This document shows, piece after piece, positions 1 to 64,000 of a stretch of DNA of 64,000 bases. Positions within the stretch are counted from its first letter, which is position 1. Every line of letters begins with the position of its first letter. Position numbers and translations under genes: made by a program. Below the pieces are notes generated by a model that saw nothing but the letters and a program-made list of their open reading frames with translations, was not told the origin of the DNA and did no database searches. Source of the DNA: Coptis chinensis (taxonomy: Eukaryota; Streptophyta; Magnoliopsida; Ranunculales; Ranunculaceae); assembly GCA_015680905.1 (NCBI GenBank), contig CM027377.1:62083501-62147500 (forward strand), read 5' to 3'.

Positions 1-275
1 ATGTATGGACATGCCAATAGAGCTTATCTACAACAAGGAGAAGATCAGAAAGGAAGTGGACTTTAGATGGTAAGAATAGATTTTTAAATGTACGAGATTT
101 TAGGAGATCTAGCTTAGGATATCCAGACAGCAAATAGGATCTCAGCCAAATCTAACATTTGAGACAAGCTTTGTTGTTCTTGATGATGACCACTTTCTAC
201 AATATTAAGAATATTAAGAATTGAACTTATAGTTATACCCGAAGTGAATAATTTCTTTTTCAAATCATTGTATAG
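1..275. other. Upstream intron of the pyruvate kinase gene; unassigned short frame at 4-69
   Basis: The exon at 276 starts with the last two bases of a split Gly codon, so the preceding sequence should be intron. Bases 4-69 form a short open frame on + beginning MDMPIELIYNKEKIRKE and followed by a GTAAG. It does not match pyruvate kinase and I do not recognise it. Nothing else is supported here. Confidence 0.4.
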
Positions 276-3200
276 GAGGAATGATGTCACTAGCTGTCAA
301 GTCAAAAACAACAGATTCAGTTAAATGTGAAGTGATTGATGGTGGAGAGCTGAAATCAAGGCGTCATCTAAATGTTCGGGGAAAAAGTGCAACCCTTCCA
401 TCGATAACAGGTTAACTTATGCTTTTTTTTCAGGCATTTCTATGTGGGGAATTTATTCTCGTTATATATTTATAGTGAAGTACCAGTGCTTGACTTTTTC
501 TTCTCCTTTACTCTTCAGAAAAAGATTGGGAAGACATCAAATTTGGGGTGGACAACAAGGTTGACTTTTATGCAGTTTCATTTGTCAAAGATGCTAAAGT
601 GGTCCATGAATTGAAGGATTATCTCAAAAGTAAAATTCTTATCTTTGTCCCTCCATTTATTGAAATTTATTTTACCAATTTTTATCTGGGTAAGAATGAT
701 AATATAGTCTTTGCCTTGTAGCCTGCAATGCGGATATTCATGTGACAGTAAAAATAGAAAGTGCAGATTCGATTCCAAATCTTCATTCGATAATTTCGGC
801 ATCTGATGGGGTAAGTTGCATTAAGGATTTTGGGTGCAACCATATCTCTTTATGAGTACTGAGAACAATGTTATGAGTGATTTTGTTAAGTGATAAGTTT
901 GTTACATGGTGGAGATATAGTGTAATAGGAGTTCTCCTCTTTAGTTTCCTGCTTCGAGTCAGACTATTTTAGGGGTTAGGTTTTAAGCCCCAAGTTGCTT
1001 GAAAAGATGATATTATGGTTTTTAGTAGCTTAATAAGTTGTTTGGGTAGGATTGAGACTATTTTAGGTCAACTTTTGTATGAAGTAGACTCTTTTAGTCT
1101 TTTAGGTCATAAATCCAAGAATATAAAAGTTTTACTCTTTCAGGTCATGTTTATAATTTTGTATTTACCACTGTTATTTGACAACTTAGAATTTAATTTT
1201 CATTGTACTTGCTTTTGTAAACAAATCTTCATCAAGGTTATGAAATAGCTAATAATTAGATTGCTTCTATTACCTTGACAATTGTTACTTGGAAAGTAAA
1301 TATTTTAATCATTAAAATTTTAAATGCTATTGGCTATGCTCTGCACGTTTTAATAGTAAAAACATGAAAAAGTCATGTTTTTTATTGTTGACTTTTTTTC
1401 AAGTCAGTTTTTGTTGAAGGATTTGGAAGACTTTCATGGTATCTATGATTTCTGGAATTGATTATATGCAAGGAAACTCTGAGGAAGAAGTCTCCGAGGA
1501 GGAGGTGGAGAGCCATTAGGGGGTTTACGAGGGTGGAGGACGGTGGGGTGGCTGGTGGATTCAACACGAGGATGCTACTGGTTCAGGCCTCTACGTTTTA
1601 GGACTTGGTGTTAGTTTAAGTTATATTTGCTTGTTTGCTCCGTATAGCTTGTTTTTCTTTTGATTTCCTTGTTTTGTTGGGTTTGCAGGTTGTATTATGG
1701 GTGATGGGGTTTTTTTTGGTATTGAAAAATCAGTTTCTCGCCAATAACTTGAGTGTTAATGTAATCTTCATGTTAGTGTAATATAATAAATTTCACGGAT
1801 AAAACAAAAGTCAAGTCGGTCTGGAACACAGAGCAGTTTCTGTAGTATTATGTGATTTTATTACTCTACCTGGTATATTCAATTGTTTTGGTGACCAATG
1901 TATGCTTGGAGGTACTGATCATCTTGGTTTTTACTAATGGCCATTTGCTTCACTGTCATGCTTCCTTCCAATATATTCACCTCAGGTGCTGGTCATGTGT
2001 ATTTTTGCTCTTTTACATGTCATGTATTGTTAAAGCTAAATTGTGCTTTCCTCATAACGAAAATAAAGCTAGAAAGGTTTCTTTTATTAATCTTATTATG
2101 AATTGAGATTCTCTCAGGGGATCTGCCAGAAATTCAGATGTTAAGGGTGATTCTTTTTGGCATACTTAAAAGATTTTATATTTTATTTTCTGTTTATTTA
2201 TTTTCATACCGTTTATATGCAGGCAATGGTTGCTCGTGGGGATCTTGGAGCTGAGCTTCCCATTGAGGAAGTCCCTCTGTTGCAGGTATTTTTTAATCCT
2301 TAGATTGTAGATTCTTTTAGCAAGTTCCATCGTATCTTCAAAACTAATCGGCATGACCAACTCCATCTGTAGTTAGACTGGTGAATTTAATTCGGTGGCT
2401 CCTTTGGTAAATTGAAATTGTGTATTGTTGGGTCTTCTTTCTCTCTTTTTGTTCCCCAAAGTCATCCCCATCAATTGTCCGCTTTAGGCAGTGCTAGATT
2501 TGTGATATTAAGTTTTAGCATCCTGTTTGCAGTGGCTAGATGCTAGTTTGTTTGTTTGTTTGTCTTATTTTTTTCTTTATAAATATTTTACTGAACCTCC
2601 AAAATAAATCTTGCAAACGTAGCAGGGGACAAGCGAGCTACAAATTGTACTTATAGTCCTTTCTGAATGGAAAAACCTATCCTTTTAAACACATATTCAT
2701 TGGAACCAGCTGTCATCAAGTTGATGTCCAATATTTTCTACACCCTCCTAAGCAGCTTAACAACATTTGAAGCCAAAAAACCAAATGTATCAAATGAGAC
2801 AGAGCAATGTTGGTTGGCCATACATGCTCCTTTCCTGTAGGTGCCCTATTTGCTGCTTGGCCTATCCCCTAAATCCTACCGTTGGAGATACTCATGTGAC
2901 GTAGATACATGCATGCTTCTCATCAGATCAATTATTATCAAGACATCAGGCGGTTGAAGCGTTTTTTTTTTGGCCATTTGGGACCTTCCTTTTGCAGTGC
3001 TGAAGGTTTGGAAATGTGAAAACTTCTCATTTTTACTGACGTAATTTTATCTTCCACCATAGTTATGCTTAGACCAGACTTCTCTATTCTACTCTTACAT
3101 AATAAAGTTTCTTCATGCTCGGAATGATGTATACAAGTATCTGTTTGTAGAGAAGCCCCTGACAAAATAACCTTGTACGGTCTCAAAACACATACAGCTC

Positions 3201-6200
3201 CTAGTTGAGCTGATCACTCCTTGAGCAACCTGAGTTATTGGGGGATGCTCACTACTAGAGATGGGCATGGGTGCAATGTCTTGTAGAAGTATTGAGTAAT
3301 GGTATATGTCCAAATTTTTATCTTCAGATTGAACATTAGTCTTCTATGCATTCCAATGTGCTATTTCGTTTTGTGCCTTTTGGCATTTCTCCTTTTCCTT
3401 TTTAACATGATATTTTTTAACTAATATTGTTTGAAAATGATCTTATTTAGTATTGATTTTCGGTTAATCTGAAGAAGTCTTCCTCATTTGGAGATACATT
3501 TTCCTGCGGTGATCGTCCCAAAAATGAAATCATAATTTTTGCAAACATCAAAAGTCAAGGATCCTGCTGATCATGGAAGGATGTATGCCAGTATATGTTA
3601 AAGAACTCCCAATCAAATAGTCCAATTCAATTGATGAATTGACTTAGAAAATTGGAATTCCCACGGTTTTGGCTTGTTTGGTCAAATCTATTTCCGTAAG
3701 ATGAATTCTACTACTTCAGTAACTTAGTACGATAATTTGATATCCTGTTCTGTAAGACTTGTTTGGTTTCCTGGCTAGTCTTGTTTAGAGCATATGCCAA
3801 TGTTCTGAAACACAAAAGGATGCTTCATGGGTTATCTCTATCTGAGTGGCCTAAGTTCGTTACTATTAGTTTTACTTCAAGGGTCTAAAAGGACCTTAAG
3901 GTTGGTTGCAAGATTGAGAGTGGGTCATACCTGATTGTGATTTGAATTTGTTATGGTGAAACAAGAAATTATCTTTGTCGCAACTCTACTAATCATCAAT
4001 TTATCTTCTAAACAGGAGGAAATCATTAGAAGGTGTCATAGCATGCAGAAACCAGTGATAGTGGCAACAAACATGTTGGAAAGCATGATAAACTGTCCAA
4101 CTCCTACAAGGGCAGAAGTTTCTGACATTGCAATAGCAGTGAGAGAAGGTGCTGATGCTATTATGCTCTCTGGAGAAACAGCTCATGGGAAGTAGGTTAC
4201 CTTGGACTTATTTCTGCATCCTAAAAATCTGTTTTCTGAATTTCTAATTCTTTAGAAGTAGCGTATTCTAGTATACTACTGTATTTTTAGGTAAGTAAAA
4301 TTCAATTTTACCCACGATCTTCAACCTTACATCACAATTACTAGTAATAACCAAATCTTAACTTGAGTGGGACGCTAAAGTTGACACGTTCTGGGAGATG
4401 CTTGATTATATATTCACTCTCTATCATAATATATGATCAGCTAAGTTACATTGACACGGATACGTGTGTCCATGTCTGACGTGGCGAAATATAAAAATTG
4501 AGGTGTATGTATTACATACAATGTGTCTGTTTGTGTATGACACGGACACATGGATACGTATCCAACATGGATTATTTTTGAGATAAGGCGTGTCCATGTA
4601 GCATAGATAAACAGGTAGTCTGCTAGTTTTGTGGATAACTTTTTCTCTCCATTTTCATTAAACATCGTGGAACAAATAGTTGCAAAATGGCACGGTATAT
4701 CGGCATGTAAATACCGTAGGCCGATATTTATCTTGTTGAATCTCATTGGCAACAACTTTTCACCTTTAAAATAATGCAAGAAGCCAACAAAAGGGGCCAG
4801 ATTATTGACAATATCTGCCCAGATTTTAGGGGTCAGTACTTCGCCTTGCCATGATCTTTTGGACCACGCATAGGGTTACCTATAAGGTTAATGATATCAT
4901 ATGGAACCTTTTGAATTCGGATTAATAAAACAATTACAGGCTTACGGTCATTATTTTCTCTTTGTTTGTAGAACTTTATGGCTGTATGACATTGTACCAA
5001 TCATTTCTCTTTCCTTTTTATTGAATTTGATTTTTAGCTATGTATATGTGTTATGGGGGTACATACATATTTCCCTCCATTCTGATTTGGAATGGAGAGA
5101 GATGGGTATGGAAGAGTGCAGACAGATATCTGTCAAAAGAAAAAAGATTCTGTGGGAAAAATTAAATTTTGCACAATCTTTTAGCATATCCCAATAGCTC
5201 TGGCTGCGTAGTCAGTGTGTCAACACCATTGAAATTAGGAGTTACATTGCATTAATGGCGATAAAGCTCACTCACATGCAGGAATCTTCAACCATGTAAG
5301 AAGAGTGAACTAGAAATCATAAAACCTCCCTTAATATGCCTTTTTCCTTACATGAGTGACTAGTATAGACGATTATATTGTGATGATACTCTTGGAAATT
5401 TACTTTCCCCATTTCCCTGTAACTCCTGTAAGTCGCAAAGCTTTCTACAGTAAGGAGAAATTTAGAGTTTCTTTTGTTCTCTTTGGCTTTTAACTCTTCT
5501 CTCATCCTCTCCTCTATGGCTCTATCCTCCTCTCCTCCTTTTCCATGATACATCACCACGGTCTTGTCCTTACTCTGATCCAACTCTCCACATGACTTCC
5601 ACTACACAGTCAAATCTTTTTGAAAAAATTGTAAATTCATCTTTGTGTTTTCTTGCATGATGCAGAAATTTGGTTTGATTGTTTGTCAATCTGAAATTTT
5701 ATTCTACAGAGCTTTTAATACTCTTCTTTCTCTTGTTGTTTATTTATCAATTGTTTATTCTAACATTGACTTACATTGACTTCAGGTATCCTTTGAAAGC
5801 TGTTAAAGTAATGCATACGGTGGCATTGAGAACTGAATCAAGTTTACCAAACAGTATGACTTCTCCGAGCGATCCTACTGCCTCTAAGGTATTTTATATC
5901 ATTATCATGGATGCAATGTCACAATAGTAAATTCATGGTACTAATCGACTTTAGGGTTTAGTTTCTCTTCTACATAACTCTAATAGGGATTAGTATTGTG
6001 GCTCGTTCAGTTGATTGCTATGGCTTTATTTATTCTAAATTTCCTTTTTTGTTTCACAATATCAGTTGCAATATTTTTGTTGTGTCAGAGCCATATGAGT
6101 ACAATGTTTGCTTATCATACAAGCACAATGGCGGATACCCTTGGAACTCCAATAATTGTCTTCACAAGAACAGGATCCATGGCTATACTTTTAAGTCACT

Positions 6201-9200
6201 ATCAACCTTCTGCTACAATCTTCGCATTCACAAACGAGTGAGTGTTTTTCTTTTATTACATTATTATTATTATTGTACAAGTGCGTTGCGTGTTGGGTTA
6301 AACACCCGATTTTATATAGATTGTGTGGTCTATTTTTAGAGAAAAAAAAATAGGTGCGAACTGTTTTGGGTGGGTCCAGGAGAATAAAAAAAAGGAAAGA
6401 AAAAGAAAATTGCTAGCGTCCTTCCCTTTTATCCTACATTCCTACCTCGAACAAGAAAAAGCTACTTCTTCACATATTCTGAAGGTTCCACTTCATTTAG
6501 ATATATTCATGAGTTAACTCACTTTCCTCCTTTATTCAAGCAACCTAACCTAAAGTCCCAACCACCCCCAACTTTGCTACCCATTCTCTGCCTGCCGGAA
6601 TCTGATCAAGCCAAAGTCCTGAGTTATCTTATCCCTTCAAACAAAAGACGAATTACCAGCTATCCTGCTCCACCATAGAATATATTTCCTTTGGCAAGAA
6701 CATTACAACATAGCATCAAGCTATTGAACTAAGGTGCCTACCAATTTGAGTTGTAAAACATATTGAACAAGATCCAACAAATCTGAATATAAGATGATTT
6801 CAAGTCCCTAAACAAAGCATAATAAGATCACAAGCCCCAACCTTGTCACTAATTTTAATCAAACTACAATCATTTAATCATTTCAACCTCATCACAACAA
6901 TCATTTAATCAAACTGCTAAGCAAATTTTAGATCCAACCACTAATGCCCACCACCAATGCCACCAACACGGTGGCATTGATGGTGGTGTGTGGAGAGGAT
7001 GAAGAAAATATGGCAGGTGCCGACTAGCAAAGTCGGTAAAACCTGCCAGCATCAAAGAGTTACTGATCTCATTTAAAATAGGCTTTTGCCAATAAAAAAA
7101 AAATGAAGAAAATATGAAAAGAAAAGGGGAAATAAAGAGACAACACCAAAGAATTAAATAAGAAGATGAAAACGGTGGTAGCGGTGGTGCTAGATGGTGG
7201 CAGGTGATGGTGGTGTTTGACAGAACTTGTAGTGGAGGACTATGGAGTCAAGATGAGTTAAATCAATTTAAAATTGTACAAGTAACTAGTCACTTTTTTT
7301 TCTTTTATTCGGATAGGATGGTCCTACCCCTTTAAAAAGACAGGACGACTAGCAATTCTCAGAAAAATAAAATTGTGAACGGTTTTGTTTAATTTTGGGT
7401 GGGTCAGGACTCAGGAGAGAAAAAAGGTGCGAACGGAGGTAGCACAGCTCATTCGGCTAGCTCCCCCACACTGCATTATAAAGTAGTATAGACAATATTA
7501 TTATTGTTTAGTTATTATTTGTAGTAGTATTATTATTTATTATGAAATATGTCCCTAGTTTAATTATTAAACTAGGGATCAGTCAATTAGTATGCGACAC
7601 AAGTTCATACAATAGCTTCCATCTCACTCTTCAAATTTAGTTAGAAGTTGATTTTTTGTGGATGTCAACTTCCCACCAGGCCACCATCTACATCCCTGTA
7701 AAAGATGGGTTCATTTGGAAATTTTTAACAGTGCCAAAAACGGGTTGAAAAACTTTAATTTCTATTTGTTAAAATAAACTTGCAATTTTTAAAATAACTT
7801 TTGTTAAGGGTAGAGATTTTGAAATGATTTGAAATTTTGTTGATATGATCTTTAAAGTGGCAAGGTCTTACCTATAAAGTATCAGCCTGTAATTCAACTT
7901 GTAAAGGGGTGTTGTATAAATTGTTATATAAAAAGTGTTGTATAAAATAAACTCTTTTTCGGTTCAATCTTTTGTAATTACGAGTCCTTGTAACTTGTTG
8001 TCTCTGTCGGCACACAGGGCACAGTAAAAGATACACTAACAAATATTACGGGATCTTCTTGTTGTTTTGTTGGAAGAAAATATGTTTTTCAGTGTATAGT
8101 TTTCTGAGCCTAGAGAGAAGAAGATAAGGGAAAACTAAATACATGCAAAATCGGAAAAATGGGGAAAGTTTGGGAAAAGTATGAAATAATGGAAAGTACC
8201 TGTCTATTTGCAATGTCTGAACTTAAAACTTTTGGGAATAGTATTGTACTAAGGATGATGAGCATCAGTTTGGAAGGATTCAATTGACTATCAATATCGA
8301 AAGGTTATACCAAATTACCACCACCTCAAAAGTAATATTGCAGAATATTGGAGAATTCCTAGAAAGTGTACAAATATAACTTTAACAAAATGAAAGGTGG
8401 CTGTCCAAATGTATCGTTTGAAACCGATGCTAATTGATATTCACTGATGGGGCAGATTTAATGTACGTGTACGTGTTTCTTAAAGCTTAGAGCACTCTAG
8501 ACACAGTAGACCATAAAAGGTCCAAGAAAACAGATGAAAGAAGAATAAATTCTGAAACCAAACAATGAGAATCGCTCATAGAAGTGTTGTGGCACATGTT
8601 TGTTTAAGGAGCCGAATATAATTCTCAAATTGCTAACCTTCCAGGGAAAGTGTACAATGCTGAATGTTTTGGGGCTTTAAATTGTTATAGAATACAACTA
8701 CGGAATTTCTTACCACTGGAATCCTGAACTTTCTTTCTGGACACCTAGCAACTTTGGGATCCTGAAAGGTGATTTAAATATGTTCAAATGCAGTGATCAG
8801 CTTCCACTTGTGTTTTTTATTTCCAGTAGGAGGACTGTGTATGACTATAAGAGCTTAACCAGCCGTTTTGGAGTGCCCACTCTTGAAATTGCAAAGTGTG
8901 ATGGTTATATTGTTAGCAGACCATCTTCCTAGTACTAGTTTGTGGAGTTGGGTACACTATGGATGGAGAGAAATTTGATGATCTTTGAACATAAAGAAAA
9001 GGAAGTGCGTAAGTTGGTAGGAGTTAACTGGGTTGCTCCCTGGTCGTGAAAGATCTCTTTGCGTCTTGGGTTTTGAGTATACGTTATTTAAAGGTTGCAA
9101 ATTAAACTATGAAACATACTACCCTCTGCAATTATGCGGGGTCTGTTGTTTCCTTGTTGGAGAGGAATATAAGACTATTTGAGTATAAATCTTTAACTAT

Positions 9201-11765
9201 GGAGTAGAAAGTCATTTCGTTCAAAGGTTTGGTGGCTCTGTGGGCTTTGATTTGGGAAAGGGATACTCCTTTTGGTAGTTTTGGTTTAATTGGGACTCTC
9301 TTTCGGGCACTTCATGTGGACACTTAAATTCCCCTACCAACTTTTTTTTTTATCATATTGGGCTTATGCTAATTCATCATTTTAAGAATGTAAAAAACTT
9401 CATGTTTAATTGGGATGGGATAGTGTGATACCCACTTATTTTTAAAAATAATTTATTCAATTATTAATTAGATATGTTAGTCCATATTAATTAAAAATGA
9501 TTGGACATTAGTGGTGGTAACTATTTGGTGTTTTAGGGGTTTGGGCTTTAAAACAGCCAACTTATGGGTATATTAGACCATTTTGAATTTAGCCATTTAG
9601 CCACAAAAACAAATATTCTCCGTAAAAATCCGCAAAACCTTAACAGATTAAAAAATTAAAAATAGGAGGAGAGAAAGGAGAAGAAGTAAGAAGGTCTTCT
9701 TGTGTCTTTCATCTTGTTTGAGTTTTCTCTTCCGATATTAATACGTTAATAGTAAGTTTCCCATTCTCGCTACTATTAGAAGTATGAAGGATAATGCTTT
9801 GTATCTAGTTAAAATTTTGTAGGGTTTGGTTTGCTTGATATGTTATATATGATGTGTTTTATTTTAAAATGTTAAGTCAGAATAGGATGATTCAAATTCA
9901 AATTGCAATGGACAGATCTTTCCAAATCAACTTGAATCACTCGATTCCAACTTGCATATGAATGCGAAATTAAAATTTCAAATAACGTTTCACAGAATTT
10001 AACATATGATTCAACATATCAAGCAAAGCAAACCATCTAGATACATAGAATTATACTTTTTATATTGGAGACGATGGAAATTGCGGAAGAGAACACTCAA
10101 ACAATATGAAAACACAAGCAAGCTCTCTCTCTCTCTCTCTCTCTCTTCGTTTATTTATTTATTTAAGGATTTAGGGTTTATAATGTAGAAAAATCGTTAT
10201 TGTCGCTAAGGTTAAAGTAAAAGATGTCTAATATACTATTTTTGGGATTTGGATAGTTGCAAATTATGTCGGATGCTCATTACACCTATATATTAGCTAT
10301 TTTAAAGCCCAAACCCTGAAATACCAAATATATACCACCAATAATTTCCAATCACGTTTTCAGTCAAAAGACACAAAATAATATGTATTAGGACAAAAAA
10401 TAATATGTATTTATGTAACTTGTTAGTAATAAAATAAAATATTTTTAAGAAGGGGGTCTTTCTAAATTGGGGTGCTTGTGAATATTTTCATGTTACTTGG
10501 ACCGGATAATCTTGTAAACATTGTTATAGCACTATAAAGTGAATTTTACCGAACAAACTAAAATAGTGTGTTGCTCTTATATGCTTCCTTGAGTATGGCT
10601 TCTATTTTGTTTTATCCAATTTCCTCTTTAGGTGAGCTTTAGTTCAATTAATAAGGTAATGAGCTCATCCACCCATACCAAGAGCATAGACATAATTAAT
10701 TAGTAAACAAGAACTATTTTAAATCTCTCTAGAATTGAGATAGATTAAAAAGCACTGAGCTTCAGTTTTGGTATAGTGCTACAATCTACAAGTAAGTATT
10801 ATAAATAATCTGATAAAGCTTAGGGGGTGTTCGGGCCCTACTTTAAGTAATTTTTTGTGTTTATTAAACATTAAAAATGCAGAGTTCAGTTAAATCTGGG
10901 GAGATGTTTCAGTCGAGAGTCTGTTGAAGATGGATCTGTTTCCGTTTTCTTTCTCAAAAATGTATGTTCTGATAAATATATTTCACGTAATTTTTTAAAA
11001 ACTTACTTTGACAACCCAAATAAACTCCAACCCTCTCTCCTAAGATATCTCCCAGATTCTCTCCGTAGTTAAATCTCTCACTTTTAGTTTTCTTTGCGAT
11101 AAATGTTAGTAGCCGTAACAAACACTAAACAGTATTCATTTAATAAATTGGATTCAAACACCTCGTTATCCTTTAACTATTAGTCATGCCATATACCTTT
11201 TTGAATGTTTTTTTGGATTTGTCAAATGCCTTGTGGTTGGACAATGCCTTAGCACTTTCAGGTTTAAATTATATCATTATTATTGAACTTACATCCTTGC
11301 TGTTTGGGTCCTAGACAAAGGTGTAAAATGACAGTTTGTATGTCCAGAAGAAAAGAAATGGGCTTAATAATTGTCTTGTTGGATAATATATGTTAGAAAT
11401 AATTTAATTCCTTCTTTACTTCTTCCCTAATGTGACTCCATCCCCCGTTTGCAGAGAAAGGGTCAAGCAGAGGCTGGCTCTTTATCGTGGTGTGTTGCCA
11501 ATATACATGCAGTTCTCAGATGATGCTGAGGAGACCTTCTCTAGAGCCATAAATCTTTTACTGGTACTAATTGTTTTTCCGTTTTAGAGATTGATGTTTA
11601 CCCCTCTGTTCTCATTGCTCATAATCATTCATGTAATTTCCCCTGGACCAGAAAAAGAATCTTCTGAGGGAGGGAGAACATGTTACTCTTGTCCAGAGTG
11701 GAACTCAGCCAATTTGGCGTCGAGAATCTGCACATCACATCCAAGTTCGAAAGGTCCTTAGCTGA
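276..11765 (+). CDS. PKP2: Plastidial pyruvate kinase, beta-type subunit (3' part, nine exons)
   Basis: Converts phosphoenolpyruvate plus ADP to pyruvate plus ATP in plastids, feeding fatty-acid synthesis. Exons: 276-410, 519-629, 722-810, 2223-2285, 4016-4191, 5786-5888, 6089-6237, 11455-11563, 11652-11765 (TGA 11763-11765). All junctions are GT/AG and every phase joins, giving about 349 uninterrupted codons, so this looks functional. Motifs in order: [11 protein letters not shown] (end of the B domain), VKIES (catalytic Lys and Mg-binding Glu), [55 protein letters not shown], then the C-terminal domain with [10 protein letters not shown] and a final QVRKVLS. From memory of Arabidopsis proteins it resembles the plastid beta class (PKP2/PKP3) rather than alpha or cytosolic forms; the PKP3 paralogue cannot be excluded. 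The N-terminus and transit peptide lie upstream of the window. Intron 7 (6238-11454) is very long and carries repeats. Confidence 0.93.
811..5785 (+). other. Pyruvate kinase introns 3-5 (non-coding)
   Basis: Three introns (811-2222, 2286-4015, 4192-5785) separate small conserved exons. They are T-rich, as plant introns are. I see no convincing embedded gene. Bases 4440-4620 hold GC-richer palindromic sequence around repeated 'gtgtccatg' and 'cggacacatgg' words, possibly a decayed MITE, but I could not define ends. Confidence 0.5.
9424..10463. mobile_element. Non-autonomous inverted-repeat element in pyruvate kinase intron 7
   Basis: About 190 bp at 9424-9610 is repeated in inverted orientation at about 10255-10463. 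Reading right to left, the right arm matches 'gattggacattagtggtgg', 'tttgggctttaaaa' and the outer 'acccacttatttttaaaa' block with scattered differences. The 640-bp centre codes for nothing and includes a CT microsatellite at 10122-10146. This is the architecture of a deleted TIR transposon (MULE-like or foldback). Family and target duplication are unresolved. Confidence 0.6.
10122..10146. repeat. (CT)n microsatellite
   Basis: Perfect CT dinucleotide run inside the inverted-repeat element of intron 7. Confidence 0.9.
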
Positions 11766-12700
11766 TTGTTTATGGAGCCAAAAAAATTTTGGTGAGATTA
11801 TTTATTGTTTGGTTTTTTTGTTAAATTTGTAGCGACATAGAATATATATGTATGTTGTTCATTAATACCCACTGAAAAACAATAGGTTACTTGTCAATCA
11901 CGTGATTAATTTTGTTCCTCTTTAAAATAGAGACGGTTTTTTGTTTATGTATATATATCAGGCAGGATCTTAGAAGTACATACTTATTTTAACTTAAAAT
12001 AAGTACGTAAGTAAAATTACACCTAGAAAATGAATTCAAACCTAATATTTTGTGGATATTATCTACTCACCATAAACATCATCTCTACAAAATTTCAACT
12101 CATTTGGAAATCTCTAACTTAGGCAAAAGATAATTGCAAAGATACTATTTTCTGGACCGTTAGATTTCTTTTTAAAGATGACAACAATTTTTAGCTAGGT
12201 TAGAAGTTTCCAAATGAGTGTAAATTTTGTGGAGATGATCTTTATGGTATGTAGGTAATATTCACAAAAAATTAGAGTTAAATTCATTTTTTAGGTGACG
12301 TTTTACTTACGTACTTATTTTAAAGTTAAAATAAGTACGTAAGTAAAACGTTACCTAGAAAATGAATTCAAACCTAATTTTTTGTGGATATCATCTACTC
12401 ACCATAAACATCATCTTTACAAAATTTCAACTCATTTGGAATTCTCTAACTTAGGCAAAAGATGATATTTTTTTTTTCTCTCTAACTTAAAACTTGGCTA
12501 AAAACTGTAGTTTTCTTCACACTTAGGAAGTTAAGATCTCTATGATATGGCTACCTCATTACTCCTATGAAGACATTGCTTCCGTTCATGTCCTGCTAAA
12601 GTGAAATAACCGCTTTCATCTCTGAGTGTAAAATTTAACCTAGAAATGCGTTTGGAATATTCCATACATTTACTGACTTTTTCTATAGGTTTTGTTGCGG
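11766..12700 (+). other. Pyruvate kinase 3' region with possible 3'-UTR intron
   Basis: The stop at 11763-11765 is followed by a plausible donor near 11790 (ttttg/gtgag) and a plausible acceptor near 12688 (ttctatag/gtttt), which would put the foldback elements at 11991-12466 inside a 3'-UTR intron. This is inference from splice-like sequences only. No poly(A) signal stands out. Confidence 0.25.
11991..12466. mobile_element. Palindromic foldback MITE plus a partial second copy
   Basis: Bases 11991-12327 form a foldback: the left arm (ttaaaataagtacgtaagta, then cctagaaaatgaattcaaacct) recurs as its reverse complement ending at 12327. A second copy of the left arm follows immediately at 12328-12466, about 90% identical to 12000-12138. 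The short palindrome acttattttaa-cttaaaataagt sits at both junctions (11982-12004 and about 12312-12336), suggesting head-to-head tandem insertion or arm duplication. No coding capacity. Confidence 0.75.
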
Positions 12701-13250
12701 TGAGGATTGAGTTGAACAAAATCAGTTTTTTGTGCTGTACTGTTATGAAATCAAGAGCTATCTTTCAATGAAAAACGACCCTTGAGTGCAGTGGTGCAAG
12801 GACGTAGGTGCAGATGTTGGAGTCGACTCGTCAACTGCCAATTCGTGGACTAGATGTTAGATTTGAAACATCTAGAGTTACGTCAAGTCGATTAAACCCT
12901 AATTTGTATTGAATGCTCATCATAGGATATTAGGATGAATACATATTTTTAAGTTGTACTTTCTAAGGAAACATTGATTGGATAAGCGAAACTGCACAAG
13001 ATTTATATGATATATATATTATGATAAAGGTTATTTAAATATTCCAGCTATGAGGGAAAAAACAGAAGACCTCAAACATTAATGTGTACTTTCTCGAACT
13101 TCACCATGAGAAAACAGAAGATTCCAAATGGATATGGCACTCTTTTGTTGTTTTTGTTGCAGTTCTTTTACTCTTATTTTCGATTTTTAGACTAGACACA
13201 TGCATGTTGCCCATCTTGATTGGTAATAACCTATTTCGTTTAGGTATTTG

Positions 13251-14235
13251 TTACTGCCAGACCCCAAAAAAATAAAAAATTATTACAAGTATACTATTGG
13301 TCCCAAAAAGTCCAAAAAAAAAACAATTATTACAAGTGTGCCATTGGTCCCAAAAAATTGTTTTGTGTTGGGCACCTCCCAAACCAACGTGAATTTTCCC
13401 TTTTCAGCCCTTCTCTTCTATTCTCTTCTCTTCCACCATCATAAATCTTAAACTATGAAAACTATATCCTAACACTAACATTAAACACTAGTGCTGAATA
13501 TGCACGTGACTAGAGCTGAATATGCATGTGTACAGTGACTAAATTAGAAAATTCGAAAACCCCAAGCTTAAACAACCCGGCTAGGTCGTTCGTTATGCAC
13601 ACCAAACGGTCTGGTCACACCATCTGGACTGAGTCCAAAACGATGTGACCATGTCGTTTGAGATTTGGACTTAGAAAAATCTCCAACGATATGGCAACAC
13701 CGTTTGGACTAAGTCTCCAACGACATGGCCACACCGTTTGAACTAAGTTCCAAACGGTGTGGCCATGTTGTTTGGGATTTGAACTTTGAAAACCGTTTGG
13801 ACTAAGTCTCCAACGACACGGCCACACCGTTTGAACTAAGTTCCAAACGGTGTGGCCATGTTGTTTGGGATTTGAACTTTGAAAACCGTTTGGACTAAGT
13901 CTCCAACGATATGGCCACACCGTTTAGATTAAGTCCCAAACGGTGTGGCCATGTCGTTTGGGATTTGAACTTTGAAAAAAATAAAGTTATGTTTTTTGGC
14001 CTCTTGACCAGTGTGGGCACATCGTTTGGACTAAGTCCCAAACGATGTGTCAAAGTCGTTTGGGACTAACGGTATGGCCGGGTCGTTTAAGCTTGGGGTT
14101 TTCGAATTCAATTTTTTAGGACCAATGACACACTTGTAATAATTGTTTTTTTTAAGAATTTTTGGGACCAATATCACACTTTTAATATTTTTTTTTTTGG
14201 GGGTCTGCCCAACACAATATGGGGTCCGGCAGTAA
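13251..14235. mobile_element. Foldback element with long imperfect TIRs and internal 92-bp repeats
   Basis: The outer 15 bases ttactgccagacccc (13251-13265) match the reverse complement of 14221-14235 with one mismatch. The arms continue inward: 'attggtcccaaaaa' with 'attattacaagtgtg', and 'ttcgaaaaccccaagctta' at about 13552-13572, all recur inverted at 14086-14200. The left arm carries an extra 180 bp. The centre (about 13600-14080) is a tandem array of a 92-bp unit (starts near 13709, 13801, 13893). Each unit holds inverted words around 'aaacggtgtggccat' and 'atggccacaccgtttg', so the core can itself fold. The repeat-derived open frame on the minus strand is an artefact. Target duplication is not resolved. 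Confidence 0.8.
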
Positions 14236-14496
14236 TAGGACTCTTTCGTTTATTCAGTAGATATAGTGCTTGCTTTAGAAGTTGCTCCCATATGAAGTGG
14301 TAGTAGTGGAAATGTTTATGAGCCGCATAGAAGTAGCAACACGCTTGGGGACCACTGTCACTCAATATTTATATGTTTTAAATTCATTTTTAAAAGTGTA
14401 GTGAAGTAGGGGTCGGCTGGATTGATCGACGAATTAAACAACTAATGATCTAATAAAGTTTTGTCGAGTGTCATACTTGCACTGTTTTTATGTATT

Positions 14497-14990
14497 TGCC
14501 ATTAGAGTGTAAAGTTTACACTCCAAGGGGTATAAACTGTATAGAGTGTAAAGTTTACACTCAGTGTCCAAAAATTCTTTCCAATGGGGTGGTATATTAT
14601 AGGTAATAGACTATTAGTTGATAGAGGAGATGGGAAATTACCCATCTTGCTATTAGATGATAAATAGTTCGGGGCGACATTTTAACCAACGTCCGAATAA
14701 AAACAATTTCGGATGTCACTTTAAGTCACATCCCTTACTAGTTCTAAAATCATAATGTTTAATTTTTTAACTCGGACGTCACTCTTTAAATTAAAGAGAG
14801 ATGTCACTTTAAGTGATGTTTGAGTATAAAATCCAATTTTTTTTTACACTTCTCCATTGGGAACTATAGAGTGTGGATATTTATAGGTTATACAATAGTA
14901 TACAATTGGAGTTGTAAAATCTTAATGGCACCTAGGTGGAGCCTATGTGGAGGTATAATTTTACACCCCCATTGGAGATGCCCTTAGATG
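14497..14990. mobile_element. MITE-like block with perfect 19-base palindromes
   Basis: The left part (14497-14580) holds two copies of the 19-base palindrome GAGTGTAAAGTTTACACTC (14505-14523 and 14544-14562). The right end (about 14945-14990, 'ggaggtataattttacac' then 'ccattggagatgccc') matches the left end in inverted form. Phrases with 'ccattgg' or 'ccaatgg' recur, as in many plant MITEs. The family is not identified. Confidence 0.45.
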
Positions 14991-15096
14991 TATATTTGTT
15001 CACTCGGTTTTTTGTGGTGGAATCCCAAGTCTAGATTGATAATCTCCCCCTTTTGTACTTTTATCTCCCTTGGTTCAACAAACATTCCAAATCCCA

Positions 15097-15128
15097 CCCC
15101 CCCCCCCCCCCACACACACACACACACA
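15097..15128. repeat. Poly(C)/(CA)n microsatellite
   Basis: A run of about 14 C followed by about 9 CA units. Confidence 0.9.
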
Positions 15129-15289
15129 TATTTCAATGACTTGTTATGCAAACTCTAGAATTCTATCTGTTCCTTTATGAAGTATGTTGTTGACAGTGTT
15201 TCTTGGCTGACAAAATTTTGTACGAAATCATAATGAATTATCTTACTGCTATGTGGTATTCTAATTGCATTTTTCTTCTCTCTTTTAGT

Positions 15290-15625
15290 TTAAGTGGTGG
15301 CCTGGTACACATAGTGACATGTAATTCAGGCTGTCTGCAATATTTGACAGCGTGAGATGGCTCTTGAAGTCTTGGGTACTTTACCATCTCTTGGCTTGCC
15401 ACAGCCCTTGCTAAAACAATATGCTTCTCTGCAGTATTATCCTGTTGGCAAACGAAGTCCTTTAAGAACACAAGCGCGGTATACTCAATATTTTGCGGCC
15501 TACCAACTTTGTTCTGGTGATGTGAGAAATTCCTGTATTTGTACTTGTAGCTGTGGGTATCAGCCATACTTGAATGAGCATTTGGTACTCAGGCGTAAGC
15601 AGGACTTTCATGTCTGGGAATAAGC
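15290..15625. other. GC-richer block without recognised homology
   Basis: This block has higher GC than its surroundings and is open on both strands (15357-15623 + and 15238-15567 -). Neither translation shows a domain I recognise. It could be a UTR exon, a decayed gene fragment or a transposon piece. No splice model is supported. Confidence 0.2.
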
Positions 15626-18083
15626 GTCAATAGGAAACCCTAAAGAGACAACCTTTTAACAATTATTTCTGACACACGCTTTTAGTTACTTGTTTTTTTT
15701 TACATTTCTTCTACGGCATTCTAGTACACGGCATATGAGATTTTGCAAATTGTTCTTTCTTAACCTTCCACCCCTTTCTTCCTGAAGGCGTTAATTGAAC
15801 TGGTAACATGACAATTTTTTTTCCTTCTCCCGACTCTTTTCATCTTGCCAAATTTTCGCTCTCAATCTTTTTGCAATGATGAAAGAGAATTTTTCTCATC
15901 TTCTAGAATCATTTCTTCCCACTTAAAATCTCTCTCGGCTTCAGTTTTGCTGCTTTGCATTTTCATTTCCCATCTTTTTTCTTATAAAAAGCAATGAATA
16001 GGGACAGTTCTCTCAATCCTCTCCAAATTTCTGGTTTCCAGAGAACTGAAAATTGTGAATGAAATTCAATTATCATTTTACCTTATCATTTATCAATCTA
16101 ACATAGCATAACATAGAAGACTCGTCTCGATGAATTAAATACGTAAGTAGTGGTCAAAATATAATCAGAAAATTGGGTATAGGTACACAGACGCAAATTT
16201 CTTAAGTTAAGAGGAAATAGCAAATTTTTTTTGTTTTTCCTCCATAAAAACGGAAATTTGACATCTGTCTCAAATTTTAGAGTAATTTTTACAATTTTGA
16301 CCTCTTTTATTAGTCCCAACTAAATAAGCCAACTACCAACAAAAAAAAATCTACGAACTAAATCAGTTACCAAAAGAGTAGTGGGTTAATCAAAATAACT
16401 AAAATTCATCTGAAATCTACAAAATTCCAATTAAAAATGAATTTATGGAGAGACCAAAACAATGTGGAAAACATCAACTTCAAAAACGGAAAAAATGTAT
16501 GTTGATTACAACTAAGTTCAATACAGCTTTAACAATTTAAAATGCATCTCTGATAATTTTGAATAACATGTTTAAGTTTTGTTCGATGTAATTCAAATTG
16601 TGAAATTGTGAAAGGACAAATGATTTTTTTTTATAAGACAATTGTATTATTTGATTGCAGTACATCTTGGAGCAATACACACACACACCTTTGCTTGATG
16701 AGTGGCCTCGATTGACACACACACCTACAGCCTGTGCATATTAGATTTTAATATTATTTATTTGTGGAAGAAATTGACATTTACAAATGAAAGGGTAAAA
16801 AGGAGAAATAAGAAGTTTTAAAAATAGTTAATACACCCAAAAAGTGAAGTGTTGTTAAAATTGGAGTAGAATCAAAAAATAATATTGGTCTTTTTCTAGA
16901 CAAAAAACACACTAAAGAAAGTGTCTAGAGCCCAATTTCTAGAAAATATAATATGGAGAAAGTTAATAGTTGAGATTAAATTTTGTGCCACGGGATATGT
17001 GTGCTTAATAGGAATTTTAGACAATAAGAAACTTTAACCTAAAATCAGGGAACAAATTATTAGCAACTTTAGGACACCTAATCTAAAAATAATTTATTTA
17101 TCCATTATTAAATAACCGAAAAGCTAGGGTGCGTAGGGGTGTGAACCACACATTTTTAAATTTTTGACCGGGTTTTTAAGTTTTGAGGAAAAGGAACAGT
17201 GAACAACAAGTGAGGGTAAAAACGTCAATGCGACAAGTGAGGGTAAAAACGTAAATGCTCCCTCTTCTCTAAGCAAAAAAGAGTTGTGTTTTAATGGCAA
17301 AAACCAAGAAGTCGGAAAAGATGTGTTTTAATGGCAGAAACCAAGAAGTCGGAAAAGAGACAATCGGATTAATAAGTTTGAGGTCAGATCATACCTTATT
17401 TCAATAAACCGAATTCACTTATAAAAAAAAAACAAAAATAGTATGATATATGAGGTCGGATGATATGTCTAACCGATATCTAATGGCAAGTAGACTACAA
17501 TGTCATTTGTTGTTGGATACTTAATTATATGCTATATCTAATAATTTAATCGTAGTATGCTATATCTAGCAGTTTAATAGTGTTATGCTACATTTAGCAA
17601 TTTAATATGCGTATGCTACATGTAGTAGTTTAATAGGAGTATGCTACAAGCAAAATGAGTAGTTAAGGGTAACAAAGTAACAACACATCTTCTCTCCTTC
17701 TAACATTTAGAATGGCGCGAACTAAACTTTTCCCTCTCACTAAAATCCATTCAACTTGAGAACTCTTGCCTCCATTTCTCGTAGTGTACTTTGATCTTCA
17801 ACAATTATAAGTATGAGGTTTATTTCTTTTTTGGCTTCTTCTCTTTTTCATGTCTAGGTAAAATTTCACAATTGAATGGTGTATGATTTAATGTCAAATG
17901 AAGTTGACATTGAAAATTTCCAAAGTGGAATATGGTTTGAGCACCATAGTTATTTGGTTCTGACCATTATACTGTTCAAGCATTTATGTGTTTTTTTTTT
18001 ACTATTACCACTGTGATTACTTCGTAGAGTAAGAAAACGAGTGAATATGCGCTAAAAGTGCACTTGTTTCATGTAGCAATCCG
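15626..18083. other. Intergenic AT-rich sequence
   Basis: No gene seen. At 17115-17150 there is a short partial match to the 'gaaaagctagtgtgcgcagg' MITE end found at 40.2 and 43.8 kb. At 17185-17260 the phrase 'acaagtgagggtaaaaacgt' occurs twice about 40 bp apart. At 17290-17360 'gtgttttaatggcaaaaacc' occurs twice. Confidence 0.5.
17525..17650. repeat. Short tandem repeat, about 34-bp unit
   Basis: Four or five diverged copies of a unit resembling 'gtatgctatatctagcagtttaatag' lie in a row upstream of the FAR1/MULE pseudogene. Confidence 0.7.
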
Positions 18084-20300
18084 TTGATGAATCACTTCTC
18101 TGATGACGAAGAAGATTGGCTTCGAAATTCATGTTTTGATAGTTTTACGTATGAGGATAGTGATTTTGTGGATGTCACATCTATAGGGGAGGGTGAAAAT
18201 GTTGAAATTCATGAGAACAATGATAGATACAATGATGGGTGTGAGGCTAGTAGAGTTTTCGAAGCAGACAAAGCAACATTCTATTCTATGCAGTTCAAGA
18301 CGACTGAGGAGGCTTTCACAATTTACAATCAATATGCAAAGTTAGTTGGTTTTAGTGTTCGTAAAACTACTTATAGAATACGTACAGATGGTGTTCGTGT
18401 TAAGCGGAGATTTTTATGCTCAGCTGCTGGTGAATGAAATGTAAATAGGGTGACACCCAGAAAACGCGACATCGAATCCAGAGAGTCGAAGGCCATCAGT
18501 AGGTTTAAATGTAAAGCCCGCTTTGAAGTTGGTTATGATTTTGAATCAAATTTGTAGGTTGTGAAGGATTTTATTGGGGAACACACATATCCACTTGTAC
18601 CAGATCCGAGCTCGATGTTCTTAAGATCACATAGAAATGTAAGTGAAGAAGATTTGCAATTTGCTACGAGCCTAGTTGATGTTGGTATTCGTAAATGATT
18701 CGTAAATGCAAGGTGATGGATGTTTTTGTACATAGGGTTGGAGGTTTCTCAAGTGTTGGTTTTTTGAAGAAAGACTTGTATAATCATATGGGGCTTGATA
18801 GGAGAAATCGATGTATTGATGGTGACGCCAACACACTGTTGGCTTTCATGGATAACAAGGTGAAGGGAGATCCCTTATTTCATTACAATTATAACTTAAA
18901 TGAGGGTGGGCAGCTGGTTAGACGGTTTTGGGCAGATTCCACCTCACGTGCGGATTACAGTTGCTTTGGAGATGTATTGTTATTTGATTCAACATACAAG
19001 AGCAACCAGTACATGATGCCGATTGTTGTGTTTGCTGGAGTGAACAACCATCGACAAACAGTAGTGTTTGGTTTTGCATTGTTGACGAGTGAGTGTGTGG
19101 AGTCTTACGAGTGGGTATTGAAATCTTTAGTTGGCGCGATGTATGGCAAACACCCTAAGTCAGTGATCACTGATGGTGACCAGGCGATGCGCGAGGCTGT
19201 GAGATCTACTCTCCCAGATTCGAAACACTGCTTGTGCTGTTGGCACATTATGAAAAATTGCCTAAAAAATATCCACATCCTTGGATTTTCAAAAGATTTA
19301 TGCTCTATTATGTTTATGAAGTGCTCGTCCAATGAGTTCGAAGAAAGGTGGGAAACACTCGTGAAGAAATTCCAAGTCAGTAATAACAAATGGGTGAACG
19401 TGATATACAAGAAAAAATAGATGTGGGCAGAATCATATCTCCATGGTGAGTTCTTTGCCGGTTGCAGAAGCACCCAACGTTGTGAGAGTATAAACTCCGT
19501 AATCCGGCTTCATGTGAAAGTTGGAATGCAGTTGTTTGATCTGTTTGGAAAAATGGAAGTGGTAGTTGCAAATATCCAGCACCGAGAGCATGAGGAAGAG
19601 GTGATGACGAAAGTAACCAAACCAGTCCTTCATACCCACTTGAACATTTTGTAAATCAGGCTGCATGTATATATACGCGAGCTGCTTTTGATTGTTTTAA
19701 GAAGCAATTAAAGGACGAAGTGATGTACACTGCAGATGGTATAAAAGATGTGGGTGACAATATTCGTGTGTACACTATGAGTCGCCATTTGAATAGGCAA
19801 AAAAAGTCGACTGTGAGATACAATGTTGTATTGCAGGATGCTAGCTGTTCATGTGGGCTATTTGAGTCGTCTGGATTTCCATGTAGACATATCATTTCAG
19901 TTTACAAACATGAGGACGTTGGTGCGATACCTCAGGGCTGCTTTTTAAGGAGATGGACACGAGATGCTAAATCGGTTGTTCAATTAGGAGAACCCAACTT
20001 TTCTGACTGAGCGGCCTCTGTTATACGTTTCAGTGATCTTACAACCAAATATAGGCAGATATGTTCGTGGGCCTCCCAAACAGCGGAAAGCACTGAAGCT
20101 TTCAAAGTTTTTTTAGCTTTTTTTTCTACAAAGAACCGAACTCCATCTGCTTCTGAAGGCAGTCGACATGCTCCTTTTGAGATGCCTAACAGTCCAACGG
20201 AAAATCCAATAACCGATGAGACTTCACCAGCTTATGAAGGCAGCCCATGTGTTCCTTTTGAGATGCCTTTTTGTCCCACCCCAAATTTCCAGAAAAATTA
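18084..20300 (+). pseudogene. FAR1-related / MULE-type transposase pseudogene
   Basis: Order of domains: acidic N-terminus; FAR1 DNA-binding domain (FKTTEEAFTIYNQYAKLVGF ... RFKCKARFEV, about 18297-18600); MULE DDE core (DSTYKSNQYMMPIVVFAGVN, then VITDGDQAMREAV and CCWHIMKN, about 18985-19255); RSTQRCESIN (about 19470); SWIM finger CSCGLFESSGFPCRHI (about 19845-19893). Disruptions: TGA at 18435 and TAG at 18555, both in frame; a frameshift with TGA at 18696; in-frame TAG at 19418 within a conserved stretch (YKKK*MWAESYLHGEFFAG); and a frameshift near 19635 where HTHLNIL replaces the expected LEHFVNQ. After the SWIM finger an open tail (20011-20300) repeats a motif like EGS..PFEMP. Known family members are either Jittery/FAR1-like transposases or domesticated FHY3/FRS regulators; this copy is dead. 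Zinc-knuckle exons at 29.2 kb may be its displaced C-terminus. Confidence 0.9.
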
Positions 20301-21690
20301 AAACTGATATTCAATCATCTGGAAACCGGGGTGAAACAAAACCCACTAACATATTATCAGCCACGATATTAAAATCTGAGATCAAATTAAAACTGAAAGA
20401 ACAACGCTTCATTTACAATTAAATTTTTTACTAACCAACTCTATTACATTTGTTTAAATTCAAAACCGTACACTTTCGAAAAACTTAAACCAGAAGACTC
20501 CAAGAGCAAATCCAAGTCACGTGTCTTCATCTACTGCACTCCACCATCTATGTTCCCAAGAACACACCCACGTTGCAAAACAAAGCAAACATGGGTCAGC
20601 AAATTGAATTTGCTGGTATGAGTAGACTAACAACAAAATATATATAATAATCTTTCGAATGAATAAATATAACATTACCAACAATTTCAACTTGGAAGAC
20701 AATATAGTTCCGTTTTCCAGAACGGCGTGTAGTTTCTTCCTAATTAAGATTTCACCCCTAACATACAAATTCCAAGAATCTCATATAATAGTACTCGTCA
20801 TTCCCACTTTCCAAAATAACTCACAATACAATACCACTTACATTCCATTTATTAAAAGCACATATGATAACTTAATTAAATATGAGTTTGGTATACCTTA
20901 CCTTTAAGCCAACACGTCGTCTTAGGGTAGGATATTTACGTCCCTGCAGGCGTGAAGAGTTCTAAAGATGTGGGTGTATAATAATGCACATATAATATCT
21001 CATTACCAAATCCTGAGGCGTGAAGAGTTCTAAAGATGTGGGCGACACATTAAAATATTATTATCACTTATAATTATACTAGCATTACTCATGTCAAAAC
21101 AGACCACATATGCAGAGAATCATTTTCGCACGTCAAGGCAAATCAAGCACTTAAATATCATTGAATGTAAACAGACTTATAATCAAACAAATACAATTTA
21201 CATAACCACACTCATATACACAATATCGTAAACAAATAAATCATTAGCCCAAATTCAAGTCCACACACACTAATGTCCAAAACATATCCACATATACTAA
21301 AGTCTATATTCATATACAACTTCTATCTCACACATATATATTTATGTAGTCTCAAAACAACAGTAATTTCTAACACAATCACATAGTTATCACACAAACT
21401 AATATATATATAGTGTAGTGGCTGCAAAGCTGCTTACGTATCAAAATCTTTCAAGATTAGAATCAAGCCTTCGTAGTTCTTATCAGCCACATAGTCAATG
21501 TTATAGTTTTTTCTACATTCATCCAAATGACATGTAACTTAAATATTTAGAAACTAGGGTATGTAGACATAATTTTTCATGTAGAACTCGAAGTCCCAAC
21601 CTCAGCCCATCTAGAAGAAAATTTAAGTTGAAAACGGTAAAAATTCTAATTTTTCAGCAAAATAGATTTCTGACAGACTATCTTCTGAAT
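20301..21690. other. Intergenic AT-rich sequence
   Basis: No gene seen. 'cgtgaagagttctaaagatgtgggYg' occurs twice (about 20950 and 21020), a direct repeat about 65 bp apart. Confidence 0.5.
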
Positions 21691-21699
21691 GACACAAAT

Positions 21700-22340
21700 C
21701 TTTCCACAGGTGTCTAAATGCATCGAGGCTTTTTGCGATGAAAATCTCACACACAGAACTTACTTTCTTATGTTTTACAAAAAAACCCAATCTCATTCTA
21801 AATGTTCGGTAACTAAGCTCGAACACAGTGCGCAGAAACTGTTTTCTGCCAGTCAAACTTCCAAACACCATAATTAATTCCACGGGTCTCGGAATGCGAT
21901 AAGGCCAATTGGAATAGAAAGCAAACTTCCAAATCTTACTTTTTTTTGTTTATAAAAATTCTAACTCTCACCCTAACTATTATAAAACTGGACTTGAGTA
22001 CAGTACGCAGAAACTGATTTCTGACACACTGTTTTATGTCAACCAAACTTCCAGACCTTATATCTATCACCACAGACCTCGGAATGCGATGAGGCCAATT
22101 GGGTTGGAAAGCAGACACATAAAAATTATTTTTTTTCATATTTTGGCGAGAGTTTGAATCTGACCCTAACTATGTGAAAACTCGATTCCAAACCAGGCAC
22201 AGACCGGATTTCTGAAATCAGAAAATTCTGACGTGCCAACTTCCGAACACCGTAACCATATCGAAAAACCTCGGAATGCAACGAGGTCGATTGGGTTGGA
22301 AAGCAGACTTCCAGACCTTACTTTTTCGTGTTTTCTAAAA
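21700..22340. repeat. 190-bp tandem repeat, three diverged copies
   Basis: The landmark 'ctcggaatgc' recurs at 21889, 22079 and 22271, so the unit is 190-192 bp. Each copy also shows 'cgcagaaactg.tttctg', 'aacttccRRacac' and 'gaggccaattgg.ttggaaagcag'. Divergence is roughly 20-25%. No coding potential. It lies directly next to the LINE insertion point. Confidence 0.85.
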
Positions 22341-22467
22341 AAACTAGTTCAAACTCTAACTAAACCAAAATTGAGCTCGAAATTAGACCAGCGCTAACCT
22401 TTCTTAAAATTTCAGCAAATCTATTATTACCTTCAATAATGTTTTCACATCAGCTATAGCTATAACG

Positions 22468-22484
22468 AACTTTTACATACTCAT
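22468..22484. repeat. LINE target-site duplication, left copy
   Basis: AACTTTTACATACTCAT, identical to 28491-28507 at the other side of the LINE. Confidence 0.95.
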
Positions 22485-22572
22485 TTTTTTTTGCTTAAAG
22501 GTGATTGATTAATGAATAAAATAAGGTTACAGCTCTACACTTTGGTTACAAGAGGAAAATAAGAAGATAACA

Positions 22573-25503
22573 TTAAGTTACAAAGCGAAAGTAGGTAGTA
22601 TATGGATCTTCCACCCTTAGAAAGTCTGGACGTCCATTCCACCATATTTTGGCTCCTGCATCGAGTGTCGCACCATACTTAGACATGCTGTCTGTAGCAA
22701 AATTAGTTTCTCTCCATGTATGCGTGATGTTGATCCATCTAGCTTCTCGCTTTAGTTGTTCCCACGCATCCCTCATGGACCAGTGAACCGTATTCTTATG
22801 AAAAAGCTGTGCTACAACCTTAGAGTCTGTTTCCACCCATAAAGATGTCCAGCCCATCTCGAGTGCTTTCTTGATCCCTTCCATGATTGCTGCTGCCTCT
22901 GCCAAATTATTTGTCGTTATACCCAGTCCTCCAGCAGCTACACCCAACACTTTGCCTTTATCATCTCGAAATACATTGCCCCACCCTGATCGACCTGGAT
23001 TCCCCAGTGAGCAGCCATCGGTGTTTATCTTGAGGGTGTTTGCTGTTGGTAGCAGCCAAAAGCATTCAAAAATCCTCGGTACCGCTCGTACCTTATGCTT
23101 TAGATGAAGGCTGTGAAGTAACCTCAAGTCTTGTATGCTGTTTGCCATGTGCCCTTTTGATTTCCCATGTGCTCTGGCCATCTCTCTTCGTATCTGTTGG
23201 CTTATGTACTTGAAGTTCGGAGCTTTCTCCTCAAATATTACTCTATTTCTGTTCTTCCAAATACTCACCAGGCAAGTAATGCATGCAGCTCTCCACATAT
23301 CCAGCACCAGAGAACTAAAATGCTTGCATTGCTGAAGAATATCATTTGTTGCCTGAGGTACCCACGCTAAGCTAAACAGATTTGTTATCATGGTCCAAGC
23401 TCTCACAGCCATGGGGCATTGGAAAAGCAAGTGTGCTTGTGTTTCTTCATTGCACTTATAGACTCCACATCTTGATGCGAGCTTGATCTTCATTTTCTCT
23501 CTAACTCTATCATCGGTGTGCATTGCTCCATGCAATATTTTCCATCCGGTTCCTTTTATTTTTGGTGAGACAAATGAGTGCCAAAGAAATTTAGACCATC
23601 CTGTCTTTTGTGCTTTACCTCTGATATCCTCATAGGCTCCTGCCACTGTGAATTGACCGGTGGGAGATGAGATCCAAATTCTTCTATCTTCGATGAATGG
23701 CTTTGGCTGTTGCAAGGTTTCAGGATCGATACCCACTCGTGCTAGGATCTGCAACATGGAGTTGCTGAAAATCCATTGGTTAGCTTGTATGCAGCTTTGA
23801 AGCGTGGCTTTGAGCTTGACAATGTCTTTTCTTTCTTCCTTGAAATAATCGCAGATTGGCTTTGACAAGGACCAGTTCTCTCTCCAAATGTTTATTGATT
23901 TCCCATTTCCTATCACCCATCCAATATGCGATCCCATCTCTTTTAGAGCCCATTTGATGCCAAGCCATACTGTGGAAGTTTTGGATTCCGACCAACTTCC
24001 AGCTCTGTTGGTGTACTTGGCTTTCATGAACTGTGCCCAATGTGAGTCTTTTGTCAGGAGAGCCCAAGCTAGTTTAATGAACATGGCCAAGTTAATGTCC
24101 TTTAGCTTCCTTATACCCTGCCCTCCTTCTTCATGCGGCCTGCAAGTCTTATCCCATGCAACTGTAGTAGCTTTCCTTGTCGATGGATCACCAGTCCATA
24201 TGAAATTGTGAATGATTGCCTCGCCTTCTTTAATGACAGATTGTGGCCATTTATAAACTGACATATTGTGCACTGGTATACTATTTAGAACATGTTTGGC
24301 CAACACCACCCTTCCTTGAAACGATAACATGTGTCCTACCCATCCAGCAGCCTTTTTCCTGATTTTATCCACTAGTGGAGCCAACATTGCTTTGGTAGGC
24401 TTTCCCGTGAATAGAGGTACTCCAAGGTATCTCTCTGGTAACTCGCCTTCGTTCATTCCCATCACTTCTTTAATCTTTGCCTTTCTTCTTTTTGTCATAG
24501 GGCTCAAGAAGATTTTGCACTTGTCTTTGTTAAACATTTGTCCCGAGGAGTCTTGGTACCTGTTCAGGAGCTTGACTAGATTCTTGAGGCCTCTCAGATT
24601 GGCATTGCAGAAAAGAAATAAGTCGTCGGCAAACATAAGATGGGATGGACTAGAGTATTTCGAGTTTAGAATCATATGTTGCAGCTTTCCCTCCTGTACC
24701 AGGTGATGGATTCCTCTACTGAAGCAATCTTCTGCAAGTGCAAAGAGAAGAGGAGAGAGTGGGTCTCCCTGCCTCAACCCTCTTTGTGCTTCGAAGAAGC
24801 CGATTGGCCCTCCGTTAAGCATAATAGACATTGAATTGCTTGATATGGCTGCTTGTATCCACTGTATCCATCTATTCCCAAATCCAAGTCTAGTCATAAC
24901 TGCCCATAGAAACTGCCAATCAATAGTGTCAAAGGCTTGTGCAATGTCAAGCTTTATTCCGATGCTTCCCCCATGTAGAGTAACACGTAGGTTGTTGACT
25001 AGTTCAGAAGCTAAGGCAATAGCTTGCTGTGAGTTTCGGTGGGCAATGAAGCCATATTGCTCCTGTGTAATCACCCTCTCAGCTATAGGACCCAACCTTG
25101 TAGCCATGACCTTGGTGATGACTTTGTATGCAAAATTCGATAAGCATATGGGCCTATATTTGCTAAGGTGTTTTGCATTCTTCTCTTTCTGTATCAAAAC
25201 CAAGAAACTGGAGTTGAAGCCCTTGGGCAGTCTAGAGTACTTGAAGAAATACAGCACTACTCGAGTCATATCATACCCCACTATAGCCCAACAATGCTGG
25301 AAGAAAAAACCATTGAACCTATCCGGTCCAGGAGAGCTGTCCTTGTTCAAGCTAAACACTGCATTCCTTATTTCTTCTTTATCAGGCATCTTGCAAAGTG
25401 TGTTATTATCCTCTTCCTCAATTACTACTGGCATCAAGTCTATCAAGTCATCATCTGGCTCGTGCAGCACTTTGGTGAATTTTTCTTTGTAGTGATTCAC
25501 CAT
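22573..25503 (-). CDS. LINE ORF2: reverse transcriptase, zf-RVT and RNase H (C-terminal 976 aa open)
   Basis: Copies LINE RNA into DNA at the target site. The uninterrupted reading frame covers RT motifs: YRPICLSNFAYKVITKVMA, IKLDIAQAFDTIDW (catalytic Asp), GLRQGDPLSPLLFAL, LMFADDLFLF (FADD catalytic box), then RYLGVPLFTG. A zinc-binding zf-RVT segment follows (WKILHGAMHTDDRV, CGVYKCNEETQAHLLFQC). A C-terminal type-I RNase H follows, with the acidic set visible in INTDGCSLGNPG, NLAEAAAIMEG, VETDSKVV and NFATDSMSK. The RNase H domain after zf-RVT is typical of one plant L1 group. The true ORF2 starts upstream (about 26688) but is frameshifted, so this frame lacks an intact endonuclease. Confidence 0.95.
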   Translation of the reverse strand: MVNHYKEKFTKVLHEPDDDLIDLMPVVIEEEDNNTLCKMPDKEEIRNAVFSLNKDSSPGPDRFNGFFFQHCWAIVGYDMTRVVLYFFKYSRLPKGFNSSFLVLIQKEKNAKHLSKYRPICLSNFAYKVITKVMATRLGPIAERVITQEQYGFIAHRNSQQAIALASELVNNLRVTLHGGSIGIKLDIAQAFDTIDWQFLWAVMTRLGFGNRWIQWIQAAISSNSMSIMLNGGPIGFFEAQRGLRQGDPLSPLLFALAEDCFSRGIHHLVQEGKLQHMILNSKYSSPSHLMFADDLFLFCNANLRGLKNLVKLLNRYQDSSGQMFNKDKCKIFLSPMTKRRKAKIKEVMGMNEGELPERYLGVPLFTGKPTKAMLAPLVDKIRKKAAGWVGHMLSFQGRVVLAKHVLNSIPVHNMSVYKWPQSVIKEGEAIIHNFIWTGDPSTRKATTVAWDKTCRPHEEGGQGIRKLKDINLAMFIKLAWALLTKDSHWAQFMKAKYTNRAGSWSESKTSTVWLGIKWALKEMGSHIGWVIGNGKSINIWRENWSLSKPICDYFKEERKDIVKLKATLQSCIQANQWIFSNSMLQILARVGIDPETLQQPKPFIEDRRIWISSPTGQFTVAGAYEDIRGKAQKTGWSKFLWHSFVSPKIKGTGWKILHGAMHTDDRVREKMKIKLASRCGVYKCNEETQAHLLFQCPMAVRAWTMITNLFSLAWVPQATNDILQQCKHFSSLVLDMWRAACITCLVSIWKNRNRVIFEEKAPNFKYISQQIRREMARAHGKSKGHMANSIQDLRLLHSLHLKHKVRAVPRIFECFWLLPTANTLKINTDGCSLGNPGRSGWGNVFRDDKGKVLGVAAGGLGITTNNLAEAAAIMEGIKKALEMGWTSLWVETDSKVVAQLFHKNTVHWSMRDAWEQLKREARWINITHTWRETNFATDSMSKYGATLDAGAKIWWNGRPDFLRVEDPYTTYFRFVT

Positions 25504-26688
25504 GTAATCCCCTATGTCGATTCGATTTCAAGCGATAATGATTCCATCATTGTTCTTCAGCTCAATGATCATGTTTTTGCTCTTTTTCAAATTGACAAGT
25601 GCATGAAAGAACTTAGTGCTTCTATCCATGTCGTTATCCCAATTGTTTTTCGATTTTTGTTTCTAGAAGCTTTGTTCCTGCTGCAGCAGTCCATCCACCA
25701 TCGACTCTTGCTCTACCAGTTCTAGAGTAATACTCTCATTGTCCCCATCTTGTTCAAAATGACTTTGTAATTGCTCAAGCTTCCGGGTTTCTTCCTCTAG
25801 CTTGTACTTTATATTGCCAAACACCGTTTTGTTCCACTCGCTTGAGTTTACCTTTGAGTATCTTAAGTTTTTCACCGAGAACAAAGATTGAGTTTCCTTC
25901 CATTTGTACATTCCAACTTTCCTCCACTACCTTCAAGAAATCGGGTGTGATGCCCACATGTTGAAAAAACGAAAGGGGACATTTTTTGGCCTTGGGGCAT
26001 TTTTGATACCACCAGTGAGTGGTGAGTGGTCCGAGCACGCGATCTTACTCCCACTTTGTAATTCCAGCCTATATGTGTATTAGCCCATTCTGCATTGAAG
26101 AAAGCTCTATCCAACTTGCCTAATATTTTCATCCTTCCGAGCTGCATATTCCACCAAGTAAACTTCAACCCTGTTTCAGGTGCTTCCATAAGAAGATTAG
26201 TGTGGACAGCATTTCTAAAGTCTTCCATGGCAGCGTTAGTCGGTCTCAAGCCCCCTTTCTTCTCTGTTATGCTTAGGTAAGCATTGAAGTCGCCCACTAC
26301 AAGCCAAGGCCTGCTTAGTGCATTCAAAATAGCCAGATCCTCCCATAGAGCTCGTCTGTAAGTGTACAGTGAATGAGCATGCACTATTGTAATTATGTTG
26401 CCCTGTAGTTCCACTGTTATTTGCTTGTTTCAGGTGTGAATCGAGTGGGGATGGCAGTTCCTTTTTCCATATGCACCATAGGTTAGGAACTTTATTGTTA
26501 TTCTGATTGAAAAGAAAAGTCGTACTCATTCCCATTGATTGTAGGTAACCAAGGGGAATGTCCGTAGGTTTTATCTTTGGTTCAGCTATGCCTATGAAGT
26601 CTGGGTTCTCCTTCTGTACTAGCTTAGCTAACCTCTGCTGCGACTTATAGTTACCAATTCCTCTGATGTTCCAATACAGGCACCTCAT
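25504..26688 (-). pseudogene. LINE ORF2 N-terminus: APE-type endonuclease, frameshifted
   Basis: The ORF2 start MRCLYWNIRGIGN (ATG at 26688) gives the first endonuclease block, with IAEPKIK. The frame is then lost near 26420. A second frame (26414-25872) continues with WLVVGDFNAYL (catalytic D and N) and LGKLDRAFFNAEW. The usual SDHSPL block reads TTHHSLVV, so a key Asp is altered. Further shifts occur near 26000 and 25900 before the coiled linker (25911-25663), and another break lies before the RT frame at 25503. At least three frameshifts make it non-functional. Confidence 0.85.
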
Positions 26689-26723
26689 TAAGAAAAATTC
26701 TAACTTTCTTTACGTTGAGTGGC

Positions 26724-28247
26724 CTAATCACTTCTTTGAAGTCCCAACACCGACTTTGGCTCGGTGGTAGGCGGTGTGGCAATCTGTAGTTTCCATCGAG
26801 GCTTGTAAGGAGGTGCTTCTTTTGGCCTATCCTCTATTTCATCATCTGTCATATCTGCCCAGCTAGCATTCCTAGGTGACTCACCGATCCAACCTATGCC
26901 AAGAGCTTCCTCTTTCTTGTCCCTATGATTCAACATTTGTAGAACCATTTCTGGTTCACCACACATGTCTGACTCCTGTAATATTTCGTGCACAACCATT
27001 TGGCGTTGTGCATTGTTATCCTCCCCGAGCCCGCGATCCGCTTTCATGTCGTGTTGATCCCTCAGAGACCACCCTCAGCCCTTCCACTACTGTCAAACCT
27101 TCTGCTTGAATTTCCCCATCCTGTTCAGCATCTACAAAAACCCCTTCCTCATCAAGGGTGTATGTTTCCTCTCTATTGCTATCATCAGATGTATCATTCT
27201 CTTGTCTACGGTTCTCCACAGAACGTGCTTCCACTACCTTATCCATGTCCTTGTCAGGTTCATGCTCATTGGTGGCATCCTCTTCTGCAAGCACTCCAAA
27301 TCTGTTTCTTTCCTCCATTTCAGGTCTAGTCCCCGTTTTTTCCTGCCATACCTTACTGCTTTCTCCCTTGTTGTTTCTATTTCTTTTCTTTTTTCTCTTG
27401 TTAACCCCTTCTTCCATCTGAGGTACGGGAGTAGTGTCCACCACCACCTCTTTGTTCTTGTTTTGCATAGTGATAACCCCTTTAAGTTTCCTGCATTCCG
27501 TGACCAAATGCCCGACGACCTTACAATGATTACACATTTTGGGCAATTTCCCCACTTCCACCGTTTGCCAGAATTGAACTTTCTTAGTTCTAACATAGAT
27601 TTGATCTGGGATTGGTTTGGACATGTCCACATCAACCAGGATATTGGCGTAGTAGCCATATTCTCTACTCAAAGTTTTCTCATCTATGTGCATCAGATAT
27701 CCCACACCTCTTGCTATTGACATTAGGGATTCTTGGTCCCAATATTCTTGTCCCAACCCGGTGTAATCATTATCCGGACAAGAGCATGAGAAAGTCGTTG
27801 GTCCGGGCAGAAGTTTGGGCTCAAAGGGCTTAATCTAAGCAAAGCTTTCCCGAAATTCCAGGACCCATGAGACCAAACTCTGTTGAGATCTTCGGCATTG
27901 GAGAAGCGAATAAAAAGGTAACCTTTTCCTATCGGTGTGATCCTCCACTCCCCCGAGAGGGTCCATTTCTCCTTTGCTATTTCGCGAACTTTGTCAATGG
28001 GCACTTTGAACAAATCAATACGCCCAATCAAGCAGTGTTTGCAATAGTTTAATCCTTGTTCATACGCTTGTTCTGGAACTGTAATTGCTGGATACTCCCC
28101 CATTATATCTGGCTCAGGGAGCTCCTTGAGTTCCACCTGCGGCTGAACTGCTTTCTTTGCTATATCCACATAGGAGAGGCTTGAGGTAACTCCCTTCTCT
28201 GTTGTGTTTCTACCTCCTGAAGGGTTTTCCATCTTGTAAAGATTCAT
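26724..28247 (-). pseudogene. LINE ORF1: DUF4283-like and CCHC zinc-knuckle protein, frameshifted
   Basis: A nucleic-acid-binding ORF1. Segment 28247-27723 holds the RNA-binding-like DUF4283 region (WTLSGEWRITPIGKGYLFIRF, VWSHGSWNFGKALLRL). A single-base shift near 27770 moves reading into 27756-27016, which starts with GQEYWDQESLMSIARGVG and holds CNHCKVVGHLVTEC, a CX2CX4HX4C knuckle (about 27480-27540), followed by a charged tail. Another shift near 27030 leads into 27047-26724 (GWIGESPRNASWADMTDDE). The intact parent would be one protein of about 500 residues. Confidence 0.85.
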
Positions 28248-28490
28248 CCTTGCTTTCTCTCCCTTCTGAACTCACACTATCAACAATGGAGGATTTTACC
28301 AGAAAGGGCAAGAAACTTGAAGAGGGGAACGGATAAGAAGTCGCTACCTAATATTTTTTCCTATATTGAGTAAGAAAAGAGGCACTAGATCACTCGGGCA
28401 ACTTACGTTATTTCACTACAAGTCACCCTAAAATCAGACCCCATTAAGAAAACTGTCATTCTTGTGGTGGTCTATAGAGTTATTAAGGGC

Positions 28491-28507
28491 AACTTTTACA
28501 TACTCAT
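28491..28507. repeat. LINE target-site duplication, right copy
   Basis: Exact copy of 22468-22484. Confidence 0.95.
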
Positions 28508-28952
28508 AAGAATCAAAGATTCAAATATATATTAAGGGCTTCCAAATAATCAATGCCCTACAGACCACCAATGACAATACAAGCAAAACTATACGGAGTG
28601 TAGAGAGAATCCATGTCAGACCAGAAGTAAAACTATACTCACATGTAATCAATTCCTTGGATCTATACGGACACACTCTTTCTTGGATTTTATAACTGTT
28701 TTGTACTTTTGTAGAATCTATATTATGACAGTCCATTTATGTCAGAGAGCATTTAAACTATAACCAAAAATAGTGATTCCACGAAGAAGAAATTGAATTG
28801 CTTGATAAAACTCTCAAGTATGTAAACACATAACTAGAATAAACAATTACTGTCAATCAACTGTGTATATAAAGTCAGTCTACTCACCCGTGATACGTTC
28901 CTATTGCCAACAAATCCCCCAGCAAGAAACATCCATTTCTTCTTTGAGTAAA

Positions 28953-28972
28953 ACTCTCTCTCTCTCTCTCTC
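28953..28972. repeat. (CT)n microsatellite
   Basis: Perfect CT run within a pyrimidine-rich stretch (28930-29190) that looks like a plant 5'-UTR or promoter tract; no start is assigned to it. Confidence 0.85.
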
Positions 28973-29219
28973 CACTCAAGCACTCTCCCCTAGTAAACAC
29001 TCCTTTTCCTTTTCTCTTGTATGTCTCTCTCTGTTCTTTTTTTTTTCAAAAACCAGAAAAAACCAACAAAAAGGAGAGTTCGGTTGTAACCAAACCCCTC
29101 TAACTCTCCCACATTTTTATCTTATCTTATTTTATCTTTATCATTTTCTTTTCTTTTTAATATTATTATATGTTTTTTAAACCCTAATAAATAGGGAAAA
29201 CAAAGAAAATAAACAGGGT

Positions 29220-30285
29220 GTTATACTTTTACTCCGTCTAAAACCACACATCGACAATCGGTTAATGATCCCCCACATGTAAAATCCAAAGGCTGACCGC
29301 AAAATCATAGCAGACTTCAAGGTCACAATGAGATGAATAAGAATAAATGTGGCCATTGTGGTGAGACAGGTCACACAAAACCCACATGCCCACTCTTGCA
29401 TCCGAAGGACGGAGGTAAATTTTATTTACCTTTGCGATTTTTTCTTTGGTATGGTCCCAACTTTGTAATGTCTATATTTCCAATTGTATCTTGTGATTAG
29501 TTGTTGATTCTACTTTATTTCGGCAACATTTTCGTTGTGTTTCACTATTTTACAGGTCCAAGTATTAACCACAACTATGTTGAACGCACTGCTTGAGTTG
29601 CCGACCTACGTGAGGAAGATGACGAGTTGAACAGAGATACAAGGTGTAAGTTGAAAGTTTGACGTTATAAAATTCATTTCCGTATAGACCTGTGGATAAC
29701 AGTTGGCATTGATAAGAGTGTCCGTTTATCTTTTACCTACATCAAAATATATTGCTACAAGGTGTGGGAAGTCATAATAACATGCATGCATGTACATCTT
29801 ACTTTTAGTTTTAGAAAATTCCTTTGGAGCACATGACATTTTATTTCTTTGGGTTATAAGTAAGTAAATGTTGTTTGTTTTGTGGCCTTAGTGAGATTGG
29901 ATAAAGGAACACCAGGATCTCGAAGGTACAAGTGTAGCAACTGCCAATCTACAGAGCACACAAAGCCTAGGTGTCCACATCCGCATAAACACAATGGTGA
30001 GCAAGGTACGACACATGTTTTGGTTTCACACTCATTTAACTTAGATGGGGATGACGTTATAGTGTAAACTTAGATTGTATGGTTCGTGCAACTCTTTTAT
30101 TTTGATTTTCTGTTGAACTTACAGGAAGAAGTGGTGGTGATGTTCCTAATGGTGAAGTGATTGGTCATGTTCCTAGTGGTGATGTTCCAGGTTATGATAT
30201 TGGGTACAACACTCCAGAAAAATTCAATGTTGAGAATTTTTGTAGTGAGGATGGGCAGGTGTTTTTCCGCATGACAGATATTTGA
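29220..30285 (+). pseudogene. Zinc-knuckle C-terminal exons of a FAR1-related transposase
   Basis: Four exon-like blocks with plausible splice sites: about 29220-29414, 29555-29644, 29892-30005, 30125-30285 (TGA). The first reads NDPPHVKSKG*PQN then CGHCGETGHTKPTC, a CX2CX4HX4C knuckle; the stop (TGA in 'ggctgaccgc') replaces an expected Arg of the KGRP motif. Block two has a TGA after VERTA. Block three has a second knuckle, CSNCQSTEHTKPRC. Block four is a Gly/Asp-rich tail ending FRMTDI. FAR1/FRS proteins have 'DP..V+TKGRP+' followed by a zinc knuckle at the C-terminus, so these may be the last exons of the gene at 18084-20300, with the LINE in between. That link is inference. Confidence 0.65.
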
Positions 30286-30484
30286 TGTAAGGGAAAGAGA
30301 TGTGCAATTGAACAATGTAGAGTAATTTTGTTGTTCCTAAGCTTCTCAGAAGATTTAGCGATTGTTGTAATAGTTAGAGCAATTGTTACAACGGTATTTA
30401 TTTTGGCTTCAGGAATTGGATTGATATTGTGATTTTGCAATTCAGGAAGAAGTTCATTGATGTTGGAACTTGTCATTCCATGAG

Positions 30485-30640
30485 TCTTTTGAAATGATAA
30501 AATGTCTTCATATCACACTTTATGTGGTATAATTTGGAATACAATACTCTATATGACATATTTCAGTGTTAACTATTATGAAAGCGGTTCTCAATATGAT
30601 ACTTTATGTGGCATATCTCAGTATGTTAAAGTTGAGTTTG
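30485..30640. repeat. 86-bp tandem repeat family, site 1 (about 1.7 units)
   Basis: 'cactttatgtggtataattt' and 'gatactttatgtggcatatctcag' with 'gtgttaactattatgaaagcggttct' match the arrays at 34.7 and 37.2 kb in the same orientation. Confidence 0.75.
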
Positions 30641-31131
30641 GGCCTAAAGCCCACAATTCGAATGTCAAACCCCATTTAGCCTTGTTCTTTTCTCTTTCTT
30701 TCTTCTCTATCAACAATAAAAACAGCAAACTCCAAACTTCCGACAATAGTTAAATGGTAGAACCAAACTCCAAACTTCAAACAACCTAAAAGTACATAGC
30801 TTGCAAATCCACTACAGAAAATGAAGAAGAAAACGACCAACAGTAAAAAAACCATCAAGGACGAAAGCAACACATATGCAAGCAGTTGATACAGCAAAGA
30901 AGAGAAAAAACGAGGAAAATGTGCATTTAGAGTCAATGGGGAGGGGGAGCAAAAAGCGATGCCCGAGAGAGAAGGTCAAAGACAATTTTTAAGCTTGTTG
31001 TTAATTTATGGATTTTTAAGCATAAGCATTTGAGTTTTTTGAGGTTAGATTATTTAGAGGAATGTAATGCTATTAAATGATTGAATCTGAATAAATTCTA
31101 TTCTATTACTTATTTCCATGCATAATCTATA

Positions 31132-34100
31132 GGAAATACAGTTAGCAGCTAAGAAGAGGGAAGGGAAGGAAGTGGTAGTTTAGAGAGTGGATGAAGATAA
31201 GAAGAACAAGAAGGAAGAGAAGGTAGTGGATGAAGATAAGAAAGAAACGAAAGCTTATCATTTTCACTCAAGCTTGTTACCAATTTTTTATCTTACCAAT
31301 AAACTCTGTGAGTCAAAAGTTGGTGTTGATTTCAATGATCTAATGGGTAGAACACCATTTGGTCACATTTTTAGAGTGTTCTTTGATGATTTGTTGGACA
31401 AACAAATGTTGGTAAAAAAAAAAAACATCATAGTGGATATTATTAAAACTTACAATGAAAGGGAAGAAACATTCAAGTTAGGAGAGCTGTTTGTCAAATT
31501 AACAGCTAAAGATGTTTCTAGAGTGTTTGGTATGCCAATGAATGGGAGTCATGTGACTACAAATGTAGATGCAGAAGAGTTGAGTAAAACGGGGTTTGTG
31601 ACTCGTCACTTTGGCGGAGAAAAGAACTTGTCCAAGGAATTGATTGTAAATGCTATTTATAAAGTGGTGAATTCATGGAATGGCAAGCAGGATGAAGATG
31701 ACTTCATCAAACTTATTTCATTATACATTATCACCACTCTTCTCTTTCCAACACCTTCAAGAACACAGTGGTGGTTTTTGAAGTACTTAGATAGTGTAAA
31801 AAAATGAATGAAGTATCCTGGCCAAAAGTGATACATCAAAACCTTATGTGCCGAATGAAGATGTACTACCGTGAGCCTACAAAAGTAAAATCTTGCGCAG
31901 TTCTTCTTTTGGTAACTTACAATCTGAATTCACTCTAGTTTAGCCTTGCTTTTTTGTCATTTTATTATTAATTTCATTTTTTTTACATGTTTACTAACTT
32001 TTTATTTTGTGGCTCTTGATATCAGTACTGGTTGTGTGATCACGTCAATTTGGTTGATGCAATGCCAAATAGAGGTGCTGATTATGTACCTTCGTTCGCA
32101 AGATGGGATATTGTAACACTCAACAAAATGCTTCATACCCAGGCCTTGTCAAATTTGACCGTGGACAAGGTGAGCGAATGTATTAGAATTTGAAGTCATT
32201 TCCCTTCCCCCTATCAGTCTTCATTGAAATTTTGATGTCGTCAGAATTTCATTCCAATTATGGAAGTAGTTATCACTGTCCGTAACTCTGTTGTAATGTC
32301 AAGTTCATTTCATATTGATTTGACTTTTTATCACTTGTGAAGTTCAGCTTCTTTCCCATGTCAAATGAACTTGACACTGATCATGACACATGTCAAGTGC
32401 ATTCGACAGTAGTTTTTTCCAATGTAATTTTTGTCCAGACAAATCTCCTATTTTCAATGTCAAATGAACACTTTACATTGTATTCTTATTGTGTGAAGTT
32501 ATTATCGGTGTTTTCAGGTGACCGCCGAAATCAAATTTAAGGAAGTGGAGCTTGTTACATTGACAAGTGATCCGATTCCAACAGAAGAGGACTTAAGGGG
32601 AAGGTGCATTAAGTTGGAAGAAGAAAATCAAAGCCTGCGGGTCGAGAATGAAGCCTTGAAGGCCAAATTAAAAGAAAGAGAAGAGGATGCTAAAGAGAAG
32701 TTCAAGAAGGAGTCTGGGGTTGAGGCTGAAAATGAGATGTCACCTTTTAGAGATAATGATATCCAAGCATTGCCATTGACACCGTCTGTTCTAGTGGATG
32801 TGATGCTAATAAATGAAGCCAACAAAGAGGAGCTGCAACTGGAGTTGCGATCAATGGTTGTTAATCAAAAGAAAAGGACGAGAACGCCTACACAAAAAGT
32901 GAAGAATAAGAATGAGAGAGAGGGAAAACAGAAACTGATTACTGTAATATGTGTTGACGACTGTCCGCCTATAACAAATCTTGGTGAAAAGCTACTTTCA
33001 GTAGAATCTTCAACAGCGTTTCAATGTCTTAATTCTTGAAAGCGGCTAGTGGTTGGGAGGTTTTTCAAGTCTGCACATGTCAAGTATGTAAAATCTAAGT
33101 CTATCTGAAAACCTTTTATGATGCCTACTGTTCATTTTTTCAGAAGAATCGTAGTTGTATGTATTTGCAATGAGAATTGAATAGGCCATCACCGAGATGT
33201 ATATGTTATTGTATTAACTGGTGTACGTATTGTATGTGTTTCATTGCAACACCGTTGCTTGGGATTTAGACACAATTCAAGTACACGGTAAACAGTTGGA
33301 AGAATTGATGCTTGACAGATTTCTTAATGGCCAGGTAAGCCAAACACACATTTTGTTCTCAACTTCTCATATATCATCGATGAAAATTGACTTACTTCTG
33401 GGATGCACTATGCAGGTATTAAATTGGTATCCTCGAGAGATAGAGAAGAAAATTTATCCTGGTCGTAAGTTTCAGAATGGACTACTTAGCCATTACTTTG
33501 ACACTATGACTTGCGTATGTTCGAAACCTAGGGTTATATAATACACAGTGTTGCATACTATTGGTATTGGTATATTCATTACATATTCTTAACGGTATTC
33601 TTATGAGGTATTCTTATCAGGTTATTATTAATATTTTTTGACAAACTGCTGTGATTTGGGCAAAACACCTTGAGAAGGTTTTTTTGATTGATCCACTGCA
33701 TCAACTTCACGAAAATGTTAAGAATCTATTCTTTCCTCTGAATAGTGGAAAAACAGTCAAAGAAAATGGGGGATACCATTGGACGCTCCTACATTATAAC
33801 ATGATGGATAACGTATGGACACACTTTGATTAAATGAACACAAGATATCCCCTCACATCCGTTCCCTACAGGAATGCCACGAAAGTAGTGAGTTACTAAA
33901 CTTGAGTTTGTGCACTTGAATGTGAAACTGTTTTGTCGCCGATCTTAAGTTGTAGGTTTTGTTAAAGTATTTCTGACTAATGATATTTGTCATATCTTCT
34001 ATCAATTTGAAATGGCAACACAGATGGAACGTGTCTATACAATTTTAAATAAACACATTGCGCAGAAGAAGAGCAAGAAATCCCTTTTAAAGGCTATGTT

Positions 34101-34388
34101 GTTGGAAATTGGAAAGTGCCCTCAACAATGACCAGATTCGTAAGTACTTCTAGCCTAGTTCTTTTGTGATAAAGTTTGTCGAACACTGGAAATGTGACGT
34201 GAGATTTTTAATACTTATTTTGTTTGAGCTTTAGGGTGGACTGCGGACTATTTGTGTGCAAATTCATGGAGTGGAAGGCACGTTCCATTGATCACTTCCC
34301 AAAATTACACCAAAACGCGATGACTGATTTCAGGGGGGAGTTAGTGTACAAATTACTAATCGATGAACCATACCGCTGGAAAGCATAA
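31132..34388 (+). pseudogene. Ulp1-like cysteine protease (C48-type), copy A
   Basis: Related to SUMO/ubiquitin-like proteases; such genes are carried by plant Kaonashi-type MULEs. Exon model: 31132-31911, 32026-32169, 32518-about 33050, 33270-33333, 33416-33514, about 33655-33890, 34024-34139, 34235-34388. The N-terminal plant-specific region ends in YWLCDHVNLVDAMP, followed by a coiled coil (KLEEENQSLRVENEALKAKL). The catalytic domain shows GGYHWTLLHYNM (His), VWTHFD (Asp), CPQQ (oxyanion Gln) and SVDCGLFVCKFM (Cys), so the triad residues survive. Damage: TAG near 31180; a frameshift in the A-run near 31800; TAA after HFD (33831-33833); TGA after CPQQ. It lies tail to tail with copy B. Exon limits are by eye. 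Confidence 0.8.
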
Positions 34389-34734
34389 TAGAAACAACAC
34401 CCGAAAAGCAAGCGAATGTTGATGAGATGCTTGGGGGGCTTACAACTGAGGATGCATTGGATTTGATTGTGGATGCTATGGATTTGATTGTGGATGCTAT
34501 GGATTTGACTGTGATGACGTTGGAATGAAGTATCCGGATTTCGTTAGCACTTAGGGCTCGAGTTGGTCTTGTTTTAGTAATGTTAGCTAAGTATTGTAGT
34601 TGTTTGCATGAGCTACTTGTTTGAAGAGTGGACTAATTGTATTAGCTTATGAGCACTTTTATGAAATAAAAAACTTGGCTTGTTTCCTTTTCCTTTTTAA
34701 ATGGTGTCTGTTCTGTTAAACTGACTTCATTTTA

Positions 34735-35330
34735 GTTTTGGAATGAAGATATGATGGTTGAAAGCAGTTCAGACAATATCACCTTTTATGTGCTTTACTT
34801 TTTAATATGACACTTTATATGACATACTTACATGTGTTTACTACTATGAAATCAGTTATGAATATAACACTTATTGTGATATAACATTGAATATGATACT
34901 CTATGTGACATATCCAGGCATGTTCAGTAATATGAAATCAGTTCTTAATATCATACTTATTGTGATATAATTTTGAATATGATACTCAATGTGACATATT
35001 AAGGTGTGTTTAGTACTATGAAATCAGTTCGGAATATCACACTAATTCTGATATAATATTCAATATGATACTCTATGTAACATATTCAGGCGTGGAAATC
35101 AGTTTTGAATATGACACTTTATGTGGTATAATTTGTAATATGATACTCTATGTGACATATTCAATCGTGTTCAGTACTGTGAAATCAGTTCTGAATATGA
35201 TATTTTATGTAGTATAGTTTTAAATATGAAACTCTATGTAACTTATTAAGGCTTGTTCAGTACTATGAAATCAGTTCTGTATATGACCCTTTATGTGGTA
35301 TAATTGTCAATTTGACAGTCTGTGAACATC
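34735..35330. repeat. 86-bp tandem repeat family, site 2
   Basis: About six diverged units built from 'gatactctatgtgacatatt', 'ggYgtgttcagtactatgaaatcagttctgaatatgacac' parts and 'tttatgtggtataattt'. It lies between the 3' ends of the two Ulp1-like copies. The flank at 35310-35420 (gacagtctgtgaacatcc ... agtagagaaataatagc) is also found after site 3. Confidence 0.85.
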
Positions 35331-35717
35331 CTAACCAACAAACCATGAATAGCTCAGACTATAAAATCATACACAAGTCATGAATATGAAAGTTAATATA
35401 AGTAGAGAAATAATAGCATTGTATCCCATCATAACCAAAACAGACCACCACAAGTCAACTTACATTTCGAATCTGTTACAATAAGTTTCCAAAAGAACAA
35501 CACTATTACAAGATTCACAAAAACCGAAGGTCTTCAAGTTCCAACGTCAATTTGGTTGAGGCAATGCCAAATAGAACAACACTATGATAGACATTAGAGC
35601 AAAGGCTAATTGAAAGATTGACAAAAAACTTAGGTCTTCGAGTTTCAACGCCTCCAAACTATCGAGGCAACAAAAAAGAAGTGCAAACTTCTCGAAGCAT
35701 ACGTTCTCTATATCATC

Positions 35718-38035
35718 TATGGGCGCATTTTGTTTAGTTTCGACATTACCATTGAGACAACAATTTGTTGCCGGAAATAAGCCATATCCTCCTGCAAGTT
35801 CATATACAAATCCGCTTGGTTAGTCAAAATGAAGATTTAAGGTAACCAAACTATAGATAATTAATTGGACATATTGAGGAACATACTAGATTGTGTCAAA
35901 TTGTTACCTGATCAAACCAATGTACCAACTTTTCCCCGTCCCAAAGCTCCAATGTATAGTCGAAGCTATACATATAAAGATACGTACTTACTATACTTTC
36001 AAAGATTGCACTAAACTCAAATTTGAAACTATAAGTTAATTAGGGCCATAAGATAAGATATATACCCATTGTGTTGTTGTGGCACATCTTTGCATTTCTC
36101 AATAACCCAGTCTTTCACATCACAATTTTTGGCATGGAAATCCCCAATCAGAGACAAAGTGTAGTGCATTTTTGTAACCTAAGAAAACACAAAAGTCAAA
36201 TTTAGTTCGAAAACATGAAGCGTGGATTGTGAGATATTCTCAAATGATCACAAAAATACTTTTAAGTTACAAAACTCACCATAGACTTCATCAAATCCAT
36301 CCCTCCACAAATGTAGGATGCGCTGCCCGCAAGAGAGTCTAATATCTCAACTTTGCGAGCACTAGGATCAAAGACATATAGCCACCAGTGATTACCGTCG
36401 ACGACGGGCACAAACCACTACACAACCACAATCAAAAGTAGTTCAAGGTGGAACTCTCTACCAAAGTTGGGAATTGCCTTATCAAACCATGAGTCATAGT
36501 AAAATCATCTTACCCTTCGATATTTGCTAATATCATTTTCCAATTTAATTGCACGAGCCGCGGAAGTTAGCTGCGTCTCATTTTTGGTTTTAACCTACAA
36601 AAAACAACATTGGGTACTCAAAAGGTACATCATCATGTTAGCCTTTTATTATAGAACAAAACCATTTTCACTTCATACCTTACTCGCACCCATTAGGTAA
36701 GGGTAGTAATAGTGCCTATTGTAGTTTGTAGGCTTGCTGTTTTGCTCCGCGTTCAGGTACACACACCAAGCAAAGACCAACTACACCAAATATAACAAGT
36801 AGCAAGGTAATTAAATTATTTTGTAATCCCAAAATCATTAGTAGTTTCTAATTAAAAAACAGTGCAATAAAATGCGATCGTAACATACGAAGCTAGTTAC
36901 TCTGCCATTCCCAAGTAAACACTTAAATGTGGATCTGTTCTCCAACCATCTGTTGAAGTCCACGATGAAGTCCCTACACCAAAGAAAAGGAATTCAGTAT
37001 GGTTTGGATGAAGTTCTACTAAAATTAGCCATGTACATAAGCCAACACCGTTTACCCTGCTTTTCCATAAGGTGAATATATTGAGCGGAATACAGCTGCT
37101 TCCTCCACTGTTAACAGTACGTGAGGTTGTACCTAGTCTGCCTTCACATCTTTAAATGGATAATCTTCAACCTTGTTGTCCGATTCAATCTAGAAAGCGA
37201 ATAAATTACTATGTGACATATTGAGGTGTGTTCATAAATATGAAAGCAGTTCTAAATATGACACTTTACGTGCTCTAATTGGAAATATGATACTCTATGT
37301 GACATATTGAGGTGTGTTCATAAATATGAAAAGCAGTTCGGAATATGAAACTTTACGTGCTCTAATTGGAAATATGATACTCCATGTGACATATTGAGTT
37401 GTGTTCACGACTGTGAAATCAGTTCTGAATAGGACACTATATGTGGTCTAATTTTTAATATGACAATCTATGTTACATATTGAGGTGTGTTCACTACTAT
37501 GAAATCAGTTATGCATATCCCACTTTATGTGGTATATTTTTAAATATGATACTCTATGTAACATATTGAGGTATGTTCAGTACTATGAAATCAATTCTGA
37601 ATATAACACATTATGTGGTATACATTTCAATTTGACATTCTGTTAACATCCCAACCAACAAACCATCAATAGATCAGACTATAAAATCGTTCAAAAGTCA
37701 TGAATATGAAAGTAAAGACCTTAATCTAAGTAGAGAAATAGTAGCAAACTCACACAATTACCTCTGTTATTATCCTCCTCCTTGCAAAAGGAGTGTCCAG
37801 TGAAGGGAACATATTGCATCTTCTCACAAGGGGAGGTGTCTTAAAGACATCTTCTCCGTAGCTCTCCGCATCAATTATCTCAATGCCTTCATGTGTATCT
37901 TTCAGTATGGGTTCCTTCCATTCATAAAACATGCTACGAAGTGTTGTAACACTGTCCTTGAGTTCTGCTAGTGCCGATTCGAAAGCCCTTTTCAGATCTT
38001 GCACATCAAGTTTAAGAATCTCCAACTCTGCTGCA
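35718..38035 (-). pseudogene. Ulp1-like cysteine protease relative, copy B, catalytic Cys motif missing
   Basis: Reading on the minus strand: a coiled-coil exon (about 38035-37762, LEILKLDVQDLKRAFESALA ... PPLVRRCNMFPSLDTPFARR); an exon 37192-37057 (EDYPFKDVKAD*VQPH, in-frame TAG; EEAAVFRSIYSPYGK); then RDFIVDFNRWLENRSTFKCL, FAWCVYLNAEQNSKPTNYNR, and an exon 36418-36281 with WFVPVVDGNHWWLYVFDP (catalytic His and Asp). The exon 36180-36070 ends VPQQHN (oxyanion Gln). The next exon, ending near 35909, joins as NGFDYTLELWDGEKLVHWFD where family members have a DCG...LELWDG-type block, so the catalytic Cys appears deleted. The tail LQEDMAYFRQQIVV ends at a stop at 35718-35720. The N-terminal domain present in copy A is not seen. 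Not a working protease. Confidence 0.75.
37205..37640. repeat. 86-bp tandem repeat family, site 3
   Basis: Five units, starts near 37210, 37296, 37382, 37470 and 37554, so about 86 bp each, in the same orientation as sites 1 and 2. It sits in an intron of Ulp1-like copy B. The right flank 37640-37745 copies the flank of site 2 (35310-35420), which marks a local segmental duplication. Confidence 0.85.
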
Positions 38036-38109
38036 CAAAATTGACCCGTTCATAAATATTATACTTGTTTCTAGGTACTCTAGGCGGTCGGTGGTGTTGT
38101 GCACCTACA

Positions 38110-39150
38110 ATAGAAAACAAGTCCATATAAAACAGCCACCAAGGTAAGAGAGGTAAGATCATAATATATGAATATCAAAATATATGTGCTCAACACAAGT
38201 ATCAAAAAAGCAAGCTAAACACAAACACACCAAAAAGTCTTCTAGTTCGAAAACATGTTTCATTTGTCCAAGAACCAATTTTTCACAATTTAATATGTGG
38301 ACAACATGCCATTAATCAAAGAAAATCCACAGACTATGTAACTATTAGTGATTTAATTTGAACTAAGTAACAAGTATGTCATTTGAGGTCTCGGATTCCT
38401 CATATGCAACAAAATATGGCATATGCATATCTGAACCAAGTTAAGAATATGCAACTCAGGCAGATTTTTTCCTTTTCTTATAGTAGTATACTGTAACATA
38501 TGCTATATTAATAGATCTGAAGAACCAAGAACATGAACCATGTAAAGTGAGCACTAAGTTTAGGGGCGTTGATTCACATTAACATTATGGTCCTCACAAC
38601 ACTAATCATTTTCACTTAGTGTTGGCATTTGAAAATATATACTGCCAAACCAAGTTTAGTCAGCGCAAGTTTAGTGTCCTTACTTTTCCTTAGAAAAACC
38701 ATGTTTGCTTCAGAACTATGAAGACCTTGAAAGTGTTAGAGCTTCTCTCTTAAAAACCAGACCTTGTCTCTCTTAGTTTGTAAAGAGAGCTTGAGAGTGG
38801 TAATTTTGAGAAATAGATTAGAGTGCTGGAGAGAAGTGGTTATGGGGAGCCATTATATACGTGGGTTAAATAAGAGCAGATAGTGACATATTGTTGATGG
38901 AATCCTTGTTTGTTTTGAGTTCCCAAATCTGCTGTGACACAAGTATGCGGCTGATACGATGTGCATTAATTATTGGTGGCAAGGGCGCGAAAAAGAAAGT
39001 TGATGGGTGTGGGGTTTTGATAGAATGGTAACGAGAGGTACTTACAAAACAGGGTTTGTGTTGTTGATCTCAAATACACCCTATCAGAATAAGAGATAGA
39101 GAGAGATATTCCCACGTGGTGCTTTTATGAGCAAGGTGCCACTAAAATTG
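38110..39150. other. Sequence upstream of Ulp1-like copy B
   Basis: AT-rich sequence without clear coding potential. The 5' exons or promoter of copy B would lie here, but I cannot define them. Confidence 0.4.
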
Positions 39151-39199
39151 TGTGGAACCAGGTGTAGCATATTGACTAATTGGGTTAGTGAAGTGAGGG

Positions 39200-39560
39200 A
39201 AGCAAGGCCCAAAATATCTCCAATATATCTAATATATATCATTTTTTTGGTACACCGAAATGGATATATTCGATATATCTCAACCGAATATTGAATCCCT
39301 CTTTTTTTTCCCGATATATATTGCAATTTCTGATATAACGATATATATTGACCGATATATCCGCTATAAATTTTTGACTTTGACCGATATTGTTGACTTT
39401 GACCAAATATTGACGATATTTCCTTTATATCGACATAAACACAATTTTGACTGGTCAACAAAAAAATACATATCTCCAATATTTCCGATATATCTAAAAT
39501 TTTTCCATTTTTGGGTACATCGAAATATTCACTTAATTCGATATTTTGGGTCTTGCTGTG
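39200..39560. repeat. Degenerate 'ccgatatat' repeat tract
   Basis: Dense irregular repetition of cgatatat / atatctccgatat words on both strands. The same word family fills 43370-44190. Confidence 0.6.
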
Positions 39561-40254
39561 AAGTAGGCTTTGATGAGGATCATGATGTAGGTCTCGATGA
39601 CCATCTATTATGACCATCGCATAGTGGTTAATTACTATTACTATGACTCAATTACTACGGTGTTATTACGAATTAAAGTATTAATTATTGGTGTTAATCA
39701 CGTACTAAACAAATTTATTTCTTATTTGGCTCTCTTCTTATTTTTATATTTTGTTCATTACTAGGGTATGCCCGTGCGGCATTGATGAACTCGACGCGTC
39801 TACGACACTATCTAGCATGAACTCGACGCGCCTTCGGTGCTATCTCCTCAACCAGTCCAATTGGACATTATCCATAAACCCAATAGCATCAATTGGGCCA
39901 GTCCTATATACAGTACCACGTTAAATTTGGAGGCCCAATAGTTTATAGGCTAGCCCAATTAGTTTTTAAGCCCACCCACAATTGTTGACTTTTGAGTGTT
40001 TTTAGATAGATCACATGGATATTGATTTGGAATATACAAAATTGCACAAACCCCTAAATCACTTGGATTAGCCATGTCATATTTTGTTAGGAAGATTTGT
40101 AGCCGCCGGATGGGCCCTTTTGGGCCCCACACCATTATGTTTGGTTAGATACATAGTTCGGGATCTCGGAATTTTTGAAATTCCGACAAATCCAAAAACT
40201 GAAATTCATCAAAATATACCCCTTTATATTCGGAATTTTGACTAATTTCGAAAT

Positions 40255-40410
40255 CTGAAAAGCTAGTGTGCGCAGGGTGTACCCATGCGCAGGCATTTGG
40301 GCCACTAATATAGGCACACAAGTACTGGTGTATTGCAACAAAGAAGTATTGTCAACAGCTCTCATTCCTGCGCACATATACATACTGATGCACCCTAGAT
40401 ACCCTCTTTC
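40255..40410. mobile_element. MITE copy 1 (ends gctagtgtgcgcagggtgta / gatgcaccctagatacc)
   Basis: A block of about 155 bp, repeated in reverse orientation at 43213-43370 and in shortened form at 43838-43925. Shared internal words are 'gggccactaatatag', 'gtattgcaacaaagaagtattgtc' and 'ctctcattcctg'. The ends 'agggtgta' and 'tgcaccct' are inverted. Non-coding. Confidence 0.75.
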
Positions 40411-41621
40411 GGAATAATCAAAATTTCGACTCTATATTCGGAATTCCGGTTTTTTGAAAAACCGAAATATTGGGTGGAATTCCGAGGTTTCGTTTGGAAT
40501 CACGAACACTGGTTAGATCACAGATACGCTCACCTTTGGCCCTCGCATTACTCTGGATCCCTTGAAACGGCGCCTGGGGTGCCCCAACGCGATCCATCCC
40601 CCCGGTACTAAAAGAACTCCAAACCGAAGCTCGCCTAAAACTCCAATCGAAGCCCATAAGAAGCCCGACAAAAAAGCCCAACCGAAGTCCACTAAAAGTC
40701 CAGCCGCATTTATTGACTTCAAGAATGATGCAACACTCTTGTTCCACACTATTAAACAACCCACACCTCATAAGCCCTAGGATTTGCTACCTCATAAGCT
40801 AGACCCAAAGGTTAGGGGGTGGTGTTTGATCCAACACCCTTCTTTGTTATATTAATTGGTGTTAATTATTTGTCCCCACACCATTTATTCGGATCTTTTA
40901 TTTTCTTTTTAATTTAGTGATTTATGTCCATAATATTTAGGCGGCGTTATACAAATTCAAACTTGTCACTTATATATGTTCCTCATAAATGTTTTAAGCT
41001 TTTAAGGGTTGCCATGTTTTAAGACCCAATGCCGGTTTTTAAATTACTTAATTGTGCATTTATAAATCCGACTCTTATAAAATAGAGGTCGGTATAAAAT
41101 ATGTGTATTTTCCATAAGGATATCAACAACGGAATTTCACGAAATATGTCATTTGAATTCGAAATATCGGAATTGATGTAATTTCACTAAATATCGGAAA
41201 TGTTTATGGCTTCACTGTGCAGTTTAAGCACTAATCGGGAGCAAGTCGCTCCAAAAGCTTATAACGATTAATCGCCTTAGCTAACCTATAATACATATGT
41301 CACATATAAGTCATATAACAACCTAAAACAAAATAAAGTCAAAAAACTACAAGCCTGAGTGGTGGAGTGATAGCTGGATCAAGACGAGTTTTCTTTGGTT
41401 GTTTTTCACTTTTTATGGTTTTGACTATTTCCTCGGTGAAGTGAAACATTTTCAATATACCGACCTCTTCAATATATAGATTCGTGGGCTTTTCTTTTTT
41501 GGGATTTTTTGTTTTTTGTTGGCTTAAATTTAACAAAAAAAAAAACCTATAAACCTATTAATCGGTGCTTTTTTTATACCGATTTTCCGATTAAGCGAAG
41601 AAATCGCCCGTTTTATTGCAC

Positions 41622-41910
41622 CCGCTCAGACCTCTAAATTTTTTCTTGATCGAATTGGTTGAGGGGCGCATAGCGCTTATGCGGCAATTAAGCGGTGTTT
41701 AAACTGCTTAGCCGCTCAGACCTCTAAATTTTTTCTTGATCGGATAGGTCGAGGGGCGGGGCGCTTATGCCCCAATTAAGCGGCGATTAATAGGCGCTTA
41801 AACTGCCCAGCCGCTCAGACCTCTAAATTTTTTGTTGATTGGATCGGTTGAGGGGGGCATAACGCTTATGCGCCAATTAAGCGGAGATTAATAGGAGCTT
41901 AAACTGCCCA
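41622..41910. repeat. Tandem repeat of 89-100 bp, three copies
   Basis: 'ccgctcagacctctaaatttttt' starts at 41622, 41711 and 41811. Each copy goes on with 'ttgatcgRatNggttgaggggc', 'gcgcttatgc', 'caattaagcgg' and 'cttaaactgcccag'. Much more GC-rich than its surroundings and non-coding. Confidence 0.85.
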
Positions 41911-42538
41911 GGATTTGGCTTGTAATGTTTGTAATTCAAATCAACTCATTATTGTGTGGTATGATTGTTCAGCAGGTATTAGTTTGATTGGAATTGACTT
42001 TGACTACTCTCTTATGTTACATTAAGTTTCATAAAACATGAGAAAGCCATTCAATCTGGTTGCAGACTTGCAAGTACGCATGGAGTTGTTCACTGACTTG
42101 ACTCAACTTAATTGCTTCTTACATGTGGCACTCTTAGCTCACGTCTCTAACCCTTGGTTTTGGGCAATAGAGCCACCACACCATACCTAGCTAACTAGCT
42201 TTAGCCATGATTAATTTGACCCTCTTATACTAAGTGGGTAAAAGAGTAAAACTCAAGAATTGAACCATGATGATGGCACCTGCCTATCGACATTGTTTGG
42301 GTCCTCATTTCTATCCACTTCTATACTCATCCAAAAAAGATCAGGAGAGATGGTACGAAAGGCATACCATATTACACTATTGTTCGGGTATGTCATTTCT
42401 TGTGACATACTATAGTCCATAGTACAAACTATTGTGATATATCGCGATATATCATAAAATGATACATATTACATAAAAATAACAATATGCTCCAAGATAT
42501 ATCTCTCTCCTTTAAAGAATGCGCCCCCACCTACAGTT

Positions 42539-42560
42539 TTTTTTTTTTTTTTTTTTTTTC
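42539..42560. repeat. Poly(T) run of about 22
   Basis: Homopolymer T. It could be the poly(A) tail of a lost retroposon on the minus strand, but no such sequence is recognisable beside it. Confidence 0.85.
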
Positions 42561-43212
42561 TGATTTTTCCCTCGCCAAATACTATTATTACAACCCATGC
42601 CATCCGAAATTTTGACAATTCCACCCAAAATTTCTACGATTTTATTAGAAATTCCAGACAAATTTTCAAAAATTATTTATTCCTATTTTATTTCGGTTTT
42701 ATTTTAAGAGGCCTCTTATTTTAATTTTTTTAACCCGACAAATTTTAATATATTTAGTCTAAATTAGTGGGTTAGCGGCATAGTTAGCAATTCATAATAC
42801 GGCAAAAATTCGATACATAAAATATTAGAATAAAATTCGAGTTTCGACAAGAATTCGTTTTTTCAATTCGGATTAAAAAAAATGGAAACGGCAAAAGTTC
42901 CCGTTCATAAGTAATTTGAGTATAATACAAAGCTAAAATTTAAAAAATACGATAAAATTTGACAACATACTAAACTTATAGTGAAAATACGAATAATTCT
43001 CGAATTAATGATTTCTTGCCTAATTAACGAATTATTCCGTATCATTGATAAATACGATATTTTTAAACGTTTTCCGAATTAAATGAATAATTCGCCGAAT
43101 TGCTAACTATGGTTAGTGGGACCTCCTTACATCTAGAATAACAATTTGGGTCGGAAATTTAAATTAATTTTTAATGATCGATTCAAATTTCAATTTTGGA
43201 ATCGGGGTTTTT

Positions 43213-43370
43213 TATTAAGAGGGCATCTAGGGTGCATCAGGGTGTATGAGTGCACAGGAATGAGAGCCCTTGGACAATACTTCTTTGTTGCAATACACTA
43301 GTACTTTTACCTATATGAGTGGCCCAGATGCTATACGCTGAGTACACCCTACGCACACTAGCTTTTCGGT
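43213..43370. mobile_element. MITE copy 2 (inverted relative to copy 1)
   Basis: Reverse-complement match to 40255-40410, about 85% by eye, ending in 'acgcacactagcttttcgg'. Confidence 0.75.
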
Positions 43371-44190
43371 ATCCATAATATCCACGATATTTATCGATAA
43401 TTTAGATGTATCCATGATATTTGCATATGAGACAATGTCAAATATCCCCAAAGAAAAAGATATATCCACGATACATATCCATAAATCAGGGATCGATACT
43501 TTGCCATATCTTGATATTTTGTACTATGGTTTCACATGCAAATATCGTGGATATATCCAAAATATCGACAAATATCATGGATATTGTGGATATTTCTTGA
43601 TATATCTTGATATATAATTTATATTAATTTGAAATATAATGATAAATATTAACCTCAAATATTAAATACAATTGTTAACTACATAAAATATCGCAAAATA
43701 TCTCCAAATATTGCAAAATATCGCATATATTGTTGATATTTACAGTTGAACTAGCATTCTAGCATGCACGATGTCCCTGTTGTTTTTCATGCTTATTTTA
43801 TGCTACCTATCCGAATTCGAAATCAATATGGTTAATAAAACCGAAAAGCTAGTGTGCGCAGGGTGTACTCAGCGTATAGCATCTGGGCCATTCTTTGATA
43901 TAGCATCAGGGTGCACTCTAAAACCGAAAACCGTATGGATATTCTTTGATATATCATGATATTTAATAATTTATATTTATTTGAAATATAATAGTAAATA
44001 TTAAATAACCTACACAAAATATCGCCAAATATCCCAAAATATCAATAAATATCGCAAATATCGCCAAAATATCACGGATATTTGCAGTCTTATATATATA
44101 TCTCTAAATATATCGTGATATTTATATATCTTTTGTTGACATATAGATATTTATCATGAAATATCACGATATATCGTGATATTTTATACT
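43370..44190. repeat. Degenerate 'atatcgYgatat' tract with direct duplication
   Basis: Irregular ATATC/GATAT repetition. The segment 43427-43535 (acaatgtcaaatatccccaaag ...) recurs at 44201-44300 as a direct repeat about 775 bp away, so part of this tract was duplicated. Confidence 0.6.
43838..43925. mobile_element. MITE copy 3, internally deleted
   Basis: Keeps both ends of the MITE (gaaaagctagtgtgcgcagg, agggtgcactct) but lacks about 70 internal bases present in copies 1 and 2. It is inserted in the ATATC tract. Confidence 0.65.
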
Positions 44191-44442
44191 ATTGGTGAAA
44201 CAATGTCAAATATCCCCAAAGAGGGGGATATATCCACGATACATATCAAGAAATTGGGTATCGATAAATACTCATATCCTCATATTTTGTACTATGTTTT
44301 GTACTATGCTATAGTCATCCCAAAATTTTCTTGTTGAAAAATACACATAATTTCAAAATTTCATTAGGCACCTCATTTTATTATTGATGTCCATGAATAA
44401 AATACACGTATTTAATTAAGTAACCCCCCATTAGGCACCTCA

Positions 44443-44585
44443 TTTTACTTAACCACCCACGGATGTACCCACATTTGGCGATAACCCCCCATTTTAAAAA
44501 ATTCATTACTGATTGCCCCCCGCCCACTCCGTCTATTTTGTGAGTACCGTCAGTTGATATTTTTTATATTGCCCACTTTACCCCT
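44443..44585 (+). repeat. MULE terminal inverted repeat, left
   Basis: Runs from 'ttttacttaaccacccacgg' to 'gcccactttacccct'. It matches the reverse complement of 57331-57470 at roughly 88-90%, including 'gagtaccgtcagttgatatt' without mismatch. Confidence 0.9.
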
Positions 44586-45000
44586 ATTATATAGCGGGAA
44601 TATTTGAAAGAGAGCCCCCCACATTAAAAAACATAAAACATAAACACGATTTGTGTAAAACCCCCTAAATGTGCCCTAATTTTATCTGATCATTCTCTCT
44701 CTCTAACACTGTTGATCTTCTTCTCATTTGATTGTGGTCACTTCTCCGTCTTTCTCTTTCGTTCTCACTTCACTTATTTCACTGGTAAGTTCACTCTCAC
44801 TATTTACTTTTTCGTATGAAATTTTAAAAAAATTGCACATTTATGTTCGTCGGGTTGTTTTGTAGTTTGGGGTGTTTATTTTGTGACATTTGGAAGTTTA
44901 TATTGATGTTCCCTTTGTAATGATGATTGTATGATCAGAAAAATGTTTGATTTGTAATATTGTGTTTGATTTGTGATACTGTGTTTCCCGTTTCAGAAGA

Positions 45001-46762
45001 ATGTCTGTTCGAGGGTATAGGGTTTTAAGGATACATTTAATGGAGAATGGAGAGAAGCAACTAGGGATGGTGTTAGGCGTAATGTGTATGTGGGTGGGAA
45101 CACAGTTGATACAGACATAATTGATGGTGATGTAGCTAATATGGTCGAATTGGTTGCTTGGATCACATGTAAAATTGATTGTCCCCCAAACCCTATACTT
45201 GAGATTAGTTGGGCTGATGGAGAAAATAGAAGACAAATTGTGTCTGATGCTGATTTGTTTTATATGTGGGGTCATGCAAGTAGAGATAGGAGAGGGTATA
45301 GCCATTTGTATATCAAAGTTATTGAAGTGGAAGAATTGAGCAGTACTGATGATGAGGATAATTCTAGTGAGTATCCACCCACAGACTATGAAGCAAAAGA
45401 AAGTGATGATGATGTCATATATGTTGATGGCATACCATGCAAGAAAGGACAAGATTTTGATCTTGATGAATGGCCAACAGTTGAAGAAATTGATAGGATG
45501 ATGGACTTGACAAGTGGCTCTTTTAAGGGTAAAAAATTGTTGGAATGTAATACTGTTGGTGATGGGCTTGGGTCTGGGTCTAATACTTCCAAAGATCTTG
45601 GGTCCAATACTGTTGGTGATGGGCTTGGTGTAGGTGATGCAGAAAAGTCTCAAAGCTCTACCCAAAGGATGAGGAATAGTATGAGAAGTTCTCACTCCCA
45701 AAGATCTTGTTATCAAGTTGCAGGTACGTTTTGTTCTTTATTATCTTTTTTCTTGAGATGTCTTCATATTTCTGAAAATGTTTTATTGATTTTAGCAGAT
45801 AAAACAGGCCATGGTGAGTTTGATGACACTTTAAACTTTGACTTTTTGAACTTTGGAGTGGAACAGAATGTTGCTCAAGCTGATAATGTGACAACAGATA
45901 ATGATATGTTACATATTAGGGGCCTCTACATATTATTTTTTATTTTGTACTGTACAAGAAATAGGTTATGATATATCTCATGATATATACTTACTAGATC
46001 TGTTTGATAAACCAGCAAAGCCAGAAAGACCAACAAGGCCAGAAAGACCACAAGTTGATGTGAATCAGATTGATGCAGAAGAGGCATACCACAGTTGTGA
46101 ATCAACAGATGAGGAATACATCCCTTCTGAAGGTGAAAGTGATATTGAATTTGATGCCTATGTTGTTGGAGAGCATGAGCATGAGCTTGATGAAGATGTA
46201 AGCAATGCTGGTAGAGTTAGTGATGTTGTAAACATAATATTCAACATACCAACTGATGAAGGTGTTACTAGTGGTGCAAAACCATTGATTTTGGAGGTTG
46301 GTCAGACTTGGAAAGACAGGTATGAATTAAGGGATTACATTAGACTTTATGCTATTAGTAATAAGTTCATATTGAAGTAGACAAGAAATGACAGTGATAA
46401 GATGGAGTGGAAATGCAAGTCGCAGGATTGTAAATGGAGGTGTTATGTTAGGGTGATGACAAATGGTCATACAATGAAGTGTAGAAGCATGAATGATATA
46501 CATACATGTGTTGGTGATGCAGAAGAAAGGAATCCAATGGAAAATGCCCAGTGGATAGCAAGTCAAATTGAGATAGAAATGAGGCTGCATCATAGGAGTT
46601 TTACTCCTAATGACATCAAAGAAGAAATGATGCATAAGTTTCAGGTAAGGATTAAGTATTGGCAGGCTTGGCATGCAAGAACCATAGCAATGGAAAAAAT
46701 ACATGGAAGTTATGATCTTTCATATGCAAAATTGGCTGAGTTGTGTAGGCAACTTGTTGCTA
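45001..46762 (+). pseudogene. MULE transposase, 5' part (PB1-like region and MuDR DNA-binding domain)
   Basis: A 5'-UTR intron is likely (donor near 44784, acceptor 44996 before ATG 45001). After a frameshift near 45025 the reading is FNGEWREATRDGVRRNVYVG and onward, a PB1-like N-terminus, then an acidic linker with introns (about 45724-45797 and about 45908-45965). A MuDR DNA-binding region follows: WKDRYELRDYIRLYAISNKF, WKCKSQDCKWRCYVRV, HTCVGDAEERNP. A TAG at 46378 stands in for Trp of FILK(W)TRND. Coding ends at LAELCRQLVA where the CACTA-like element was inserted. The catalytic part resumes at 53519 with SNPGSVAIHSRH. Confidence 0.85.
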
Positions 46763-48514
46763 CTACAACAGAAGGGCTCTTTTGCAGCGCACCCTTTTGC
46801 CACGCTAAAAATTTGTTGCTAAAACACATCTATTGCAACGCCAGCTGGCGCTGCTAAATGTCTTCCGTTCCATAAGGCCTGACTTACTTGCATTCACATA
46901 TTGCAACGCCTAGACCGTGACAAATGCTTGCTTTTATTATTTTTAAGAAACAATAACAAATATTTTTTTTAGGAATTTTAGCATTGGCAACGCAGTTGTC
47001 GCTGCGACAATACATGGAATTATTTGCAACGCCGTATTCATTGCTATAAGCTTTAGTCGATTTAATATTTACGGTTTCTCAATATTTGGTATATATTTGT
47101 TGCGGCGATTGTGGCGTCACAATTGGACTCTTTCAATTTTCACAGCCTTCTTCGCGGGCTTTCTTTTGGGTTTTGGCTCGAACAAAATAACTAAAATACT
47201 GAAAATAGAAATAACAAAAATAACAAAAAAAAAAAAACCCTAAAATCACTTCTTCTCTCCAACTGCTCGCTCCCCTCTTTAGTTTCATCAACAAATATTG
47301 CTATTGCTAGGTGGCTTCAATCTTCCACCCCCGAATTAAGGTAGTCTTCTTCTACATTTAAGATAATTCATATAAGCTTTCCATATTTCGCAATCTATTT
47401 TTTTTTTTCATATTACATATTAAATTTAAAAAAAAACTTTGTTTTCGGTTCTAGGATTGGGATTGGTGTTTTGATTTTAAGGTAATCTCCCACAACCAGA
47501 AAAACGTTAGTTTTGATTTTGGGTTTGTTGAAAGTTTCAATTTTTTTTTCGATTAAAAGAATTTGTTGTTTCACGTACAATTAGATTCAACCGTCTCTGC
47601 TGGGGCAAGGCCGGATCTGGGACCATCAAGAATTTCTCCTTGGTCTCATTCTTTGGTGGTCTCGTCGATGGCAGCATCAACATTTGGAATCCCCTCTCTC
47701 TCATTCGGTAATCTATCTCTCAATGCCTTTATTATTATGATTTTTATATTACCATCAACCGATCCATCCATTGTTTTCCTGTTATATCGGGATCCATTTA
47801 GGGTTTCTTCAATAACAACTACAAAATTCATTCCTTAATAATAATTAATCAATTAATAAACGTTTATCCCTGCAGTTCACAGGATGTTGACCGTTCTCTT
47901 GTTGGACGTTTTCCAAAGCATACAGGCCCTGTAAGTTTTTCATAACCCTGCCTACATCATCCTCTCTTGATTTCCTCACACTTTTACTTACCTCTGGGCT
48001 AAAGGTTCGTGGTCTCGAATTCAATACCAATCTGCCAAACCTTCTTGCATCTGGTGCTGTTGAAGGGGAAATCTGCATTTGGGACCTGGCAAATCCAGCA
48101 GAACCTACTCATTTCCCACCACTCAAGGTAACAAAACAACATTATTTCTCAATTGATGCATGCACTGTAAGATTGACAACAATTTCATCTTTGTCCGATT
48201 TTTGCCGTCTAAAGCTCAACTTATTTGACTCCTTTGTACGTAATGGAGTATCTAGTTAGTTATATATTAATGGCAGTGAGCTTTACCGGAGTGGCTTAGA
48301 GGGTTTCGTATAATTTTTCCATATCCTTGTGTCTTAAACCTAGGTAGATCTTCTAATCCCGACAAACTAACTTGCAGAGCTACACTGCTTATTGGATCTA
48401 AATGTACAAAACGCCAAATTCTATCTATTATAGAATTCAAGGAGAACCAATTTAAAGCAAATTTGTAAAGAAAACGAGAATGAAATAAACAAGTAGTGAA
48501 GGAACCCCAAGAAT

Positions 48515-48515
<1 letters not shown>

Positions 48516-48604
<89 letters not shown>
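48516..48604. repeat. (GA)n microsatellite, about 43 units
   Basis: A near-perfect GA run of about 88 bp inside a SEC31-derived intron. It produces a meaningless Leu/Ser frame on the minus strand. Confidence 0.95.
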
Positions 48605-48605
<1 letters not shown>

Positions 48606-49733
48606 ATTCGTTTCTGTGTTTGCACTGTTACTCATCAGCAGTCCTTTTTATTCCTTTTCACCCAAAACTTTGCTGTATATACCTTTTAAGTCCCCTCCGC
48701 CACTGACTTGCAAAGAGGAGAGTTATGTTACTGTTCACCACACCCAGAATTTGTTTGTTCCTATACCTATTAAGTCGCACCCCATTCACTGAGACTACAA
48801 GAATGACAAATTTTCCGTATCATTCAGAAATATGGACTTTCAAATTGAATGTCATTCAAGTACAATATGGGAAATTTTCAGCTAGGCTCGGCATTTTTGT
48901 TTGTCTTTTTTATGTTTTGTGTTTTTGTTTTTGGGGTGCTTTTGGGAATTCTGTTTAGGCAACTAGAGTGCTTTAGGGAAACTGTAATCACCCTATCACT
49001 GTATACTATTGTTACACATAGTGCGTTTTAACTATTATTAGTTGTTCAAAGGTTTACCACTTTAGCAGGTCAGCGAACTTAGCTTATGAACGTGCTACTT
49101 CTAGTAAATTTTAATGGAATCAGTATCTTCAAGTTGAACATCTTTGTTGTTCCAACCGAAGTTCGACCTCCTTTTCGAAATGATTCTTGTCGAAATGAAA
49201 CGCTTGCGATTTGACAGTGAAATATTGTGCAGAGTGTTGGATCTGGTGCGGAAGGAGAGGTTTCATTTTTGTCATGGAATCATAAGGTCCACCATATATT
49301 AGCATCCACTTCTAATAATGGTACCACATGTGAGAAAGGGAAGACATTATCATTTCTGTATATTGATAATTGTGTGTTAGTTTTTTTTTTCTTGGAATTC
49401 TTACTAATGCATGTTTTCATAAATAAGAATAATGGCTGAGACATAATAGTGTACTATATCAAATAGTTCATTCCCTCATCACTGTTCATTCTTTTCCAAG
49501 TCAAATGCCACACATCTCTGCTTTCCAATCTCCCTATTCTCTTTATTCTCCAAAAACTGGTGATGGTGGGAGAAGTTTCCAATAATTTTCTCATACATGT
49601 GAATTAGGATTGGCTAGAAATGCAGAGATGGTGAAATTTGACTTGCACTTGAAGAACATATATGATGAAAACCACAATTCTTAATAGCATGGATCTTTGG
49701 TAGAATAAGAAATAATAAGAAAAGAAAGAGTGC

Positions 49734-50600
49734 TTAACGAGGACTAGTAATGACATCGACCGCTAAACGATTGAAAGAAAGGCAAGTGGCATCCGGAGCT
49801 CCCCGGATTCTCGCTCTTCTTGAACAGACACTTTGGAGAAGAAGAGATCTTGAAGAACTCATCGCCTACTAATCGTTCGAGCTATCGAGCCGAAAGACGC
49901 ATCAATTACTCCATTTGGGCTGCCAGGTTCAAACTGATACTTGCGCTTACGAGTGTAGCTCACATTCTGGTTCTCCTTGATATCTCCTGAATTAGAGTCC
50001 AAGATAAGAGCACTGCACTCATCCAGCTTGTCCTGATTGATTTTAAGGATATCCATAAGCTGGTTCTGATACTCGGTGGGATTACAAGGTTTCAACCTCC
50101 TTGATAACATGCAACATTGTTGCAGTAGCAAGTACATAAGGGAGATAACAAACAGACCTCGAATCAGCAATGACAGACAGAAGCAAACGTTCACATCTCT
50201 TCATAAACTCCCAATGAAGATTATTCTTCAATCTAAGCCTCCTTATTATGTGATCAAGAAATGAAAGTGGTGTAACTTGATTCATCCTCCAATGAAGAGT
50301 AGAGAGTACCAGAAACTCCATTCTCTGAATAGTTTTGGCTTCAAACACATACTTTGTTTCTTCCACTTGCAGATCTAAGAGAAGGGGAACTTGGGTCTCT
50401 TCCACCTTAGCAGCAACAGAAAGACAAGCTACAGCAGCAAGTTGAGTCATCCATGGCTTATCTTTCTGAAAACGAAGGCTTGACATGAATCTATCAAGAT
50501 AGTTAACAGCAAGAACTGCAGTGAGTGTAGAGAAACCATAGTGTGCGTCAACTTTTAACATCCACTCAACAGCTTGTTTGGGACTGCAGTGAGTGCAAAG
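49734..50600 (-). pseudogene. CYCD3: Captured D3-type cyclin fragment, antisense and intronless
   Basis: D-type cyclins bind CDKA and promote G1/S entry. On the minus strand from about 50600: QAVEWMLKVDAHYGFSTLTA, NYLDRFMSSLRF, KPWMTQLAAVACLSVAAKVE, QVPLLLDLQVEETKYVFEAK, then cyclin_C: LSTLHWRMNQVTPLSFLDHI, MKRCERLLLSVIADSR, CYLPYVLATATMLHVI. A frameshift near 50085 moves to PTEYQNQLMDILKINQDKLD and KRKYQFEPGSPNGVIDASFG. Further shifts lead to the natural C-terminus SFNRLAVDVITSPR with a TAA at 49734-49736. The N-terminal LxCxE exon is absent. No intron interrupts about 280 codons, although plant CYCD3 genes normally have several, so a cDNA-derived copy is possible. It lies in the SEC31 intron between 49329 and 50623. 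Confidence 0.9.
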
Positions 50601-51061
50601 AAACCATACGTTGGTATTTCAGTTGTTTGGGACTTAAAGCGGCAAAAGCCAATGATCAGGCAAGATACAAACTTGTGACTGGAAAATATCTTTGGCAAAT
50701 TTTCATCTTATGTTTCATTGCATGATTGGTTATGATCTTTGTGTCATTAACAGCTTTGCGGATTCAAATCGAAGACGGTGCTCAGTTTTGTAGTGGAATC
50801 CGGATGTTGCCACACAACTCATTGTTGCATCCGATGACGATAGCTCACCTTCTCTTATAGTACGCTTCTCTTGACATTTATCTTATCTATGACCTGGTTT
50901 TCAAGATTCTGTGTACTTAGCTTGGTATGTTTCTCTGATCTTTACCCACAGCTTTGGGATGTGAGGAATACAATATCACCAGTGAAGGAGTTTGTGGGCC
51001 ACACAAAAGGTATGAGACATCACTGTTTCATTTTTATTATTTATTTTTTCCAATTAATTTA

Positions 51062-51187
51062 ATTCCAGTGGCCTACTGGTAAGGACTTGGGAGGTTGGGC
51101 CCAAGGTCTAGGGTTCAATTCCCGCCTTTACTGGGGAAAAGGGAATTTAAAGGATTAGGAATAAAGTTATACTATAAAAAAATAAGT
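51062..51187 (+). mobile_element. Short tRNA-derived SINE-like sequence
   Basis: Contains a pol III A-box-like 'tggcctactgg' and a B-box-like 'gggttcaattcc' about 40 bp apart, followed by an AT-rich tail ending in a run of A. There is no cloverleaf with an acceptor stem, so it is a SINE rather than a tRNA gene. It sits in a captured SEC31 intron. Confidence 0.5.
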
Positions 51188-52619
51188 CTTGAAAATATTG
51201 TCGTCATATTGATATGCGAGTTAACCTTGGATGGCTATATATGTATACAAAATTTCTCTTGCTTTCTTTCTCTCTTTCTTCATTTATATTTTTAAGTCAG
51301 TTAAGTTTTTATTATGTGTGTTTTCCTTGGCTGGTAAGCTTGGGTGCTTTGTTTTAATCAAAATCTGGAATAGCTATTTCTGTGGCAATGTCGAGTTCTC
51401 TTCATATAATTGGATGTGTTTGTTTCAAATAAAAACATCTTGACCATATTTATCCAATTATTTTCTACACCAGGTGTAATCGCAATGTCATGGTGTCCGA
51501 TCGACAACTCTTTTTTGCTAACCTGTGCAAAAGACAATAGGACTATTTGCTGGGATACAATCTCAGGAGAGGTGGGAATGTTTTGACTGGCGTTCATATT
51601 TAGTGCTACTTCTTTTTTGGCTCTTTGTTATTCAACCATTTGTGCTCCTAGATTCTTGTTAACATTATTGTCCGCACTTGGCTATAGTTTTCTGATGTCA
51701 ACAATATTGGCTTTATATTAAATTTGGTGCAGATAGTATGTGAATTACCTCCTGGAACCAACTGGAATTTTGATATTCACTGGTATCCAAAGATCCCAGG
51801 GTTGATATCAGCGTCCTCTTTTGATGGGAAAATTGGCATTTATAATGTTGAGGTATGGACATTCTACAATGCATGTACAACTAGTTTTTGGAGACATTGT
51901 TTGACAAGGCTTCATTTTGCCGAGTTTTATACTTTTATTTGCATATTGCCGAAGAAAAATAACTGGATTGTTAGAATTAGACATTTTGCATGCTTGATTG
52001 AAGGTTGTAAAATAACCGGATTATTAGAATTTTACATTTTGCATGGAAGATTGAAGGTTGTAAAATGACTCGAAGAGACAGGAAGTCGTCCCTACTTCAT
52101 ATTAGCAATCGACAAGTTAGAACCCAAAAAAGAAAAGATACTAGAAATAGACAAGAGAACAAAACCTGAAAACCCACCTTTTATTTTGAGTATACAGGAA
52201 GCATCCCACGCCCGATACCTTTACATTTGACTCTGCCATCTGTTGGAACTGCTTTTTGTAATTGAGCTTGTTTGCTTGATTTACTTGATGTTTAGCCTTG
52301 CTTATTTTATTGTTTCATTGGTGATAACTTTATGACACAAGGTTTTTTAATGGTTTGACATTTACATGTACAATTTAGTTCAAAATCTATTAGCTTTTGG
52401 CTATTTTTGTCTTCTTATTTGATCTGTGTCTTCATGAATGTGATCGAGTTATAACTTTGATAAGTTCTTTCTAAGCTTTTGGCCATGGGCACCAATTTAC
52501 TCATATAGGAGGTGCATAGTTTCACATACATTGCCAACTTGAGTGTATTTTAGGTTTATTAATGTTTCTAATAAATTTACTTAAGTGATTTTTTTTTTTT
52601 AATTTGTTGTGCCAGATTG

Positions 52620-52960
52620 GTCGGTCGCCAGAAGTAGTAGAATCAAGAAGAAGCTCGAAAGTGGATCTTTGCTCAAATTAGCATGCTATAGACATTATTT
52701 GTGGAATTTTAGTTTTGAATAATTCGTCTAAATTTAGTTGAACGTTGTTAAGATTATGTGAGATGATGTTTTTTTGCAAAAAATAGTTATGTGAATTCTT
52801 TAAGATCTTTTGTATTGAATGATTTAGCATTTAGGATGTGTTATATAAAAATTGTTTTGGGCGGGGATTATGCAAATGGAAATATATAGGTATATGTATG
52901 AATTGCACAATCTGTAATGTTAAATCGTCCCAAATAAAGCGTGTGTTTTTCTGGAATTTA
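52620..52960. other. 3' edge of captured SEC31 sequence
   Basis: An acceptor-like 'gtgccag' at 52615 precedes an open stretch (IGRSPEVVESRRSSKVDLCS) that I cannot match to SEC31. After it the CACTA-like subterminal region begins near 52960. Confidence 0.35.
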
Positions 52961-53518
52961 TATCATTCGCAACAATTTTAGTGTAGCTAAAAGCTTTGAT
53001 TCTACCGTAACGTAGACATTTTTTGCCACACTTGGTGTGTGGCTAAATTTATAGGCGTCTTTTGCCATGCCAAATGTTCAGCTAAATATTCAAACTTCCC
53101 GCACTGTGTAGCCAAATATTTAAACTTTTCGCAACGGAAATAGTGTAGCAAAAGGTTGCCTTTTGTGACGCCTAGTTGTGTAGCTAAATGTATCACTTTT
53201 GCAACGCCATCCTAGTTGTTACAAGCTCTCTTTTGCGACGTCAAGCGTTGCAAATAGTTTGAATTTTTTTTTGCAATTAATTTAATTTTCATAAATGAAG
53301 TAGCAACGGAATTAGTGTATTAGCAGCGCCCACAGGCGTCGCAACAAACTAAGAACATTTGCCATGCCACTTTTGGCGTTGCATTTGAGTATTTGAGACG
53401 CACTTTTTAGCAACGCCTTTGCAACGCCATCTGGTGCATTGCGACAGATCTTTTGCCACGCTCAAAGGCACCTTTAGCGATGGGGTATGGCGCTGCTAAA
53501 ACCATGTTCTGTTGTAGA

Positions 53519-55487
53519 ATTCTAACCCTGGAAGTGTTGCAATACATTCTAGGCATGAGAATTTCCATACTTTTACAACTCTGTGTGTTGCTAGCTTTCA
53601 AGGTTGCTCTAGATGGATTTGTACAAGGGTGTAGGCCTATGATAGGACTAGATGGTTGTTTCTTGAAGGGGAAAAATGGAGGTGCGTATCTATCCATCAT
53701 TGCTTTGGATGGTAATAATGGAATGTTTCCGATTGCCTTCTATATTTGTATTGTAGAAATCATAGAGTCATGGACTGATTTTTTGGATAAGATGGCACCA
53801 CACTTGAACAAGCATCATGACAAGTTGACTATAATTTCTGATAGGCATAAAGGATTATGTAAGGCAGTGGAGACTGTTTTCCCCGACTGCAACCAGAGGT
53901 TCTATTTTAGGCATATGGTCCAGAACATGAAGATAAAGCATAGAGGAGTTGACTATGAAGCTTGGTGTGCTGCCAAAGCATTTGCACAAACAGAGTTTGA
54001 CAAGTTGATGCAAGACCTGGAAAAACTTGATAGTGGAGCTAAGGAGTATCTGATGGGTGAAGACCCTAGGCTGTGGGCAAGATCACACTTTGATCATGTG
54101 TCCAAGTGTGAGCAGCTGTCAAACAATTTTTCTGAAGCTTGGAATAGCTACATACTGGATGCTAGGGACAAGCCCATTGTGAAGATGGTGTCAATGGTGA
54201 TGGTGTTACAAATCAAATTGTTGTATGATAGAAAGGAAAAATGTGAGTTCTGGGGTGACAATGAGTTGGTGCCAAGGGTTAAAACAATCATAGATGACAG
54301 ATGTAACAAGATTGAAAACATGAGTATTAGTGGTTCTCAAATCCAGGGGAAGTATTTAGTGAATCATATATATGGTAAATGGTGGAATGTGGACTTAAAC
54401 TTGCACACATGTGATTGTGGTGAATGACAACTCACTGGGATTCCTTGTCTTCATGTTGTAGCAGTAATCAAGCCTAGAACATTTCAATGGCATGAGTAAG
54501 TGTGAGCAGTACATATTGTCTTGTCCTTTGTTAATGATTCATACATTGTTGCTATAGGTATTGTAGCCTTTACTTTACTGGAGCAGCTTATAAAAGAGCT
54601 TGTGGTGGTCACATCACACCTTACTTGCATGAAGAGTGCGCAACAGTAAGACACTTATCCCTAATTTGAAATAAGCTTTAATATGTGAATCTTCAGAGTT
54701 AGCCCTAATATTATAATTTTTTTTGTAACAGCCAATTGAAGTTGAGTTTATCTTTCCACCAATCAGAAAAAGGCAACTTAGGAGGCCAAAAGTGAACAAA
54801 AGAATAGGTGCAGATGAATCAAATGCAGTAAGATGTTCAAGGTGCCAAGCTTATGGGCATAATGCCAGAGGTTGTCAGGGAGGTGCAGTGGGAGACAATG
54901 CCAATGCAGAAGCAAATGCAACTACAACTGCAGCTGCCAGATGCTCTCATAGAGGAAAAGGAAGGCATGGGAGACCTAGAACAAGCCCACTACCAAACCC
55001 TTTTCTAAACAGACCAATCAATGCTGCTGATGGGAGTCAAGTTCCTGAAAGTGAACTGGCTGCAAAGGGAAAAGGAAGTAGAGGCAGGGGAAAGGGTAGG
55101 GGAAGGGGAAGAACTGCTGAGGAAGGAAACCAAGTACCTCCAAGTGTGGATGGGAGCCAAGTCCCTCCAAGTGTACTTGAAAGCCAAGGAACTGCAAGTG
55201 TGGAAAGGAACCAAGTTCAAGCAGAGGTGGATGGGAGCCAAGGACCTGTAAGAGGGAGAAGATGCAGAGGAGCTGGCAGGGGCAGGGGCAGAACCAATGT
55301 TGAATATGAACCCATGTCTTCAATGGAAGAACTACTATTTGGAAATTCACAAGGTTCCCCATAGCCTAGCTAGTCTACACCAATTCAAACTCAAGACAGT
55401 GTGAATATACCTCCAATGCCACCAATGGCACCTCCAAGAAAGAGATCAAGGAGGTCCTCCCAGGCTTCTTCTGTTGTAGAATCCTGA
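53519..55487 (+). pseudogene. MULE transposase, 3' part (DDE core, SWIM finger, zinc knuckle)
   Basis: Resumes with NPGSVAIHSRHENFHTF, then a frameshift near 53590. The DDE core follows: GCRPMIGLDGCFLKGKNGG (first Asp), LTIISDRHKGL (second Asp), FRHMVQNMK, and SNNFSEAWN with a candidate Glu. The SWIM finger CDCGE*QLTGIPCLHVV has a TGA at 54425 in place of Trp. Further exons carry YFTGAAYKRACGGHI and, from 54732, PIEVEFIFPPIRKRQLRRPK. A CCHC knuckle CSRCQAYGHNARGC follows (about 54834-54876), then a Gly/Arg tail with repeats like G.QVPPSV. After TAG codons at 55363 and 55372 the frame runs on to a basic end (PPRKRSRRSSQ) and TGA at 55485. It would bind and cut the TIRs if intact. Confidence 0.9.
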
Positions 55488-55801
55488 ATGCAGCTATTCT
55501 TGTCAGCCTTAAGTTAGATTTTGTCATATCAAACTTGAAGTGTTATGTTGTTATATTTTATCAGACTTAAGTTAGATTTTGTCATGTCAGACTTCTCAAA
55601 ATGGAGGTGCTATGTTTTGATATGTCATGTGCTCTGTTTTGTTGTTTTGCTATGTCATGTGCTATGTTGTATTGTTTTGTTAATTCAGTTGGCTTTATAT
55701 GCTATGTTTTGTTGCAAATTTGAGAATTTCTATTAAATGTAGACTTGAATACAATAGGTACAACGTAACAACCACTCCCTCATTCACAGATACATTACAA
55801 A

Positions 55802-56222
55802 TCACATGTTCAGTTTCCTTACAAGCTCAATTACATCAGATACATTGCCTTCAATGTGCATCTTTATAGGACCATCAATACACAACTTAAGTTTACCTTT
55901 CCCTTTCCTCTCATCCTCTTCCTCATTCACAACAACAACCTTTCCTTTTTCTTTCACATCAACTTCCTCATTCACAACAACAACCTTTCCTTTTTCTTTC
56001 ACATCAACTTCCAAATCCATCCATTTGAAACCGCCACATCTTGGTGCTCCCTTACATCTAAGAAATCTTTGTCCAAAACTGCATTCTTAGGAACTCCAAC
56101 GATCAATCATAGTATCTCCACATCCCTTAACACAAGGAAAGTTAAGCCAAGGGCATTCAAACTTCCAATGACCAACATCCCCACACAGAAAGCATGCTTC
56201 TCCTTTGTTAGTTGATGACATT
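55802..56222 (-). pseudogene. Convergent MULE ORF: CCHC knuckle plus GRF-like zinc finger
   Basis: On the minus strand from ATG 56222: MSSTNKGEACFLCGDVGHWK, giving the CX2CX4HX4C knuckle CFLCGDVGHWKFEC. Next is PCVKGCGDTMIDRWSS, a TAA (56087-56089), then in the same frame ECSFGQRFLRCKGAPRCGGF KWMD. The last part resembles the C-terminal half of a GRF zinc finger (RRFxxC...CGFFxWxD). A Lys/Glu/Val-rich repeat (DVKEKGKVVVVNEE, two copies) and the end IELVRKLNM follow. It would be about 140 residues. Its promoter side holds the 91-bp minisatellite. It may be the accessory gene of this MULE lineage; one stop codon breaks it. Confidence 0.65.
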
Positions 56223-56299
56223 GTAGTTGGTACCTGAAAAAATTGACATATGTTGATTAACATATGCTTTGTATAAACCCCCCATATTTCAATATATGT

Positions 56300-57118
56300 T
56301 TTGTATAAATCCCCCAAATGTTAATATATGTTTTGTATAACCCCCCATTGTTTACATAGGTCTTTGACCATTAAACATACAGATCTCCGCTAGTGCCCCA
56401 TCTATGCTGATCAATATATGTTTTGTATAAACCCCCCATTGTTTACATAGGTCTTTGACCATTAAACAAACAGATCTACGCTAGTTCCTCATCTATGTTG
56501 ATCAATATATATTTGGTATAAACCCCCCATTATTTACATAGGTCTTTGACTATTAAACATACAGATCTACGCTAGTGCCCCATCTATGTTGATCAATATA
56601 TGTTTTGTATAAACCCCCCATTGTTTACATAGGTCTTTGACCATTAAACATACAGATCTACGCTAGTGCCCCATCTATGTTGATCAATATATGTTTGGTA
56701 TAAACCCCCCATTGTTTACATAGGTCTTTGACCATTAAACATACAGATCTACGCTAGTGCCCCATCTATATTGATCAATATATGTTTTGTATAAATCCCC
56801 CATTGTTTACATAGGTCTTTGACCATTAAACATACAGATCTACGCTAGTGCCCCATCTAATTTGTCAATATATGTTTTGTATAAACCCCCCATTGTTTAC
56901 ATAGGTCTTTGACCATTAAACATAGATATCTACGCTAGTGCCCCATCTAATTTGTCAATATATGTTTTGTATAAACCCCCCATTGTTTACATAGGTCTTT
57001 GACCATTAAACATACAGATCTACGCTAGTGCCCCATCTAATTTGTCAATATATGTTTTGTATAAAACCCTCATTGTTTACATAGGTCTTTGACCATTAAA
57101 CATACAAATCTACGCTAC
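56300..57118. repeat. 91-bp minisatellite, about nine units, inside the MULE
   Basis: 'cgctagtgccccatcta' recurs at about 56388, 56479, 56570, 56661, 56752, 56843, 56932, 57021 and 57111 (last copy altered). Units are about 95% identical. Each holds 'tgtataaaccccccattg', 'tttacataggtctttgacca' and 'ttgatcaa'. 'TTGACC' is a W-box-type WRKY core, repeated once per unit. The array lies between the right TIR and the 5' end of the minus-strand zinc-finger ORF. Confidence 0.93.
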
Positions 57119-57330
57119 TGAAATAAATTAGATGAAGGCATGGAGAGAAGATGAATTAGAATGACTGAACCTTTTTAGAGCCCGAACCACCACCCATGAG
57201 AGCAAAAAATTGGTTTGGGAAAGAATCGTGTTGGAGAAGACAAGTTTTTCGTGGGTCCAAGTTTGGTCCAAGTCTGGTCTTAAATAAGCCAAGAAAATGA
57301 AAAATACAAATAAATACAACGACTATTTTT

Positions 57331-57470
57331 TAAGGGGTAAAGTGGGCAATATGGAAAATATCAACTGACGGTACTCACAAAACAGACGGAGTGGGGGGCA
57401 ATCAGTAAGGATTTTTAAAATGGGGGGTTATTGCCAAAGGGGGGTACATCCGTGGCGGGTTAAGTCAAAA
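57331..57470 (-). repeat. MULE terminal inverted repeat, right
   Basis: Inverted partner of 44443-44585; ends with 'cgggttaagtcaaaa'. Confidence 0.9.
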
Positions 57471-57680
57471 ATTTAGTACCGACTCTATTTAGTATTTCAT
57501 ATATTCCATATAAAGAATCATCTATAATTCCGGTTAATAGAACTGGCTTCAAAGAATCATACATTCCAAAGTACAGACCCGTGTAAACAATAATGTTGAA
57601 GGCATGGTAAAACCCAGCAATACCACTGAACTTTAAAGTCTTATAGACATCAATCACAACTTCAAGAAATCAATATTGTC
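57471..57680 (-). pseudogene. ADP/ATP carrier (AAC) fragment
   Basis: On the minus strand: [20 protein letters not shown] then [21 protein letters not shown], the third-repeat region of mitochondrial ADP/ATP translocase. Family proteins read FNISCVGIIVYRGLYFG; here FNI joins IVYTGLYFG, an in-frame loss of about five residues. Similarity fades after VLLTG, about 60 bp before the MULE TIR edge. No other carrier sequence is nearby, so this is a decayed fragment. Confidence 0.85.
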
Positions 57681-57984
57681 ATTCTAGTACATGTCTCAAT
57701 TTTTCCGAAAGCACTTTATCCGATCCAATCCGAAGTCGGGGGGTTCACACACAACCTGTATGCAAAATATTTAGTATTTCACAATTATATTTACAGAGGT
57801 CAGATATTTATATATATAATAAAACATGTATTAATTTTCAAAAACCATCAATAATTTAATTACATATTAATGAAAACTGAATAATGAAACATATCTTTAT
57901 CGAATGAATCAATATGACAATTAATCCTTTTCCTTTTAGTAGTATATTTTAGGTTGTTGGGATAGTGAGATTTTAAAAAATGAC

Positions 57985-58110
57985 AAAAGCTAGTGTGCGT
58001 CAGGAGAGAGAAAAAGCTAGTGAATCTAGGCCACTCATACACACAAATTGAGGGTGTATTGCATGGCAAGGTACCAGATCTATGCCCTCCTAGCCATATC
58101 TTAAAACAGG
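57985..58110. mobile_element. Degraded MITE related to the 40.2-kb family
   Basis: 'aaaagctagtgtgcgtcagg', a second partial 'aaaagctagtg', then 'aggccactcatacacacaa' and 'gtgtattgca' follow the order of MITE copies 1 and 2, with several changes. Confidence 0.55.
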
Positions 58111-58126
58111 TTATACATGTAACGGG

Positions 58127-58384
58127 TAGGGCTGGAAATGGTACGGGATTCAACCCAAATCCGACCATATCCGAATCCATTTTAATGGATATGGTTTCTA
58201 CGTTTGTGACTAGAATCCGACCCGAGATTCGAACCATTTTAACAAGATTCATAATTTGATGCCTAAAAATTAATTTATATCGTACATTTATATATGAAAA
58301 TCATTAAAATAGTGTATTTTTTTGTGTTTTTAATAGATATGGATATCCAAAACCCGACCTGAACCCGCTCCATTTCCAGCCCTA
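58127..58384. mobile_element. hAT-like MITE with perfect 15-bp TIRs
   Basis: TAGGGCTGGAAATGG at 58127-58141 and its exact reverse complement at 58370-58384. Length 258 bp, non-coding. The flanking octamers gtaacggg and gtcacagg agree at six of eight positions, consistent with an aged 8-bp target duplication of the hAT type. Confidence 0.8.
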
Positions 58385-59100
58385 GTCACAGGTTGATGTC
58401 CTGACCCATTAGCCCCGAGAACTAATCGGGTCTACCAACGGGTTATGTGACCCAAACCCAACCCATTTATTTGACGGGTTCGACGGATCAACCCTTAAAT
58501 GACCCCTTTTTTCCTAACCCAAACCCGCTAATTTCATATCGGGTTAGTGGGTCGTGTACAAAACTGCCACCCCTATATATAACATATTATTCCCAACTGA
58601 AGGGGATAAATCGTCGATAAGGACCGATATTTCGTGGGTTGATGGTAGGAGTCCGTTTGATATATGACCCAAATTTGCCACATGTTTTTGGGCGGTCTTT
58701 TTCGTTGTTGGCGCTCATATGAAAAAATTGAATTGAATCGTGTCCTCAAAGCCACCTAAAACACTGGGAAATCGCAAATATCTCGGATATCAGTTATTAC
58801 GACTGATATTTCATCAGTATTTCAACCGCCTTATTTAATTTAAAATTTGGGGGTCGGTTCAAATAAATTCAACCGAATTCAATTATCCGAAAACACCAAC
58901 CGTCTTTACTTAATTGCTCATCGTGTCTTTTTGGCTCCCCTTCTCATACAACTTTGTTTCAAGCCTCTTCAAACTTCCATCTCCTAATATTTCTTGCGCG
59001 ATCCTCTACCAGTTCAAGTAGGTGTTACAATCCCATTGTTCACTGATTTCTTTTGTTTCTCACTTTTATAGGATTTTAACCCCCTCCCCCAAAATTAATT
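58385..59100. other. Intergenic sequence
   Basis: Contains 'gacccaaaccca' and 'cgggttagtgggtcg' words (58400-58560) typical of plant MITEs, but no definable element. The stretch 58900-59100 is pyrimidine-rich, like a plant promoter or leader. Confidence 0.4.
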
Positions 59101-59135
59101 TGTTGTAGATTGTCGTGTTCATTTTCTGGTTGGAG

Positions 59136-59159
59136 ATGGCTTTGGCCTCAAGACCAGGT
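59136..59159 (+). other. Possible first coding exon, MALASRP
   Basis: An ATG at 59136 opens MALASRP and meets a GTAATT donor at 59160, after a pyrimidine-rich leader with its own splice-like signals. No downstream exon could be recognised, so the gene is only suspected. Confidence 0.2.
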
Positions 59160-59204
59160 AATTTCCAGTGTTCTTTTATATTCATTTTTATATTTTGAGT
59201 GCAG

Positions 59205-59904
59205 TGGCGGAGTTAGAAATTTGAGTGAGGGTGAGCAGTGGCGAAGCCAGGTGAGCACTACAAGTATTCACCCTTTACACAATTGAAGTGTACAAGCCTT
59301 TTCTTTTCTTTATTTTTTGGTTTCTTCTTAATTTATCTTTTATGAAAAGCAAACAATTGTTAGTTTATTTTGTCAATTTTTTAAATCGAAATCATATTAA
59401 TAGTTCGGTTAATAGTTTAGTTAATAGCTTAGTTTATTTTATCAATTTTCTATTTTTGGATTACAATTACACCTAGTCGTTCCTAAGACTAATTAAAGTT
59501 AAGGCCTAAATGTATGGATAAGAAGCAAACTCTAGAGAGTTGCATGTAATATAACACTCAGAGGCGGCTCTGAGGGGTAAGCAACATAGGCAGCTGCCTA
59601 GGGCTCCCACATAATAGACCAATGAAAAGGCCCCCACTCAAGGTTACCTACAGTACATACTAGGTTTAGTTTTGTTTTCACTTTGTTATTTGTGTGGCAA
59701 AATGCATACAGAGGGAGTTGAACTTGGGCTGGAGCTATGAAAACATAAGGTTACCATGTTCTAATGGTAGAAGAGATATAAAATTAATTAATGTTCTAAA
59801 AAAAAATCTGCATAATGATTTTTCTACTGGACTTTTTTGGGTTTTACAAGGCCCCGATATAAGAGTTGGCCTAGGGTCCCCACAATCTTAGGGCCGACTA
59901 ACAG
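59205..59904. mobile_element. hAT-like MITE remnants
   Basis: 'cagtggcggagtt' (about 59203) and 'gcagtggcgaagccagg' (about 59235) are hAT-type end sequences. A fuller element appears at 59559-59904: it starts CAGAGGCGGCTCTGAGG and ends with 'cctagggtccccacaatctt' and 'agggccgactaacag'. The two ends are imperfect inverted repeats, and 'cctaggg' lies just inside each. Non-coding; target duplication not seen. Confidence 0.45.
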
Positions 59905-60549
59905 AGAAAATAAATCTGGATTCTAGTCTCACTCTAGGCACCACCTGGGTGTTCTAGGCCCTATCTTTTCTTCCTCGAAAAAAGTACAACACACACAAGC
60001 AACACTTGAGTTTAATTTTCATACATGGGTGTGGAAGGCCATGTATTTAGGAAGAGAATATTCAAAAAAATACTGTCTAGGAACATGAGTATAAACCGAT
60101 GTAAACTAAATGCAAAAAATTAATTCTAAGACTATGAGCTTACATACATAGTTACTCGGAAACATTTAAAAGTGAGGGAGGTGAATGCTAAGGTTCTCCT
60201 AGTAGGTTAATAGTTAAAGAAATGCCATGTCAAATGGCAGTAATATCTCCCATTTAAAACCAAGAGTAATATGTCTTTACAAAGTATATACACAAAGAAA
60301 AAAAGCTTTATCTGAAAGAGTTGGAAGTTAGTAAGAGTTACCGAATTACATAACCAATGAAGTAGGTTGTTGAGGAGTAGGTGGTTGCAGGTAGAGTCTA
60401 TCTTGGATTGGAACAAAATTTTTTTTTTTTCTTGTCCTAAGGATTCCTAGAAGGGTTCATTAGACGACGTTTACCTTTATCCAGAAGAAATAACGAACAT
60501 AAAAAGATACGCAGCGAAACTAAAACTTTGTTTTCCTACATGGAGAAGT

Positions 60550-60720
60550 ACTAAGCGTAGGGCTGGTCATGAGACTTGGTGCTCGTGAGCAACTCGGTGC
60601 TCGACTCGTTTTGAGATCATCTCGTGCTCGCTCATGAAAAAATATGAGCTTAGTTTTAGGCTCGTTTCAAGTTCGAGTCCAGTAGCTCGCGAGCTACTCG
60701 TTATTTTATTAATTTTTTTT
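60550..60720. repeat. 'gctcgtgagc'-rich repeat fragment
   Basis: Begins 'agggctggtcatgagac' and repeats gctcg/cgagc words (gctcgtgagc, gctcgcgagc). This pattern is common in plant MITE families; only one end is recognised. Confidence 0.35.
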
Positions 60721-60770
60721 CTATATGATCCAGAAAAATACCCAGGCCCATAAACATATTAAACCACAAG

Positions 60771-62102
60771 TGATAAGAGCCCAAAACTGTAGTTTTAACC
60801 CCTTAATAATCATACTGTTAGACCAATTATGCGAATAATAAGTAAGAGTTAATACTGATTACGTGTTTTTATGCATTTCAGGCTTCAAAGTCCATTATCT
60901 TGTAAATGTGCCACTTTAGCGAGATAAAGGAGCAAAAGTCACTGAACTTCGAATGCCATATCTTTGGACTCAGACCTCGGATTGAGGCCTACCTTATGTC
61001 AAAAAACGACCGGCTCGGAAAGAGCTTTGCAATGGTCCAAGCCTTGACCCAATCAGAGGAGCAGAAGTGGACGAAAAGTCTGTGGAAGCCAACTGCAGCT
61101 GAAGAGGCCTTTTTGGGCCTGATTCTCTGGCCCAACCCATGGCTCCAAGCCCATGCACGAATTTTGGATCTGGATGTATAAAAACAAAAGCTTAGCTCTT
61201 TGTTAATGGTAGCTAGTTAGACCTAAATTAAGATATAGAATTCTAGATCTAGTTTTATTAATTAAATTAAGTTTTAGTTCCATTTAAATTCTTGTTTTAG
61301 ATTAAATCTCTGAATCATTGTTCTTGATTGATTAGATAAATAAAGTAGTATTTTTATCAAGTTCGAATTTGTCATTTCCATTTTAGATCTAAATTCAATT
61401 CTTGTCATTGTTTTATTCCAGCCATTAAATTAGATTCATTATTGCTAAATTAAGTAATTCTCAATTTCTCACATTATGTTTAGTTTAGATTCAATGGTAA
61501 ATGTTAGATTGATGACTCAAGGCTAAACCTCCATTAGAGGGGTTGATGAAGCCTTGATGAAAACTTAGTTGTTTAGTATAGAAACATTGTAGAATCTATT
61601 CCACTATAGAAGGTCGCGGTTAAGCCATGAGAATGGGTGGGGCGACCTCACATGCTAGTTAGTACTTGGTAGAAATGCCATGAAAACTAGGGATTAGACT
61701 CGGAATTCTTGCCGTGAAAACGTAAGAATCGAGATACCACAATCTATGCTAGGTCATTAAGTTAGATTCGAGGTGGATTCGATTCCCCTCTAATTCCTTT
61801 ATCTAGAGTCAAACAATAGTATTTCCATAGCATTTGTAGTTAATTTCTAGTAATCATCTTAATTAAGTATCGTAGTATAATATTTCGTAAAGCTCTCATT
61901 GACTTAAGGGCGACTAGTTAGACTTAGAAAACAATCCGTGCTAGAGAACTAGGAGTGGAACGAACTTCGTACTCCATTTAGTGCAATTCGCATTGAGAGT
62001 AGAAGTCTTGATAATAGACTCGTATCTAGAACTAAGTTTAGTTTACTTACGTTTGGATTCATCGTTCATTTCGTAGGTAAATTATCCATTTTACTATTAT
62101 CA
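60771..62102 (+). repeat. Putative 5' LTR (1332 bp)
   Basis: Starts TGATAAGAGC and ends ATTATCA two bases before the primer site, giving TG...CA termini. A TATA box (TATAAAA, 61178-61184) after 'ctggatg' is a likely transcription start region. A frame at 60906-61181 is ordinary LTR sequence. The start is inferred, since the second LTR is outside the window. Confidence 0.65.
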
Positions 62103-62104
62103 AA

Positions 62105-62117
62105 TGGCGCCGCTGCC
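62105..62117 (+). promoter_or_regulatory. Primer binding site, tRNA-Asp type
   Basis: TGGCGCCGCTGCC is one base from the TGGCGCCGTTGCC sequence that is complementary to the 3' end of plant tRNA-Asp and that follows the LTR in many plant Ty3/gypsy elements. Confidence 0.8.
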
Positions 62118-62261
62118 ATCTTAGTTGCACTTTAGCATCGTTTTCTTTGTAGAAGTAGTTATTTTTAAGTCCCATTAAACCCACCCACCCTTGTTTGATT
62201 CATACTGTGGTTGCCGTTTCAGTTTGGAAAAATTCCGCGAGAAAATTCACTGAGCGCGCCC

Positions 62262-62450
62262 GCGCCCAAAGAGAGCGCGACCCGCGCTAAGTTACTGGAA
62301 TTCTCGTTTACAACAGAAGCGCCAGCGCTTCAAAGAGAGACCAGCTAAGTTACTGGAATTCGTTTAATTAAGCCAGCCACGCTTCAAAGAGAGCGACCAG
62401 CGCTAAGTTACCGGAGCTCGACTTTGACCGAAGCGCTAAGCAATACAAGA
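62262..62450. repeat. Leader tandem repeat, about 60-bp unit, three copies
   Basis: 'caaagagagcg(c)gacc(c/a)gcgctaagttactgga' recurs near 62268, 62330 and 62393 between the primer site and gag. Markedly GC-rich. Confidence 0.75.
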
Positions 62451-62704
62451 TAGAGCGCGCCCGCCCTTCTCACGAAAATTCAGGATTTCCAGTTTGATTG
62501 AACTTCGAGTTGTCAAGTTTTTCAGTGTTCTAATCTCTTATATACACCGAACACGCCGCACACAAGACGCTATTCATAAGTTAAGCAAGGACGCTTATCG
62601 TATTCCTTTCTTCCATACTTCGCATTTCTAGTTAGAGGTTTTCTACTAGTATATCAGAATTGTTTGGAGTGTTGCATGTTTAGTTAAGCTTAACTTAGTC
62701 TTGC

Positions 62705-63355
62705 ATGAGATTAAGGTCTGGTCGAACAAAAACAACAAACGTAATTACACGGCAACAAACAAGTCTATCTAGTACACCACCCACGACACCTCTAGCTACT
62801 ATTACACACACCATACCTGACATAATGGCTGAAGAAAGAGAGACTCCTCTCTCCGACTTCTACAAAGCTTTGAGCGATAGCCCTAAGTCTTGCATCGTTC
62901 TAGCAGACCCAACGGGGGATTTTCGAATCCCCCCAAATATATTTAATCTGTTACCCGTTTTTCATGGGTTAGACCATGAAAAACCCTATCAGCACATGCG
63001 TAGGATTGAACAAGTCCTTACAACATTCCACCACCCTACGGTTGGTACGGAACAGATTAAACTAAGGGTATTTCCTTTCACATTAGCCGATAAGGCGGCG
63101 TCTTGGTTAACTGCCCAAGCGCCTAATTCTGTGGACACGTGGGCTAAACTTGTTCAGCTGTTTATGGAACATTTTTACCCACCCCTAAAGACGGATGAAA
63201 TGCTTTCCAAGATTCATTTCTTCCACGTAACCCTCATGAATCATTTTTCGAGGCATGGAATCGCTTTCACCGATCTCCTTATAGAGTGTCCACACCATAA
63301 CCTAGCAAAAGACACGTTAGTTCGTGTTTTTCAAAGGACTTCAACATCACCATAA
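62705..63355 (+). pseudogene. Retrotransposon gag, truncated by frameshift
   Basis: The capsid-like domain shows VFHGLDHEKPYQHMRRIEQV, EQIKLRVFPFTLADKAASWL, VDTWAKLVQLFMEHFYPPLK and ECPHHNLAKDTL, the pattern of plant Ty3/gypsy gag. A shift near 63240 turns the expected FFEAWNRF into HFSRHGIAF, and reading ends at TAA 63353-63355. Downstream (63590-63670) a decayed knuckle-like CNFC...HDNYC is visible. A Gln/Gly/Asn-rich stretch (NYNNYNNQA, QGQ) fills 63830-64000. Confidence 0.85.
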
Positions 63356-64000
63356 AGAAGTCCTTGACATAATGAATGGGGTAGTTTCCTAAGTAAAGGA
63401 GCCCTGAGGCTTACAAATTTTAGAAGACCAAACTAAACGGAATAATAATGGGGAGTGATGATATTCCCGCCCGCTAGTTCTTCTTCAACAAATAACGCCG
63501 CTAGTATGTTTGAGAATAAAACCGATCCGAACTTAAAATTTACTCGAATCTCTAACTAAAAAGTGGAGGCTATTTCGTTCAACAAAAGCCTATCCCCGTC
63601 ATGAATGTAAACTCCAACCCATGTAATTTCTGTTTGAGTCGAGCACCACGACAATTATTGTCCTCTAGCTTATGAACAACAACCACTAGAGCAAGATAAT
63701 GTTTACTCTATTAATAACTATCCTATTCCTAACGCCCTTTGAGACAACATCCCAACTTCGGTTGGAGAAATAATCAACAAGTAACGCCTCCGTGGTACAA
63801 TAATCAAAACGTTAGGCAAGCAAACAATTATAACCAAGCTCCACTTAGGCAAGGACAAGGACAAAGTCAAGGGAATTATAATAATTATAACAACCAAGCT
63901 TAACCTAGGCAAGGTCAAGCACAAGGTCAGAATAATTATAATAATTATAATACCAATAGAGGTATCGTTCGGTTAATAATAATAACTATCACAACCCACC

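Follow-up and report, generated by a model that had tools for sequence, protein, structure and literature searches.

A processed CYCD3 copy within the SEC31 cargo of a CACTA element nested in a MULE of Coptis chinensis

A window of 64,000 nucleotides from Coptis chinensis (contig CM027377.1, positions 62,083,501 to 62,147,500 of the forward strand) holds SEC31 exons and, on the opposite strand within one SEC31 intron, a cyclin, all of them between the two halves of a transposase region. How such a stack was assembled, and in which order, is the question raised by this locus. A first-pass annotation, made from the letters of the window, had proposed a nest of layers, and comparison with the host genome confirmed it: a CACTA element lies inside a MULE, SEC31 sequence inside the CACTA element, and an antisense cyclin inside a SEC31 intron.

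The interrupted MULE

The terminal inverted repeats claimed for the MULE were recovered at 44443-44585 (plus strand, 143 bp) and 57333-57469 (minus strand), which pair with an 89% match; six loci gave repeat-sized matches, confined to bases 1-156 of the probe 44450-44800. The N-terminal part of the transposase region (45021-46760, plus strand) consists of several open reading frames, one frame being closed by a stop at 46378-46380, and Pfam returned the DBD_Tnp_Mut domain there only below the cut-off (E=0.068, twice). The rest of the region (53520-55364, plus strand) contains the MULE domain PF10551 (Pfam, E=5.8e-16) and a zinc-knuckle match of only E=0.23. A transposase domain together with long terminal inverted repeats thus places the element among the MULEs. 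Within it, close to the right end, a tandem array of 8.8 copies of a 91-bp unit (56323-57117) is present too in the MULE relatives L071, L072, and L076.

The first-pass annotation had the transposase reading frame split by the insert, and the relatives of this MULE agree. In all 20 relatives examined, out of the 39 non-window matches listed, the cut site is uninterrupted, the transposase region is continuous across it, and the inserted segment is absent, so none of them naturally contains it. The empty site reads TTGTTGCTTCTAACCC, exactly in 14 of the 20 and with one base changed in the other six, and at the cut the window reads TTGTTGCT, then the insert, then TTCTAACCC. The left MULE/CACTA junction occurs a single time genome-wide in a search allowing up to 2 mismatches. 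As for the inverted ends reported at the cut, they are indeed present (CTACAACAGAA and TTCTGTTGTAG, at 46763 and 53517), but they are eroded to TACTA and TAGAA, and no clean 3-bp duplication remains: with 13-bp ends the flanks are TGC and TTC, and relative to the empty site the overlap is only about 1 bp.

Terminal inverted repeats do lie at the bounds proposed for the MULE (44443 and 57470), but the repeat containing it continues past both: because relatives match in their flanks beyond these ends, the MULE must sit in a larger repeat. No 8-11-bp target-site duplication was seen when the flanks at 44443/57470 were compared by eye, and since the left flank is common to ten relatives and the right flank to two, the original insertion site is old or altered. 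Self-comparison of the window gave no long direct or inverted pair around the MULE that would bound the larger repeat. A probe from 39000-39360 has at least 40 matching places (40 scored among 1554 candidates), and 16 of the 39 non-window places listed lie 6.1-10.4 kb from a listed MULE left end on the same strand, the corresponding distance in the window being 5.45 kb. Two of the 39000-39360 places lacking such a MULE partner were examined, and neither is a MULE-empty copy of the larger repeat; one carries the MULE 3' part and the other has no match to the window. The sequence at 61000-61360 belongs to a different repeat, the matches of which form direct pairs about 13.3-13.4 kb apart, so that it is probably an LTR retrotransposon.

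The CACTA family and its SEC31 cargo

The insert (46761-53519, plus strand), as delimited by sister copies and empty sites, is a non-autonomous CACTA element with host sequence, of the Pack-CACTA type. Its 13-bp ends are TACTACAACAGAA and TTCTGTTGTAGAA, the common family form being CACTACAACAGAA and TTCTGTTGTAGTG, and its 5' end has at least 40 matches. Sister copies with the same ends, which the element's identity called for, do exist; 19 of the 39 non-window matches listed were examined. Two of them (L022 and L033), in which no single clean 3' end could be placed, were omitted from the counts of ends and flanks. Both ends are of the form CACTA...TAGTG in 13 of the remaining 17 (5' end in 15, 3' end in 14), and the 3-bp flanks are identical in eight of these 17 copies with both ends placed, including L029 and L032, the imperfect 3' ends of which were placed by hand; the other nine show no exact match.

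Subterminal repeat zones occupy both sides of the element, with TTGCnACGC-like motifs in both orientations, a motif picked by eye from the element ends. Ten occur in 46763-47182 of the 5' zone (46761-47182) and 13 in 52941-53518 of the 3' zone (52941-53519), equivalent to 22-24 per kb, against zero in 47183-52940. No CACTA transposase of the TNPD/TNPA type was detected with Pfam among 7 open reading frames chosen from those listed, and the element is called non-autonomous from its named content. Other family copies carry an antisense piece of a THF dehydrogenase (L028) or a piece of an RPE65-family gene (L037). The element under study is thus non-autonomous, multi-copy, and loaded with pieces of the host genes SEC31 and CYCD3, as Pack-CACTA elements are.

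That the insert holds SEC31 exons, another reading made from the window, followed from their match to a host SEC31 gene (L027), found only on the unplaced 222-kb contig C59, the corresponding exons of which have Sec31 structures as their best matches. The captured part (47583-51995, plus strand) is an internal genomic fragment that retains exons and introns, beginning within exon 1 (FNRLSWGK) and ending in the intron that follows ...KIGIYNVE, and L027 matches the window in the blocks 47583-48516, 48630-49383, and 50609-51995. L027 lacks both element ends and cyclin. Of the 10 candidates found with a SEC31 exon probe, L027 alone lies outside an element; the other nine are elements (the window and eight more), and all nine contain the cyclin. 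In L034, L035, L036, and L038 the match to the window ends by 47585, with nothing of the SEC31 part, and at the junction between chassis and SEC31 the bases AGA are common to both partners.

A processed CYCD3 copy on the antisense strand

On the minus strand of the window, Pfam detected the domains Cyclin_N (5.8e-26) and Cyclin_C (3.6e-09), in a cyclin presumably of subtype D3. The first-pass annotation was right about an antisense cyclin within the SEC31 intron, as these domains and the discovery of its parent gene (L039) demonstrate, but it is a processed mRNA copy and not a genomic fragment. The parent has four exons, which the retrocopies join, with the three GT-AG introns missing, and capture of the cyclin as genomic DNA was ruled out by this comparison.

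Judged against the parent and by Pfam, the window retrocopy (49391-50580, minus strand) includes the 3' UTR and the greater part of the coding sequence. Its N-terminal part and 5' UTR are deleted; CDS coverage is 0.74, and the reading frame is broken by 6 frameshifting indels and 2 stops. At the deletion junction, filler resembling cyclin (50581-50609, approximate boundaries) replaces about 490 bp that are kept in L021, L023, L024, and L025, and the same kind of junction is found in L026.

Processed retrocopies made by LINE machinery have no introns and carry poly(A) and a target-site duplication; target-primed retroposition is recognised by an A-tail, a target duplication, and a precise empty site. 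The CYCD3 copy resembles them in being intronless, with poly(A) and a target-site duplication, and differs in having then been multiplied by a DNA transposon. Its poly(A) tail, read as a T-run on the plus strand (49381-49390; tail on the minus strand), is present in the window and in all 14 sister elements examined and absent from the empty site of L027, and L039 continues past the end of the retrocopy without an A-run. The left copy of the target-site duplication (49373-49380, plus strand) reads TGTGTTAG in the window copy, which has lost the right side. Six of the 14 sisters have TGTGTCAG exactly on the left; the right side is kept by four elements and is exact in three of them, and TGTGTCAG(TTT) occurs once in the empty intron of L027. 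Among the elements compared none has both sides exact, and the duplication length of 8-11 bp was read by combining copies.

Counting the window, 12 pieces of the cyclin lie in elements, and one retrocopy is free; their similarity to the window piece is 88-96%. An exact 14-bp duplication and a T-run also mark a second, independent retrocopy of CYCD3 (L060), and the 0.67 kb and 0.74 kb of its flanks that were compared do not match the element. Every one of the nine cyclin copies tested is frameshifted, and there is no sign that the captured pieces are working genes; some of the cyclin indels may be assembly errors.

Order of events and alternatives

The layers, the empty sites for both the retrocopy and the CACTA element, the two parent genes, the sister copies, and the junctions they share are seen directly, and they lead us to an explanation to which we give a probability of about 0.87: SEC31 capture, CYCD3 retroposition, amplification, and a private insertion into the MULE. 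A non-autonomous CACTA element would have captured an internal, intron-containing fragment of SEC31, plausibly by microhomology-guided repair, and CYCD3 mRNA would then have been inserted antisense into one SEC31 intron of that element by retroposition of the LINE type, with a LINE as the putative source of reverse transcriptase. The compound element would then have spread to at least nine sites, mobilised by a CACTA transposase acting in trans, its copies rearranging further, and a derivative that probably already lacked the cyclin N-terminus would have inserted once into the MULE transposase gene. This is the order, SEC31 to cyclin to MULE, that had been read from the window alone, and it accords with the lack of cyclin in L027, its presence in 9/9 elements, and the unique left MULE/CACTA junction. 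SEC31 before cyclin is favoured and falls short of proof, because retroposition into another SEC31 allele could have preceded the capture.

In that course of events, which we consider unlikely, CYCD3 mRNA was retroposed into an intron of some SEC31 allele before a CACTA element captured SEC31 and cyclin together. Joint arrival expects the retrocopy in every SEC31-bearing element, as was found in all nine detected with the exon probe, but L027, the one SEC31 copy among the 10 probe candidates that is not in an element, has the empty site. The retrocopies are also on average somewhat closer to their parent (2.1-5.2% substitutions from CYCD3) than the SEC31 pieces are to theirs (3.7-6.1%), a comparison biased by constraint: these divergences date the events poorly, since coding constraint acts on the CYCD3 parent but not on the SEC31 introns. 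The window element differs from its sisters by 2.4-3.8%, and the trees, nearly star-shaped, did not settle the order of SEC31 and cyclin. Alternatively, LINE machinery might have played no part, the CACTA element having taken the cyclin from cDNA or, while a gap was being repaired, by template switching to mRNA. Switching guided by microhomology is a route of capture open to Pack-type elements (PMC8277862), filler and microhomology occur at other junctions here, and the duplication is never exact on both sides in one element; against this stand the A-tail, the 8-11-bp target duplication, the precise empty site of L027, and the same marks at L060, from the flanks of which the element is absent, and we regard such a capture as very improbable. 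Least credible of all is an assembly artefact that joined two repeats. MULE and CACTA are both repeats with dozens of copies, and gap openings differ strongly between copies (6.8-23.1 per kb), which may reflect assembly quality, but comparison with 20 relatives shows that one MULE half carries on where the other stops, and both family ends of the insert lie at the cut, which a misjoin would hardly produce.

A different proposal, concerning function, is that the family supplies antisense or small RNA that acts against CYCD3 and SEC31. The cyclin is present in 12 element-borne pieces and one free retrocopy, it lies antisense within elements that may be transcribed, and the other pieces are 88-96% similar to that of the window; all nine copies tested are frameshifted, however, and we hold this to be improbable. 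The same low standing applies to the broader notion of a gene-collecting chassis with two unrelated cargo routes, genomic capture and the landing of retroposed mRNA, which would spread what it gains, so that a decayed antisense cassette of CYCD3 and SEC31, present in many copies, would feed small or antisense RNA onto both parent genes.

In kind, the element is a Pack-CACTA, and its unusual part is the amplified retrocopy inside. Pack-CACTA or Pack-TYPE elements are reportedly the subject of Catoni et al. 2019. Another paper (PMC8903248) and a review (PMC13317346) describe non-autonomous elements with CACTA-type ends that carry pieces of host genes, sometimes drawn from several loci, as here; in the present case, unlike those, an mRNA-derived retrocopy lies antisense inside an intron of other cargo and was amplified along with it. 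Introns, mRNA, and retrotransposition go unmentioned in the main text of PMC8903248, as far as it was available, and retrogenes, retrocopies, and processed copies in the accessible part of PMC13317346. Soybean Tgm-Express1 (PMC1947982) is likewise a CACTA element with several intron-keeping pieces of host genes, including the cell-cycle gene CDC2; it holds five fragments in one element, lies in an F3H intron, and is transcribed, whereas the present element has a fragment within a fragment and sits inside a MULE. Animal Pack-TIR elements are similar in that TIR transposons capture gene pieces with microhomology at the breakpoints, and the retrogene ARF6 was almost completely captured into MER20, recurrent retroposition being the authors' alternative; the accessible text describes no case of a retrocopy nested antisense within an intron that had been captured (PMC8277862).

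Successive events can be read in order at this single locus, where two of the layers have an empty-site control and both parent genes are known. A retroposed mRNA can become the cargo of a DNA transposon and multiply with it, and the 12 element-borne cyclin pieces appear to trace to one retroposition. Because the DNA transposon multiplies the retrocopy, the number of retrocopies is separate from the number of retroposition events, and counts of plant retrogenes that ignore transposon-borne multiplication would be inflated.

Structure of the MULE and its interruption

Searches were run against the genome from which the window derives (935.6 Mb in 116 contigs), that of a plant to judge from its genes. 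A MULE lies at 44443-57470, and its inverted ends, placed at these positions by the first-pass annotation, were recovered as repeats of 143 bp that are 89% alike. Its transposase region carries a MULE domain in a Pfam scan (PF10551, E=5.8e-16), breaks off at 46760 and continues at 53520. Homology to its relatives runs past both ends: the sequence to the left is common to the window and 10 of the 10 relatives fetched for flank comparison, and that to the right to the window and two relatives. The relative on contig C8 (C8:93300700-93311400, pieces L072-L074) matches window 42564-44484 and 56712-60128 at 91-93%, a short gap excepted, these limits being those of the DNA fetched, which covered its middle only around the cut (L043). 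The MULE copies therefore sit in a larger repeat or arose as part of one; this repeat is abundant, and its ends could not be located. Immediately to the left of the MULE, 44420-44442 is unlike all ten relatives and repeats CATTAGGCACCTCATTTTA from about 67 bases upstream, so that the left end has been altered locally, in what looks like template-switch repair.

Elsewhere in the window lie a second MULE transposase fragment (18695-19417; PF10551, E=1.4e-29), a LINE-like stretch on the minus strand (22576-28271) with matches in several frames to reverse transcriptase, to RNase H and, short of the cut-off, to endonuclease, and, from about 61003 to past 64000, what is probably the beginning of an LTR retrotransposon (gag match at 62699-63352). 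A probe from the latter found repeats about 13.3 kb apart, with the partner at C1:62157822.

The genome contains at least 40 matches to the right transposase half (53525-54430; the best 40 of 247 candidates were scored), and the DNA around the cut was fetched for 20 of the 39 non-window ones. The cut site is uninterrupted in all 20, none of which naturally contains the inserted segment, and TTGTTGCTTCTAACCC is found there exactly in 14 and with one base changed in six. Of the 250 bp of left flank tested, 245-250 bp matched in 18/20 relatives; in L048 and L051 the match is confined to the 80 and 121 bp next to the cut, respectively. Eleven of the 20 relatives have an open frame over the stretch that begins 60 codons ahead of the cut and ends 35 codons beyond it, and read LCRQLVASNPGSVA or near it, the upstream part in L048 being other sequence; the remaining nine have at least one stop in this stretch. 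The left MULE/CACTA junction occurs once in the genome, with up to two mismatches allowed. Together, the 20 uninterrupted relatives and the single junction show that the split transposase seen in the first-pass annotation arose by an insertion private to the window's MULE copy.

The CACTA family and its SEC31 cargo

The insert (46761-53519) belongs to the CACTA elements. Its first 138 bases match at least 40 places (best 40 of 243 candidates scored), four of them at 100%, the window included; 19 of the 39 non-window matches were fetched, together with one SEC31 place without element ends. Sister copies with the same ends, proposed as a check in the first-pass annotation, were thus found. Both ends were placed in 17 copies, by hand in L029 and L032, and L022 and L033 were excluded because a single clean 3' end was not placed. 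The start CACTACAACAGA(A/G) is present in 15/17 and a terminal TAGTG in 14/17, and identical 3-bp flanks occur in eight, L029 and L032 among them, for a nominal random-base expectation of 1 in 64. TTGCnACGC-type motifs, picked by eye from the ends, number 10 in the outer 420 bp of the 5' side and 13 in the outer 578 bp of the 3' side, with none between. The window copy has worn ends (TACTA and TAGAA), and comparison with the empty site leaves it about 1 bp of duplication at most clearly short of the 3 bp. Other cargo is found in the same chassis (the element without its cargo): L028 carries an antisense tetrahydrofolate dehydrogenase/cyclohydrolase piece (PF00763, 1.2e-43), and L037 a piece of the RPE65 family (4.8e-07).

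A probe from the last captured SEC31 exon found 10 places, all candidates being scored: the window, eight sister elements and locus L027 on contig C59. L027 has neither element ends nor cyclin and looks like a SEC31 gene. Its first exon, MACIKGVNRSASVAFSPDSPYLAAGTM..., is present among its frames, and it has further SEC31-like exons outside the captured part. The SEC31 exons reported inside the element match those of L027, for which Sec31 structures are the best match (7sul, E=1e-24). L027 (C59:55400-65399), the only non-element place matched by this probe, sits on an unplaced 222-kb contig. By comparison with it, the captured part extends from 47583, within exon 1, to a point at about 51995 that falls in an intron. 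Family members without SEC31 (L034, L035, L036 and L038) share the window's sequence as far as 47585; the match resumes from about 52300 in the last three, and in L034 the only later match is diverged (71%) and lies closer to the 3' end. At the left chassis/SEC31 junction, AGA is common to chassis and gene, as would be expected for microhomology-guided joining. A SEC31 intron of the element also contains an AG microsatellite of 44 perfect units (48517-48604), and L027 has no stretch matching it between its blocks ending at 48516 and starting at 48630.

The cyclin retrocopy and its deletions

The cyclin stretch gave 22 match rows: 12 pieces of retrocopy carried by elements, that of the window among them, one more elsewhere (L060), four rows for the individual exons of a single gene on C2 (L039, the parent CYCD3), two neighbouring rows on C5 at 80-83%, two weak ones and a short second match within L037. 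Three further elements (L029, L030 and L033) have only the 3' UTR side. The three introns of L039, with GT-AG ends, are all absent from the copies; those retaining the 5' side begin in the 5' UTR, and the copies examined end in an A-run where L039 continues with CTTATTGCC. The cyclin fragment of the first-pass annotation does lie inside SEC31 sequence, and these features refine it to a retrocopy. The empty site in the SEC31 intron of L027 reads GATAATTGTGTGTCAGTTTAGTTTCAATGC. Ahead of the T-run, TGTGTCAG is found in 6/14 element copies and variants in the other eight; on the right, TGTGTCAGTTTAG is found in three of the four copies retaining that side (L021, L023 and L024), with a variant in L025, and no element copy compared has both sides exact. 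Read together with the empty site, the two sides amount to a duplication of 8-11 bp next to an A-tail, as is characteristic of target-primed retroposition.

L060 (C4:45515300-45518300) is a second CYCD3 retrocopy with a T-run and an exact 14-bp duplication, TGCAGCTGACACTT. Its fetched flanks (0.67 and 0.74 kb) have no SEC31 or element match, and it represents an independent retroposition of the same gene. The parent encodes 376 residues, and each of the nine retrocopies tested, L060 and eight within elements, has 6-22 frameshifting indels.

About 490 bp, comprising the cyclin N-terminus, 5' UTR and right duplication, are kept between the equivalents of window 50579 and 50609 in L021, L023, L024 and L025, and are lost from the window and L026, which have a short cyclin-like stretch in their place. 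L037 is continuous with the window across this junction. A second junction, 47519|49061, is common to L026, L037, L020, L022 and L029-L033 and absent from the window. The branching order of the family can therefore be partly read from the distribution of both junctions, and the window copy stands between the full and doubly deleted forms. Gap openings relative to the window range from 6.8 to 23.1 per kb in L019-L026, substitutions varying less (2.4-3.8%); some of these copies may contain assembly errors.

Order of events and relation to known elements

Most simply, a CACTA element would have captured SEC31, CYCD3 would then have been retroposed into the captured SEC31, the compound element would have been amplified, the cyclin N-terminus lost and, last, the window copy inserted into the MULE. 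This order is proposed because the cyclin lies inside SEC31, the L027 site is empty and the cyclin is present in 9/9 exon-probe elements. Substitution levels agree with it loosely: 3.7-6.1% for SEC31 parts against the gene (7 copies), 2.1-5.2% for cyclin parts against the spliced gene (8 element copies; 3.4% in L060) and 2.4-3.8% for the window element against its sisters (8 copies), with a cyclin 3' UTR difference of 0.3-2.7% (8 copies). Since the CYCD3 gene is constrained and SEC31 introns are not, these levels do not prove which of the first two steps came earlier; the trees are nearly star-shaped. The sequence of SEC31, cyclin and MULE read in the first-pass annotation is thus favored by the empty site, the cyclin in all nine elements and the private insertion, the precedence of SEC31 over the cyclin being unproven by substitutions.

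Catoni et al. 2019 is reportedly a reference for Pack-CACTA elements. These are an established kind (PMC8903248, PMC13317346), soybean Tgm-Express1 is a CACTA element with five host gene pieces, CDC2 among them (PMC1947982), and an animal TIR element is mentioned that contains a nearly whole retrogene, with recurrent retroposition given as the alternative (PMC8277862). The titles and abstract openings searched, with subscription literature mostly outside, hold no description of a plant retrocopy amplified in a CACTA element. Nothing in the analysis of the nest points to any function. The nest consists of known kinds of elements, and is real and unusually legible; its one uncommon step is that a retrocopy became the cargo of a DNA transposon and was multiplied.
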